A stretch of DNA of 64,000 nucleotides from Panicum virgatum (taxonomy: Eukaryota; Streptophyta; Magnoliopsida; Poales; Poaceae), in assembly GCF_016808335.1 (NCBI RefSeq), contig NC_053143.1, positions 2,451,398 to 2,515,397 of the forward strand, given 5' to 3'. The first letter of the stretch is position 1. Each line of letters opens with the position of its first letter. The position numbers and the translations under genes were made by a program. Below the pieces are notes generated by a model. That model saw only the letters and a program-made list of their open reading frames with translations. It did not search any database and was not told the origin of the DNA. Of this stretch, positions 1-64,000 are shown one piece after another.

Positions 1-828
1 AAAGGCCTAGCACGGGAAAAGCCCATTTAACAGCTTCAGCCCATGTAAATTTGGAAACCCAAACCCTAATCTACTCATCTCCCTCACGCGCAGCCGTCTG
101 CAGCTCCTCTCGGCGCTCGTGGCCGCCGCCAGCGTCGTCGCCGCCCCGGCGCGCCGTCGTCGCCCGTGGCCGCCGCCCGCGCCGTTGTCCCCCGCGGCCG
201 CCGCCCGCGCCGTCGTCGCCCGCGGCCGCCGCCCGCGCCGTTGTCCCCCGCGGCCGCCGCTCGCGCCGTCGCCGCCCGCGGCCGCCGCCCGCGGCCGCCG
301 CCCGCGCCGTCGTCCCCCGCGGCCGCCGCCCGCGCCGTCGCCGCCGATGCGTGTCCGCCGCCCGCACCGTCGTCCCCCGCGGCCGCCGCCCGCGCCGTCG
401 CCGCCGATGCGTGTCCGCCGTCCCCGTCGCCACCCCCGGCCGCCGCCGCGCGTCCACCGTCGTTGCCCCCGGCCGCCGCCACCGCTGCCATCTGCCGCCC
501 CTCCGGCCGCCGCTCCGGGCCCGTCGTCCCCGTCGCCACCCCCGGCCGCCGCCGCGCGTCCGCCGTCGTCGCCCCCGGCCGCCGCCGCCGCTGCCATCTG
601 CCGCCCCTCCGGGCGCCGCTCCGGGCCCGTCGTGCTGTCGTGCCCAAGGGCACGGCACGGCACACCGCCGCCGGCGTCGGGCCGTGCCTGGGCCGGGATG
701 CCGGCACGGCGGCACTACGCGGCACGGCACGGCCGCGCCGCCGTGCCCCGCCGGGCCGTGCCTCGCCGTGCCGTGCTCCGGCGTGCCCGGGCCCGTGCCG
801 TGCCGTGCGGCCCGGTTGGCCATCTATA
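1..828. mobile_element. hAT-type non-autonomous element, copy 1 (left end outside window)
   Basis: This copy matches the complete element at 1212-2203 at an offset of 1388 bp with a few small indels, so about 176 bp of its left end should lie before the window. Its right terminal inverted repeat (TIR) is ttggccatctata at 816-828. The interior is very GC-rich, made of short Pro/Arg/Ala-type repeats. It includes a roughly 60-bp tandem duplication near 334-420 and a roughly 107-bp tandem duplication across 421-632. Bases 30-75 carry two GCCCA motifs and an AAACCCTAA telo-box, as in plant housekeeping promoters. No transposase is visible, and the long open frames are by-products of GC richness. 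Confidence 0.75.
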
Positions 829-1203
829 GTTGACGCGCCGCCGGCGGGCGAGCGTGCGGCCAGGCGAGCGAGCGAGCTCGCGCAGGGGCGCGTGCGCGGC
901 GGCGGGGCATGCGTAGCCTGGCGGGCGGGCGAGCGCGCGGCGCGTGCGCGGCGACGGGGACAGGCGGGTGAGCTCGCGGAGCCCGGCGGGTCAGCGAGCG
1001 TGCAGCCACCCGGGCGAGCTCGGGCGCGGCGGGGCATGCGCAGCTACAGCTGGCGAGCTCGCACGCGGCGTGTGCGCGGCGGCGTGGACAGGCGGGCGAG
1101 CTCACGCAGCCTGACAGGCGGACGAGCACACGGCCACCCGGGCAAGCTCGCGCGCGGCGGCCGGCAGCGGGGATAGGCGGGCAAGCTCGCGCAGGGTGCG
1201 TGC
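829..1203. repeat. GC-rich degenerate tandem repeat between the two hAT copies
   Basis: This stretch repeats variants of a short unit containing GGCGGGCGAGCTCGCGC, broken by GGGGCATGCG. A related GC-rich piece resumes after 2211, as expected if copy 2 inserted into a pre-existing GC-rich minisatellite. No gene is visible. Confidence 0.6.
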
Positions 1204-1211
1204 GTCCCAGG

Positions 1212-2203
1212 TATAGTTGGCCAACTGGGCCGAGCCCGACGGGCTGGCACGGGCCCGGCCCAAAAAAGCACGGCCCGAATCCGGTCCGGCCCGTGACCGA
1301 CCGGGCCAGTGCCGTGCCCGTGCCAGACCTCGGGCCGTGCCTGGGCCGCAATCTCGGCCCGCGGCACTAGCACGGGCACGGCCCGGTTAAAGGCCTAGCA
1401 CGGGAAAAGCCCATTTAACAGCTTCAGCCCATGTAAATTTGGAAACCCAAACCCTAATCTACTCATCTCCCTCACGCGCAGCCGTCTGCAGCTCCTCTCG
1501 GCGCTCGTGGCCGCCGCCAGCGTCGTCGCCGCCCCGGCGCGCCGTCGTCGCCCGTGGCCGCCGCCCGCGCCGTTGTCCCCCGCGGCCGCCGCCCGCGCCG
1601 TCGTCGCCCGCGGCCGCCGCCCGCGCCGTTGTCCCTCGCGGCCGCCGCTCGCGCCGTCGCCGCCCGCGGCCGCCGCCCGCGCCGTCGTCCCCCGCGGCCG
1701 CCGCCCGCGCCGTCGCCGCCGATGCGTGTCCGCCGCCCGCGCCGTCGTCCCCCGCGGCCGCCGCCCGCGCCGTCGCCGCCGATGCGTGTCCGCCGTCCCC
1801 GTCGCCACCCCCGGCCGCCGCCGCGCGTCCACCGTCGTTGCCCCCGGCCGCCGCCACCGCTGCCATCTGCCGCCCCTCCGGCCGCCGCTCCGGGCCCGTC
1901 GTCCCCGTCGCCACCCCCGGCCGCCGCCGCGCGTCCGCCGTCGTCGCCCCCGGCCGCCGCCGCCGCTGCCATCTGCCGCCCCTCCGGGCGCCGCTCCGGG
2001 CCCGTCGTGCTGTCGTGCCCAAGGGCACGGCACGGCACACCGCCGCCGGCGTCGGGCCGTGCCTGGGCCGGGATGCCGGCACGGCGGCACTACGCGGCAC
2101 GGCACGGCCGCGCCGCCGTGCCCCGCCGGGCCGTGCCTCGCCGTGCCGTGCTCCGGCGTGCCCGGGCCCGTGCCGTGCCGTGCGGCCCGGTTGGCCATCT
2201 ATA
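1212..2203. mobile_element. Complete non-autonomous hAT-type element, copy 2
   Basis: The element is 992 bp. The left TIR tatagttggccaa (1212-1224) matches the reverse complement of the right end (2191-2203) at 12 of 13 positions. It is flanked by a perfect 8-bp TSD, GTCCCAGG, at 1204-1211 and 2204-2211, the length typical of hAT transposition. The interior matches copy 1 almost exactly and has no recognisable transposase, so it depends on a helper. Near its left end it carries GCCCA motifs and a telo-box (about 1418-1460) followed by a gene-start-like GC-rich segment, which may be a captured host promoter and first exon. Confidence 0.85.
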
Positions 2204-2439
2204 GTCCCAGGCTCCCAGCGAGGCAGGCCACCGTGGGGGTGCGGCCGTGCGGGGCATGCGCGCAGTGCGCCCAGGCAAGTGAGCCAGTGCAGATGTGTAT
2301 GGCTGGCGGCTGCTGAAGGGGAAGGGAAGGGTTAGGTTAGGGTTTTGAGTTGTTCTGATTTTATATGCTTGAGTAATTGGGCCAAGTTAGTTGGGCCAAG
2401 GTAGTTGGGCTGAGAAATTATGTGTCTATTTGCTTGATG

Positions 2440-2633
2440 GACCGGGTTTTAAAAACCCATGGGTTTGAGGGTTCGGGTTTTAGGTTCCCATACCCATGCC
2501 CGCAAACCCAATGGGTCTGATTTTTTGCCCATTAACAAACCCACGGGTCGAAAAATCAACCCAAACCCGTGCCCTAATGGAGTAAAAACCCATCGGATTT
2601 CGGATTTCGGGTACCTGTTGCCATCCCTAGTCC
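2440..2633. mobile_element. Terminal fragment of another hAT-type element
   Basis: A stretch rich in GGGTT/AACCC words ends in ttgccatccctag, the reverse complement of the common plant hAT terminus ctagggatggcaa. No partner terminus was seen upstream, so this is a one-ended fragment or a remnant interrupted by the copies to its left. Confidence 0.5.
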
Positions 2634-2973
2634 GCTGCACCTGCACGTCCATATTAATGGTTGATCTTGTGTGATTTGAAACACGGCGCGCTTTTTCGCA
2701 GGAGCTGATGAATTGTGTCTGAATTGCGACTGCCGATGGATGCTGGTCTATATATAGAAAGTTTCTACGCTAGTGTATCAACGTGTATATGTGTCTGCAC
2801 TTAGCTTGCAACCGGTTTGGAGTGTGCATGCATCGTGTCAAGGGCGCCGTACGTGCATCGATATGTGGATCCTCGTAAATGCATGTGGGCATGCAGGGAG
2901 GTGCAGTGCATGCAATGGTTGACAAGTATGGAATGGTAGGATGAGCATGCGAGCGTGACGAGCGTCACCTAGG

Positions 2974-3203
2974 CCCCGTTTAGTTTTCAATTTTTTTTCA
3001 ACAGTACCCATCATATTAAATTTTTAGTCACATGCATAAAACATTAAATGTAGTTAAAAAAAATTAATTAATTACACAGTCTGACTAATTCCACGAGATG
3101 AATCTAATGATGTTAATTAATTTATGATTAGACATTAATTATCAAATAATAACGAAACATGCTACAGTACACAACCCAAACATTTTCAACAAGTAAACAC
3201 ACC
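2974..3203. mobile_element. MITE (about 230 bp), GTTTA-type termini
   Basis: The element starts ccccgtttagttttcaa and its other end reverse-complements to ggtgtgtttactt, so the termini share the GTTTA core common in grass MITEs. The palindrome CCTAGG lies on both sides (2968-2973 and 3204-3209), either as the target duplication or as the outermost TIR. The AT-rich middle has no coding capacity. The superfamily was not resolved. Confidence 0.7.
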
Positions 3204-3209
3204 CCTAGG

Positions 3210-4551
3210 ACTCGAGTGTGTGCTTTTGCTTGGTGTTTTGGCCGTACGCGCCCTTGGTCCACGGCGCAGCTGGGCAAAGCATGCAGTCTCATTTGCACGG
3301 GGGACAAGACAGTCTCAGAGGTGGAGCAGCGTCAGTCAGACTTGTGTTGGACATGCATGGCGTCGCTCGACCACCACCACTGACTGAACCGCCGTTGTTG
3401 ACTTGCTTGACTCTTCTCCGCCCATCGTGGGCCGCGTACTGCGTTCCTGTCTCATTGGGATTTGTAAATAGACTTTGTTATATTTATTTTACTCTTCTTT
3501 TTTGAGTTTCATCTCCTGTGACTGTTAGGATAAATTCAACCAATAAAATGAATGCTTGATTACTTAGGAGAAGTTACAAAGGAACATATTTCTCTCTAGC
3601 TGGGAAAGAAAAAAAAACAATGCACACATGTACAACTGAATAATGGCATCAAAATTCCACTGCACTACAGACACAGCCGCAAATGTTGCACATATGGTTA
3701 AATCAGCAATAAGTATTCAAGTTCTCAGAAACAGCCAGCACTTCCGAACAGGCCCAGAAGGCCAAAACTGTATAGATCAGTTTAACTGCCTTCTATCAGG
3801 TTCTTTTTGTCCCCAATAGACAGTTCTGTATCAAAATAACTGGATTTGATCAATTGACATGCATGTCTCCTACTTCTAGTTATGATAAGGTGAAGAATAG
3901 TCTGTGTAGTGCCTCTCATATTAATATATGGTCAGTTACTCATTATGTTCATCAACTATATACAGATTGTAGTCCTAAACTGCATGGGTGAAGTATCAAC
4001 TGTCCTGCATGCCTAGCTCTGAGTGCTATGAGGAAGCAGACCGATTTTCTTACCTGCAGAACAATCCAAGAGTTACCAGTGAGTAGCTTCTAAAGAGAAA
4101 ACTAAAGCAGGAAGCAGATGGGTCCATACCAAGAGCCACATATAATTGCTTGGAATTGGTTTATCAAGGCCCAACAATCTCGACCTTCAACACTTGCATA
4201 CCTGATTACCTCTGGATCCATCAATCTATGACTTTACATTTCAATGTCTGTCACTATGCAGCAGATGAAAGTTTCTTTAGAACAATCAAACCTATTTACC
4301 AATTATAAGAGAGAAACGGATTTTATTAATTGATCAGGAACCATAACTGAGAAACCAAGACAAGATTATTTTACCTTCCTAGAACATCTCAACTGGATAA
4401 TTTGTCATGCTAATAACACTGGTGCTAGTCTTGAAATTCAGTGCTGGAGGAAATTGTCTGTCAGCAATATTGATACCCAGTTGCTGAAGTCAAATTCCAA
4501 ATAACGGTCACACCTTGTTTCCAAAAGCCAGGCAAACCATAACTTCATGAG
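3210..4551. other. Intergenic and 3' flank of the PPR gene
   Basis: No convincing coding sequence is seen. The part near 3530-4550 probably holds the 3' UTR of the minus-strand PPR gene. On the minus strand, GCAG followed by GTAAGA near 4045-4058 looks like a splice donor, so a 3' UTR intron is possible. Short frames near 3159-3505 lack recognisable features. Confidence 0.4.
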
Positions 4552-6648
4552 TCAAGAACAAACAATTCTCTGATCCGGTTGTTGTATGAACTGAAACTCC
4601 TTAGCATATAACTGCAAGACCCTATAGACCTCAAGGCTAACTGACTTAACTACATGCTGATCAAATAATGTCTTGTACCTAAAGATTATCTCGAATTCAT
4701 CCTGCGGAAATTCATTTGGAAGGACGCCCCTCCAGTTGCTTGGTTTTCCAATAGAACAAAAGCCATAGAGTAGGGAGAGGAAGGTAACAAGGTCTGGGGC
4801 ATAGCCTTTTTTAGCCATCTCATCTTTCAAGTTCAGTGCCTTCTCAAGCATATTATGTCTACATAGGCTAAAGATAATAGAACTGAGTGCTGAGATCCTT
4901 GGGTCCAATCCGTCAGAAACCATTCCCTTGAATGCATCTAAAAGGGCACTCCTGTTATGAACCTTAACAGTGCTATGGGAGGTTAGGTTGATTATACAAG
5001 GCATACTGTTTGTGAGCCCATTAACTAGATAATGGAATGTAGCATCATTAGGAGAGCAATGATTAAGCAGCATGTTTTCAAAGTAGGCTGCAGCTTGGAT
5101 TACTTTCTCTTTCTTGAACAGACTACCAATTAGAATTGTGTAGTGTACAACATTGGGAAATAGACCCTCAGACTGCATATTTGCAAATAAATCTTCTGCA
5201 TTGTCTGTATCGCCTAACTTGCAGTATCCACATATTAGTGATGAGTATGTAACAATATTTGGGCTGAATCTCCGCTTCATCATATCACATGTAAACCTAA
5301 GGGCAGCACTTATATTACCTTGTTTAGCATAGCCATCGATAAGTGTAGTATATGTGAACTCATCTGGGGTACACCCAGCCTTTCTCATGCTGCTCATGCA
5401 CAGAATTGCCTCGCCCATCATTCCAAACTTACAATATCCCTTTATCATAGCATTGTAGACAACTACATCAGGACAGACACCTTTTTGCTCCATGAATTCA
5501 AATATTTTCCTCGCATCATCAAGATTCTCACTCCTAATGAAACCGTCAATCAAAGTGGTATACACAAATTTATCGGGCTGGACATTCTGCTCGAGCATCT
5601 CTGCAAGAAGGTTCTTAGCTGCAGGAAGCATCCGTTTCTTGCATAGACCACTAATGAGTACATTATATATGTTAGCATCAGGCATCACCTGTCTCTCTAC
5701 CATCTTCTCGCAGACCATCAAGGCCTCATTCAGCTGCCCAGCAACAACAAGCCCATGAATTAATGCTCCAAATGTAACCACATCCGGAGTATGCCCTCTT
5801 CCCAACATTTCCACAAGCAAATCTGATGCAACCATCACTTCTCCACTGATGCAGAAGCCATGGATCAAAGAAGTATAGCTTAACTGATTCGGTTCCAACT
5901 CCCTCCTAATGGCCTCCCTCAAAAGCTGCACAGCCTGTCGAACATCACCTGCCCGGCAGAATGCTGATATCAAAGTATTGAACGTGACCACATCCGGGTC
6001 ACACCCACTTGCAAACATTAGCTTCAGAACAGCCATTGCCTGTGATGCTGACTGCCATTTGCACAGTGCATCAATCAGAGTGTTGTAAACCTGAACATTG
6101 GGGCACAACCCTTTCACCCTCATTTCCTGAAGTAAGCTCCCAATCTTCTCCAGATCACCTTTTCTCCCAAGCCAGTTGATAATAGCACCATATGTCACCA
6201 CAGTTGGCAGGAATCCCTTCGTCTCCATATCGCCCAAAAGCAGCAACGCCCTCCCAATGTCCCCCCGCCGGCAGTATCCGTCGATCAACACATTGTAGAA
6301 CACGACGTGAGGTACGCACTCCGCGCCCCACCTCGCCTCAATCAGCTTCCTCACCTCCTCCACCCTCCCCTCCAAGCACATCCCCCGGACCATCACGCAG
6401 GTGCTGTAGTTATCCGCGCCGCCGTCCTCGGCAAGCATTTCGTCGTACAGCCTCCGGGCGTCCTCCCAGCGCCGGTGCTCCACGAGAAGCCTGAGCAGGC
6501 GGTTGGAGTGCCTCGGCTCCGGGAGCGCGCCGTGCAGCTCCCTGGCGCGCGCGCACGTCTCGGCCGCCTTCCCGTCCATCCCGGCGTCCGCGTAGGCGGC
6601 GGCGAGCGCGCCGAGGCTGGCGCGCGTGGGCGGCGCGGCGGGGGCCAT
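4552..6648 (-). CDS. P-class pentatricopeptide-repeat (PPR) protein
   Basis: The protein is an array of 35-residue PPR motifs without an intron. About fifteen repeats are readable from residue 85 on, with typical starts such as VVTYGAIIN, VVTFNTLIS and EFTYTTLIDGY and typical ends in PD or PN. P-class PPR proteins bind organellar RNA base by base and support processing, stability or translation in mitochondria or chloroplasts; the target here is unknown. No E, DYW or SMR tail is seen, and the protein ends shortly after residue 680. The first ATG in this frame is at 6648, but the frame stays open and PPR-like upstream (TDPTWSRSLAALLPRPL near 6832-6879) with no ATG. A good start (MSKLPRIVPLPSRRR) lies at 6983 in another frame, one base out of register. 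The true N-terminus therefore probably starts at 6983 with a frameshift near 6890-6905. Repeat order resembles Arabidopsis At1g52620, from memory only. Confidence 0.88.
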   Translation of the reverse strand: MAPAAPPTRASLGALAAAYADAGMDGKAAETCARARELHGALPEPRHSNRLLRLLVEHRRWEDARRLYDEMLAEDGGADNYSTCVMVRGMCLEGRVEEVRKLIEARWGAECVPHVVFYNVLIDGYCRRGDIGRALLLLGDMETKGFLPTVVTYGAIINWLGRKGDLEKIGSLLQEMRVKGLCPNVQVYNTLIDALCKWQSASQAMAVLKLMFASGCDPDVVTFNTLISAFCRAGDVRQAVQLLREAIRRELEPNQLSYTSLIHGFCISGEVMVASDLLVEMLGRGHTPDVVTFGALIHGLVVAGQLNEALMVCEKMVERQVMPDANIYNVLISGLCKKRMLPAAKNLLAEMLEQNVQPDKFVYTTLIDGFIRSENLDDARKIFEFMEQKGVCPDVVVYNAMIKGYCKFGMMGEAILCMSSMRKAGCTPDEFTYTTLIDGYAKQGNISAALRFTCDMMKRRFSPNIVTYSSLICGYCKLGDTDNAEDLFANMQSEGLFPNVVHYTILIGSLFKKEKVIQAAAYFENMLLNHCSPNDATFHYLVNGLTNSMPCIINLTSHSTVKVHNRSALLDAFKGMVSDGLDPRISALSSIIFSLCRHNMLEKALNLKDEMAKKGYAPDLVTFLSLLYGFCSIGKPSNWRGVLPNEFPQDEFEIIFRYKTLFDQHVVKSVSLEVYRVLQLYAKEFQFIQQPDQRIVCS

Positions 6649-6983
6649 GGAGCGGAGCGCGGCGTCCGCGGCGTCGAAGCGGCGGGCGCGGGCGAGGAGG
6701 CGGAGCAGCGCGGAGTGGGCGAGCGGGGTCGGCGCCTCATGGCGGTGGGCCCGGGACCAGGAGAGGAGCGCGAGGGCGAGGTCGGGGTCGGCGAGGGAGG
6801 AGACGGCGGTGGCGAGGCGCGCGTCGGAGAGCGGGCGCGGGAGGAGCGCGGCGAGGGAGCGGGACCAGGTGGGGTCGGTGGCGCGGGCGGCGAGGCCGCG
6901 AGGGCCGGGGTGATGGGCGGGTTCGGGTTGCTGGCGGTGCGGCGGCGGCTTGGGAGCGGGACGATGCGGGGCAGCTTGGACAT
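6649..6983 (-). CDS. Probable N-terminal segment of the PPR gene, frame disturbed
   Basis: Two minus-strand frames together look like one PPR N-terminus. From 6983 a frame reads MSKLPRIVPLPSRRRTASNP and turns to low-complexity Pro/Ala after about 6900. From about 6890 down, the main PPR frame reads PPR-like sequence into 6648. Moving between them needs one missing base in a GC-rich stretch. Either the allele is damaged or the assembly lost a base. Confidence 0.6.
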
Positions 6984-7285
6984 GAAACGATGCGGGGGGA
7001 AGCGCGGCGGCGGGGGGCGATGAAGGGTGGAGGCAAAGCGCGGCGAGGCGGCACGAGTTGTTGACGCCCCAGACGCCTGACCGGCGGAAAGATTTCTACT
7101 TCATCGTGGCCGTCCCATGGCGAGGCTGCGAGCCCTCCCCACATAATCCCACTGTTCACGGGTGGCATACTTGATGCAAGCCCATCTAAAAGATTTGTAA
7201 AGCAGAGATCGTCACCAAACTTGGCCCGTTGCTAACTCAAAAAAAAAAGCGCTTCACATTTGCTGATTAAAATTTAGAAGGGAAA
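6984..7285. other. Upstream region of the PPR gene
   Basis: A GC-rich 5' flank (to about 7060) passes into ordinary AT-richer sequence. No TATA box could be assigned with confidence and no other gene is visible. Confidence 0.35.
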
Positions 7286-7442
7286 GGGCTTGTAGCCTAA
7301 TGGTTATAAGAGTCTCGGTAGCACCTGAGATCTTGAGTTTAACTCCCCATGGTGACAGGGGTGTGAGTGTGCGTACGTTGTGAGTGTTCCATATTTCGAT
7401 TTTATCGACAGGCTTCGATATTTTTTACCGGAATTAAAAACC
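7286..7442 (+). mobile_element. tRNA-derived SINE
   Basis: The head carries a pol III A box (tagcctaatgg, 7293-7303) and a degenerate B box (gagtttaactcc, near 7335), followed by a GTGTGAGTGTGCG-type body and an A-rich end near 7436. The same design occurs at 42337-42503. It is not a functional tRNA, since no cloverleaf closes around the boxes. Confidence 0.7.
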
Positions 7443-7869
7443 ATGAATGCAAGCTTTGACAGAGTTAGCAGTGCTAATAATGTGCAACTTAACCTCGATT
7501 TTTATCTGCTGCAATGAACTGAATATAGAGAGAAACAAGAGGGTGATCGGAACCTCAACATGTGAATCAGTCATCGGTGCTTACCCTTGTGCTTCTCAGC
7601 TATTGACTTCAAGCAGGAAATTAAACGCTGCGCTCGGAAAGTTGATCGAGGCTCTTCCCACCGCCCTATCAGAAAGGAGACCGCTAGTTAGTAAAACAAC
7701 CAACAGGGGAAAGGGCTTCCACAGATTCACAAGGATTTAAGGTCGTTTTGTCGTTGCGCAAATTTGCAACAAGCATGTGGCTGTGGCGAAATGGTAGATT
7801 TTTCCAAGTGTTTTACTGCAACAAAGACTAAGTACAACTTTGAGAGGAGAATGGAAGTTAATTAGTTAC
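7443..7869. other. Unassigned stretch
   Basis: One 97-codon frame (7447-7740) exists but has no recognisable domain or promoter. No repeat structure is evident. Confidence 0.3.
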
Positions 7870-8285
7870 AGGTATTTCTTGGCTTCTGTCACAGGATGAG
7901 AAAGCCTTGTAAGCTTCAGTTCTGATGGCGTCGTCAATCTTCATACCTTGGAACAATCCCAATGTGCCTTCCTGTCAGTGCCCGATCAAGCACCACCTGA
8001 AACAAACAGTAGTTCGTTTATTCAGATAAAAAATTAGCACAGACTAATAGTAATTCAAGTTGTTCCAGAATATTCATACTTAGATACACAGCAGGCTGCT
8101 GCGATCGTTTGCGCAGTCTGGCAGCACGCTTCAACTTAGAGGAGCAGACCACAGCTGGCTTGGCTTCTTCTGGCTGTGCCGATCCGACGGCTCAAAACAC
8201 CGAATTACAATCCCGCAAATTATAGCATTACCATGGCAGCTTGCTGTCTACCAGTTTGGTTCAGCTCCGGATTCATCTGTCGTCC
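7870..8285 (-). pseudogene. Phosphoglycerate-mutase-like pseudogene (copy A)
   Basis: Three blocks match exons 2-4 of copy B. Exon-2-like 8232-8285 reads GRQMNPELNQTGRQQAAM and is followed by a GT. Exon-3-like (about 8090-8205) reads EEAKPAVVCSSKLKRAA, then continues as TAQTIAAACCVSKYE only after a frameshift. Exon-4-like 7870-7996 reads VVLDRALTGRHIG, then LFQGMKIDDAIRTEAYK after a one-base shift, and keeps an AG acceptor and GT donor. The RHG-bearing first exon and the C-terminal exons are absent. Order and strand match copies B and C, so this is the most decayed member of a tandem family. Confidence 0.75.
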
Positions 8286-9545
8286 CTGTGGGTCTGGCGG
8301 ATGGTAGGAGAGTGGATTGAGCTTGAGTTCCCCCGATATGGTCGACGGCAAGCTTTGGTCCAAGGTCGTCGGAGCTTGGGGTGCGGCCCCGGTCGACGAC
8401 AATCGGTGATGCCTTTTATCTCATCCGTTCGGATGAGTGTCTACTGAGGCTCTTCTCAAAGCTTGGTGGTGATGGAGCTCCGGCTGATGTGGGGAAGACG
8501 ACGAGCCGGTGATGGAGTCCGGCGGTGTCCAATGGTGGCTGGTGAAATTGGGCTCTGGAGGGTACGAGTGCCGATGTTCCTAGAGACTGGATTGTAATTT
8601 TTTTATTTACAAGGGACGAGTCCGCAAAACAGCTATCCTTTGTATTCTTCGTGAACATATCTGTATTTGTACGGTGCATCAACTTTAATACATGTATGTT
8701 TTGATAAAAAAAAGCGCTCAAGCCTCACTCGTCCCCTTCGCAGCACTCTAACGATCACGGCTAGGGTTTCACCGCCGGCACCCTAACTGATGGTGGCGGC
8801 TGCCCCCTCTGCCCTCTTCCTCCCTTGCACCTGCGCCCCTGGCCGCCGGCTCCCTGGCGCCTGCGCCAGCTCCCTTGGCCCTCCTCCAAGAGATCTGTAA
8901 GTGACCCGAATCGATTCCCCCTATCTCTTAGTGACCAAAATCGATTGGATTTTAGTAGTAATCATTCGATTTATGTTGCAATTGTTCATTTGTGTAGCAA
9001 CTAGTGGTTGTTGTACCCGAGTGTCTATGGAGACCGAGAACATCCGTATTTGATGAAGTCAGATTGGTACATAAATGTTTAGCACGCTTGATTACTAAAC
9101 AAAAATGAATGACAAATTACTTGTTGCATGATTTGTATGAATTGAATGAAATATTTGTTTGTGCTTGATTAAAGAATGGGTGATAAAGTAAATTGGTGTG
9201 ATGCCAATATGAAGCATCTTATAGAAATAATTGTATTTAAGATTTCCTTTCTAAACTGGTAGTTTGCGTGCGAATTAGTGAAAAAATGATTTACAATCAA
9301 TTTGAATATCAACAGTCCCCCAATACTTCAGGGGCATTACAGACATTTTTCAGCAAACCTACGGTTTCACAGCTGTTCCAGCCAAATGGTTTTCAGCTTT
9401 CTCACAATAGCTCTTTTTCACACTCACAACCCAACCAAGCAAACCCTTATTCACCAACAAAATAGAAACACATGATGTACTCGCGTAGAAGAAAAAAACA
9501 TAGAGCGTGGTCCGACGATGATTGTGCTTAGTGCATCTCCAATAC
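8286..9545. other. Intergenic region with probable retro-tail and MITE debris
   Basis: Bases 8330-8718 end in an A-run after aatacatgtatgttttgat, which resembles a LINE or retrogene 3' tail. Bases 8720-8900 look like a GC-rich gene start with an AGGGTTT telo-box and a possible donor (gatctgtaagtg, near 8895). Bases 9300-9470 resemble a MITE end. None has a confirmed partner end or coding sequence. Confidence 0.3.
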
Positions 9546-12159
9546 TCACCACAACAGAAAGCCATTTCCATCGAGATGGCTGACATCTCCACACCTCTCG
9601 AGGATCCACCGTCCGGTGATGCCGGAGACACGGAAAACGTTCAATGAAGTGTTAGGAATGTTCCTATGAATGGAGCTGTTGGGTGGATCGGCGTGCCTGC
9701 ACAACTCCTGTATGGCTGCACCGTGGGAGACCACCACAACCCTCTCCCCTGTCCAAGCAATAGCAGCATAATTAGTGTAGAACCAAATGCTTCAGAGTTG
9801 AGAACTGCCATGAGCATGTATCTACAAGCAGCAGCGCAATGTGACATAAAAAGTTCAGATTTGTTTAGCCTGTTTCAAATTTTGGTGTAGTTTTGTTACC
9901 TATAAGGGAATTTGGGAGATTGAAAAAGATTAAGAATGAGGCTTGCAGGTTACCAGCGTGTTCTTGGGCAATCTTATTTAAGTAAGAAACACATCGCTCA
10001 TTTAACTGATTCAGGCTTTCTCCACCACCCTGAACATCAATACAAATGTTGATAAGTTCTTCAGGGTGAAGTTCAGAATTACATGGGTTTATCGTCGGTG
10101 CAAGTAGGCAAGGAAAACTTGTCCTGTTTTCAACATCTTATTCAAAGTTGTTACTAGCAACAACAAGTTCAAAATATTTGTAGAACTATTCACATGGTGT
10201 CAATTCAAGATCTTAATAAATATAGACCAGCGGAGCGACCATTGTAATTTGTAAGTGAAATGGTTCCATAACATTATTATAGCAATACTTTAGAAGTTGC
10301 CGGTTACAATTTCAATCGGACTAATTAAGCTGTGAATTTACCGGTATTTCTTGGTTTCTGCTCTCAGCAATTTTAGAAATGTCAAAGGCTCTGAAAACAT
10401 CTGGATATTTCTTTACAGCATCATCCCACTTCAAGCCTTGGAGATATCCCATGTGCATTTCTCTCAGTGCTTCATTCGGCACCAACTGAAAAAAATTGAG
10501 TAAAGGGACAGATAGAACGCACAACACACTTATTCAATTTTCGTTCAGAAAAAAGAACAGAATGCACTTACATTTGTTACACCACAAACTTTTGCGATAA
10601 TTTCTGCAGTCTCGGCAGCACGCTTCAAATCAGAAGAGTATATGGCAGCTGGTTTGGCTTCTTTTGATAGCCGATGAGCCACCTTTTCGCCAGATATTTT
10701 ACCAACAAGAAAAATGTCAATGCTAGACATGGAACTGCAAACAATAATTAATTCTTAATAGCATTTTGCGCAAATGAAGCATACCACAAGGGCTTGCTGT
10801 CTACCAATCTCATTTAGCTCTGTGTCCAATTGTCCCTATTGAAGAATCTTGATTTCCATCAGTAAAATAATTTATATTGATTTCCGTCAGTAAAATAATC
10901 TATATTGATTTCCGTCAGTAAAATAATCTTTTTTTCCGTAAAAAATGACAGCTAATGGAAGAATGGCTACAAGTAGCTCCAAAATCTAGCATTTCCCATA
11001 GTTGATATGAACGTATTGCTGTAGTTTACTCCCTCTGTCCCAAATTACTAGTCGTTTTAGTTTTTCTAGATACATAGATTTTGTTATGCACCTAGACATA
11101 TGTTATATCTAAATGCATAATAAAATCTATTCACCTAGAAAAGCCAAAATGACTAATAATTTGAGATGGAGGGAGTAATGCAAAAGATTTGGCATCATTT
11201 TCCAGCTTCAGAAAAATCAACCAGCCAATATTCAACATTCATGAAACAAAAAATCTCACAAACTATATGCATGCCTGATTTATAAGGCCAAGGTAGTATC
11301 ACTGGATTATCCATTCATCATCTTGTTGGTAAATATGGATGCTAGAGATATTGTTTCCTTATTAGGGACAGAAGTTCGATTAATATTTGAAAGATGGACA
11401 AATTGTCTGGAACCAATCATGTGTGCTTGTGCACTCAACAACTCCCCTCTTGTTCGAACTTCGAACAACAGCAGAGACTACAAAAAAGGCGATGTGCTGA
11501 AACTCATATAGTTCCGCGCTGGCAGGCACCAGATCCTGGTTTCAATCAAGATTAATGTTGATGGTGCATTTAAAGGAAATGGTGAAGCCAGCATTGGTGT
11601 GGTAATCAGAGACTCAAAATGTGTGGTACTACTGTCGGCCTGGCGAGTAATCTTCCATGCCGCTAGTGCAGAGGAGGTGGAACTGTTGGCATGTCGGGAA
11701 GGGATTTCCCTCGCGGTAGAGTGGACCCCGGGGCCGGCCATCCTGGAAACGGACCTTCATTGTGCAAGAAACAGTGGAGGCGGCCAGAAGCTTACCTTCG
11801 TTTCAGGTTAAGCATATAAAGAGAAAGCAGAATTCCGTAGCTCATGAGTTGGCACAGCTTGCTAACCGGTTGTATCATAGTGCAGTATGGCGCAACCGTT
11901 GCCCAGTGTGTGTCGAGCATTTAGTTGCTCAGGATCGTAACCCCACTTCTGAGTAATAAATAAAGCTCTTTCTTTACTAAAAAAAAAGCAGAGACTACAA
12001 AATCTAGTAGAACCTGCCATTTGCGTTCAGAAAAAAAGGACGGCAAAGAGAATCAGGAGGAGGACGACCGACCTGGAGGATGCGGGAGGTGTTCCCGGAG
12101 GTCTCCCCATGCCGCACCACCACCACCTCCGTAAACTCCTCGTCGTCGCTGGGCGCCGC
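9546..12159 (-). CDS. Phosphoglycerate-mutase-like (histidine phosphatase) gene, copy B
   Basis: Six exons join with GT-AG borders and matching phases: 12073-12159 (partial), 10785-10835, 10572-10682, 10342-10485, 9954-10029 and 9546-9748. Exon 1 holds the phosphohistidine motif VVVVRHGET. Exon 2 gives GQLDTELNEIGRQQAL, exon 3 AHRLSKEAKPAAIYSSDLKR, exon 4 the acid residue in EALREMHMG, and exon 6 the second catalytic His in VVVSHGAAIQELC. The family comprises small soluble phosphatases of the PGM superfamily, many without true mutase activity; the substrate is unknown. Compared with copy C the protein stops early after DGNGFL. Intron 1 (10836-12072) contains a 28-bp tandem repeat, a Stowaway and a LINE tail. 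The 5' end is cut at 12159 by the LTR insertion, so this copy has probably lost its start and promoter. Confidence 0.82.
10850..10933. repeat. Three tandem copies of a 28-bp unit
   Basis: Units start tgatttccRtcagtaaaata at 10850, 10878 and 10906, inside intron 1 of copy B. The matching place in copy C (about 45388-45420) has a single diverged unit, so the expansion happened after the duplication. Confidence 0.85.
11029..11175. mobile_element. Stowaway-type MITE (Tc1/mariner)
   Basis: The element is 147 bp with TIRs of the ctccctctgtcccaaatta type at both ends and a TA duplication at 11027-11028 and 11176-11177. Copy C has the empty site (single TA at 45512-45513 in otherwise matching sequence), which fixes both edges. 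Confidence 0.93.
11486..11987 (+). mobile_element. 5'-truncated LINE tail with RNase H domain
   Basis: A 15-bp TSD, GCAGAGACTACAAAA, flanks the piece (11471-11485 and 11988-12002), and it ends in a run of nine A. The coding remnant reads INVDGAFKGNGEASIGVVIRD, then AEEVELLACREG and ETDLH. After one frameshift near 11755 it reads VQETVEAARSLPSFQVKHIK and NSVAHELAQLANR, the plant-LINE C-terminal RNase H domain. It ends at a stop near 11953 followed by aataaataaa. The 5' truncation and target-primed features make an intron-1 insertion in copy B clear. Confidence 0.9.
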
Positions 12160-13224
12160 TGTTTGGACAGAAAAAATCACACAAGAGAGGATCTCTTTGT
12201 GCGTAGAAAATAATGCGGGCGTGCCGGTGTATATTGAAAATACACAAAATAAACAAAAGATAGAGAATACGAGCTTTATTTATATTTTAAAAATACAAAT
12301 ACAGGTTCTCTTATACAAGTGCGCGCTCCATAGCCTGCCGCCGTTGGGCAGATCTGACTAGGGCGATGTGGTCTTCTGGTTCTCAGGGCCTCGAGAAGCT
12401 CCTGGTTAATTACCTCAGCAAATCTAGTTTGCTAGAGTACCTCCGATTAAGCTGCCGTGGTCGTCGTCTTCAGTCTTCGCTTCATGTTGTCCATGCATGA
12501 TGATGGCGGTGGTGCAGATGTGGGCGTCGGCGTCGTCCATGGCCTCGTCGGTGTCCATGAGCCGGTGTAGCGCAGCTGAAGCATCAGTGGCGCCCGCCCG
12601 AGTCGTTCGGCCTCGTCGGTCTCAAATGGCATCGTAGTCGTTGTAGAGGTTGGTAGTCGACGCATGGTCATGTGAGCTGGACTGAGTCGATGTCGCAGTA
12701 GCTTGATCGTGGTGGAGATGATCTTGGAGATGGACAGTTCCATTGAAACGTGAGGGCACGAGCTAACTGGGCACCGGGATAGTGCTCCACTCGTGAATGT
12801 TTCATGTACTCGTACTTGCTTGCTTGCTAGAACGTGCATGTGCCGATGTGCGTGCATGCATGGTCGTAGTAGTGGTAGCTGTAGAGGCAAGGGCCCTGGG
12901 AGCACGTTCCCTTGCTTGCTGCCGCTCTTGCACGCTGATGTGTCACTGGCCACCAATGCGGGGAGTGGCACGATGGCACGACACCGTGCCGGCCGGCGCG
13001 CGGCAGCTTCGCACCTCCGGACAGCATCATTTGGTAGTCGTCCTTATAGCCCCTCAATGTGTTCCTCGGCTCCGGCCTTCATCAGCAACGGTGCACGGCG
13101 AGCTTGTCGAAGATGGCCGAGGAGGTGCCGCCGGCCTGGTGTCAAACCAAACCTCGTGCGGCAAGATGACGGCGTGGCGTGGATGACGAGCAGGACGAGT
13201 GCCGCAGCTCCGCTCGGCGACTAG

Positions 13225-13425
13225 TACGTGGTGCATGTTGATGACGAGAGGTGCCGCCGCTCCGCCAGCAGCCAGGCCAAAGTGGTCGTCGACGATGAGG
13301 GGTGTCGCCACTCCGCCGGCAGCCGAGCCGATGTAGTCATCGACGATGAGGGGTGTCGCCGCTCCACCGGCAGCCGGGCCAAAGTGGTCGTCGACGATGA
13401 GGAGTGCCGTCGCTCCGCACATGAG
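13225..13425. repeat. Four tandem units of about 51 bp inside the LTR
   Basis: Units begin near GTCGTCGACGATGAGG and are about 50-51 bp, a multiple of three, so both strands give periodic open frames. These repeats are absent from the right LTR and partly explain its shorter length. Confidence 0.8.
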
Positions 13426-13814
13426 TCCGGCCGTGGTGGTAGTTAGGGGCGCCATCAGCTTGGGCATGGCTCCTTGATAAACGTGGCTTAAGAGACAAAG
13501 TAACTCTGCGGGAAAAGTCCCTCACGGAAGACATTAATCTTTAGACATTAATCTTTAGTTGCAAAGACACCTGCATGCTACTGTTTTCTTCTTTGTGGCG
13601 CACGTACTCCCCGTACATGCCCCTGTAGTTTATTAGCTTCTCATTAATAGCACACTGCCCGCGCACGTATGGTAATGCACGCGTGGGCTCGCATGTGAGC
13701 GCATGGCGTCGAGTTGCCGTAGCTCGGCATCTAGCGGCAGCCCGCCGCTGGCATCGCTTGCCGCCTTATGTTTCTCGCCCTGACGTCTTGGTGGTGTCGT
13801 TGTCGTTGTCGGCT

Positions 13815-13990
13815 CGGTGCCGGGCTTGAACGTGAAGCGCCAGCCTCGGCGCCGGGTTGGTGCAGAGCTTGAACGTGAAGCGCCAGCCGCGCCGCCGGGC
13901 TGCACTTTGGCATCTTCACGTCGTCGTCATCGGGTCGGTGCCAGGCTTGAACATGAAGCTCCGGCCTCGTCGCCGGGCTGCACTGCGGCG
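13815..13990. repeat. Diverged tandem repeat inside the LTR
   Basis: Three diverged copies of a unit containing GCTTGAACRTGAAGC followed by CGCCGGGCTGC occur in tandem. Apparent proteins across it are repeat artefacts. Confidence 0.65.
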
Positions 13991-14454
13991 TCTTCGCAGT
14001 GGCGACACAGTTGCCGACTCTGGCTCCTTGCCGACGGTGGACGGTGAGAGCCCGTGGGCTCGACGAGGAAGACGAAGGCGAGGTCATCTCCATGAGGGGT
14101 GCTGCTGTTCCGCCGGCAGCCGGGCCAAGGCGAGGCGGTGGATGTCGATGACGAGCAGGAGGCGCCACGCTGCGGCCTTGTTCTCCGTCGTGGATGGAGT
14201 CCTGATGGCTGGCTTGACAGTGCCGGAGGTGAAGACCGCCGACGGTGAGAGCATGGACGTCAAGGATGAAGACGTCTCCAGGCTTCTCTATGCATTAGCC
14301 TGACCATGGTGATGGTGTTGGAGACGCCGTTTGCTTGGGCATGGGCTCCCTTGATAGACGCGGCTCGAACAGCAAGCCTGATGAGGACGAGGGCTGCCGC
14401 CGGCGTGGTGCAGATAACGAGCAAGACGATGTCGAGGTCATCGCCGGCGTGGTG

Positions 14455-14891
14455 TGTTAGATCAATTGGATCGACTAGGGTGTAAATCAAATGGGAGAAC
14501 TCACTTTCTGTTGGCGAAAACATTGCTCGTAGCCCGTACCGCATCCATGGCGCCGTACAGCGGCGTCGTCGGTACGCAGGGGTGGTGGTGGCGTGGTGCA
14601 GTGGCCGTTGCAGGGTCGCCGGAGACGTGAGGTCGACGAGGGCGTGGCGCAGGGGCGGCGGGCTTCCCGTCACTTCAGTGCCTCGCGTAGACCGGGTCGC
14701 GACTAGGGTTTTCGGTGGGGTAACAGAATGGCGGCGAACCTTGTGTCCCGAGCCACCAACCCCACCTCTCTCTTTTATATGGCACTGCGCGATGGGGGCC
14801 CACCAGCCGTGTTGGGCTGGGCGTCCCCGATCAGGACGCGAGTCAAGGGCCCAGTTGGCTGTTGGGCCAACTGGTGGAGATCAATCCAACA
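14455..14891 (-). repeat. LARD 1 3' LTR
   Basis: The 437-bp LTR starts tgttag and ends caaca on the plus strand and is bordered by the polypurine tract at 14892. A minus-strand TATA box (complement of cttttatatgg, near 14773-14783) lies inside. Confidence 0.92.
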
Positions 14892-16760
14892 TTCTCCCCC
14901 TTGATCTCACCTTATTCTTTCAACTTTATATCTTTTATTTCTTTTCATATTTCATCACAGATTAATGCATAGAGCAGCTTCATCGTCACGGTCAGTTGCC
15001 GATAGATTCAGCAGCTACAATACACGTCTCTGTTCTGAAACAGATCCTTTAACTTTGGGCCCTTTATTGTCCGGAAAACATAGGCTATACTATAAACCCA
15101 TGTCGACTATGTGTTTTCTCTGTACACACTGGGCGGTAAGCCTTTAATAAGCGGATCCGCAAACACTTTGGCTATCATTTAAAACCACAATGCATTTCAA
15201 TCATGATTCCGGACTTTCTCCTTTACAACGTATAACTTTGTGTCAACGTGTTTGGCACCACAGTTGACTCGTTGTCATAGGAGCAAACTACTTTAATGGT
15301 TATCGCTGCTGTCAACCATTATCAACTCCGAGTACAGGTTCCCTTAAGCATTTTGCCTGCCCCTCAGCCTTGTATCATGCTATACTATATCTTTGCATCA
15401 CATTGATCATAATTGCTTTATTTTGGAGCTTTTCCACACAAAACCTCCAAATGTGAAAGTTAGCGACAATTGTGGATTTTGCTACACATTTCACAAGTTC
15501 TACTTTTGTACTCACAACCTTTTTGAGAGTACTTGATCTTTCCAACTTAGCATGAGGCCGATATTCTCAATTTCATTCCAGTGATCTATATCTGGATTGA
15601 ACTTTTGCCAAAATAACCCGGATACACAAAATATGTCAGGGTAAGTTCTTTTCTTGCGCGCTTATAATACTTTCAGCAGCTGAAGCATTTGGAACTATTT
15701 CCATTTCACATTGGTTCCTGGAACACTAAGGTTCCCAAAACTATTACCCTTAACGATAGGAACAGGCGTAGGTTTATTCATATGCATACTTTATTCTCTT
15801 TTTTTTGAATCTTTTTCAAGTATGCCTTTGTTGTAACCAAAATACCCCTTCCTTTTATCTCGATGAGTTTCAATTCGTAGAATGAAAATCCATCACCAAG
15901 ATCAAAATTTGAGGACAAGAGTTCTTTATCTATAACAACATATTAACCCCACCATTAGAAAATAGGATATTTTCTTTATTTAAAATGTGGAAATTAGATT
16001 CCCCATTCTTTAACTTTTCTTAAAAGCTATTGTCCTCCTTAATCTTTTGGAAACCCAAAATTTCATACTGTTTCATTTAAACTTTAGATACCACCGTCTC
16101 GTGGCTTTCTTCAATCCATAAATGAATTTACTATTGTGGTATCCCGTATGTTCTTTCTTCTCTTTAACTAAAACTTTTGTCACAAATTTTGCTTTATATC
16201 TTTCAACATTCCCTCTAGAGTCACATTGCATTTTATAGGTCCATTATAACCTACTGTGATGGCTCTTTTAGGAATCACTTCTTTTTCCATGACCTTAACC
16301 CATGGAATTCTCGTAACTCTTCAAACGGGGTGGAATCAACATCCATTTGATTTTCTTTACTTTGTATAGGGCTGTTGTTGCTCCTTTTTGCCAAATGGCA
16401 ATGGACTATGAGATCCTGCATAACAAGATTCTTCTTTACTTTATTCATTTTCTTTGAGAGCTAACAACATGTGTTGTATACAATATCAGCACGTATTAGA
16501 AATTTGATGTTCTCGAATCATCGAAGTGGACATGCATTCCCACTTCTCTTCAAGTCTTAGATCTCTACATACCATGCTCCCCCAGATTTTGCCATCTTTT
16601 GTAAAGATGGCGTATCAATAAATCTCTTTGTTTGGGTTCTATCTGTTAAAAACTTTATATCTATTAAAAACTTTATATGTGCTCTGTAAGCACCATCTTA
16701 CTATCTTGGAGGGTCGTCCAGCATGAATGCCGGAATTTAGCCATTTCTTTACATAGGGGT

Positions 16761-16774
16761 ATCACTATAGTGAT
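16761..16774. repeat. Perfect 14-bp palindrome in LARD 1
   Basis: ATCACTATAGTGAT is its own reverse complement. A second perfect palindrome, AGAGAATATATTCTCT, lies at 17629-17644. Both are in the AT-rich interior. Confidence 0.85.
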
Positions 16775-17442
16775 CGTTGTACTCCCCCTGACGGTCACAT
16801 TCATTCTTTAATAGATCATCTCTTGCTTTCAATGCACATTACAGGGGAGTACCTTTCTTAACTGTCTCATATTTCTCCCCCTCGAAATGTGGCTTGAACT
16901 TTTCTGCCACAATTTTGAAAACTATTCACAACTTTGTGAATGAGAAAACTTTTATTACTTTATCCACATGATTATGTCATGCAGAATAAAGTATTTTCTT
17001 AATTCGTATGGGAGTACCTTTTATTGACTTTATTTTGATAACTCAATAGAGTCCTTTATTCGATATGACAGTACTTTTTCCTCATTTCACTTCACGAACT
17101 CAACAGAGTCTATTACCAGTACTTTAGCAAGTCACGCTCGCAAATCTTTCTTACCTTGAGGTTCATATGTAACTTTCCATTCTTCATTAAACTCAATGAG
17201 TGCTTAATCTCTGTGACACAATAGAAGTGCCCGATCAATTCTAAAATAGCAAAGCTACTCCAAACTTTTCTCCCAGTGTGGGATAAACCAGTACATGAGT
17301 CATCACAACTTTCTCCCGCCATGCAGGATTAGCACTATGCCAACTTTATCCCGTCATGCGGGTTATTTCATACTTTTCCAAACAAAAATGTCAGGATAGG
17401 TTCATATCAAATTCAGAAATAAATCTGAATATTCCATGACAC

Positions 17443-18663
17443 ACATGTTTAATCCGACGTTGGTCAAATTAAACATGTATTGACTTATCACAACTTTGAC
17501 TGAACTCAAAATGAATTCTTCTTGATAGAGAGTACATAAGAGACATTTCTCAAAATGAACTCTTAATGCTTTATCTACTCTTCTTAGATAAATATCCTGA
17601 GTACTTTTCCTCTCAAGCCGTTCTTTACAGAGAATATATTCTCTTATATAATGACCTTCTTTCTTTCTGAGTCACAAGTACCCAGTTCATTGTCTTTCGT
17701 CCTACAAGGACAACATAGAACTCTTTGTCTGAAAAGTCAATAATCAATACTTTAAGTTCTATTCTATATCACTCTTGGGTAGAAATAGAATAATCTTTTA
17801 CATTAATTCTGTATCACCGTTGGGCAGAAACGGAATTAATGTATGGAAAACTAAATAAACTTTAAAACCATATATCTGCTCCTCAAAATTAAATTATCCC
17901 GTTGGTTCGAATTTAATTAGAGGATAAACAACTTTATTGCAGTGCAAACTAGGAAAATACATTTTTATAGTTCGGGAGCAGTGCTTTATCTATTCTCTGA
18001 AAAAAGGTACTTTGATGCAATATTTACCAGAGACTTTAAACTTCAAGGTATGATTTATGAAAAATTATAATAATGTTATCATCAACGTTGGTCAGAAAAT
18101 AACAATACCATAATTAACTTTAAATTTTTCTTCCTTGAGAAATATCTTTGTGATTCCAGTAATGCCCAACTTTGAGACTTCAAATGGCAGAATAATGCCA
18201 AAACTCAACTTTTACTTTAAACAGCGGAAGCTTTTGTTTTTTACCCACAGACAAATCATTTAAGACTTTTCGACTATTCTTCCAATTAATCTTCTCGTTG
18301 GTTCCAACTTAATTGAAAGATAGCAATAGTATAACAGCGGAAATCTTTTCCTATCTTTTATGGCAGCAGAAAACTTTTCTTTCTTTTCTGAAACTATACT
18401 TGGTACTTATTTTCTCTCTAAACAATTTATCCCGTTGGTTCAAAATTGAATAGAGATAAAACTGTACAAAACTTACTCAACGTAAGCTCTTTAATCATGC
18501 TCTTAAAAATAATTCTCTCGTCACTTTGAATTAAATTTAAGAGCAACAACTTTAAAACTTTACAGCAGACACATATAAAATTCAATTTTTCAGAAGCATT
18601 AGCACTGTAAGCTTTACTATTTTCTAAAACAAATTATCCCGTTGGTTGAAATTTGAATAGAAA
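17443..18663 (-). other. Array of nine stem-loops with a conserved loop (LARD 1)
   Basis: Hairpins span 17443-17478, 17760-17792, 17799-17843, 17882-17923, 18063-18115, 18274-18323, 18415-18456, 18499-18544 and 18620-18663. Stems are 8-14 bp and unrelated in sequence; 17443-17453 with 17468-17478 is an 11-bp perfect stem. In the transcribed (minus) sense the loops read TTCTGCCCAACGGTGAT, TTCTGACCAACGTTGAT, TTCTACCCAAGAGTGAT, TGAACCAACGGGAT and close variants, sharing a CCAACG-like core. The loop matches that of LARD 2, whose LTRs are unrelated. The role is unknown; recognition of the RNA by a retrotransposon Gag is a reasonable guess. Confidence 0.8.
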
Positions 18664-18744
18664 GTCAAACCATACAAAATTCTATAAAGAAATGCTTCTG
18701 AAAAGGATAAAACTAGGTTCCTTTCTTTACTGTGTTTGTGGCCC

Positions 18745-19485
18745 GACTGAAGAAATAGCCCATGGCCCCAAACTCAGCACTCGGCCCAGCTTTGCGCTTG
18801 CCCTGGGCCAGCAGCCCAAACGGCCCGACGTGCAGCGCCAGCTCCTTGGCTCGGTCGGCCCGGTGGCTTGGCGGCCCAGCAGCCGGTGCACAGCCCACTT
18901 AGGCACCCGCCTGGGCCGGCAACGGCCCGATTAGGGCCGATCGCTCTTGGCCGTCGGATCAAATCCGATGGCCGAGCGCCCTTCTCACGGATCAAAACCG
19001 CCCAACGGCGGTGCTCCCCCAAACCCTAGCCTCATTTCTGTCTTCCTCCTCTCGAGCTCTCTCTCTCTCGGTCAGTGCAAGCGGCGGCGCCGCCGGCGGC
19101 TCTCGCCGGCGGCTCTCGCCGGCATCGAGAGCTCCGGCTGCCGGCTTCCTTTCTTCTTTCTTTTGCCCTCCTTCCCCTTTCTATCTCCCGAGACGGAGGG
19201 ACGGCCGACCATGGTGACCAGGGAGGGAGGTGATGGCACCGCAGCCGGTCCCCTTGCCGGTGCTCGTGCGCCCTCGGCTGAGCACGCCGCCGTCAAGCGG
19301 ACTGGGCGACGGTGCCCTGAGCCCCGAGCTCAAGGCGGGGGCGGAGTTCTTTCGAGCGCGGCGGCTCCTTTCCAACCCGCGCGGTGGCGGTAGTATGCTG
19401 GCCGCCTTGGGTTGGCAACAAGCGCAGCAAGGGCCGGCGGTGGTGATAGCGGGTGAGTTCCGCCGCCCTTTTCATTTGGTAGTGT
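18745..19485 (+). promoter_or_regulatory. Antisense promoter-like module in LARD 1
   Basis: Reading on the plus strand, against the element, there is a cluster of GGCCCA/GCCCA/TGGGCC site II motifs (18748-18930), then a hairpin GGCCGTCGGAT...ATCCGATGGCC (18949-18972). An AAACCCTA telo-box (about 19021) and a CT-rich leader (19050-19075) follow, then an ATG (19211) and a possible splice donor gcgggtgagt (about 19449-19458). This is the layout of plant ribosomal and translation-gene promoters with a first exon. No coherent protein is encoded. Confidence 0.6.
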
Positions 19486-19609
19486 TAGGTTTTCCTTTCT
19501 GTCTTCGATTTGCATCAAATTGTTTCGATCTGTTCTGATTCTTTTGATTCGAGGACGAATCCTTCTTTCCAACACTCGATCCACACACTAGATCGGCTCT
19601 TGATACCAT

Positions 19610-20046
19610 TGTTAGATCAATTGGATCGACTAGGGTGTAAATCAAAAGGGAGAACTCACTTTCTGTTGGGGAAAACATTGCTTGTAGCCCATGCCGCATC
19701 CATGGCGCCGTACAGCGGCGTCGTGGGTACGCAGGGGTGGTGGCGGCACGGTGCAGTGGCCGTTGCAGGGTCGCCGGAGATGTGAGGTCGACGACGGTGT
19801 GGCGCAGGGGCGGCGGGCTTCCCGTCACTTCAGTGCCTCGCGTAGATCGGGTCGCGACTAGGGTTTTCGTTGGGGTAACAGAACGGCGGCGAACCTCGTG
19901 TCCCGAGCCACCAACCCCACCTCTATCTTTTATATGGCACTGCGCGATGGGAGCCCACCGGCCATGTTGGGCTGGGCGTCCCCGATCAGGACGCGAGTCA
20001 AGGGCCCAGTTGGCCGTTGGGCCAACTGGTGGAGATCAATCCAACA
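19610..20046 (-). repeat. LARD 1 5' LTR
   Basis: The 437-bp LTR is bordered on its inner side by the primer-binding site (complement of 19594-19608) and on its outer side by TSD TGGTG. A minus-strand TATA box lies near 19927-19937. Confidence 0.92.
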
Positions 20047-20051
20047 TGGTG

Positions 20052-22977
20052 CAGACTTGGACGAGGATGATCTCTTTTCTGCCTCTAGTCTTCTTGCGTC
20101 CTCCCGCCCCACCGCTGCCTCCGCCGCTGGGCCCTGGTGAAAAGAGAGATCACTAAAACAACAATAAGAATCTCACCCTAGAAGTCGCCGGTGGTAGTGA
20201 GCTTGATGGCGGCTGGCGATCTGATGATGGACGGCGGGTTCGATGACGGCCGGCAATCTCTCGACTCTAGTGTGGCCGCACGCCGCCTTCCTGGCTTCTC
20301 CTCTCGTCAAGGCAGGAGGTGCCCGGCGTCGGCATCTCCGGCTGGAGGCACGCCTCGGCCCCCGGCTCCTTCACCTGGCTGCTCTCGTGGAGGAAAAGAA
20401 GGCCCCTGGCGCCGGCGGCGGCTTGGACCTGGCTTCGTGCGCCGGCCTTGAATCCCCATAAAGAAGCTCCCTGGCTTCTCCCACCCGACGCCGCCGGTGG
20501 CCACTTTTTTTGTTGAGGAAAACCCGGGCAAGTCATTCTTATAAGGCAGCTAACAGAGTCAAAAATATCTAGATGTATCCTTATCCGGCCGCGACGCGCT
20601 TAACTGGCTGCTCTCGTTGAGGGCCTCCAAATCTCTTTAGCTGCAGTCAAGTTATGCTTAGACGCATGGTCGCCATTATTTCGCGTCGCATGCCTAGCTT
20701 GACTGTACATCGGGTGTCAGGGCCGTAGGGATGTTGCCGCACTCACATGGTACGTCGAGCTATCGCTGCCGAGGCGCCGGCTCTTGGGTGCCTCCGGCGA
20801 CAAGAACTGTTATATATGTCACCGCGGTAGCACAAATGTCCAAACCATCACTTCAACACGTATTGATGCGCAAGAACTTCTTGCTGCGTCACACATGCTT
20901 CTGGCCACCATCACCCATACGTGCAACAGCCACTACAGGGCCATGCAAGTTTGAGATTAATTCATGAGTTCCTGCACGAGAGAGAGGGGATCGACATCGT
21001 AGATGCATCTTCTTATTTATAATAAAACTCTATGGGCAAGTAACATCTGCTCCATATATGTTTTATTGGATACTTTTGTACATCTTTTGTGGTGCACACA
21101 CTACAGCGCGGCCTCCTGCCACTGCCGCTTGTGATACTACCCTATTTTACATGTGACTCTTGTCACAGTGCATATCACGCAGCTGCCGCCCGGGTTGCTC
21201 AGCATCCAGACGAGTGTAGAAGTAGCGCCGGTGCACATCGTTGCCTTGTTCTGCGGCCATCGCTGATCTGTTGTCGCAGCTGCCGTGGAGTCACCAGCGC
21301 TGCGCATGTAGGCTGCTTGGCTGTGCTTAAGGCATGTTCGTGTTGGGGCAGAGTTGGCGAGGCCATGTCGAAGCTGAGCCACCGCCTGTATGTCCTTCAG
21401 TTTCTTGATAGTTCTACACTAGGTACGCACACACGAGCGGTACCGCCACGAGCGGTCTGATCTCATCAACATCTTCTTTTGTGCCATCTTGCCCAAGCTC
21501 CCTATAAATGTTAGCACGCAGGAGAGACACAGGGAAGCCGGAGAGAGAGGGTGGAAAATAAATTTAAAAAAAGTTTATTGGGAAGGATACTTAGCGAAAG
21601 TTCTTGCTAGCTTCCCTGACATGGTTGGAGGCTTGTGTTAGGGCCGCGTAGCTGCTACGGCATTGGCCAACTAAATGTCGTGTCTCCGACATGCGGTGAA
21701 GAAGCCATACCACTTGGCAGAGAAGTATTTATCAATCTAGTCACGACCACCTTGCTGCTGTGGTGCTAGCCGACCGAATTGAAGGGTTTCACAGCTTGGC
21801 ACCATCCCGCATTGGTGCGCCGCACTGCTCCCATCAAAGCAAAGCGAAAAGAACCTGCAATGCTTAAGAAAATAGCATACACGTTGGTTAGCCATGGAGA
21901 AAAGAAAGCATCCAATGCAAGCTGGATTGAAAGGGACACATTTTTGTTGAATTCTAGAAAAAATGTTGGCTCTCTCGCTGAGTGTTAGCTATGGGAGCAA
22001 CTTAGGATCGGACTCCCAAAGGACTGAGTCATCTGCCGCTGTATGATCATAGCGATGATGGGATCAACCTTGCCACCTGAGTATATGTGAGTGTGGACAT
22101 CATGCTTCCACGACTCTGCTGGAGGTGATGGGAACTATGGCTTGAGTCTCCTTCACATTGAGTAATACCACAACCCGCTCACCCCCTTGGCATAGGGACA
22201 TATGTATGGTTGCATTGATATAGGAGTCTATAGTATAAAGGCTGAGGGAATTTTTGCCATTACTTTTGCTGAGGATGGTGAACAGCAAGCTTCCGCCTTC
22301 CGCCGAGATCGGACATGCTTGATACTTGAACTGGGGCCATCTTCTTTGGAGGCTTCTGATTATTGAATTTGAGGATCATCTTCTTGATTTTTTTATTTGG
22401 TCATCTTCTTTGGAGACCTTTTGACACATTAATCTTGAATCTTGAGGCTTGCCACGATCTCAAGGAATTTGGAAGACTGCCATTCACCTATGTGTATCTA
22501 AGTGAATCCTCACATGCACTTTTTTTTCTTTTGGTCCCCTTGTTTTCACATCCCAGGGATGGCAAGTGGCTGCACACTGAATGGAACTTGTGTTGCACCA
22601 GGTAGCCCTTTTCTTGCTCCTCTCCTATAGTCTTCCCTGGAGTGTGTTGCCCCTTAGGCCAAGAAGCGCAAGGAGCATGGTCCCCTCGCTGCTTAGTAGT
22701 AGCCCAAGTCATCTCCCCACTACCACCAGTAGAGCGCGCTCGGCATGAGCTGCACACGTTGCGTGGAGGGGCGTCGGCTGCAAACTCCACTTTGAGCATT
22801 TTCAGACAGTCTTGTGGCAGTTCCAACTTGCGCTGCAGCTAAACTCTCCATGGGGATAGCCATTTGTTTTTTTAGGACATGTGAGGTCCAGTTTTGAAAG
22901 AGAGAAAGAAGAAAAAGGGGGTGGCCAAGTAATGCAATGGCGAATGCAGACTGACCACCTACGAGGCAAGAGGAAGT
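20052..22977 (-). other. Inner part of the left Tat LTR and long 3' non-coding region
   Basis: From 20052 the LTR-like sequence interrupted by LARD 1 continues. A minus-strand TATA-like sequence (complement of cttataagg) is near 20537-20545. I could not find the LTR's inner border or polypurine tract. The remaining sequence up to the integrase stop at 22978 has only short frames without recognisable domains. Tat-lineage elements often have long 3' non-coding regions, which would fit. Confidence 0.45.
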
Positions 22978-24114
22978 TTATGCAAAATATTTTTTTAAGA
23001 ACCTGCCGTTGATTGGAGGACATGGCCAAGCTCCTTGATGATCCACCAGTTGGTAGGCGCCTCCATCATATGCTTGCTCGATGATGTACGGCCCCTCCCA
23101 CTTGGGCTCGAATTTTCCTTTCGTCTTGTGCGTGACGACGATGGGGCACCGAAGCACGAGCACCAGCTCGCCCCTCCTGAAGGCACGTTGCTTGACAAGC
23201 TTGTCGTAGGCTCGGGCCATGTTCTGCCGATATAGCTCCAAGTCTTGTACAGTGTGAAGACGCTCCTCTTCTAGGGAATCAAGCTCCTGAAAACAAAGCC
23301 GAATCTGTTCGTCTTGAGTAAGACCATTACGTAGAGCCACACGTAGTGACGGTAGCTGGATCTCTAGGGGCAAAACTGCTTCACACCCATAAACAAGAGA
23401 GTACAGAGTGGCTTGCGTTGGGGTACGGACCGTGATGCGGTACGCCCAGAGAGCTTCAAAGAGGCGGCCATGCCAATCTCTTCGGTGTCTGTGCACCGTC
23501 TTCTTTAGGATCTTGCCGAGCGTCTTGTTGAACGCCTCGATCATCCCATTAGCTTGAGGGTAGTAGCCGGTGGAATAGTTCCACTTGATCTTGTATTTCG
23601 CCATGAACCTGTGCATTTTACCTGACCTGAAGGCCTTGGCGTTGTCAGAGGTGATGCGGTGTGGGACTCCGAAGCGATATATGATGTGTCGCTCCAGGAA
23701 GTTGATGGCGTTGTCGCTCTTCACCTCACGCAGTGCTACAACTTCCACCCACTTGGAGAAGTAGTCCGTTGCAGCGAGGATGAAACGGTGGCCCGACGAT
23801 GAAGGAGGATCGATGGGGCCGATGACGTCAATGCCCCAGGCGTCGAACGGCCACGAGGGGACTGTTGGATGAAGAGCGATCGGCGGTTGGTGCTTGAAAT
23901 TGCCATGAACTTGACAACTATGGCAGGTTCTAGCCACCCTTAAGCAGTCTGCCATGATGCTGGGCCAATAGTATCTGGCTAACCGGATACTGTGATACAT
24001 CTTTGGTCCACTTTGATGTCCTCCGCAGACTCTGTGATGCATCTCCTTCAGGACTTGGTCAACTTCACTTCGATTGATGCACCGAAGTAGGACCTCCTGT
24101 CCATAGGATTGCAT
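22978..24114 (-). pseudogene. Tat gypsy integrase
   Basis: A His/Cys zinc-binding region (HHRVCGGHQ ... RTCHSCQVHG) is followed by the catalytic core with Asp in GIDVIGPI, Asp in RITSDNAKAF and Glu in NGMIEAFNKTLGK, giving the D-D-E triad. A GPY/F-like WEGPYIIEQA module near the C-terminus agrees with Ty3/gypsy. It ends at a stop at 22978. It is separated from the RNase H part only by an in-frame TGA (24151-24153), so it belongs to the same polyprotein frame. The domain itself looks undamaged. Confidence 0.88.
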
Positions 24115-24153
24115 GTAGAGAACGCCGGCCTTGTAGACATAGGAGGGGAGTCA

Positions 24154-25182
24154 TCGTTGCAGTTGGCGCCTCTTCACCGGATCGTCGGGGAGGCTACCGT
24201 GCTTGAAGTAGTCGAGGAAGGGTGTGAGCCAGTCGGCTTCTTCAACGGCGTTGGTTGTGATGGTGTTGACTTCATATTCCTCTGGAATGAGCTCCAGGAT
24301 GGTAGGGAGAAGCCATCTCTCCTCGACGGTGACTTGTGCAACATCTCCTTCAGGAAGAACAAGTGCAGCAGCAAGCTTCGCCAAGGCATCGGCCGGTGCA
24401 TTCCTGCTTCGTGGAATGTGAACAACTTCAACATGTTTGAATTTCTCCATGAGCTTCCGGGCTGCTTGGTAGTATGGCACCAGCTCCGGCTTCTGGACTT
24501 CATAGATTTCATTGACTTGCCGAACAATGAGCTGCGAGTCTCCATGAACTCGCAAAGAACGTACCTCCATGGAGAGGGCGAGGAGAAGCCCGAAGATGAA
24601 TGCCTTGTACTCTGCCTCGTTGTTGGAGCACTCTTCTTTTAGAAGGGAGAATGAGTGATACATTACTCCCCCTTGTGGGGTCTTGAACACCAATCCGGCC
24701 CCCACTCTTCGCTTGGGGGCGCCATCTGGGTCAGCATCCATGCGAGAAGCGCCGTCGAAGTAGAGCTCCCATGGGGCTTCAAGCTCGGTGGAGAAGACCT
24801 CTTCATCGGGCAAGTTGGTGACGAGTGGCGAGTCATCTGGCACTGGATGTGCCGCTAGGAACTCCGCCAAAGCCTGCCCCTTCACCGCTTTCTGTGGGAC
24901 GAAGGTGATGTCGAACTCCATCATGAGGAGCACCCATTTTCCCAGTCGCCCTGTGAGTACAGGCTGACTTAGCACATACCTTATGGGGTCCGCTCTTGCA
25001 ATGAGCTGGACTTGGTGTGCCAACATGTAATGCCTTAGCTTCTTCAAGGCGAAGATCAGTGCCAAGCACAACTTCTCTATGAGAGAGTAATTATGCTCGG
25101 CACCCACCCTGGTGCGGCTTAGGTAGTAGCACGCCACCTCCTTGCCCTCGTCATTGTGTTGTGCGAGCAAAGCACCTAACAA
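24154..25182 (-). pseudogene. Tat gypsy RNase H region (two RNase H domains)
   Basis: The N-terminal part (YYLSRTRVGAEHNYSLIEK, KKLRHYML, PQKAVKGQALAEFLA) is the end of the usual gypsy RNase H and connection. A second archaeal-type RNase H follows, with YFDGAS, NNEAEY, GDSQLIV and NAPADALAKLA supplying its acidic residues. Having both domains is characteristic of the Tat lineage and supports that placement. The segment is bounded by in-frame stops at 24151 and, upstream, 25294. Confidence 0.85.
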
Positions 25183-26967
25183 GGATTGCTGCGCCGCGAT
25201 GTAGAGGATGAGAGGGCGCCCTTTTACAGGAGCAGCCAGAACAGGGGGATTAAGGAGGTACCTTTTAATACCATCAAACCCCCGTTGACATTCTTAATCC
25301 CAGACGAATGGTGCGCCTTTCTTCATGAGCTTGGAGAAGGGTTGAATGCGTCCGGAGAGGTTGGAGATGAAGCGCCGAATGTAGGCTAGCTTCCCCGGCA
25401 GTGACTTCAATTCCTTCAATCCTTGTGGTGGGGGCATCTTTCTTATCGCCGTGATCTTCTTTGGCTCGATCTTGATGCCTCAATGCCGAACCACAAACCC
25501 GAGGAAGACGCCTGACTGGACAGCGAAGGCGCACTTGAGAGGGTTCATCTTGAGTTGATGTCGACATAGTCGTTCAAAGACAACCCATAGGTCGTCTTGG
25601 TGGTCTTTGCGATCCTTGGTCTTTACGACCATGTCGTTGACGTAGCACTCCACCGATTGGTAGATCAGGTCGTCAAGGATGTACGTCATGGCACGCTGAT
25701 AGGTGGTGCCGGCATTCTCCAACCCGAACGGCATGACGGTGTAGTAGAAGTTGCCCCTGGGCATCCTGAAGGCGGTGTCGAGGGCGTCGACCGGGTCCAT
25801 CTTGATCTGGTTGTAGCCTAAGGATCTGTCCATGAAGGACAAGGTGTTGAATCCCGTCGTAGCATCAACCACCATCTCAGTGATGGGCAAGGGAAAGTCA
25901 TCTTTTGGACAGGCCCGGTTTAAGTCGCAAAAGTCAACGCAGACTCGAACCTGTCCATTTTTCTTCTCCACCAGGATGATGTTGGTGAGCCAGCAGGGGT
26001 ACTGTATCTCCTTGATGAAGCCTACCTTGATGAGCTTGTCCACCTCGGCGATGACTTGATCTTCAAACTCCGGTCGAAGACGTCGCGCCGGTTGCTTGAC
26101 GGGATGAAATTGCGGGTCAATCGCCAGCTTGTGCGTGGTGACGCAAGGATCAAGCCCCGACATCTCCTTGTAGTTCCAGGCGAAGCAATCTCGGTACTCC
26201 ATCAAGAAGTTCCGGTAGTCCTCCCTTTCTTCCTCCGATAGCATGGCGCTGACGAAGATGGGCCTCCTATCATCCTCTGTCCCGAGGTTGATCTCCACGA
26301 GCTCGTCGACTGTGGGCTGGCCTCCATCTTCAAGTTGTTGAGGAGCTGATAAAGCATCCAGCTCCTCATCCATCTCGATGGCTCCCGCCTCTATAGGTTG
26401 CTGTTGGCGCTTGACGTAGTGCGAGCAGCCAGCATCACCTCCCGAAGAAGCTGTTATGGTGAGACAATGAACCTGGTTCACGTAGAAGTGCTCATCTTCA
26501 TCGTCGGAAGTGTCCGTGTTGCAGTAGCCGAGCCCGAACCTTGGCTGAACCTTCCGCCTCCTCCTGACGAAGTTCTCTGCTTGTCCCCACCATTCCTCGC
26601 ACACAGGTGGTGGCGGCGGCATCCTGTTGTTTTGCCGAAGAGTGATCCCGGCCTTCTCCAGTAGGCGAGCCATCCGTGGCTCAGCCTTCATGGTCATCAA
26701 TACCTCCTCTGCATCAGGGTTAGGATCAGGCAATTCAATAATAGAATCACACTCCTGTACCTGTGGCACTTTGTAGAAAATGGTTTGAGGTGCAGCACTG
26801 GAAGGACTTGGGATCGCCCAGACTTCTAAGGGAGTTGCTACTGATACGTACAACGATGGGGGCTGCACGCATTGAGCACCCTTCACGACGTCTTCTATCT
26901 CAGCTACCCTCTTCTTCACAGCTCCTCCAGATGCTGGTATGGCTTCCTCATTAGGACTCCAGTGCGC
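25183..26967 (-). pseudogene. Tat gypsy reverse transcriptase
   Basis: RT blocks are clear: RRLRPEFEDQVIAEVDKL, CWLTNIILVEKKNGQVRVC, VDFCDLNRACPKDDFPLP, MPFGLENAGTTYQRAM and VFLGFVVRH. The catalytic box reads YVNDMVVKT where active relatives have YVDD, so one of the two metal-binding Asp residues is Asn. In-frame stops lie at 25480-25482 (TGA) and 25294-25296 (TAA). With the substituted catalytic residue, this copy should be inactive even if the stops were bypassed. Confidence 0.88.
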
Positions 26968-29175
26968 CTAGGGAGTGGTACTCAATGGCGCATCACCACT
27001 GTTGATGGGTGGATTGCTGTCGTGGATACCTGCATAGCTTTTGAGGGTTAGGGGAGTCGTCGCTGAAGTCGTGCTAGTCGACAGCTTCTCCCCGGGTGAG
27101 GGGACGAGAGTCAACAAAGGCTTTGCTGTAGACCTCAGCATGATTGGCGCAGACGTGGAGGGCCTCGCCTTCAGAAGCAAAGGCGTGGATGTCGATGTAG
27201 CCGTGTTTCCTGCACCTTGAGATGTCGAGGCAGTGGAGACTCCCGACTCTGTTGAAGATGAGGATCTGGAGCCATGAGACGTAGATAGGGATAGGTTTCC
27301 TCGCCTGTCACTTCTTGAGCTCGGAGTAGCTGCTTTCTTCATGGAGGGAGAGTATAAACTCTTCACCTCGGAGGCTGACGACATGCCGGGCTTCAATACT
27401 ATGTCTGCTGCGGGCGCAGCTCGACCTAGCTGATGCTTGCACTCGTCGACTGGGAAGTAGTACTTGGCGTCTGCGTGGTAGGACTGCTGGGTGGCGTAGG
27501 GGGTGAGGTTGCCGATGATGCGTTGCTGAGTCCCGTGGCCATCAAGGAACTTCAGGCATTGGTGCAGAGTAGACGGCACCACTCGATACTTGTGGATCCA
27601 CGGTCTTCCCAGGAGCGCCGAGTATGAGGTGTTGGCTTCGATGACGAAGAACCGCACCTTGAAGCTGAACGTGGACATCTGGATCTTGACGGTGATCGCC
27701 CCCAGTGTAGTCGTGCCATTGTTGTCGAAGCCGCAGATGACCACGTCAGTGGGCTCCAAGTCGTCCACCGTGAAACCAGCCCACGTCAAGCTCCAGACGG
27801 GCAGGATGTTCACGGCGGACCCGAGGTCGATGAGGATTCGCCGAAGATGCGCAACTCCGATGTTTCCCTCGATGTAGAGCGGGCGATTGTGATCGCCATC
27901 GTCGACGACGTTGTCTTCCTCCTCGAAGGTGATCTCATTCACGAACAAGGGGTTCGTGAAGAGCGGATGCTTGGCCATGGCCACTTTATAGAGTTCTGGA
28001 TCTAGAAGTGCTTTCACGAGGGCTTCTCGAAGCTCCGGCACCAGCATGAGAGCATCATAAACGCTCAACAGAGCTGGTATTCTCTTGAGGTGGGCGATGA
28101 CGTTGTAGTCGATATCTTGGAACTTTTCTTTCTTCACATCGGATGCCCCAGTGTGCGATTCTGGCGGGGCAGCTTCTGCAGCTTTGTCTGCTCTTGTGGG
28201 CTTGGGCTTGGGCTTTGGCAGCTCCGGCAGCACCTTCCCTCCTCGCAGGTTCATGTTGACTTCAACTGCGTCCCCATCTTGCTCGTCATCAGCATGCAGT
28301 GCTTGTTGCTCCTTGGCGGTGAACACCTCTTCGGACTCTGAATTGGTGTTGTCGAGGATGACATTGCACGTCGCCACATTAAGAGGCGAGGCAGCGTTTG
28401 CTTCTTCCCGCTCTTCTTCATTTGTCGATGACGTTTGCCCCCAGCCCTTAGGCAAGAATTGCTCCAAGGTGGGCAGCACGTAACTCCTTCGGGGAAAGGG
28501 TGCATCTCCCTCTGACTTGGGGACGAACCGCGGTGGTGGCCGCCGCTTACTTGGGTCCGGCCGCCTTCTTGTTGGAGTAGCGTATGGCGACGTAGCTTGG
28601 TGAGGGTGCCACGGGTGAGGCGTGGTTGGACGTGGTCGACGCTGCACAACAGTCCATGTCGGATCTTCATCAGCACGGGGCGCTCTTGTTGTTGTAGTGG
28701 AAGTCGTTGGAAGCACCAAGGCTGCAAGCTTGTGCTCGACTTGGGTTAGCGGCACCCATGTCTCTTCACGCTCGCCTCCTCGCCTTGGTGGAGACTGCGT
28801 CTTTACGGTCACCACATTGACCGAATGGTAGTCGGGGTTGATGGCATCCGCTTCCAGGTTCACCCTCTTCTCGTTGATGGCTCTTTGGAGCCACTCCTTG
28901 AAGGCGATGCAGTCCTCGATGACATGACCAACATACCTGTGATACGGGCAGTATAGCGGATTGTTAGTCATATTTACCTGATTTGGCCTCCGCGGCTCTG
29001 GTAGGTTCAACGCCTTGTGCTCCATGAGCTGATTGAACATCCCCTCCACCAACTCGCGCTTGAAAATGTACTGCTTCTTGAGGAGTTCTTGGATGGAAGG
29101 ACGCGGCTTGCCTCCCGCTTGTTCACTCCGGGCGCCTAGGATAGGCACCTGGCCGTGAGGTGTGGTGGAGAAGGC
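26968..29175 (-). pseudogene. Tat gypsy gag C-terminus, zinc knuckle and protease
   Basis: Near its start the segment has [23 protein letters not shown] gag sequence and a [18 protein letters not shown] knuckle, the C/H pattern of Tat gag proteins. Pro-rich spacer sequence follows. An aspartic protease then has the active-site motif [12 protein letters not shown] and the flap-side [19 protein letters not shown]. It ends at an in-frame TAG (26968-26970) and is in frame with the segments on both sides. Confidence 0.82.
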
Positions 29176-30586
29176 TCATGCAGCGTTCGCCTCCACTTGC
29201 GCCTTCCCTTTGCCCCCATTGTTGCTTGGCTTCGCCATTGAGGAGAAGCGCTTGGCTGGATCGAAGGCGCTGGCGTTCTTGTAGAGCTCCAAGATCTGCG
29301 GGGACTTGTCGAACTCAATCTTGACGGCAGCCACAGCGGAGGTCATGTCGCTGAACATCCTTGGACCTCTCCGGGACACTTCGAGTGACTAATGCTGTAG
29401 CATCCCGTGAATGCACATCTCGATCGCATCTTCGAGGTGCATCTCCCTTGCAAGACGCACGTAGCTGTTGTGGAAGCGAATGACATAATCATCCACAGCT
29501 TCATCACATCGTTGCTTCACTTGCGACAACTCAACGATGGACAAGTCCTTCTTCATGGCCACGAAGTGTCTTCTGAAGACGTCCTTCATGGCTCCCCAGC
29601 TGCTGATGGATCCAACCGGCAAACGGTTGTACCAGTGGAAAGCCGCACCAGTTAGGGACCCGGAGAACTGGTGTAGTAGCTGTGATGAGTTGTTTGCGGT
29701 GTCACCACATGCCGCTTCGAAGTACGCAAGGTGCTCCCTTGCATCACCAGTTCCGTCGAACTGACGGAACTTAGGCGGGTGCCACCCTGCTGGGAAGGGT
29801 ACAAGGTCATGCCATGACTTGTTTGGCTTCTCGAGCTCATTCTCCATCGACCGAGGGGCCTGGTCGTTCATCGCCCTCCTCAGCTACCTGTTCACCATAT
29901 CTTCGACCATGTCGTGGTAGTCCTTCAGCGTCGCCGGTAGCGGTGCCCCGTGGGCGGAGGGCGAAGCGAAGTTCGTTGGTCGAGGGCGAATGCTTGTTGT
30001 GCCGTTCTGCTCCTCGAACTGTGGGTCTTCACCAGGTCGATATACGCCACCGTGTGGGGCATTCTGGGCTGAAGACGTAACCAGTTCAACCAGTCGGTCG
30101 AACTTCGCGGATAGCTCGTTCATCACCCGCCTTTGTTCTTGGACTTGCTCCTCCAAGGTGAGGACCTGGGCTCCTCCTGGAAGCTCCGAGCCATTGTGGT
30201 GGTCATCTACTGCCATGTGAGCTAGCGCAGAGTTGACGTTATCAGGATGCTCATCACCATCAGAAGGGATGGATGCGGCGAGGTCGGAGTAGCGAGGTGA
30301 GTGATTGTGCTTCTCCAGTGAGGAAGATGAGTCGGTGTCGCTTGCCGTCATGCTGTCCCGCGGGTTTTCGTCTTCCTCCTCATGTACAACCCCCTTCATC
30401 TTCTGGGCCGCAAGGGACCGGAGTCGTGTGCTCGCTCCGGCGCGGTCCGCAATGTACAGTAGATCCTCAAAATTCCGAGGAAGTCGAGACGCGATGTCGA
30501 CGTAGCGCCTCGGAGACGTGTCCGAAGCTAGCACCCTGTCGCCGTCGGATAGCGAACCCTTCCCGCGGAGATGGGAAGGCAAGGTG
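29176..30586 (-). pseudogene. Tat gypsy gag, downstream of LARD 2
   Basis: The retrotransposon gag domain is readable at 29389-29871 ([64 protein letters not shown]). The preceding segment 29884-30582 includes a heptad-like region (LEEQVQEQRRVMNELSAKFDRL). In-frame stops lie at 29884 (TAG), 29389 (TAG) and 29176 (TGA), with no frameshift. LARD 2 inserted just upstream (TSD at 30587-30591). Confidence 0.82.
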
Positions 30587-30591
30587 CTGAA

Positions 30592-30982
30592 TGTTAGACT
30601 GTGATCTGTAAAGCTTAAATAGTAAGCTTAACAGTGAATATACAGTAAAGCAATTAATGAAGAACTAAAGAAGATAAGAGAACGGGAACGAACATTCCCG
30701 TTCCCGTCCTGATCGGGGGCGGAAACCGACCCAGGGATGTCGGTCCCCCCCGGTGAGCCACGACTATAAAAAGAGAAGGGATAAAACCCCGTAAGGCATC
30801 CGATCCGCTCGTTGTGGCCATCACCGGGGTTTTAGTGACCGGCTCAAACACACACACATACACAGAGGCAAGAAGAACAGAGCAAGAAGAAGAAAGACAG
30901 AAGCTCAAGAGCAAAGGTACTAAACCTAATTGAGCTCCCTTTTGTGGTTCCATTTGAGCTAGAGATCCTAGAACATCTAACA
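30592..30982 (+). repeat. LARD 2 5' LTR
   Basis: The LTR runs TGTTAGAC...ATCTAACA with a TATA box (tataaaa, 30765-30771). Its U3 contains a strong inverted repeat of the form GAACGGGAA...TTCCCGTTC. Confidence 0.94.
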
Positions 30983-31261
30983 ATGGCATCAAGAGCTAGG
31001 GTTAGCATCAATTGGAGCCCAATTAGTGCTCTGTGCACTCTAATTGCACGCGTTTTAGCCTCTGTTCAGTCAAAATAATGGCCGAAATGCTGTCATTTTG
31101 AGCTAGGGGTTTGAATTAAGCATGAGGATGGAAGGGAATCAAAGCAATTACGCACTAATCCTAAGAAATTCCCCAAATCCCCAAATCAGGAACCCTAGCT
31201 ATAGTAAAATCCCCAATTTTTTCCCAAACCCAAAGAACCCTAACCCTAAGATTTAAAGCAG

Positions 31262-32040
31262 AGGGTCAGGGGCTTACCTTAAGGGCCGGCATGGCCACCA
31301 TCGTCGCCATGGCCGCCGCCATGGCCGTCGCTAACGGCGAGCGCACACCGGGACTTGGTCTCGAGCGGCCTCGCGGGCCCTCCGCACCGGCGGCGCCGAC
31401 CCCTCGCGCGCGCCATGAACCCGAGGTGGTCGGCCGCTCACCGGATCTGGATCTGCTGCAGACCGCCGTCAGCGCCGCTGTAGATCTTGGCGTGGCCGGC
31501 CGGTGCTTTAGGGCACCGTCGAGCAACGCTCGACGGAGCTGCGTGCCCGCATCCGCGGCACGCAGATCCGGCGAGCGGAGCTCGGCGGTGCCGCTCCCTC
31601 TCGTCGCGCTAGCGCTGCGCGCCGCTCTGCCGGCGCCATCGCTCGACGCTCGCCCGCCGTCGCCGGGTGGAGAAGAGAGAGAGAGGGAGGGAAGAAATGA
31701 AGTTAGGGTTTGGGGCGGGCGCGGCCGAACGGCCTTTTTATGCGGGGTAAAAGCGACGACGGCCGTCGGATGGAATCCGACGGCTCGCGCGTCTCGTGGC
31801 CGCAGCGGGCCGGCGGGAGGCCGGCGGGCGCGACACTTTCCCGGCCAAGGCCCAGGTTTTTGGGCCTGGAGCCCGGGAGAAGAGGCGGTTCGGCTAAATG
31901 GGCCGGGCCGAAAGATGATGGGCCGAAAAATGAATAATGGGCCAAATTTATTTGTTATTTTTTTGGAAAATTAAAATTGGGCTGCATAGTGATGGGCTGC
32001 ATAATGATGGGCCAAATAATAATGGGCTGAATTCAATAAA
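31262..32040 (-). promoter_or_regulatory. Antisense promoter-like module in LARD 2
   Basis: On the minus strand, against the element, about eight TGGGCC/TGGGCT or GGCCCA site II motifs occur (31845-32035), then a hairpin with arms GCCGTCGGAT and ATCCGACGGC (31760-31784). An AAACCCTAA telo-box (31703-31711 complement), a CT-rich leader (31670-31700) and a GC-rich exon-like stretch follow, ending in a donor AAG|GTAAGC (31273-31280). The order matches the LARD 1 module although the GC-rich exon bodies differ. No coherent protein is encoded. Confidence 0.6.
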
Positions 32041-32972
32041 AGGCTGAAAATAAAGTAAAATTTTTGGAATATTTTTTCCTCTAATTTTAACATTTAAGCT
32101 TTGTGATTATGAACATTAGTTCATGATTAAATTTTAAAGACCTTTTATTCTACTTTAGCAAATAATAATAAGGATTATGATTAGACTTGTTAAGTGATGA
32201 AATTTTCTTATGTTTAAATTTAGTGATGATTACTTTATGACCAAAAATAAGTAAAATCATGGATATTTGACTTTTTACTTAAATAATATTTTTTGGGCCA
32301 AACCTTATGGGAATTTTCTCCATTTATGATTAAGTATTCTTTCTTATGATTATGATTAAACGTCCTCATTATGTCTTAATGCTTCACTTTATTTCTAAGT
32401 CATTTTATTATGATTATGTTTTGCTTTACTGCAATTTATGTTATCACTAAAAAAAATTATGAAATACTCTCCAATTAAATTGGGGATTATTTTTTAGTGA
32501 AGTTTTAGATTCAGTTTTAAAATCTATTTGAGACATTTATTTGTAAGATTTATGTCTCAATTATGATGATAAATTACTTTCATTATGAAATTAAGTTATC
32601 TGCCACATACTTATGTGCCACTTGAATTGAGGCTTAATTATAAAGCATCTTATGACCCATAAATATTATCAATTATGTGAGCATATTTTACTCACAAGAA
32701 TTGATATGCCCGTAAGTTAAGCATGATGCTTAAGACCCATTTTGGGGAAAATCAAATAATGACATCTTTAATGGCCAATTACCTAAGAAAATTAAATAAT
32801 GGGCCATATTTATTTGATGTCATTAATACTTTTGTTTACATTTGAAAAAATGTGCATCCTAAAGATAAGATCATTAAGGAATCATTTATTATAAAGATTG
32901 GATGCACAAAATTAATGACTGAGTGGCTCTATTTTATAATTTTATCCCAGATTCAAGATCAAAATTAAATGG

Positions 32973-33888
32973 TGATTCATGGTTGTATTCTGACCAAAGT
33001 TGTTTACAATCATGGATTATCATGATCAAATTTATTAATAAAGTACATTATTCTTAAGCCATGCATACTTAATGATTCCAATTTTGGACATAAATCTTAA
33101 TAGCTGGCTTTTGAATATTTTCTTAGTTGAGCCACAAATAACGTTGATAATAATGTTAGGGAAATACTAAGTTTTCTCTGATAAGTGATAATTTGCTCAA
33201 AAAAGAGTATTGGCATAACGTAACCGATTATATGACTTGTGACTACACATGTCATTCTTATCCTGAAGATTATGATTAATTTTATGACTCATGACTATAT
33301 TCTGACCAAAGTTGTTTATGGTCATGTGTCGCTAAGGTTGGTTGAGTAACTAAGTTGCCAGCTCTTGAGCAATATTGGGCATAATTATAAACTAAGTTTT
33401 ATCAGATTAAGCTAATGCTGAATGATATGAATAATAAGAAATTGTGTCAAATCATATGGGTCATTTTTCAATAAAGTTTCCGCTGCAAAAGAAATAACAC
33501 TCTGATTAAGTGTGGCATACGTTCATCATTCTGGCCAAAGCTGATTGATGAACGTGTGACTGCAAAATTTTGTTATTTCGGTTCATCTTCTGGCCAAAGC
33601 TGATTTTGAACTGGAATAATTATTTAAAACTAAGTGTGGCTTGTGTTTATCATTCTGGCCAAAGCTGATTGATAAATACTTGTTCACAATACTTTTGTTG
33701 GTCTTAATCCACTTCTGGACAAAGCTGATTTGGGTTATGATTCAACAAAAGAAGTTTTATGCACATGATATTAAATGTGGCTTGTACTTATTCTTCTGGC
33801 CAAAGCTGATGAATAAGTACTAGTTCACAAAATTCTATTGTTCTTTTCCATTTCTGGCCAAAGCTGATTTGGACTGGTTCAATAGAAG
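32973..33888 (+). other. Array of eight stem-loops with a conserved 17-nt loop (LARD 2)
   Basis: Hairpins are 32973-33019, 33286-33330, 33516-33558, 33572-33620, 33643-33679, 33692-33751, 33784-33820 and 33833-33888. Loops are TTCTGACCAAAGTTGTT (first two), TTCTGGCCAAAGCTGAT (five) and TTCTGGACAAAGCTGAT (sixth). Stems are 10-15 bp (the eighth has a 4-bp inner stem plus an 8-bp outer stem) and differ in sequence, yet remain paired through double substitutions and G-U intermediates. The last six form three tandem units of two hairpins, each unit beginning AARTGTGGC (33508, 33632 and 33773). No known RNA family was recognised. Confidence 0.9.
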
Positions 33889-34655
33889 AAGTTTGTGTTG
33901 ATGCTTGCTAAAGTATTCTATAAAGCATCACATGCCTCTAAAGATCAAAACTAATAAGTGGCACTAAGCAATTAAATGATAGTAACTATGTCTTATGGAA
34001 GGTACATCCATTTATGGATGCAAAATCAAACTTATGAATTATCCCTATTGATGATATGTATTAATTAAGTCATAAGTTCCTAAGATTATTTGAGATACCA
34101 CTATCAAATGTGAAGTGGTTTTATCTGCATCTCATTAGTTCTTAAGATCATAACTAAGATGGCACATACAAATGTCATAAGAGGTGCAGTTCCCATTAGA
34201 AAAATTCAATATTAAGGATATTAATGAAAAATTAATGATTTTATTGATCATCAATATCTAATGGGAAAATATTAAGATAAGTCACTTATGGACAAATACC
34301 AGAATAAAGGGGTGCAATCCCTCAATTCTAAATAAATGTAACAATTAGGGGGAGCAATCCTCAAGATAAGTCATAAAGCATATTTGGCATTAATGGTGAG
34401 TTATTATCCTTATTGTGTATCAATAAGGATAAGATAATGTCATATGTCTCTGGGCATAATTTAGATCAAAGAAAATGAGACTAAGGTAATAAGATGAGTC
34501 TCTAAGTAATAAATTTTTTAAAGAATTGTATTTATAAAAAGAAGGATAACGTCATTAGATTCTCTTAGTATGAAATTATATTTATTTCCAATGTATACAT
34601 TCATGTTATTTTTATATGTTGTAACAAGGATAAACAAACAAATAAATAAAGGTTC

Positions 34656-34778
34656 TTCGAAATATGGTACTATTGCATAGACCATATTTCGAGGGGGGGA
34701 GTGGAACCTTCATTAAGAAAATATTTTCCACTATTTCGAGGGGGAGAGTGGAACCTTCATTAAGAAAATATTTTCCAC
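34656..34778 (+). repeat. Hairpin plus 47-bp direct duplication with internal hairpins
   Basis: An 11-bp perfect stem (34658-34668 with 34681-34691, 12-nt loop) is followed by two copies at a 47-bp offset of a unit starting TTTCGAGGGGG (34687 and 34734). Each copy contains GTGGAA...TTCCAC arms (34701-34731 and 34748-34778). The purine-rich part resembles the element's polypurine tract. Confidence 0.8.
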
Positions 34779-35748
34779 CTCTTTATGTCAGGTAAGAATT
34801 AAATATTGAAGATAAGTTTATCATGTGTCAGTTTCTTATGTGTCATTTAATTGACAATATTATTCTTATTATGAGCTATATGCTAGCCTTAGAACTGAAT
34901 ACTATTTCAGTATCATTTCTCACCACTAATGTCGCTAAGTTGAGAATTAGATGGGAGCTCTAAAGCAAGGAAAAGTAATATTAAAGAAAATAAGCTAAGC
35001 TCATTTATGAATACTTGTTTTAGCTCCTTGTGGTGCTTTTGTGCCCACATGAAGATCTTTGATCAATCCCACTTAAAGTGAAAAGGAATATATATAAGGA
35101 AAAGGGATTGATTATGTTATATAAGATATAAAGAATTAATGATATGTGTTGCTCATCATTTGAAAAACTATTGAAGTCCATAAGTGATACATAAGTACAA
35201 TGAGAAATAAGTTATTTAATTAAGTTTTAAACAATAGGGATATTGTGTACATAAAATCTAGATTTTTTTTTATCTGGATACTAAGATTGTCTTGGTGATA
35301 TTTCTTAAGTTTTGAACAATAATGTTCACCAAGATAAAGGTCCAGGAAATGGGTTGATTCCCATTAAGAGCAATAATTTGCTTATGTTATGGCAGACGTA
35401 AGCATTATGTGTTTGATTAAGTTTTGAGTTGCCCTAAATATTCTTAAAAGGACCGGGATATCTGGGAAATAAGTCCAGGACTGGACCCCTGGAAAAATCA
35501 ATTAAGAACACTTTGCCTTATTGGCATAAATGCAAAGGTGTTATGTTGCATGCCCATAAGTAAGGAGTCCAATATTTTGGACAATTATATTACAAGAAGT
35601 GTTGATACTAAGAAAAATTCCACATAAAGTATTATCAACACTCTTGTGGGAGAAGTCATATGTGGAAGGCTTTAACCAATACTTTTCATAAAGACATCAT
35701 TAAAGATGCAAGTTAAATTGTGGCATGTTTTGAATTATACACCGTCAA

Positions 35749-35775
35749 ATATGGATTTGTGTCCCTAATCCATAT
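35749..35775 (+). repeat. Perfect 9-bp stem-loop in LARD 2
   Basis: Arms ATATGGATT and AATCCATAT are separated by 9 nt. It is another of the many isolated stems in the AT-rich interior. Confidence 0.75.
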
Positions 35776-36607
35776 CATTTTTTTTTCAGAAGATAAGAAA
35801 TTGCTTTAAGCAATTTATCCCGGAAATTATTAAATGAAAGAGTGCAATTTTGGATCGAGTAACATGTCAAGAGGTATTCCCAGACCTAAGACATTGTGAA
35901 AGATTGAATCCAGAATCAAATATGAATATTCAAGGCCTACATAAACTCTGTTTAAGACTAAGTGGTGCTTGACAAATTAAGTATGTCATAAGTGTTGAGC
36001 ATCAAATAAGTTCTAAAATTATGGTGCTCAATATGAAAGCATTAAGTGATGTGACATAAGTTTTAAAGATTGAGCATCATGTTCATAGGCTTGCCTAATA
36101 CATTGCCGGCATAAAAGATAAATGGCAGCCTATTAACTAAGGGACAAGATATGATTATGGAAATACATTGGTTTTCTTCCTCCTTTAAAAGTGCATGCAC
36201 ATAAGAATAAATATATGAGGATAAACATATATGTTTAATGCATATAAAGGAAAACCAACTGCACTCAGGGACTATTATAACCATATATCTCCCCATAAGC
36301 CTAAGAGGAATCACTTTGATTTTGAATGGGAACCATGGTCACTTAGTCCTGTGGTACTTAATTGACTGCAGTGATTGATTGATCTGGTGTACCATCTTTT
36401 GAGAAGTGAGTCCGTAAGTTTTACATAAGCATAAGGAATAAGTTTTGGAGCTCCTAAGTTAAAGAAGTTCATTTGATATGAGGTGGCACACTATAGCAAC
36501 TGGGTTCAATGGTATGTATGATTCACCATTGTAATCTCTTTGTCTTGGTGCGTCATTTTGTTGAAAAATGGACTTATAAGTTTAAGTCTTACGATCAAGG
36601 GGGAGAA

Positions 36608-36999
36608 TGTTAGACTGTGAACTGTAAAGCTTAAACAGTAAGCTTAACAGTGAATATACAGTAAAGCAATTAATGAAGAACTAAAGAAGATAAGAGAACG
36701 GGAACGAACGTTCCCGTTCCCGTCCTGATCGGGGGCGGAAACCGACCCAGGGATGTCGGTCCCCCCCGGTGAGCCACGACTATAAAAAGAGAAGGGATAA
36801 AACCCCGTAAGGCATCCGATCCGCTCGTTGTGGCCATCACCGGGGTTTTAGTGACCGGCTCAAACACACACACATACACAGAGGCAAGAAGAACAGAGCA
36901 AGAAGAAGAAAGACGGAAGCTCAAGAGCAAAGGTACTAAACCTAATTGAGCTCCCTTTTTGTGGTTCCATTTGAGCTAGAGATCCTAGAACATCTAACA
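36608..36999 (+). repeat. LARD 2 3' LTR
   Basis: This 392-bp LTR is preceded directly by the polypurine tract and nearly identical to the 5' LTR. Confidence 0.94.
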
Positions 37000-37004
37000 C
37001 TGAA

Positions 37005-39283
37005 GTCCTCACCTCATCAGGGCCTGTAGACGTACCGGAGTCCCTTGCTTCTTCCCCGCCTCTGAACCACGAGCGAACGTGGCCTAGTCGAGGTAGGAAC
37101 GCCTTCTTGAAGTTTGCCTTCGGGTTCGGTGTGATCTCTTCGTCAGAAGGGTAACTGAACTCGTGAGTCACCATGGGAGAGACCCACTCCATCTTCGAAT
37201 CATCTCCGGAGTGTGCTGCCAGTGCGGTGCACATGGCGACATTCTCTCGGGCATCTTCTGGCATCTTCTCCGTCTTGTGTGAAGGAGCGTGATCACCCTA
37301 TTCTATTCCATGGAGGGCGGAAGCTTGTGTTGCTGCTGCGTCTTGCGTGAGAGCGACGCCGTCTTGAGCTTGGGGAAGCGCCGCCTGGTTCAGTGCTGGT
37401 GATGACCCCTCGACTCCTTCCATGGGCGTGGGTGATGGAGACCGGTCTAGTAGACTCCCTGTGGAGTCCACGCTTGGCGTAGCTTGGCCTTGCATTCCAC
37501 CGTGGCCGAGGATGATCGGCGCGTGTTCCTCGGTTGCGGCGGCCTCCCTTGCATTGGCGCCACCACCCTGTGCCCGTCGTGGCTTCGGTGTCAACCGAGT
37601 GAGGAGGTAATTATACATCTCGTCGCCCTCCAAGTCAGGCGAGATGCGGAAGGAGATACGGTTGTTCTCTTGGTGAAGCTCTCGATCAGGTTGGATGCGA
37701 ACTTGAGTGTGCCTCAGCACCAACTCTTCGAGCTCGCGGTACAACGCGTAGCGGTTCCTCCGGTGCCTCTCGCGCTTGCGCTGGTTCTCCATGGGAGCAG
37801 CTTGAACGCGAGGTGGAGCTTGACGTGCCGGCGCAGCCTGTCGTGCAGCCGTACTAGGAGCACCTTTTCTTGTCGCCTTTGTGCTGGAACTCCATTCCTC
37901 GGGGAAGATGGGGCTCGAGCAGGCTCCCTCCCATACGAGGAGTCGCGAACTCGCCATTGCTGAGTCGGGTGGGGACGCGCAGTGTAGTCTTGTCGCCTTG
38001 ACCAACTATTCCAACGAGGAGGCAAGGTGGCTTGCCTACGTTGGAAAGTGTGGGGTGGTGGAGATCGACGTCGTGGTGCCAGCATCTGACGCTCATGTTG
38101 CGGGCGACGACTAGGAACGGGTCGCTCCGCCCTGCCCCTGGCTCGTGCTGACGACGTCTCAGGTGCTTCTTTGCTGTTGAAGCCTTCTCCCGAGTTGAGC
38201 CACTTGGTCTTGAAGTCGGCGCAGCTCCTGCCTCATGCCTTCATCTTGAGGTGCTGATTCATTAGTCTGCAAAACTGCAAACTTGTTGGTGTTAGCTATA
38301 GACGGCTCTTCGTTCGCCGTTGCGTGGTAGCAGGACACCCATCCGGTCGGCCGGATTGGTGTGCTATTGACGAAGGAGGCAGTAGGTCCCAGGAGCCGAG
38401 TTTGCTTGCTTGAGCGCCGCCTCTTCCAGTACTCCCGCATGATCATGCGGCGCACCAGACTCTTGATCTTGCCCGGCCCGTGCGCCCACTCGTCGGGGAA
38501 CACGTCGTACGGCGGCTCCAACGTGCTGGGTAGGTGAACACCTTGTCGAGAAGGACTCCCGTGTCGAGGGACCAGTCCTCATCCAGGACTGTGCTCTGGG
38601 CGATGCGGGAGCTGATCTGTTGGTGTAGCCGCTGCACCTTGCGGTCCTTTCTTCTGTAGTTGCGAAGCGGATGAGGACTTGCGGCGTGGCGGGCGAAGGA
38701 CATCTTCCGTCGCAGATCGCCAGACGTGGCTTCAAGAGCTTCCAGGAGCTCGACCTCTGTGCGCTCCACAGCTGGAGCAGGCGCTTCTTGAACGGGTGTT
38801 GGTGTAGGTGTACAGAGAGTCGTAGTCGCCGCCCTCCTGTTGACCGCCTTGGCGCGCAGTTGTTGCGCAGCCCGCACGTCTCCCTTCATGTCGGCCACCA
38901 CGGATTCTTCAAGAGACCCCGCGCCTCTAACATCAAGTTGCGCCGCTCCTTCCTGGCCTTGGCCGAAGCTCTCTTCTGAGCTTTTCCATGCTGGACCGAC
39001 TGGAATTGCGCCGGGTCCTGTGTCACGAGCATGTAGGTCTTGTCGCGGTACTCAGAAGACAGCCACGGGAGGAAACGGTCCGAACTGGATCAGGGTCGGC
39101 TCCTGGGTGTTGATGGCGACTTGGGCAGCCCCAGCTTGGTCGACGATCGTCGCCGGTGTGGGCAGCACTTCGGCCTTGGTGACGACGGCTCTTCCATCTT
39201 CCGCGGGGAGCACGCCTGAGTCTTGACAGTAACGGACGGTCCTCCTGCAGGAAGGGGACTCCTCATCAGGACAGCTCCACGTC
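37005..39283 (-). pseudogene. Tat gypsy 5' gag/leader region, decayed
   Basis: Gag-type N-terminal sequence is spread over several frames: 38443-38901 ([20 protein letters not shown]), 37298-38005 (ENQRKRERHRRNRYALYREL, RISPDLEGDEMYNYLLTRL) and about 37005-37264 (FKKAFLPRLGHVRSWFRGGE). Frames change and stops occur between them. The reading frame at 37005 does not continue into the gag frame at 30586 across LARD 2 without a shift. This part is therefore more damaged than pol. Confidence 0.6.
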
Positions 39284-39566
39284 CAGTGGCGGAACCATGA
39301 TTGAGTTGAATCCCGGGCTGAGTTTTAAATATAGTTGTGACAAAAACCAGACGTCGACAAACTCACAGTTCAAAAGATACACGAGAACATAATGGAAGTT
39401 CAAAAGATACACGAGAACATAATAGAAAGATAGAAAACATACAACAAGTGTCATCGCGAAGTAGTATATTTATTTTTCTTCAGCAATTTTTTGGGCTTCT
39501 TCAGCAATTTTTTGGGCCGAACCCCGGGCCATGGCCCGGGTGGCCCGGGGTGTACATCCGCCACTG
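39284..39566. mobile_element. hAT MITE, 283 bp
   Basis: The 10-bp TIRs CAGTGGCGGA and TCCGCCACTG are perfect, with an exact 8-bp TSD TCCACGTC at 39276-39283 and 39567-39574. The interior has a short direct repeat (GTTCAAAAGATACACGAGA twice, near 39368 and 39399) and no coding capacity. Confidence 0.95.
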
Positions 39567-39574
39567 TCCACGTC

Positions 39575-39685
39575 CAAGGACACCATGCATCATGCTGTGT
39601 TGGTTGGAGAATGGCGAAGACGAATCCGACGACCACTGCGCAGCAGAGATGGGAGGAGAACCATATCCCACTGGGCGTGCCAGTT
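39575..39685 (-). other. Tat leader and primer-binding region
   Basis: On the minus strand, directly after the LTR end CAAACA, comes A then ACTGGCACGCCCAGTGGGA (complement of about 39666-39684). This is the position of the primer-binding site in grass gypsy elements. Confidence 0.65.
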
Positions 39686-41782
39686 TGTTTGGAGAGAAAA
39701 TTCGCACATGATTTTCTCTGCGCAGAAAATAAAGAAGCGGGTGTGCCAGTGTATATAGAAATACACAAAAGAAATAAAAATGTGGGAACACAAACTTTAC
39801 TTATATTTTATAAAATACAAATAAGGTTCCCAATACAAATGCGCACCGCAGACAGCCTGCTGGCGGTGATCTGACTCAGGCGACATGGTCTTCTGGTTCC
39901 CGAGGCCTCGGAAAGCTCCTGGTTAATTACCTCCGCAAGTCTAGCTTGCTGGAGTACCTCCGATTCTACTGTTGTGGTCGTCGTCATCAATCTTCGCTCG
40001 CATTCTCCATGCATGTGTGGTGGTGGTGGTGTAGATGGCGCCGGCGTCATCCATGGCCTCGTCGGTCCATGAGCCGGTGCAACCTCGCTGGGACATCAGC
40101 AGCGTCCGCATAGGTCGTCCGGCCTCGTCGGTCTCGGACGGCGTCGTAGTCGTAGTAGAGGTGGGTCGTCGATGCAGAGTCGGCGAGCTGGACGGAGTTG
40201 ACGAAGTGTCGTGGCAGCAGATCGTAGGCAAAGTAGTTCTGCGGGAAAATTCCCATCCGCAGGACACTTGAATCTTGCAATGCAGCTTGTTCTTCGGTGG
40301 AGCACGTACTTGCATGGCACTGTATCTTGCTTGCTTCTCTACAGGTGCACTTGCACGGTTACGGTGCGTGCCTGGGCTTGCATGTGGGCATCGGCTTCTC
40401 GGCTCCACGCGTGGCCTTCAACATGACACGGCAGCCTGACGTCAACACCGCCGGCGCCGTCGTCGCCACGCCTTGCCGTGGCGTCCTTGCAGCGACGCCG
40501 GTGGCGGCTCCGGGCCGGTCTCGTCGCTCGGCGCTTCGGTGTCCTCACGGTGCCATCGGCGGCGGCGGCTCGGCGCCGTCATCGGCCGGCAGCCGGGCTT
40601 GGAGTCGTCGCTAGTAGCCGGGCTCGGAGTCGTCGCCGGGGTGTTGTCGCCGGCCATCTCAGTGTCCTCGCGGCACCGTCGTCGTTGGTCGGCAGCCGGG
40701 CTTGACGATGCGGGTTGGTGTCGTCGCCGGTAGTGGCGCCGGCGTCGGTGTGGTGTCGTCGCCGGCCGGACCTTCATTATCTCGTCTCCATCACATGCTC
40801 GTTCACCACTTCTTCGACGACGTAGATGGATGACGACCCGGCGAACACCAGTGGACGTGTGTGCATGCAAATCTGTAGAAGAATTGGGAGAGGATAGAAG
40901 GTTAACCTGCGGCGCTTCCGATGACGAACAGAGGCGCCACGGCTTCTTCCCCGACTCCCTTGACTCGCTTGTCGGCCCCTGCTTGGCGTCGGCGAGGTTG
41001 CCGACTCCGGCTCTTCGTGGCGTGGATGAAGGCGACGGCGGCGGGGAAGATGAAGACGCAGCCGGACGTGACCTCCTTGGCTTCCCTCGCGCCTGCCTTC
41101 TTGACTCCCTCCCGAATGGAACCTCTAGCACGGAGGGGTGTGTGCCTTTATATAGGCCGGGTTCAGGTGAGGCTTTCGCTAGGTTTGCCATCAGCCGCCG
41201 CCCGTTCTGTTGAGAGAAATCCGCTGGCGTGCTTACCCCCCCCCCCGGCCCCTCGCGTGCAGAACGGAGTAGATAAGCATCCTAGGCTCATGGCCACCCG
41301 ACATCACTGCATCGTGGGCCTGTCCCAGAAACCCTCTTGTACACGTGCGTGCATGAGCAGCCAACAAACGCTTCTCATATCTTGTTACAAGCCAATGTGC
41401 GGAGGCGCTGTTGTCACCGCGAGAGAGTTCAGGGGGTCGCCTTGATGCTTCTGGAATCTTCTAAATTGCGCCGGCTGCCGCGTGGGCCCGGCCACATGGC
41501 GGTTCATCCCCTTATCGTGCAAAGTATGAACAGGTGCACACAGCCTCTCGTACGTACGCGTCGGCCCTGCATATACGTATATATAGTAGCATGGGCTTCA
41601 CACACACCATTCACGTGCATGCGTACCCTGCATGTTCTCTTGATTTGCTTGGGGCTTCACACGTTAGCTTAGCTCCCGTGATATCTACACAGCTAATCTT
41701 TATTAGTCTCTTTATATAATCAGCGTACAATGCAGATGATTGATAAATTTATATTAATGGACGCACAAAATTTCGTCAAACA
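39686..41782 (-). repeat. Right (5') LTR of the Tat element
   Basis: The LTR is about 2,097 bp, with TGTTTG...CAAACA-type ends in sense. A minus-strand TATA box (CCTATATAAA, complement of 41147-41156) precedes about 1.46 kb of R-U5 that is GC-rich in its middle. The outer edge at 41782 is set by the inverted terminal words and the GCCGC repeat, so it is less certain than the inner edge. Confidence 0.65.
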
Positions 41783-41787
41783 GCCGC

Positions 41788-42336
41788 CACCGGCTAGCCT
41801 GAGCCTCTGCCGCAGCCGAGAGGGAGGGTGCCCACCTGATATGCCGCCCGGGTTCATGGCAGCTTCCAGGAAGAAGCCACCGCGCTGGCCGCTTCTACAA
41901 CCTGATGTCGTCGGCATAGTGGGATGCTGTGGAGCAGTATGAACAGATGGAACTACCAGTAGCAAGCATATTGCCGCTCCTCTTCTTATCGTGCTTGCTG
42001 GCCACCAAATTAGTCAACTCGAAACGATTATTCTTGCTCTTATCATGGTGCAAATTAAGAAATTCCTCAAGACCACGAGACCACGTGTTCCATCATCACA
42101 GCAGAATTTCTTTTGCAAAGTTTCAGAAGCAACTCGCCACACATGCTTGGTTATCTGGTCAACGGCGCTAGTTAGTGATGCTAGCATGATATTCCTTTGT
42201 CGATTACAGGATGATAAATAACTCACTAAAATGCTGACTTTTTTTTTTCATAGCCTTGTGTGTGATTGCGGGAACAGCAAGTTTTCATGAACACTAGCTG
42301 GTGGGCCCGCTCAAGGTTAGCATGTGATCACCAGCA
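41788..42336. other. Possible 5' flank of phosphatase copy B
   Basis: If the Tat element is removed at its GCCGC repeats, the minus strand reads CCGGTGGCGGCGCCCAGC into exon 1 of copy B. A GTG then stands where a start ATG GCG GCG would be expected, with an in-frame TAG two codons upstream. No other gene is visible. Confidence 0.4.
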
Positions 42337-42503
42337 AGAGGATTCGTAGCCTAGTGGTTACAGCCTTACAGGTGTCTCGGTAGCATCTTAGTCATAGGTT
42401 CGACTTATGAATGTGTGTGCATAGGGAATGAGTTCAAAGGGGTGAGTGTGTGTGCATTATGAGTGTGTGGGTTGTATTGTATAATCGAAAAAATATAAGC
42501 ACC
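42337..42503 (+). mobile_element. tRNA-derived SINE, second copy
   Basis: It has an A box (tagcctagtgg, 42347-42357), a B box (ggttcgactta, near 42397-42407) and the same GTGTGTGCATTATGAGTGTG-type body as 7286-7442. Confidence 0.72.
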
Positions 42504-44045
42504 ATTTTTATTGGCATCTACACGACTACGCCAACACGACCCAAGGGGGTTTAGAGAGAATTGAAGAACCTAAGTAGCTAGGTTCCACCAGCAAAACTAA
42601 AACCATTTCTCGCTCGTACACACCTCTCTACCAGTCAGTCGGCGGACTCCGGTAGCTAAGGCACGAGCTCAAACTGATTTGAAATACATTACAAACAACA
42701 TGCAATTTGTTTATCAAACATGCGCATTCGCATTTTGATTTTTCAAACCACCCTGATGCCGTCGCCTACGGGGCACCGGCACAGTGCGCGATTGCTCGTC
42801 CCCCACCTCCCGCCGCTCCTCCATCTCCATGCCCAAATCAGCCAACTACAACCAAGGCCGAGACCGGCTCAGCGTGTCAACTGCGAGCTCCCTCCCGATC
42901 TTGCAGCCATGGCCGCGGAGAGATGGGTGGCTAACATTGCGAAACCATAGCATCAATATAATTTTGATAATTTGATACATTTCATTAGCTGATACCAATG
43001 CATTTGGTAATGATGAAACAGAGCTTACTATCGTTCTCTGTTGTGGATGCGGTATGAAGTTCCACCCTACCCTGTACCAGTATATTAATTTTATCAAAGT
43101 GGTATGATTGTGCGCCACAACTTGCGTCTGCTTATTGTTTATGGTGGCATGTGTTTTTGACCCATCTATTTTATTATAGCTAACTCATGATGTGGCCAAT
43201 TCAAAGGAGGCTATAGACCATAAACATATGGTTTAGTTAAATAATTTTGCAGACTAGATGTTACTCGAGTCAAACCACCTTTGCTGCTTCATGCTTATGG
43301 GTGGAGTATTTGTTTGATTATTATACCTAAGATAAAATGAGATTTGATAAAACCATATGCATGGTGTTCATGTGCCAGTATGTTAAAGCCTACGGTTATT
43401 AAATAATATAATGTTCCATATGGTTGAGCATATGGCATGTGGGCCCATCTCCTATGGTTCTAGAAGTTCAAATTCTTGCGTGGTTTTCTGCTGGGAACGA
43501 ACGGAGAGCTTAACACCAAGATTTAAATTTGAATGAATGATGGATGATATGGTGTTAGCGCGCGATCTGGGCCAACACACGAGCGCGCACGGTCGCGCAG
43601 CACGAGGAGGAACTCGATGCTGCACCTCCTACATGGAGCGGTCAGACCGGTCAGACCGATCGCCAGGGTGAATCGGCAACCATGCCAAATATAGATATAC
43701 CAGTTGCAATCCACAAAATCAATGTGATTCTAATTCCAACAACATAAAAAGTTCACAGCATGTTTATTATTGCCTGCAAAATCATCGTGTTATCTCGTTT
43801 ACTTTTTAAGATTAAAAGATAGTGACCTGCTAACAAAGAAACATGGGGAAGACTAACAGCACGTTTGGTTCCAAGTATGTTGTACCAGCGCGCTGACGAT
43901 TATTGGCTGTTCAAATTCAACCATGAAAAACAAAGGCAGTTGCAGAGTTGCCTTATTCACGAAGAAAATAGCAATATATGGTGTTCATGAGTCTGGAGCA
44001 CACGCAGAAGAATATACAATATAAAAAACACTGAAAACCCTTCAG
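42504..44045. other. Unassigned intergenic stretch
   Basis: A GC-rich, gene-start-like patch (42755-42930) and AT-rich sequence with MITE-like words (from about 43850) are present. No exon, domain or complete element could be supported. Confidence 0.3.
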
Positions 44046-45375
44046 CTAAAGTGTTCCTGAATCTTCGATGGCGATTGTGTTATACAGAGACCCGTCACTG
44101 CCGAATGAGTTCTCCAGAAAGCCATTTCCATCGAGATGGCTGACGTCTCCACACCTCTCAAGGATCCACCGCCCCGTGACGCCGGAGACACGGAAAATGT
44201 TCAATGAAGTGTTGGGAATGTTTCGACGACTGGAGCTGTTAGGTGGATCGGTGTGCCTGCACAACTCTAGTATGGCTGCAAGGTGGGTGACCACCACAAC
44301 TCTCTCCCCTGTCCACATAGTAGCCGCATTATTAGTGTAGAATCAAATGTTTCAGAGTTGAGAATTGCCATGAGCGTGTATTTACAAGCAGCAGCGCAAT
44401 GTGAGATAAAAAGTTCAGATTTGTTTAGCCTCTTTTAAACTTCCATGTAGTGTTGTTACCCATAAGGATTTGGGAAATGAAAGGAAGATTAAGAATGAGG
44501 CTTGCAGATTACCAGTGTGTTCTTGGGCAATCTTATTCAAGCAAGAGACACAGCACTCATTTAACTGATTTAGGCTTTCTCCACCACCCTGAACATCAAT
44601 ACAAAGTGTAGATAAGCTCTTCGGAGCGAATTTCATAATTATATGGGTTTATCATCGATCCAATTAAGTAGCTAAAGTAAACTTGTCCTATTTTCAACAT
44701 CTTCTTGAAAGTTGTAACTAGCAATAATAGGTTCAAAATATTTGTATAGCTATTCAAATGGTAAAATTCAAGATCTTAGTAAGTTAAATGGTTCCAACAT
44801 TGTAGCGCTTTAGAATTTGCCGGTTACCATTTCAATTTGGACAAATTAAGATGTGAATTTATCGGTACTTCTTGGTTTCTGCTGTCATGATCAGAGCCCT
44901 CAGTAATTTTAAAAATGTCAAAGCCTCTGAAAACATCTGATTTTTTATTTACAACATCATCCCACATCAAGCCTTGGAAATATCCCATATACATTTCTCT
45001 CAGTGCCTCAGTCAGCACCAACTGAAAAAATAAACATTTGAGAAAAGGGACATATAGAATGCACAATGCACTTATTCCATTTTGTTTTAGAAAAAAAGAA
45101 CAGAATGGCCTTACATTTGTTACACCACAAACTTTTGCTATAATTTCTGCAGTCTCAGCAGCACGCTTCAAATCAGAAGAGTATATGACAGCTGGTTTGG
45201 CTTCTTTTGATAGCCGATGAGCCACCTTTTCACAAGATTTTTTACAAAAAAGAAAAATGTCAATGCTAGACATGGAACTGCAAACAATAGTCAGTTCTGA
45301 ATTGTTTGCGCAAATGAACCATATCGTAAGGGCTTGCTGTCTACCAATCTCATTTAGCTTTGGGTCCAATTGTCC
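44046..45375 (-). pseudogene. Phosphoglycerate-mutase-like gene, copy C (splice-damaged)
   Basis: Exons matching copy B: 45325-45375 (GQLDPKLNEIGRQQALT), 45115-45225 (AHRLSKEAKPAVIYSSDLKR), 44863-45021 (LTEALREMYMGYFQGLMWDD), 44513-44588 and 44046-44308 (GERVVVVTHLAAILELCRH ... GNGFLENSFGSDGS). The C-terminus is longer than in B. The donors after exons 2 and 4 read AT where B has GT. The frame is nonetheless open from the 2/3 intron through exon 4, giving a 217-codon frame (44824-45477). The RHG-bearing first exon is not seen; the CACTA element at 46366 lies in what was intron 1, so the exon may lie beyond the right edge. Confidence 0.68.
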
Positions 45376-46365
45376 CTGTTGAAGGATTTTGATTTCTGTC
45401 AGTACAATAATTTTCTTTTTCGTAAAAAAAAGACAGCTAATGGAAGAATGGCTACAAGGAGCTCCAAAATCTAGCATTTTGAGAAGTGGATATGAATATA
45501 TTGCTGCAGTTTAATGCAAAAGATTTGGCATCATTTTCCAGCTTCAAAAAAATCAACCAGCTAATATTCTACATTCAAGTAACAAAAAATCTCACAAATT
45601 ACATGCATGGCTGATTTATAAGGCCAAGGTAGTATCACTGGATTATCCATTCATCGTCTTGTAGGTAAATATGGATGCTAGAGATATTGTTTTCTTATTA
45701 GGGATAGAAGGTCGATTTTCTAGTTAGATACAGATATTACAAAAGAGACATTGTGGTAGTTAAATATTAAAACTTTGGAGTGTATATGGAAGCGGGCGGG
45801 GCGACAAGCCTGAGGCGCCGGGCGTGAGAGGCGCGGCCCTTTGCAGAGGGGCTGGCGGAGCAGGTGCGGCAGGGCCTGGGGGCGGTGCACGGCGGCAGGT
45901 GCGGTCGTGCGGAAGCGGGTGGCGCTGGGGTTGATGAGTGAGGAGGTGGCCTAAGGTTTGGTTTGGTTGACGCGAGTTGGGCCTATTCGACCACAAAATT
46001 GGGTTTCTAAAGGCTGTAATGTAGATGGAAAGTTTTTCGTACGCATAGCTCATTAGGCGTGCTATCAGCTCGTGAGCTGGCTCGAACTTGCTCGTTACGC
46101 TAACAAGCACAAAGTCCTGCTCTGCTGTTAAGAATTGGATCGAGCCGAGCCGAGCTGGCTGCGAGTTAACGAGCCACAAGCAATTTTTTTAGTCCTATTA
46201 TAAGGTAGTTAAATATCAAAACTTTAGAGTGTAATTTGATTGAAGAGATGGATGGCAGATCAAAACATGCATAAATAAATGCATTAGCATTTGAAGGATG
46301 GACAAATTGCATGCAACCAATCATATTGAAGTCTGCCTGTTCCGGAAACAGAGCAGACTGCAAAA
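45376..46365. other. Remnant of intron 1 of copy C with an insertion
   Basis: Parts match intron 1 of copy B, including the empty Stowaway site (45512-45513). A roughly 420-bp block (about 45785-46203) is flanked by 30-bp direct repeats with two mismatches (45755-45784 and 46204-46233). The block ends with GAGCCGAGCCGAGCTGGC-type sequence typical of transposon ends. Confidence 0.6.
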
Positions 46366-46387
46366 CACTACGTGAAAACCTCAAATA

Positions 46388-46800
46388 GGTAACACGGCAT
46401 TGGTAACGGGCGCTAAAAGCCCGTTACAGAGAAGGACATCTGTAACGGGCGCAGAACAACGAGTGTTACCAATAATCCTGGCATGCCCAAGCCCGGCCAC
46501 GCCACCACAACGCCCGTTACTGATAAGTAACATTGGTAACGGGAGTTTAGTGCGACCGTTACTTAGCTTCAGCCCGTAACGGTTCTTAAATACAACCATT
46601 ACTACTAATGTCATAATCCGTAACGGTCCCTTAATGTCCTTTACTAAAAATACAAATAACCGTAACGATTGGGTAATGACCGTTACGAATATCTCAATTA
46701 CGAGTAACGGACTTTAATGCCCGTTACCGATATTCCATTCTGGTAACGTGAGTGAGTGACCGTTACGTATACACACTTGAAGCCCGTTACTGGTACTGTT
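46388..46800. repeat. CACTA subterminal repeat cluster
   Basis: Around twenty copies of GTAACGG/CCGTTAC-like words occur in both orientations, several paired as GTAACGGGC...GCCCGTTAC. In CACTA elements such clusters bind the element's accessory protein. Confidence 0.88.
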
Positions 46801-46859
46801 GAAATAATTGAGGGGAGCACTATAGCATCACTGTAGCAGCGTCTTCTTCCTCATCCTCC

Positions 46860-47342
46860 CGCTGCGAGAGGCTACGGCAGACGGCGGGCTTCCAGCCGGC
46901 GCTTCCGGCGTCGGCGGTCCTGCGCCGCTGCGACTGCCGCCACTGCGCGCCCCTCCACCTCCTGCACCACCCTCAATCGCGGCTCTAGCACCCTCCGGCT
47001 GCACTTGCCACCCTCATCATGGCCGCCGGTCCCGTCGGCTGTCGTCGCTCCAGCACCCTCCCGGCGGCGGAGAGCGTCCTCCCGGCGCTGCTGCAGCCAT
47101 AATTCCCCTTTGCTCCGGTCCTTCGCCGCCGCGATCGCCGCCTCCTTCGTCTGTGCGCGCCTCCACCTTAATTCGTCTGTCACTCCGGTGCCTCTGCTCG
47201 CCGCTCTGCACGAGCACGCCTCCACCTTCGTCTGTCACTCTGGTGCCTTCTGCAGCGCAGCAGCTTGCTTTAGTCGTCGTCACCGCAGTAGCTCCGTTCG
47301 TCGACCATCGTTGCTGTCTCCACCCTCAGTGTCCTCATCAAG
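46860..47342 (+). other. GC-rich leader exon of the CACTA transposase
   Basis: A GC-rich stretch ends at a donor CATCAAG|GTATGG (47342/47343). The next acceptor, CTTGTAG|ATGGCAGC at 47733/47734, opens the transposase. This suggests a 5' UTR exon and a 391-bp intron. Confidence 0.5.
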
Positions 47343-47733
47343 GTATGGACTTTGCCCCTCCTAATTAGTAGGCATCTCTAGTAGGAAAAAATAGGAAAAT
47401 TCTTGATTAGATTCTGATAATAATACTATGCAAATGCTACATGGTGATAATTATCATATTTTTGTTGTAATATTGAGGAAAATTGGAACAATTATCATCA
47501 TGGTGAAAATGCTAATGGACAATTCTTGTTTCGACTGAATCAAAGAAACTTGGAACAAATATTGAGGAAGAATGATAATATTTTTGTTGTAAAGCTACCC
47601 AGCACCACAATTCTCGTGTGTAATCTACATGGTGATATTACTATGAAAATGCATGCTATCCCTTCTCCTCTTGATATTAGATTATGATGATATATTATTT
47701 GTTTCAAAATATTTTTTTTTGTTGAACTTGTAG

Positions 47734-48315
47734 ATGGCAGCTGATCGGACTTGGATGTATAGACAGCCCCGAGTTTGGGAGACATTCCTAAGTGGGGTCA
47801 ATGGTTTTCTAGCTCAAGCAGAGGCAGACATGAGAGATCGGGGTGTCCCCACAATGTGTTGCTCCTGTGTTGATTGTCTCAACCAGAAGAAGTTTGGACA
47901 ACGGGACAACATTTTTCATCATTTGATCACACGTGGATTCAAAGAGAATTACACGTGTTGGAACCAGTATGGTGAGGAAGGGCTTAATGAGGTTGAAGAA
48001 GGATGCCTTAACAAAGGCGAATCGCGACACCATGCTGAAGGGGCACATTGACGCCATGCTGAAGCCCTTAACGAAGGTGAAACGAGTGCCTATTGACTTA
48101 ACTCATTGATTTCTCATTGTTAATGGCTTAACTCATTGATTTGTCATTATTATAGGGGAAGAAGAATGTGGCAACAACTTTGAGGAATATGAAGCATTCC
48201 CACCCAGCGTGATGAGTCCTGAGGATATGACTGACCAAGATGTTACAGGTTTCAACGATGATGATTTGCTGTCTCGTGTGGACAATGTTGATCAAATGTT
48301 GAGTTTCAGGGTGTG
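47734..48315 (+). pseudogene. CACTA transposase, N-terminal part
   Basis: The segment opens MAADRTWMYRQPRVWETFLS and continues with MCCSCVDCLNQKKFG, HHLITRGFKENYTCW and WNQYGEE. This is the Cys-rich transposase-associated domain found at the N-terminus of TNP2-type proteins. A second exon (from about 48155, after TTATAG) gives FEEYEAFPPSVMSPEDM and DDDLLSRVDNVDQM. The Athila element then interrupts at TSD TACAC (48316-48320). Confidence 0.78.
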
Positions 48316-48320
48316 TACAC

Positions 48321-49720
48321 TGTTGGCGCTCCTTAAGTATCTATTTTATCCCCTGTTTAACTTTGATAATGGCATGAATTTAATATCAAAATCACTAACC
48401 ATCCTAACCTCGGCCCAATTATTGGTCGTTTTCACGTTTGCACATATATTTTGGAGGGTACTTCGTTTTTGCAGGTTTTTGACCAATTTTGGAGCATGAA
48501 ATGGCGAGGCCTACGATCACGCGATGACACGAAGAATGACGAAGGCCAAAGCCCGAACAAAGGATCGAAGGCCATGATGTTTAGAGGCCTGTTCATGCAT
48601 ATCCACCCTCCAATGAAGCCCAAAAGACAAAGCCCACAAGATAAGATCAAGATACTTCGGGGCTAAGCAAAGCAAAGAGATATTTAAGGAAGCATTTTCC
48701 ATCCTATCCTTCTCCTCGAAGAAATCTCGAAGATAACGACGTCTAAAGGGGTGCAATCGTGAAAGACATAAACTCTAGAAGATTCCAGGAGGCTTGGGGA
48801 GAAAGTTGAGCACGAGCCGGCGAAGGAAAGTGCCAGGCCGGCCGGCCCAGGCCTTTTTTAGGTCGGTTCGACCTCCCCTTTGACCGAGGGTTCCCTGAGG
48901 CTATTTAAAGACCCCTCCCCAAGGTTCACAGAGAGATCAATTCGGGAGACGACGCCAAGGAGCAGAGAAGATAGAGGGACACCTCTCGGAGAGCCGAGGG
49001 TCGTGCTAGTTGTCTAGGGTTTGCCCTAGACGACGTGAGAACCTTGCAAGGAAGACCACGTCGGAGTTCTGGAGCTAGGATCATCAAGATCAAGGTAGGG
49101 CCCCGGTTGTGATCTTGTGATGTACAATCATTCATGGTGAAGTTATTTGTGTTTCCGAATGTTTAGCGACCATGTTCTCCTCTTTCAATTTCGTTCTTTT
49201 CTTTGGGTTTGCTTCATCCTAAATCTATTATCGAGATAGATCGCTTAGCATGATCTTGTAGTCATGGTGGCTAGAGGTTCATGGCGGAACTACCAAAGGG
49301 GGTTCGACTTGCTTCAGGGTATCTTTGTTGAAAGGGGTGGCATCGTGACAGGTCGTTGCCACTAAGTAGGTGGGGTATCGAGGGATTGGATTGGAGATTT
49401 TGGGTTTAAAGAGGCTTTTCATTGAGATTCACATCTATCTTACTTCACTTTATCTAGCTGGAACTACAACATATGCATGATCTAGGTGATCTAGATTGGT
49501 TATCTCTAACTTTCTCTTGCTACTTTCGGTGTTTGTCGTGTTTTTAGTAGATTAGATTCGTTTTCACCATCTCACACAAAGAAATTTCTATGCTAGTAGA
49601 TTGTTTCTTGTCTCTTTGGTTCCGTGGATTGATAAACCTTGGGGGAATACTCTAAGGGAAAAGCTACACAAAACCGTGCGCTTGCGGTATATAAATCGGG
49701 GGCGCTAAGGAGCGTCAACA
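48321..49720 (+). repeat. Athila 5' LTR
   Basis: The 1,400-bp LTR runs TGTTGGCGCTCC...GCGTCAACA with a TATA-like ctatttaaag at 48901-48910. Confidence 0.94.
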
Positions 49721-49983
49721 AGCTTTTCTGGCGCCATTGCCGGGGAACCATCGATTTAAGATCCAATCTTACTTGCATTCGTAAATATTTCTTTTTCTTG
49801 ATTTTTCTTTTTGACTTTTTTAGATCTCTTATTTTTCTGAGCTAACTAAAAAAACAGATCTATTCCACGAAAATCAATCTAATCTAGATTTTGCTTTATT
49901 TTTCTTTTATGTTTTAGATCTTGTATATTCATCTTTTAGATCTCGTATATATTTTTTCTTTTTTCACTAACCCCTAACAGGAG

Positions 49984-52506
49984 ATGGACGGGAGCCTCTC
50001 CAACAAACCCGAAATTTTTGTGGATGATCCAGAAAAAATTTACAGGCAAAGGAGACGAGAAGCACGATCAAAGAAGCCGGAACTAGTAGATCCAAAAGTT
50101 GAAGCCGACGATTCATCGTCTTCACCCCAAGCAACTCCACCAACAAGTCCAAAGGAGGCGCCACTTCACCAAGGGATGGCGCTACCGGAGCCGGAGCGTA
50201 CGATCGGAGAGCTATGCACTCCGGACATTCGGGACTTGCCGATCCAAAATCTCGACAACATCGGAGTTCCGTTCGAGATCAAGACTTCAATCATAAGGAT
50301 GGTGCAAAGCTCACCCTTCACTGGAAAAGAAGACGCTAATCTACACCTTCAAGCGTTCCTCCAACTATGCCGCACCTTCGACATGCATGGGATGACTCAA
50401 GATCAAATAAGAGCGAGGCTCTTTCCGTTCTCTCTACTTAAGAGAGCACTGCAATGGTTTCATTCTCTACCACCGCACACGATGCAAAATTGGGAGTCCT
50501 TGATAAAAGAATTCATGACGGAGTTCTACTCGCCGGGCAAGACCCAGATTCTGCGCAACAATATTGCAACATTCGCGCAAGCCCCGACGGAGACTATTGC
50601 GGAAGCCTATGAGCGCTTCAACGACTACATCCGCGCCGTACCTCATCACAAGTTCTCAAGGGAGGATGTGGTCCAGAAGTTCTATCAAGGCCTCACTACT
50701 GCATCAAGGGGGATCATTGACGCATCGGCCGGAGGTTCTATCATTGAGCTCACGTCTACTCAAGTTTTCAAGCTATTCAAGAAGGTGGCGGACAATGACG
50801 CATGGGCATCATCGGGGCGCCTACAACCACTCCAAGCTGTGGGCGCCGCGAAGAGTGTATTACAAGTGGAACGTGAAGAAGTGCTAGAAGGGAAGATCGA
50901 CTTGCTCGTGAGAAGGTTGGAGAAGATGGAAGTGGAAAAGAGAGAAGCCCAAGCTATTGATTTAAAGGCGGCTGAAGCGAGGTCTACATGTGAAGAATGC
51001 GGAGAGTACGACCATGTGCAAAAGAATTGCCCGGAGGAAGCCAAGATGCTCGACTACATGAAGAAGGGAGAATGGATTCCGCCGACCAACTTCCGCTACA
51101 GGCAAGGTAGACCCCAATTTAATGCAAGCTCTTCCATTCAAAACTCGGTGCCTCTTCATATACAATTGAAGGAGTTCATGGAGGAGCAAGGCAAGATCAA
51201 CAAGGACACCGTCACCAAGTTCAAGGCTATGGACAAGATCCTGGAGAACATTGATGGCAAGGTGACGGAGGTCGGGAGCTCTAACCTTCAAGTACTCAAC
51301 ATGATGAAGATGCTAGAAACACAAGTAGCCCAGCTCGCCGGACGCTTATCTAGCAACGAAGGAAAATTGCCCGGGCAACCTCAAAGTCCGGAGACGGCTA
51401 AGGCAATTCAAACTCGCTCGGGAAAGGAGACCGAAGAACCCGAACATGCAGCGGGAGCAAGGAAGCCTACGCCAAGAGTTGAAGTGGACACCGTCATCAA
51501 GGAGAAGGCACATACTCCTATGCCAGAGATAGTCACCGAAGAGCCAGAGTTTGAGCTAGATGATATAAACACCAAGATTCTACCGCCAAGGCCACGATAC
51601 AACAAAGGTAAACATGAAGATGAGCAGTTCAACAAATTTGTTGACATGGTACGCAGGTTGAGCATCAATATGCCGCTCTTGGACGCTCTACAAGTTCCGA
51701 CGTATTCTCGCTACTTCAAAGACATCATGGGAAACAAGCGCGAGATACCGCCTAGCACTGTCAAGCTAACCGAGGAATGTAGCGCGGCAATCGCTAATGA
51801 AGCTCCTGAAAAGAAGAGGGACCCCGGATGTCCTATCATCCCGTGTTCCATTGGATCTCTTATGTTCGAAAGAGCACTTTGTGATCTCAGTGCAAGTGTG
51901 AGCGTCATGCCAAAGAATGTGTTCGAGAAGCTACGCTTGCCGGAGCCGGAGCCGGAGCCCACCGCCATGTGCCTAGAGTTAGCGGACAATTCCGTTCGCT
52001 ATCCTTTGGGAATTGCCGAAGATGTGCCCGTGAAGATTGGAGAACACTTAGTCCCCGTTGACTTTGTGATTCTCGATATGGGAGAAGGGAGCAAGGCGCC
52101 TCTCATACTTGGGAGGCCTTTCCTCAAGACCGCAAGGGCGAACATCGACGTTGGCAAGGGGGAGATAAAGTTCGACATCAATGGCACCACAAGCGAATTC
52201 AAGTTTCGTCCACGCCTCGAGGTATGCAACATGATCAATGTCAAATATGTTCCACCTCACCGCCGTGTCACAAAGGAGAAGCCAAAGAAAGAAGAGGAGC
52301 CGAACAAGAAGGAAGCGAAGAAGGAGATAGAAGTCGTCGCGTCCATCGCGACAAAGAAGATCATTGCACCCGTCAAGAAGAAAGCTAAAAGCCCGCCTGT
52401 GAAGACCAAAAAGACGACTAACGTAGAAGACAAACCCGCACCAAGGATTATGCGGAAGTGGGTACCCAAGACTGCATCGCCATCACCGAGCGTTGGTCCG
52501 AAGTGA
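49984..52506 (+). CDS. Athila gag-protease polyprotein
   Basis: The intact frame has 840 codons. The gag domain covers roughly residues 70-290 (HLQAFLQLCRTFDMHGMTQ, LPPHTMQNWESLIKEF, FYQGLTTASRGIIDASAGG), and a CCHC knuckle CEECGEYDHVQKNC lies near residue 340. The aspartic protease follows (CPIIPCSIGSLMFERALCD, LILGRPFLKTARANIDV); its active site reads DLSASVS where most relatives have DLGAS. A Lys-rich tail ends the protein. The frame closes where RT would normally begin. Gag forms the particle and protease cuts it, so this element could still supply particles but not copy itself. Confidence 0.9.
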   Translation: MDGSLSNKPEIFVDDPEKIYRQRRREARSKKPELVDPKVEADDSSSSPQATPPTSPKEAPLHQGMALPEPERTIGELCTPDIRDLPIQNLDNIGVPFEIKTSIIRMVQSSPFTGKEDANLHLQAFLQLCRTFDMHGMTQDQIRARLFPFSLLKRALQWFHSLPPHTMQNWESLIKEFMTEFYSPGKTQILRNNIATFAQAPTETIAEAYERFNDYIRAVPHHKFSREDVVQKFYQGLTTASRGIIDASAGGSIIELTSTQVFKLFKKVADNDAWASSGRLQPLQAVGAAKSVLQVEREEVLEGKIDLLVRRLEKMEVEKREAQAIDLKAAEARSTCEECGEYDHVQKNCPEEAKMLDYMKKGEWIPPTNFRYRQGRPQFNASSSIQNSVPLHIQLKEFMEEQGKINKDTVTKFKAMDKILENIDGKVTEVGSSNLQVLNMMKMLETQVAQLAGRLSSNEGKLPGQPQSPETAKAIQTRSGKETEEPEHAAGARKPTPRVEVDTVIKEKAHTPMPEIVTEEPEFELDDINTKILPPRPRYNKGKHEDEQFNKFVDMVRRLSINMPLLDALQVPTYSRYFKDIMGNKREIPPSTVKLTEECSAAIANEAPEKKRDPGCPIIPCSIGSLMFERALCDLSASVSVMPKNVFEKLRLPEPEPEPTAMCLELADNSVRYPLGIAEDVPVKIGEHLVPVDFVILDMGEGSKAPLILGRPFLKTARANIDVGKGEIKFDINGTTSEFKFRPRLEVCNMINVKYVPPHRRVTKEKPKKEEEPNKKEAKKEIEVVASIATKKIIAPVKKKAKSPPVKTKKTTNVEDKPAPRIMRKWVPKTASPSPSVGPK

Positions 52507-52544
52507 AGAGGAAGAAAGTCTAGCTATAGACTATAAACGAAGCG

Positions 52545-52643
52545 CTTTGCGGGAGGCAACCCGTTCGTCGAGTCAAGAATAAAGCTGCCGGGAGTTCAAC
52601 CCGTTCGTCGAGTCAAGAATAAGCTGCCGGGAGGACAACCCGT
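52545..52643 (+). repeat. Tandem repeat after the Athila gag ORF
   Basis: Two and a half copies of a roughly 39-bp unit contain GCCGGGAG, CAACCCG and TTCGTCGAGTCAAGAATAA. Each unit can fold through CGGG/CCCG. It sits where pol should start. Confidence 0.85.
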
Positions 52644-53920
52644 GAAAAGTTTAGGTAAGTGAGTCGAGAATTTTGCTACGCAAGAACATGATATACTTTT
52701 GAATAATTGGTCGTTCGGTCGAACATCTCGATTTGGATTTTATTCGCTCGGTCATTTCAATGATGTTTCTTATTTTAAACCAATGACATGAGCCATCCTA
52801 TGATTTATTTGCCTCTTCTTGAGAAAGCCGCATCCAAAATTCCATACCTATTTTTGGCGACCGTCCTCTCCATGACGGCCGGACCAAGTTGAGATAAAAC
52901 ACACGAATAGAGCCATGCTATGTTTATATCATTTGAATTCTTGATGCGTAGGTTCGCACAAACATAGAGAGAATTTTCAGTTTTCATCACCATAGGACTA
53001 GAATTTTCCTAACCTTAATTATTCTCTTTTTCAAAATTCTCTCTCTCATTTTGGCAAAAATTAGAACTTAAACCCAAGACCCACGGTTGAATTCGAGATT
53101 GTTCGCTATCAATTCATGAAAGTGAACGGTTCCGATGCAATCAAAATTAATGTAGTCGGGAAATATTTTTCGACTTACAAATGTACAGATATTTCAATCC
53201 CCCTCTAATTATTCATTTAAACTCATTACATGCTTTGAGTCAATTCTGACATTTCGAAGTTAGAGGAGGATTAAACATCTAAGTATGATTTGGAAAGGGT
53301 TTATGTGCTTGATTAACATCCATTGATCAAAGTGAGTTCACGGGAAAGAGTTGTGCTCTCTACCTACCACCACATGCAAATAATTCAAAGGAGGGAGCAG
53401 CCATGCATGGGAAGGACATGTGATTTTCAGCAAAGATGGCACCATGTGATGAATGATTAAGCATGGGACAAGGTGAATGACACAAAGTGGAGAAATAATG
53501 TTACAAGTGGACATCAAAGGCAAAAGAAGGAGTGGTTCACGGGATTTGGACGGTGCAAAGCATGCAAGATGTACTGGACAGAAGCAAATAATTGCACCAG
53601 GAAGCCACCAGAGAAAATTGAAGTGGAAAGGAGCCAGAAATGCCCTAGGCCGGCCGGCCCCAAGGCCCTAGGCTGGCCGGCCTGGCCCCTATTTAAGCCC
53701 TCTGGTGCTCTCCTTTGGCAGGTATACTCCTCACTCATTTATTTGCTTATGTTTTTCAAGTTCTTCGCCCAGAAACGTCAGTTAGAGCCCTGAAAAATTC
53801 ATCCACCAAAATCTACTCCAAAAATCTCAGAAAATTCACCACAATTCCTAGTTTGTTCCACTCTTCGATATATTGTTCTTCCGCCGGCAAGAAACCCCCG
53901 GTGTGTTTGTTTTTTAGTGT
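52644..53920 (+). other. Athila non-coding stretch in place of pol
   Basis: No RT or integrase motif is seen. A GGCCGGCC pair lies at about 53650-53690, just before a TATTTAAG-like sequence and the downstream ORF, so this could be an internal promoter region. Confidence 0.5.
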
Positions 53921-55564
53921 GTGCAGCAAGGAGTCACCATGAGTGGCCTCATGAAGTTCATCGCCGGGAGGAGAAGGACGCGTTCATCAACATCCGACGC
54001 ATCGGCAAGTTCTTCGCAGAGGCACTCGGTCTCCGAGTCTCCGCGGAGCATGGAGGAAGACAACCCCGCACCGAGGAGCGACATGCTGCTCCTTGGTGGG
54101 ATGAGAGACCCGAGAAGCTCCTCCATGAGATTCACCGAAGGGATGCCACTTCCTCCACGGCGTTCGACAAGGTCATCCGCACCACCACCATACAAGCCCA
54201 AGAATTCAGAATATAGGTTTATTATCATGTCGAAGGAAGAAGAAGAAAGGCTCAAGTTCATGAAGGGAAGACTACGAGCAAATTATGATTTTGATGATGA
54301 AACATTGGTGAAGCTGGGATTTCATCATGACATCTATGAGCTATTGGAGAACATCGGTTGGAAGTTATTTTTCGACGGTGTCACGGTTGATATGCAAGAA
54401 GAAGTGGCTATTGAGATGTTCATGACATTAGAAAAATCAACGGAAGTGGTGGATGATGAAGAAGTTCCATGTCTGAAATTTAGGCTCAAGAATGAAGAGA
54501 AAGTAATCACCTATGGAGAAATAGGAAGCTTGCTCGGATTCAAAAATAATGCATATGAAATGGTGCAAATTGAAGATGGAGAGCTTGATGAATTTTGGAC
54601 AAAAATAGCAAAAGATGTCAACCGCCAAAGAAAGAATATAAGTAATGTTACCCTCCAAATATTCCACTCTTGTTTGAGCAAGAGAATTCTCGGGAGGATG
54701 AGAGAATCGAAGGTCACCGACCAAGAATTAAATTGGATGTATGCTGCATTGGTGAAGAAACAAGGAATTGATCCCACCAACATCATGGTTGAAAGGTGGC
54801 TTTGTGAAGCATCATCCGGCACAAGAGAAGTTGGTTCAGGATGTTATCTCACAATGATAGCCTGAGCAATGAATCCGAGGTTACGAGTGATCCAAAAATT
54901 TTATGTCCCGGGAAGAGATATTGGGATTGATCATTTGAGGCAAGGCCATTATATCGGAGGGGATGAAAAGAAGGGATTTACTATTTCTAATATGGATATT
55001 TCTCTCCCCGATCAAAGGCTGAAATTATTTGCAAGAGGGAGGACTGATTGGCGAGTTGAAAATATTGGGAAAAAGGTGAAGAAATCCAAAAGAGGAAGGT
55101 TAATTGAAGGGAAATTGGCATCGGCACAACAAGAAGACTTGTAAGTAAACCTTCCACCGCCAAGTTCTGCTTATTGGAGGAATGAATTTCAAGGTGCATC
55201 AAGTGGACAGGGATACCCGCAAGGATGGACGAGTCAATGGGAAGGAAGCCAAGAACAAGCATGGGGGCACGCTGTGGCGGCACCCCCACCATTTAGCAAC
55301 TACGGCTACCCACCCTCGTCATATCAAGGAGAGATGCCCGACCCGTCATTTGGAGCACAATATTTTGACCTCCCTCAACCAGAACAAGGAATGAGAATTA
55401 TGGGTGCTTATGCGAGAAGAAACATGGAAGATATAGATGACATCCGGAGGCATACAACCCAACTAGAAGATGGAACTGCGGGAATCGCATATCAAATGGG
55501 ACTTCTAGGCCTGGCGCCACCGGAACAATTTAATGGAGGAGCATTTCAGCAGTATTATGATTAA
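53921..55564 (+). pseudogene. Athila ORF1-type protein (two premature stops)
   Basis: One frame of about 548 codons runs through with in-frame TGA (54863-54865) and TAA (55142-55144). Readable parts include EERLKFMKGRLRANYDFDD, LLENIGWKLFFDGVTVDMQ, NVTLQIFHSCLSKRILGRM and WMYAALVKKQGIDPTNIMV. These resemble the protein found downstream of gag/pol in Athila elements (ATHILA ORF-1 family, from memory). A Pro/Tyr-rich tail follows (PPPFSNYGYPPSSY). Its function is not established. Confidence 0.65.
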
Positions 55565-57451
55565 GGATACAACGCAAGAGCCAATCAAGGAGATTGATCG
55601 ACGGCATGACCATGAATAAAATGCTCGCACGTGTGGTTTGGATTTTCTATTTCTTTTCATTTATTTTCAGCATGTGTGCAAGCTTGTGTGTGCGTAGCAA
55701 TTTTCTATTTTATTTATTTCAGCATGTGTGCAATTTGCTTTCTTTTGTTTTCATCACCATGATAAATAAATGCATCACCCACGCTTTAATGTTATGGTTA
55801 GTAATGATGATAGAAAGTTTGTGCCATGTTAAAATATGATGATCATTGCCGCTTTGTCTACTTTCTTGTGCTTGATTTATGCATGATTAAACTAATGCTC
55901 TCTCTAACATGATCTGAAAATTAATTAAATGCCGGCTAATTCAATTGTGGAGGTTATGATAAATTAAGACTCATATCTTTTATTCTTGCTCTCTTACTTA
56001 AGCTTGTCAAGGAAAATTTAATTTGGATTTAATTCTGAGCTAACCTTGTCAATGATACCTTTTGCAATTGCTCTACCCTTCTACAAGCCTAAATAATATA
56101 TCATAACAAACCATAGAGCAAGAATTATTTTCAGGTGAATTAATTCAGGATTTATCTTCTTTGGTACGAGACTAAGAAGCTGACCATTCCGTATTTTTGC
56201 GTACCTCTCTTTTGCTAGCCATTCTATCCATGCATTGTGAGTTTCTATACCGGGAACATCGCAAACCTCGCTGGATATCCACCCTTAACCAAAAACATCT
56301 TTTTTGTGAAACACCTCCTTGACCACAACCAATATATTGAGTATATATTTATTTCGACGGCAAAACAGTGGAATCAAGAGCAAAATTCAGTAAAACATAA
56401 GCTTGGGAAGCATCAAAGAGTTCGCAGAAGAAAAATCCGAAGAAGTGGAGGCCTACAGGCAGTAGGCCGGCCGGCTCAACACCCCTAGGCCGGCCGGCCT
56501 GCCTGCCCCTTTTCCTCCTCTGTTGGCTTCAATCTTTCACGAGGAGATGCTCCCTTGAATTCCAAAGTTGACTCCAGAGAATTGATAAAGGTTTTGTGCA
56601 CTCACTCCATCAAGTTATCATCACTTCATTGCTTGAGGACAAGCAAGCGTTCAAGCATGGGGGGGAGGTGGAGTAAGTGCATTGTGTTGCCAACGGTTCT
56701 GAGGAGCAAAAAGAAAGAAAGAAAAAAAGAGAAAAAAATGAAATAAATAATGATGAAAAGCTCCTCGGTTCCTTTAGCTTCATTAAACTCCAGATACTTT
56801 GAAGATTATTCTATACTCAATTATTCCAACCATGTGCAATCCGATAACAAGGACTTCAGTTGTGCCTTGGGATCAACCGTTGCCATTTGCACATGTCCAC
56901 CATCCAAAGTGTGTGTTCCATTCTCTCCCTCTCCACAAAGAAATTATTTTCCAATGGTCTTTTTGACGAGTCTTGGTAAATCCATAAGAAGTATTTCTTG
57001 TTTTGATAATATCTTGATTATAATATCTTTTGTTAGGACTAACCTTTCCAGAGCTCCAGATAAAGCCTCACACTTATATATGAGAGAAAGAGAGGAGAGA
57101 GTTCTAGCAAGATTGAGAGACAAGATGAGCTGAGAGTTTCCATGAGCAAATTGCAATGAGGTTTGAATTATTGATCTTGGTTTAGCATTACTTTTGGAAC
57201 TTACTTTCTTAATTCTGAGACTTGTTTAATTTTGAGAGCATGTGCTTAATAATTGTGGGGAAGCATTTAACTTGTATCTACCTTCCACATTGAAAAAGCT
57301 GGTTACAACTTGAACTATTAACTGCAAAATATTTTTTGGGAGCATTGTGTTTTCTCGTGTATGATCAAGTGCAGGGATTGGACACTGAAAGGCAGCGCTG
57401 ATTTTTATCAAAGACTTACTCGAGGACGAGCAAGGTTTAAGCATGGGGGAA
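55565..57451 (+). other. Athila 3' non-coding region
   Basis: Only short frames occur. GGCCGGCC motifs lie near 56467-56499. GAGGACAAGCAAGCGTTCA and a related GAGGACGAGCAAGGTTTAA (near 56635 and 57423), each followed by AGCATGGGGG, form a duplicated polypurine-tract-like signal; the second borders the 3' LTR. Confidence 0.6.
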
Positions 57452-58849
57452 TGTTGGCGCTCCTTAAGTATCCATTTTATCCACTGTTTAACTTTGATAA
57501 TGGCATGAATTTAATATCAAAATCACTAACCATCCTAACCTCGGCCCAATTATTAGTCGTTTTCACGTTTGCATATATATTTTGGAGGTACTTCGTTTTA
57601 GCAGGTTTTTGACCAATTTTGGAGCATGAAATGGCGAGGCCTACGATCACGCGATGACACGAAGAATGACGAAGGCCAAAGCCCGAACAAAGGATCGAAG
57701 GCCATGATGATTAGAGGCCTGTTCATGCATATCCACCCTCCAATGAAGCCCAAAAGACAAAGCCCACAAGATAAGATCAAGATACTTCGGGGCTAAGCAA
57801 AGCAAAGAGATATTTAAGGAAGGATTTTCCATCCTATCCTTCTCCTCGAAGAAATCTCGAAGATAACGACGTCTAAAGGGGTGCAATCGTGAAAGACATA
57901 AACTCTAGAAGATTCCAGGAGGCTTGGGGAGAAAGTTGAGCACGAGCCGGCGAAGGAAAGTGCCAGGCCGGCCGGCCTAGGCCTTTTTTAGGTCGGTTCG
58001 ACCTCCCCTTTGACCGAGGGTTCCCTGAGGCTATTTAAAGACCCCTCCCCAAGGTTCACAGAGAGATCAATTAGGGAGACGACACCAAGGAGCAGAGAAG
58101 ATAGAGGGACACCTCTCGGAGAGCCGAGGGTCGTGCTAGTTGTCTAGGGTTTGCCCTAGCCGACGTGGGAACCTTGCAAGGAAGACCACGTCGGAGTTCT
58201 GGAGTTAGGATCATCAAGATCAAGGTAGGGCCCCAGTTGTGATCTTGTGATGTACAATCATTCATGGTGAAGTTATTTGTGTTTCCGAATGTTTAGCGAC
58301 CATGTTCTCCTCTTTCGATTTCGTTCTTTTCTTTGGGTTCAGTTCATCCTAGATCTATTATCGAGATAGATCGCTTAGCATGATCTTGTAGTCATGGTGG
58401 CTAGAGTTCATGGCGGAACTACCAAAGGGGGTTCGACTTGCTTCAGGGTATCTTTGTTGAAAGGGGTGGCGTCGTGACAGGCTGTTGCCACTAAGTAGGT
58501 GGGGTATCGAGGGATCGGATTGGAGATTTTGGGTTTAAAGAGACTTTTCATTGAGATTCACATCTATCTTACTTCACTTTATCTAGCTAGAACTATAACA
58601 TATGCATGATCTAGGTGATCTAGATTGGTTATCTCTAACTTTCTCTTGCTACCTTCGGTGTTTGTCGTGTTTTTAGTAGATTAGATTCGTTTTCACCATC
58701 TCACACAAAGGAATTTCTATGCTAGTAGATTGTTTCTTGTCTCTTTGGTTCTGTGGATTGATAAACCTTGGGGGAATACTCTAAGGAAAAAGCTACACGA
58801 AATCGTGCGCTTGCGGTATATAAATCGGGGGCGCTAAGGAGCGTCAACA
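57452..58849 (+). repeat. Athila 3' LTR
   Basis: The 1,398-bp LTR is nearly identical to the 5' LTR and ends GCGTCAACA before TSD TACAC. Confidence 0.94.
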
Positions 58850-58854
58850 TACAC

Positions 58855-61738
58855 ATCTTCAGAATTATCGAGGCTGAAACAATTCGTCGAAGATTCAAAG
58901 AAACCCCTGTACCCTGGTTGTCACAAGTATTCTCATCTTTCTGGTGATCTCAAACTTTTGCAGCTGAAGGCAAGTCATGGTTGGACCGACAAAAGTTTCA
59001 AACAACTATTGGATCTGCTAAGAGACATGCTACCTGAGGGAAACCAAGTGGCCGGGTCTGTCTATGAGGCTAAGAAGATAATATGTCCTTTGGGCTTAGA
59101 GGTTGAAAGAATCTATGCATGTAAGAACAGCTGTATGTTGTTTTGTGGAGAGTGTGAGGACCTTGACAATTGCCCTAAGTGTGGGTTCGATCGTTTCAAG
59201 AGGGCCAAAGATGGCGGAGATAATAATGCTGAGGACGGGAACGGGCCCGAAGAGATCAGAGGTAGAAAGGGTAACAGAGGGGGTCATGTGAGGGTGGCAT
59301 GGTATTTTCCCATCATTCCATGCTTGAAACACATGTTTGCCACACAAAAGGAGGCCCAACTCTTGCGTTGGCATAAGGAAGGCCGAAAGAAGACAGATGA
59401 TGGCAAGCTTAGGCACCCCGCAGATGCAGCGTAGTGGGGTAACATTGATGCCCACTTCCCTTGGTTTGAAGATGATTGTAGGAACATTCGGTTCGCTATG
59501 AGCACAGACAGTGTGAACCCATTCAGTAACCAGAGTTCAACACATAGCACTTGGCCTGTCGTCCTTTCAGTGTTGAACCTTCCACCCTGGCTATGCAAGA
59601 AATGAAAATACTTGATGTTGTCAATCTTGGCCTCCGGGCCAAAGCAACCTGGTGACCGTATTGATGTGTACTTGGGGCCATTGGTTGATGACTTGCAGAC
59701 ACTTTGGAGGCCTGGTGTGGAGGAGGTTTGGGATGAGTTTTAGCGTAAGTACTTTACATTGCACGCCATGTTGTTCACAACCATCAACGACAACCCAGCT
59801 CATCGCAACCTGTCCGGGCAGAGTAAAAGGAACGGTGAAGCTTGCCCCCACTGCTTAGATGAAACATGCTCATTATGGCTGAGAAAGTCGAAGAAATTTG
59901 TATTCTTGGGGCACCGTTGTTTCCTCCATAAGAAACATCCATACCGGAACATGGACTGTCAGTTTAATGGGGAAAAGGAGGATCGAATGGCTCCTCCGCA
60001 TGTGTCCAGAGTGGAGCTTCACCTGCAAGTGAAAGACATCAAAACTATTGAGGAGTTACCAAAGAAGACCATCCTTGGCAAAAGAAAGAAGCGAGATGGT
60101 GAAGAAGAAGATGGGCAGGGGATGTGGAACAAAAAATCAATACTTTGGGAGCTAGAGTACTAGGAGTTGTTGGATGTGCGTCATTCGATTGACACCATGC
60201 ACACCAAGAAGAATGTGTGCGAGAGCATGTGTGGAACATTGTTGTAACAGAGGGGCAAAGGAAAAGATCATGAGAATGCAAGGCAGGATCTGCAAGATAT
60301 GAGCATTAGGCCGGAGCTCTATGCAGAGGAAACAGACACGGGGACAGTCCTTCCCGTAGCTGCAACCACATTGTCAAAGACGGAGCGAAGAGAATTCTGT
60401 GAGTTCTTGCATGGTTTGAAAGTACCTTCAGGCTACTCTTCTAACTTCAAGAGGCTAGTGTCGGTGAAGGATATGAAAATGAATTTCCACTTGATGAAAT
60501 CTCATGATTGCCATGTATTGATGATAGCTCTTCTTCTTGTTGCACTTAGAGGTATCAAGACAGTACTGGTTCGCGAAGCTGTCATGAGCTTGTGCTTTTT
60601 CTTCAATGTGATAGAACAGAAGGTGATTGATGTGGAGGCACTGTCGAGGTTAGAGAGAAGGCATTTCGAGACCCTATGCCTGCTTGAGGCTACTTTCCCA
60701 CCATCATTCTTTGATATCATGGTCCATCTAACAACACATCTTGCAAAGGAGATCTTCTACCTTGGCCCATCTTACCTTCATCAAATGTTTCCATATGAGA
60801 GGTTCTATAGCTTTCTGAAATCATTGGTACATAAACGGTCATTTCTGGAGGGAGCCATGGTTCATGGCTATGGTACCATTGAAGCAATGGAGTGGGCCAT
60901 GGGTTATATGGACCCCCAAAACCCCATTGGTGTGCCTCATTCACGGCATGAAGGTAGGCTTGCAAGTGTTGGGACCTTGGGCAAAAAGTCAATCACTCCG
61001 GGTCAAGGTTCCTTCAACAAGGCTCATTTCATTGTGCTTCAATAGACCGACGTAGTGACACCTTATGTCAACAAGCACTTGCGACACCTACGTGAAGGTA
61101 ATCCTAATCGTAATGAGGCTTGGGTTGCAAAGAAGCACATGCAAGGGTTTAACACTTGGCTCTGAGATTATGTCCAAGAAGCTAGCGCTGCTAAAACCGA
61201 TAATTTGATAAGAAAACTAGCAGCGGGGCCATTATTCACTATTACAACATACCAAGCATATGATATCAATGGATACACTTTCTACACCATAGCCCAGGAT
61301 GGCAAGAGCATCTATCAAAATAGTGGTGTGCGTGTAGATGCCATCGACAATGATATGGAGACAGACACATATTATGGTCAGATAGAGGAGATATGGAAGC
61401 TTGACTATGTTGGATTGAAGGTAGCCCTGTTTCGGTGTCGATGGGTCAATGGGAAGAAAGGTGTGACCAAGGACAAATATGGGTCTGTTAGTGTTGATCT
61501 ACGAGTCTTTGGTTACAAAGATGAACCATTTGTCTTCGCCAAGGATGTGCAACAAGTGTTCTATGTACCCGACCTTGCAAAGAAGAATTGGTATGTGGTT
61601 ATTCCTGGAAAAAGAAGGATAGTTGGGGTTGAAAATGTCGTTGAGGAGGAGGAATACAACCAATTTGACGAAATTCCGTCATTTGACATGCCATATAGGC
61701 CCCAACTCTTGGCAAATGATAAAACACCATACTTGTGA
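58855..61738 (+). pseudogene. CACTA transposase (TNP2 type), main part, with seven in-frame stops
   Basis: From about 58891 one frame reads KKPLYPGCHKYSHLSGDLK and ASHGWTDKSFKQLLDLLRDM, then the TNP2 core: RVAWYFPIIPCLKHMF, LLRWHKEGRK, NIRFAMSTDSVNPFSNQSS, TWPVVLSVLNLPPWLCKK, VKDMKMNFHLMKSHDCHVL and YLHQMFPYERFYSFLKSL. A conserved C-terminal domain follows (YGQIEEIWKLDYVGLKVAL). Stops lie at 59432, 59603, 59741, 60161, 60245, 61043 and 61163, with the natural end at 61736-61738. No frameshift occurs in this 2.8 kb. The join to the N-terminal part across the Athila element is out of register by two bases or involves an intron. Confidence 0.85.
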
Positions 61739-61796
61739 AGCGACCATCAAGAAACAATCAATGTACGTAAAGCAAGGAAAAAGCAAGTTTGATGTA

Positions 61797-62229
61797 TGTG
61801 GATTGGTGAAATTTGAATCCATTTGTAATATATTGGTGTGGATTGGTGAAATTTGAATCCATTTGTAATATATTGGTGTGGATTGGTGAAATTTGAATGA
61901 CCTTGTAATATATGATGTGGATTGGTGAAATTTGAATCCATTTGTAATATATGATGTGGATTGGTGAAATTTGAATCCATTTGTAATATATTGGTGTGGA
62001 TTGGTGAAATTTGAATCCATTTGTAATATATAATGTGGATTGGTGAAATTTGAATCCATTTGTAATATATGATGTGGATTGGTGAAATTTGAATCCATTT
62101 GTAATATATTGGTGTGGATTGGTGAAATTTGAATAACCTTGTAATATATGATGTGGATTGGTGAAATTTGAATCCATTTGTAATATATGAGGTGGATTGG
62201 TGAAATTTGAATCCATTTGTAATATATGT
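61797..62229. repeat. Minisatellite, eleven units of 39-40 bp
   Basis: Units carry GTGGATTGGTGAAATTTGAA and end near TGTAATATAT. Two variant units (third and ninth, with CCTTG replacing CATTTG) are six units apart, suggesting a higher-order 6-unit repeat. It sits just after the transposase stop. The minus-strand frames across it are an artefact. Confidence 0.92.
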
Positions 62230-62695
62230 TGTGGAGTGCTCTCCGGACATGTTCTCCAGAAAATCACAGAGTTCATTCCCCAGAGTTCATCTCCAGACAT
62301 GTTCTCCAGAAGTTCTCTGTTGGTATTATTGTCAGTTGTCATTGGTAACGGGCATTAACACAACGCCCGTTACCTATTTCTCATTTCACCAGAAGTTCAT
62401 TTCCAGAGTTCACATTTCTCCTGCATTCCCATAACATATATATACACAGAGTTCATTCCCAGAGTTCACAAAATCACAGAAGCACATAACACAGAACACA
62501 CAGTTCATTTTTTGAGATCACATAACATATATATTAGCAGGCACACAAGGACAGACAAAAGCAGTGTGCCTCAACCAGTATAGGCTAGGTCAACCTACGA
62601 CAGTCTACCAACATGTTTCCTCCATCCAGTCACACAAGTTCAGACAAAATCAGTCATACAAAATAGCAGCTGCCTCCACTATGGCCTTGGTCAAC
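62230..62695. other. CACTA spacer between convergent genes
   Basis: It contains repeated GACATGTTCTCCAGAA (near 62247 and 62294) and GAGTTCATT words. An isolated GTAACGGGC...GCCCGTTAC module like those at the left terminus lies at about 62345-62373. Confidence 0.7.
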
Positions 62696-63809
62696 CTAGA
62701 TGTTTCTGCCTCTCGCCATCTTGGCCGCAGCTTCAAGTACGCGCTGAATTGCCTTCTTCTTTGCCTTTTCGGCAGCAAGCTCATCTTGAAGTGCCATGAT
62801 CCTCTCCTGTGATGCTGCAGCCTTGTTGTGCAACTCCCAGAAGGTCATCCTATTAATAGGGACCTGCAAGATAAAACATTCTCAGAGCACTGCAAAGACA
62901 GATTCTGAATTTGACAGCACATTTTAGAGCTAACTAGCACATTTCAAAGACAGATTCTAAATTTGACAGCACATTTCAGAGCTGTCTACCACATTGCAAA
63001 TATAGATTCTGAATTCACATGATAATTGATAGTTGGTGAAATTCAGTCAAATTCAGAGAAATTAGGCAGCATATTAGTCTGAATATTCAGACAAATTCAT
63101 TCAATGCATTGATAGTTGCACAAGTTTAAATTCCTTTGCTTTTGTTAGTCTGAATATTTAGAAAAAATCAGTAAATTTAGCCAAATTCAGACTAACATTC
63201 AGACTAACATGTTAGTCTGAATATTCAGACAAATTCATTCAATCTTGTGAACTAACATGTTCAGATATGCAACAAACAACTAAAAAGCCAAAATGAACAT
63301 CTAAATAAACATTTTCAGATAACAAATTCAGTTTGACATTGAATACCAGTTCAATTTTAACCTCCTCACTTCAAAGCACAGAATTTGACTTGCAAATTTA
63401 TTAGGACATGCTAATTTCACATGATATGTTCAGAGAAATTCAGACAACTTCTGTCAAATTCATGCAAATTCAGGCTAAATAGTACAAAAAGTAAGATAGT
63501 GGAGCAAATTTATACTAATTCAGACACACAAAATAGGACTTGGAGCAAATTCATACAGTGGATTACCTCTGACTTCACCTTCCCCTTGTTCCCCTTCTCT
63601 ATTCCCTTGTACTGCGGCGGGCCTTGGAAGCCCGGCGGCGGCCCGACGTCGCTGCTACCAGAGGAGGTCACCTCCTTCTTGGGGGTGACCAACGCAGCCG
63701 CCTTCGCCGGAGTGGGGTTGCCGGAGAAGCCCGGCGGCGGGCCTTGGAAGCCCGGCGCCGGCCCGATGTCGCTGCTATCGGAGGAGGACACCTCTTCTTG
63801 AAACCGTCT
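62696..63809 (-). CDS. Second CACTA gene (TNPA-like), two 3' exons
   Basis: The last exon 62696-62863 reads VPINRMTFWELHNKAAASQE, then LQDELAAEKAKKKAIQRVL and AAAKMARGRNI before a TAG; it is a short coiled coil typical of the C-terminus of the accessory protein in grass CACTA elements. The previous exon 63567-63809 ends KGNKGKVKSE with a GT donor and joins in phase. It carries PGFQGPPPGF-type repeats and SSSDSSDIG. A TAA (63810-63812) closes this frame upstream, so the earlier part is either another exon or damaged. The roughly 700-bp intron between them is AT-rich, with a 32-bp direct repeat (63075 and 63211). Confidence 0.7.
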
Positions 63810-63812
63810 TTA

Positions 63813-64000
63813 CGACCGCTTCATGGGGGGCACTGTGGCTGGCTTCCCCGTGCCCGACGTCCCTGCGCCGGCCTTCCTCCCGCAGCCACCTTCCCTGCTC
63901 CTGCCTTCGTCCCCGCACGAGCCGGAGTGGGCTTCGGCACTTGCGGCAGTTGGGCTTCTTTCTTCTTCCCCGGCACCCACTTGCCTTTTTCCCGGAGTTG
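63813..64000 (-). other. GC-rich upstream part of the second CACTA gene
   Basis: Minus-strand sequence is rich in Lys, Arg and Gly codons (for example KKKEAQLPQVPKPTPARA in one frame), consistent with the basic N-terminal region of such proteins. It runs off the window, and the frame relation to the next exon is unclear. Confidence 0.4.

Follow-up and report, generated by a model that had tools for sequence, protein, structure and literature searches.

A conserved hairpin array upstream of gag in a Copia group of Panicum virgatum, kept by gag-less elements, as a candidate packaging signal

Array-bearing elements in the window

When the window (the whole 64,000-nt stretch of Panicum virgatum DNA analyzed here) was searched, two elements carrying the same kind of hairpin were observed. 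The first, LARD2 (30592-36999, + strand), is a gag-less Copia-like LTR retrotransposon with LTRs at 30592-30982 and 36608-36999 that are ~391 bp long and 98 % identical. The target-site duplication CTGAA (30587-30591 and 37000-37004), the primer binding site TGGCATCAAGAGC (30983-30997, +), which we take to be of the initiator-Met type, and the polypurine tract ahead of the 3' LTR (36595-36607, +) were read in the sequence. Together with the LTRs, these are the features by which a LARD is recognized. The Gypsy origin and several-kb LTRs of Sukkula-type elements are absent: the LTRs are of the length given above, and gag-bearing kin match Retrotran_gag_2 and RVT_2, which are Copia types. LARD2 had been described as protein-less from its sequence alone, and this was confirmed. 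Three of its open frames, including one of 269 aa, gave no Pfam match at E 0.1, and tblastn with the gag and pol frames of relatives returned one 15-residue match (E 0.89) and no match to gag.

The second element, LARD1 (14455-20046, - strand), has an LTR pair; its ends and the duplication CACCA were read in the sequence. No gag match was obtained, and a degraded pol relic was detected by tblastn to the pol frame of a relative (E 4.8e-21); the hairpins are kept. When LARD1 was compared with L086 (loci in the genome are denoted by L), six short alignments were observed. Three fall on hairpins; the rest are in inter-hairpin sequence, in the GC-rich part and close to the primer site. Internal ATTTCGAGGGGGAG-type tracts in both LARDs (34684-34745; ~16880-16900, -) are possibly central polypurine tracts.

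Among the other features of the window, an 847-codon open frame with at least 14 PPR repeats (4552-7095, -) is probably a host gene. Gypsy-type integrase, RNase H and RVT_1 frames lie beside LARD2 (22978-26967, -), and LARD2 may have inserted in this neighboring Gypsy-type element. The other retroelement frames tested in the window had Pfam matches of Gypsy type.

In the GC-rich part of LARD2, Rfam MIR531 was found above its gathering score (31513-31591, - strand, 72.1 bits). The same family was matched antisense to the element in L033 (1703-1782, 83.5 bits), and it may be derived from a transposon leader. By eye, the GC-rich leader (31270-31700, -) and the same region of L033, L070 and L086 have the look of an antisense gene, with a CT-rich start and long antisense frames; an antisense splice-donor-like CTTACC or similar was seen on the sense strand in several lineages.

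The hairpin array

The LARD2 array consists of eight hairpins. Six of them form three two-hairpin units at 33517-33881, which are direct repeats, as the sequence-only reading had proposed. The shared 17-mer that it reported, TTCTGGCCAAAGCTGAT, is exact in five of the six and carries a single change in the other, and its five co-varying stem positions were correct when re-read by eye against the sequence. The two extra hairpins lie upstream.

A covariance model, R1, was built from 49 hairpins of other loci and none from the window, with near-identical LARD2 copies among them. On the + strand of LARD2 it recognized the two upstream type-I hairpins, both with A-U at pair 6:13 (32976-33017, 35.9 bits, z = -5.0; 33288-33329, 41.4 bits, z = -4.5), and the first and second hairpins of unit 1 (33517-33558, 46.7 bits; 33576-33617, 43.4 bits), unit 2 (33641-33682, 50.7 bits; 33701-33742, 34.7 bits, the latter with the variant GGACAAAG) and unit 3 (33782-33823, 51.0 bits; 33840-33881, 49.0 bits). 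LARD1 has at least three type-I hairpins within 17755-18109 (-): one with A-U at pair 6:13 and CAAC (18068-18109, 50.6 bits), one with C-G and CAAC (17800-17841, 51.0 bits) and a degenerate one (17755-17796, 25.7 bits, E 0.0026). These eight and three hairpins are the 11 model matches at E < 0.003 in the 64-kb window, all on the sense strand of their element, and no match up to E 1 was found in the window outside LARD1 and LARD2. Weak matches inside the LARDs at 35773-35807 (+, E 0.057) and 17393-17430 (-, E 0.18) are perhaps decayed hairpins.

Further hairpins on the - strand of LARD1 were detected by folding. A hairpin scan and fold gave one with the apex GAC[CAAC]GUC (17441-17480), and local folds gave four with the apex AACCAACGRGA (17880-18670; apices at 18645, 18438, 18301 and 17905), the third of which can also be drawn with a longer loop. 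A GGCC[CAAC]GGCC hairpin with the same apex occurs in the LARD1 LTR (20006-20029 and 14851-14874, -), with one base changed in the other LTR. At ~17260-17375 (-), small look-alike hairpins with shared flanks (CCCG-CAUGA-CGGG, CCUG-CAUGG-CGGG and CCCA-CAC-UGGG) are perhaps another hairpin class.

The 401-nt array stretch of LARD2 folded at -136 kcal/mol on the + strand (z = -9.5), whereas its complement reached z = -3.3; none of 100 shuffles was as good in either case. A coding repeat (FWPKL) was rejected: the hairpin spacings are 59, 65, 60, 81 and 58, and no frame of at least 60 codons runs across the six hairpins.

Structure of the apex

The 17 nt had been read as an open loop. Fold and alignment showed instead that five pairs, a bulged U and a CAAA tetraloop lie within them. 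In 17-nt numbering the apex is formed by U2-A16, C3-G15, bulged U4, G5·U14, N6-N13, C7-G12 and the tetraloop C8 A9 A10 M11; that is, a CAAM tetraloop on a C-G closing pair, followed by N-N', a near-invariant G·U, the bulged U and two more pairs. In the 49 divergent hairpins, pair 6:13 is GC in 22, CG in 16, AU in 8, UG in 2 and unpaired in 1; both sides were changed in 26 rows, one side in none, and the remaining exception is the unpaired row. The tetraloop is CAAA or CAAC in 48 of the 49 rows and CAGA in one. RNAalifold returned 15 of the 17 named pairs from this set, bulge included, the two outermost being missing. A CNGG loop is of the Smaug type; such a loop was suggested by CUGGC and was dropped since the CUGACC and CUGCCC variants have no CNGG.

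An apex test was defined as a CCAAMG site with at least 10 enclosing pairs in the local fold. In the window outside both LARDs, 17 of 53 CCAAMG or CCAAAG-type sites passed. Specificity therefore comes from the model and from the site counts, and passing the apex test is not by itself diagnostic.

Distribution in the genome and position relative to gag

All relatives came from one genome (1.13 Gb, 627 contigs). The 17-mer had 373 exact matches genome-wide and its reversed control pattern none; a LARD1-type pattern with two free positions had 876 matches versus 2 for the control. In all 100 LARD1-type matches listed, the free positions were complementary (71 C-G, 27 A-T, 2 T-G). We examined 30 of the 34 LARD2-type clusters listed, two of which (L038 and L060) belong to a single duplicated region. 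Of the LARD1 type, 21 elements were examined; nine further loci overlapped these elements and were set aside. In L031-L060, all 191 model matches were on the sense strand. Array-bearing copies occur every ~32-40 kb at G000:C2:7395744-7572267, probably by segmental duplication.

The array is not confined to LARD2; the same motif occurs in a Copia group that includes gag-pol-bearing members. With the Gag part of L086 as tblastn query, gag was found directly 3' of the array in 14 of 51 loci (7/21 LARD1-type and 7/30 LARD2-type). In L086, Retrotran_gag_2 and Pol_BBD were matched in a frame that starts with ATG, a zinc knuckle scoring just below the cut-off. The genome-wide search assigned this locus an open frame of 1,424 codons; frames in other loci reach 1,452 codons, and a broken copy, L091, gave an RVT_2 match. 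Gag identity between lineages is ~28-46 % for distant pairs.

When 32 loci were chosen by Gag identity alone, from 150 scored of 2,184 Gag candidates, hairpins were found just upstream of gag in all 32 (480-600 nt taken), with gag identities of 47-83 %. All 113 sense CCAAMG sites in these stretches had at least 10 enclosing pairs; the antisense strand had five sites, four of them so enclosed. The model gave 64 matches, at least one per locus and all on the sense strand; nine of the 32 loci had supplied rows to the model. Five recurring hairpin slots were observed, at about -390, -280, -200, -135 and -80. A structured leader lies between primer binding site and gag, where a retroviral-type packaging signal is expected. 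Twelve control gag loci, taken from the 150 scored in the Pfam gag search and presumably of other Copia lineages, had no model match, and one of the 12 had a single CCAAMG site (11 enclosing pairs, -6.3 kcal/mol).

Viral contigs, searched with gag and with a two-motif pattern, yielded no relatives, and the same pattern found none in prokaryote genomes. Two viral contigs had 18-mer matches, with 23.7 model bits each at the same place (E 0.0019), which we take as 18-mer matches alone. The sequence-only reading knew of no named RNA family with this loop, and Rfam 15 had no match at the array in 30000-38000 of the window, L086, L033 and L062, where miRNA-type matches only were obtained, in the GC-rich part. 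An array of miRNAs was accordingly rejected. Six loop strings (both strands, RNA forms) had no occurrence in the literature searched.

Covariation and selection on RNA

Retaining only hairpins that differ from one another by more than four changes reduced 210 candidate sites to 49. Paired cells made up 83.4 %, versus 61.1 % when shuffled and 32-48 % when slid, and covariation was 0.600 versus 0.192 when shuffled, with none of 500 shuffles as high. In 100 distinct 41-mers, obtained from 139 of 144 sites after five sites with four mismatches were dropped, the structural pairs are the top 8 of 703 column pairs. Flank pairs averaged 9.41 of 12 versus 6.01 when shuffled.

A tree-based null was also applied to the sum over structural pairs. 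The signal was z 10.7 for LARD2-type hairpins (109 distinct), 9.7 for slot H2 (44), 4.2 for H3 (27) and 2.3 for H4 (29), and there was none for H1 (21 distinct, z -0.7) and H5 (31, z -1.6). No single structural pair reached E < 0.05 under this null, and one non-structural pair in H3 did. Among two-sided changes on the tree, pairing was kept in 19 and broken in 3; among one-sided changes it was kept in 63 and broken in 53.

In the outer stems, G·U exceeded A·C by 61 to 15 (49 hairpins), 27 to 1 (H3), 15 to 5 (H4) and 44 to 3 (H5), and therefore the sense RNA is the selected molecule. The earlier proposal of selection on pairing is thus supported across many copies of one genome, and taken together the data show that RNA structure is under selection. 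What is repeated is a hairpin of the sense RNA, in which a stem of freely varying but paired sequence carries a bulged U, a near-invariant G·U and the apex C[CAAM]G. Conservation in young subfamilies is only marginally higher in the motif than in the intervening DNA (0.939 versus 0.923 in the window-like one).

A predicted gag intron

With a loosely set rule, all 32 loci have a pyrimidine-rich [CT]AG in the stretch that separates gag from the last hairpin. The best-scored acceptor of L106 and L121 lies elsewhere, but TTTTCAG or TTTCAG can be seen where the other loci have theirs. Near the LTR end, a short ATG frame running into a GT donor was observed in 10 of the 16 loci looked at; frame and donor were not found in the other six (L035, L037, L045, L075, L087 and L088). 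Read by eye, the frame is open across the predicted junction in four lineages (L033, L039, L070 and L086), and gag exon 2 of L033 and L039 lacks a start codon at that point. These features suggest that the gag of autonomous elements begins with an exon in the LTR and that the intron following it contains the primer site and the array. Were this so, only full-length genomic RNA would keep array and primer site, and the spliced gag-pol mRNA would lack them. A retroviral-type packaging signal would be absent from spliced gag mRNA; donor, acceptor and frame, as read from sequence, would allow this in the four lineages.

LARD2 has a donor-like GCAAAG/GTACTAA, cut after GCAAAG, near the 3' end of its LTR (30911-30923, +; by eye against L033), which is probably homologous in place to the exon-1 donor of its relatives. 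Neither an exon-1 ATG nor an acceptor 3' of the array was seen by eye in LARD2.

Ogre and EVADE are named as notable plant exceptions with introns (PMC12786077), and the available part of a large survey names splicing for Ogre only (PMC6317226). If gag does begin with an exon encoded in the LTR and its intron does span the primer binding site, translated and replicated RNA would be kept apart in an unusual way.

Hairpin number in gag-less copies

Diverged relatives have the array immediately before gag, and elements without gag retain it. By model count, the gag-less elements of the LARD2 family carry more hairpins. All seven gag-bearing LARD2-type copies had exactly 4 model hairpins, whereas the 22 gag-less copies had 159 (mean 7.2, range 4-9; p = 1e-4); the sister locus L038, with no gag found, had 4. 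A plain regex count pointed in the same direction (3.3 versus 4.3) and was not significant (p 0.18). In LARD1-type elements the counts, taken over stretches of limited length, overlap (2-6 in gag-bearing elements, 4-8 in the rest). An acceptor-like TTTTCTTATATCAG follows the array in L034 and L056, two of the 14 gag-less LARD2-type loci displayed, so not every gag-less element has clearly lost the acceptor.

Interpretation and alternatives

We favor the reading, with a probability of roughly 55 %, that the array acts in cis to select the genomes of this Copia group for packaging and that gag-less relatives have kept and enlarged it. The reasons are that the apex is repeated and resembles a protein site, a gag intron is predicted around it, control loci have no model matches, and the array is kept by elements that need only cis signals. 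The acceptor-like sites of L034 and L056 and the weaker alignment pattern of LARD1 weaken this reading slightly. A protein, most likely the Gag of an autonomous relative, would bind the repeated apex, and this binding would sort full-length RNA into particles. The LARDs would carry the array to be packaged by the Gag particles of a helper, and extra hairpins could make them better competitors.

The main rival, which we consider unlikely though a serious contender, is that the array controls nuclear export or splicing through a host or element protein, either holding back a share of the RNA from splicing or bringing intron-containing RNA out of the nucleus, packaging then following without sequence choice. 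Its place inside the predicted intron and near the acceptor would suit such a role, export elements of this sort are named for other retroelements (PMC12786077), and an acceptor-like site is kept in the two gag-less loci just mentioned. Against it, LARD2 has eight hairpins without gag, exon-1 ATG or (by eye) an acceptor after the array, and gag-less copies carry more hairpins, not fewer. Dimerisation, in which the loops of two RNAs kiss and pair two genomes, is improbable. Dimer and packaging signals do lie close together in Ty1 and retroviruses (PMC5454406), and the LARD2 variant contains the palindrome TGGCCA. It is found in the G-C variant only, and part of it belongs to the stem; the C-G, A-U and CAAC variants break the palindrome with the fold kept, and the CAAM tetraloop is not self-complementary, as a palindromic kissing loop would have to be. 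The sequence-only reading had offered packaging, dimerisation or helper recognition together: a packaging or helper-recognition role agrees with an array that precedes gag and that gag-less elements have retained, whereas dimerisation by a palindromic kissing loop is not supported.

A neutral by-product, with one inverted repeat tandemly duplicated and of no present function, seems no less improbable than kissing loops, if not slightly more so. The units are tandem duplicates and copies of one subfamily decay almost evenly, as it would predict, but of the double changes on the tree 19 preserved pairing and 3 broke it, G·U is favored, and the array stands before gag in all 32 Gag-picked loci in spite of gag identities of 47-83 %. 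We give very little weight to a host-facing role, in which the hairpins feed or block small-RNA silencing or serve as double-stranded decoys; the stems are long and nearly perfect and a miRNA-type Rfam family is matched elsewhere in the element, but the array itself has no Rfam match, and conserved apex, bulge and G·U would be left unexplained. Least credible of all is a signal at the DNA level, in which the duplex forms a cruciform or is itself the protein site. Cruciform extrusion is possible at inverted repeats, but the preference for G·U over A·C (61 versus 15) applies to the sense strand alone, and the fold differs between the strands.

Returning to the packaging reading, a fuller version is more tentative, and we hold it at somewhat less than even odds: the Copia group may tag its genomic RNA with a repeated word, C[CAAM]G plus bulged U, in a gag intron that starts in the LTR, and gag-less parasites may have nearly doubled the word count in an arms race for helper particles. 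The recognition of protein-less plant retrotransposons by helper particles becomes directly testable in vitro here, since the RNA motif is defined and repeated, its apex is predicted, candidate helpers reside in the same genome and hairpin number varies naturally between copies as a dose series.

Comparison with known systems

Packaging hairpins as such are already known. The coat protein of MS2-type phages binds an operator in which one base is bulged out a few pairs beneath a tetraloop. The present hairpins are alike in tetraloop and bulge, with CAAM and a bulged U here, and no relationship is implied. Sukkula is Gypsy-like with LTRs of ~4.4 kb, whereas the LARD2/LARD1 group is Copia-related, has LTRs of ~0.4 kb and carries a defined hairpin motif. 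LARDs such as Sukkula are nevertheless a close known system (PMC7215508). In the accessible portions of the literature on plant packaging hairpins and gag introns, no description of such an array was found.

BARE1/BARE2 of barley (PMC3735527) resemble the present group as a Copia helper and a parasite without gag start codon, with separate RNA pools for translation and replication and with splicing. The BARE intron differs in being 104 nt long and within gag, and the available part of that source mentions conserved dimerisation and packaging signals but no such array. The 5' TIPIRT domain of Ty1 (PMC5454406) likewise places packaging and dimerisation cis signals of an LTR retrotransposon at the 5' end of the RNA. 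It is built from a pseudoknot and kissing loops reaching into GAG, whereas the hairpins here are dispersed, repeated and without a palindromic loop. Retroviral psi (PMC5454406) is similar in having several leader stem-loops between primer binding site and gag; its removal from spliced mRNA would have a counterpart in the intron predicted here. In contrast to psi, the array of this plant Copia group consists of many look-alike C[CAAM]G units, with putative Gag binding and a first gag exon that apparently lies in the LTR.
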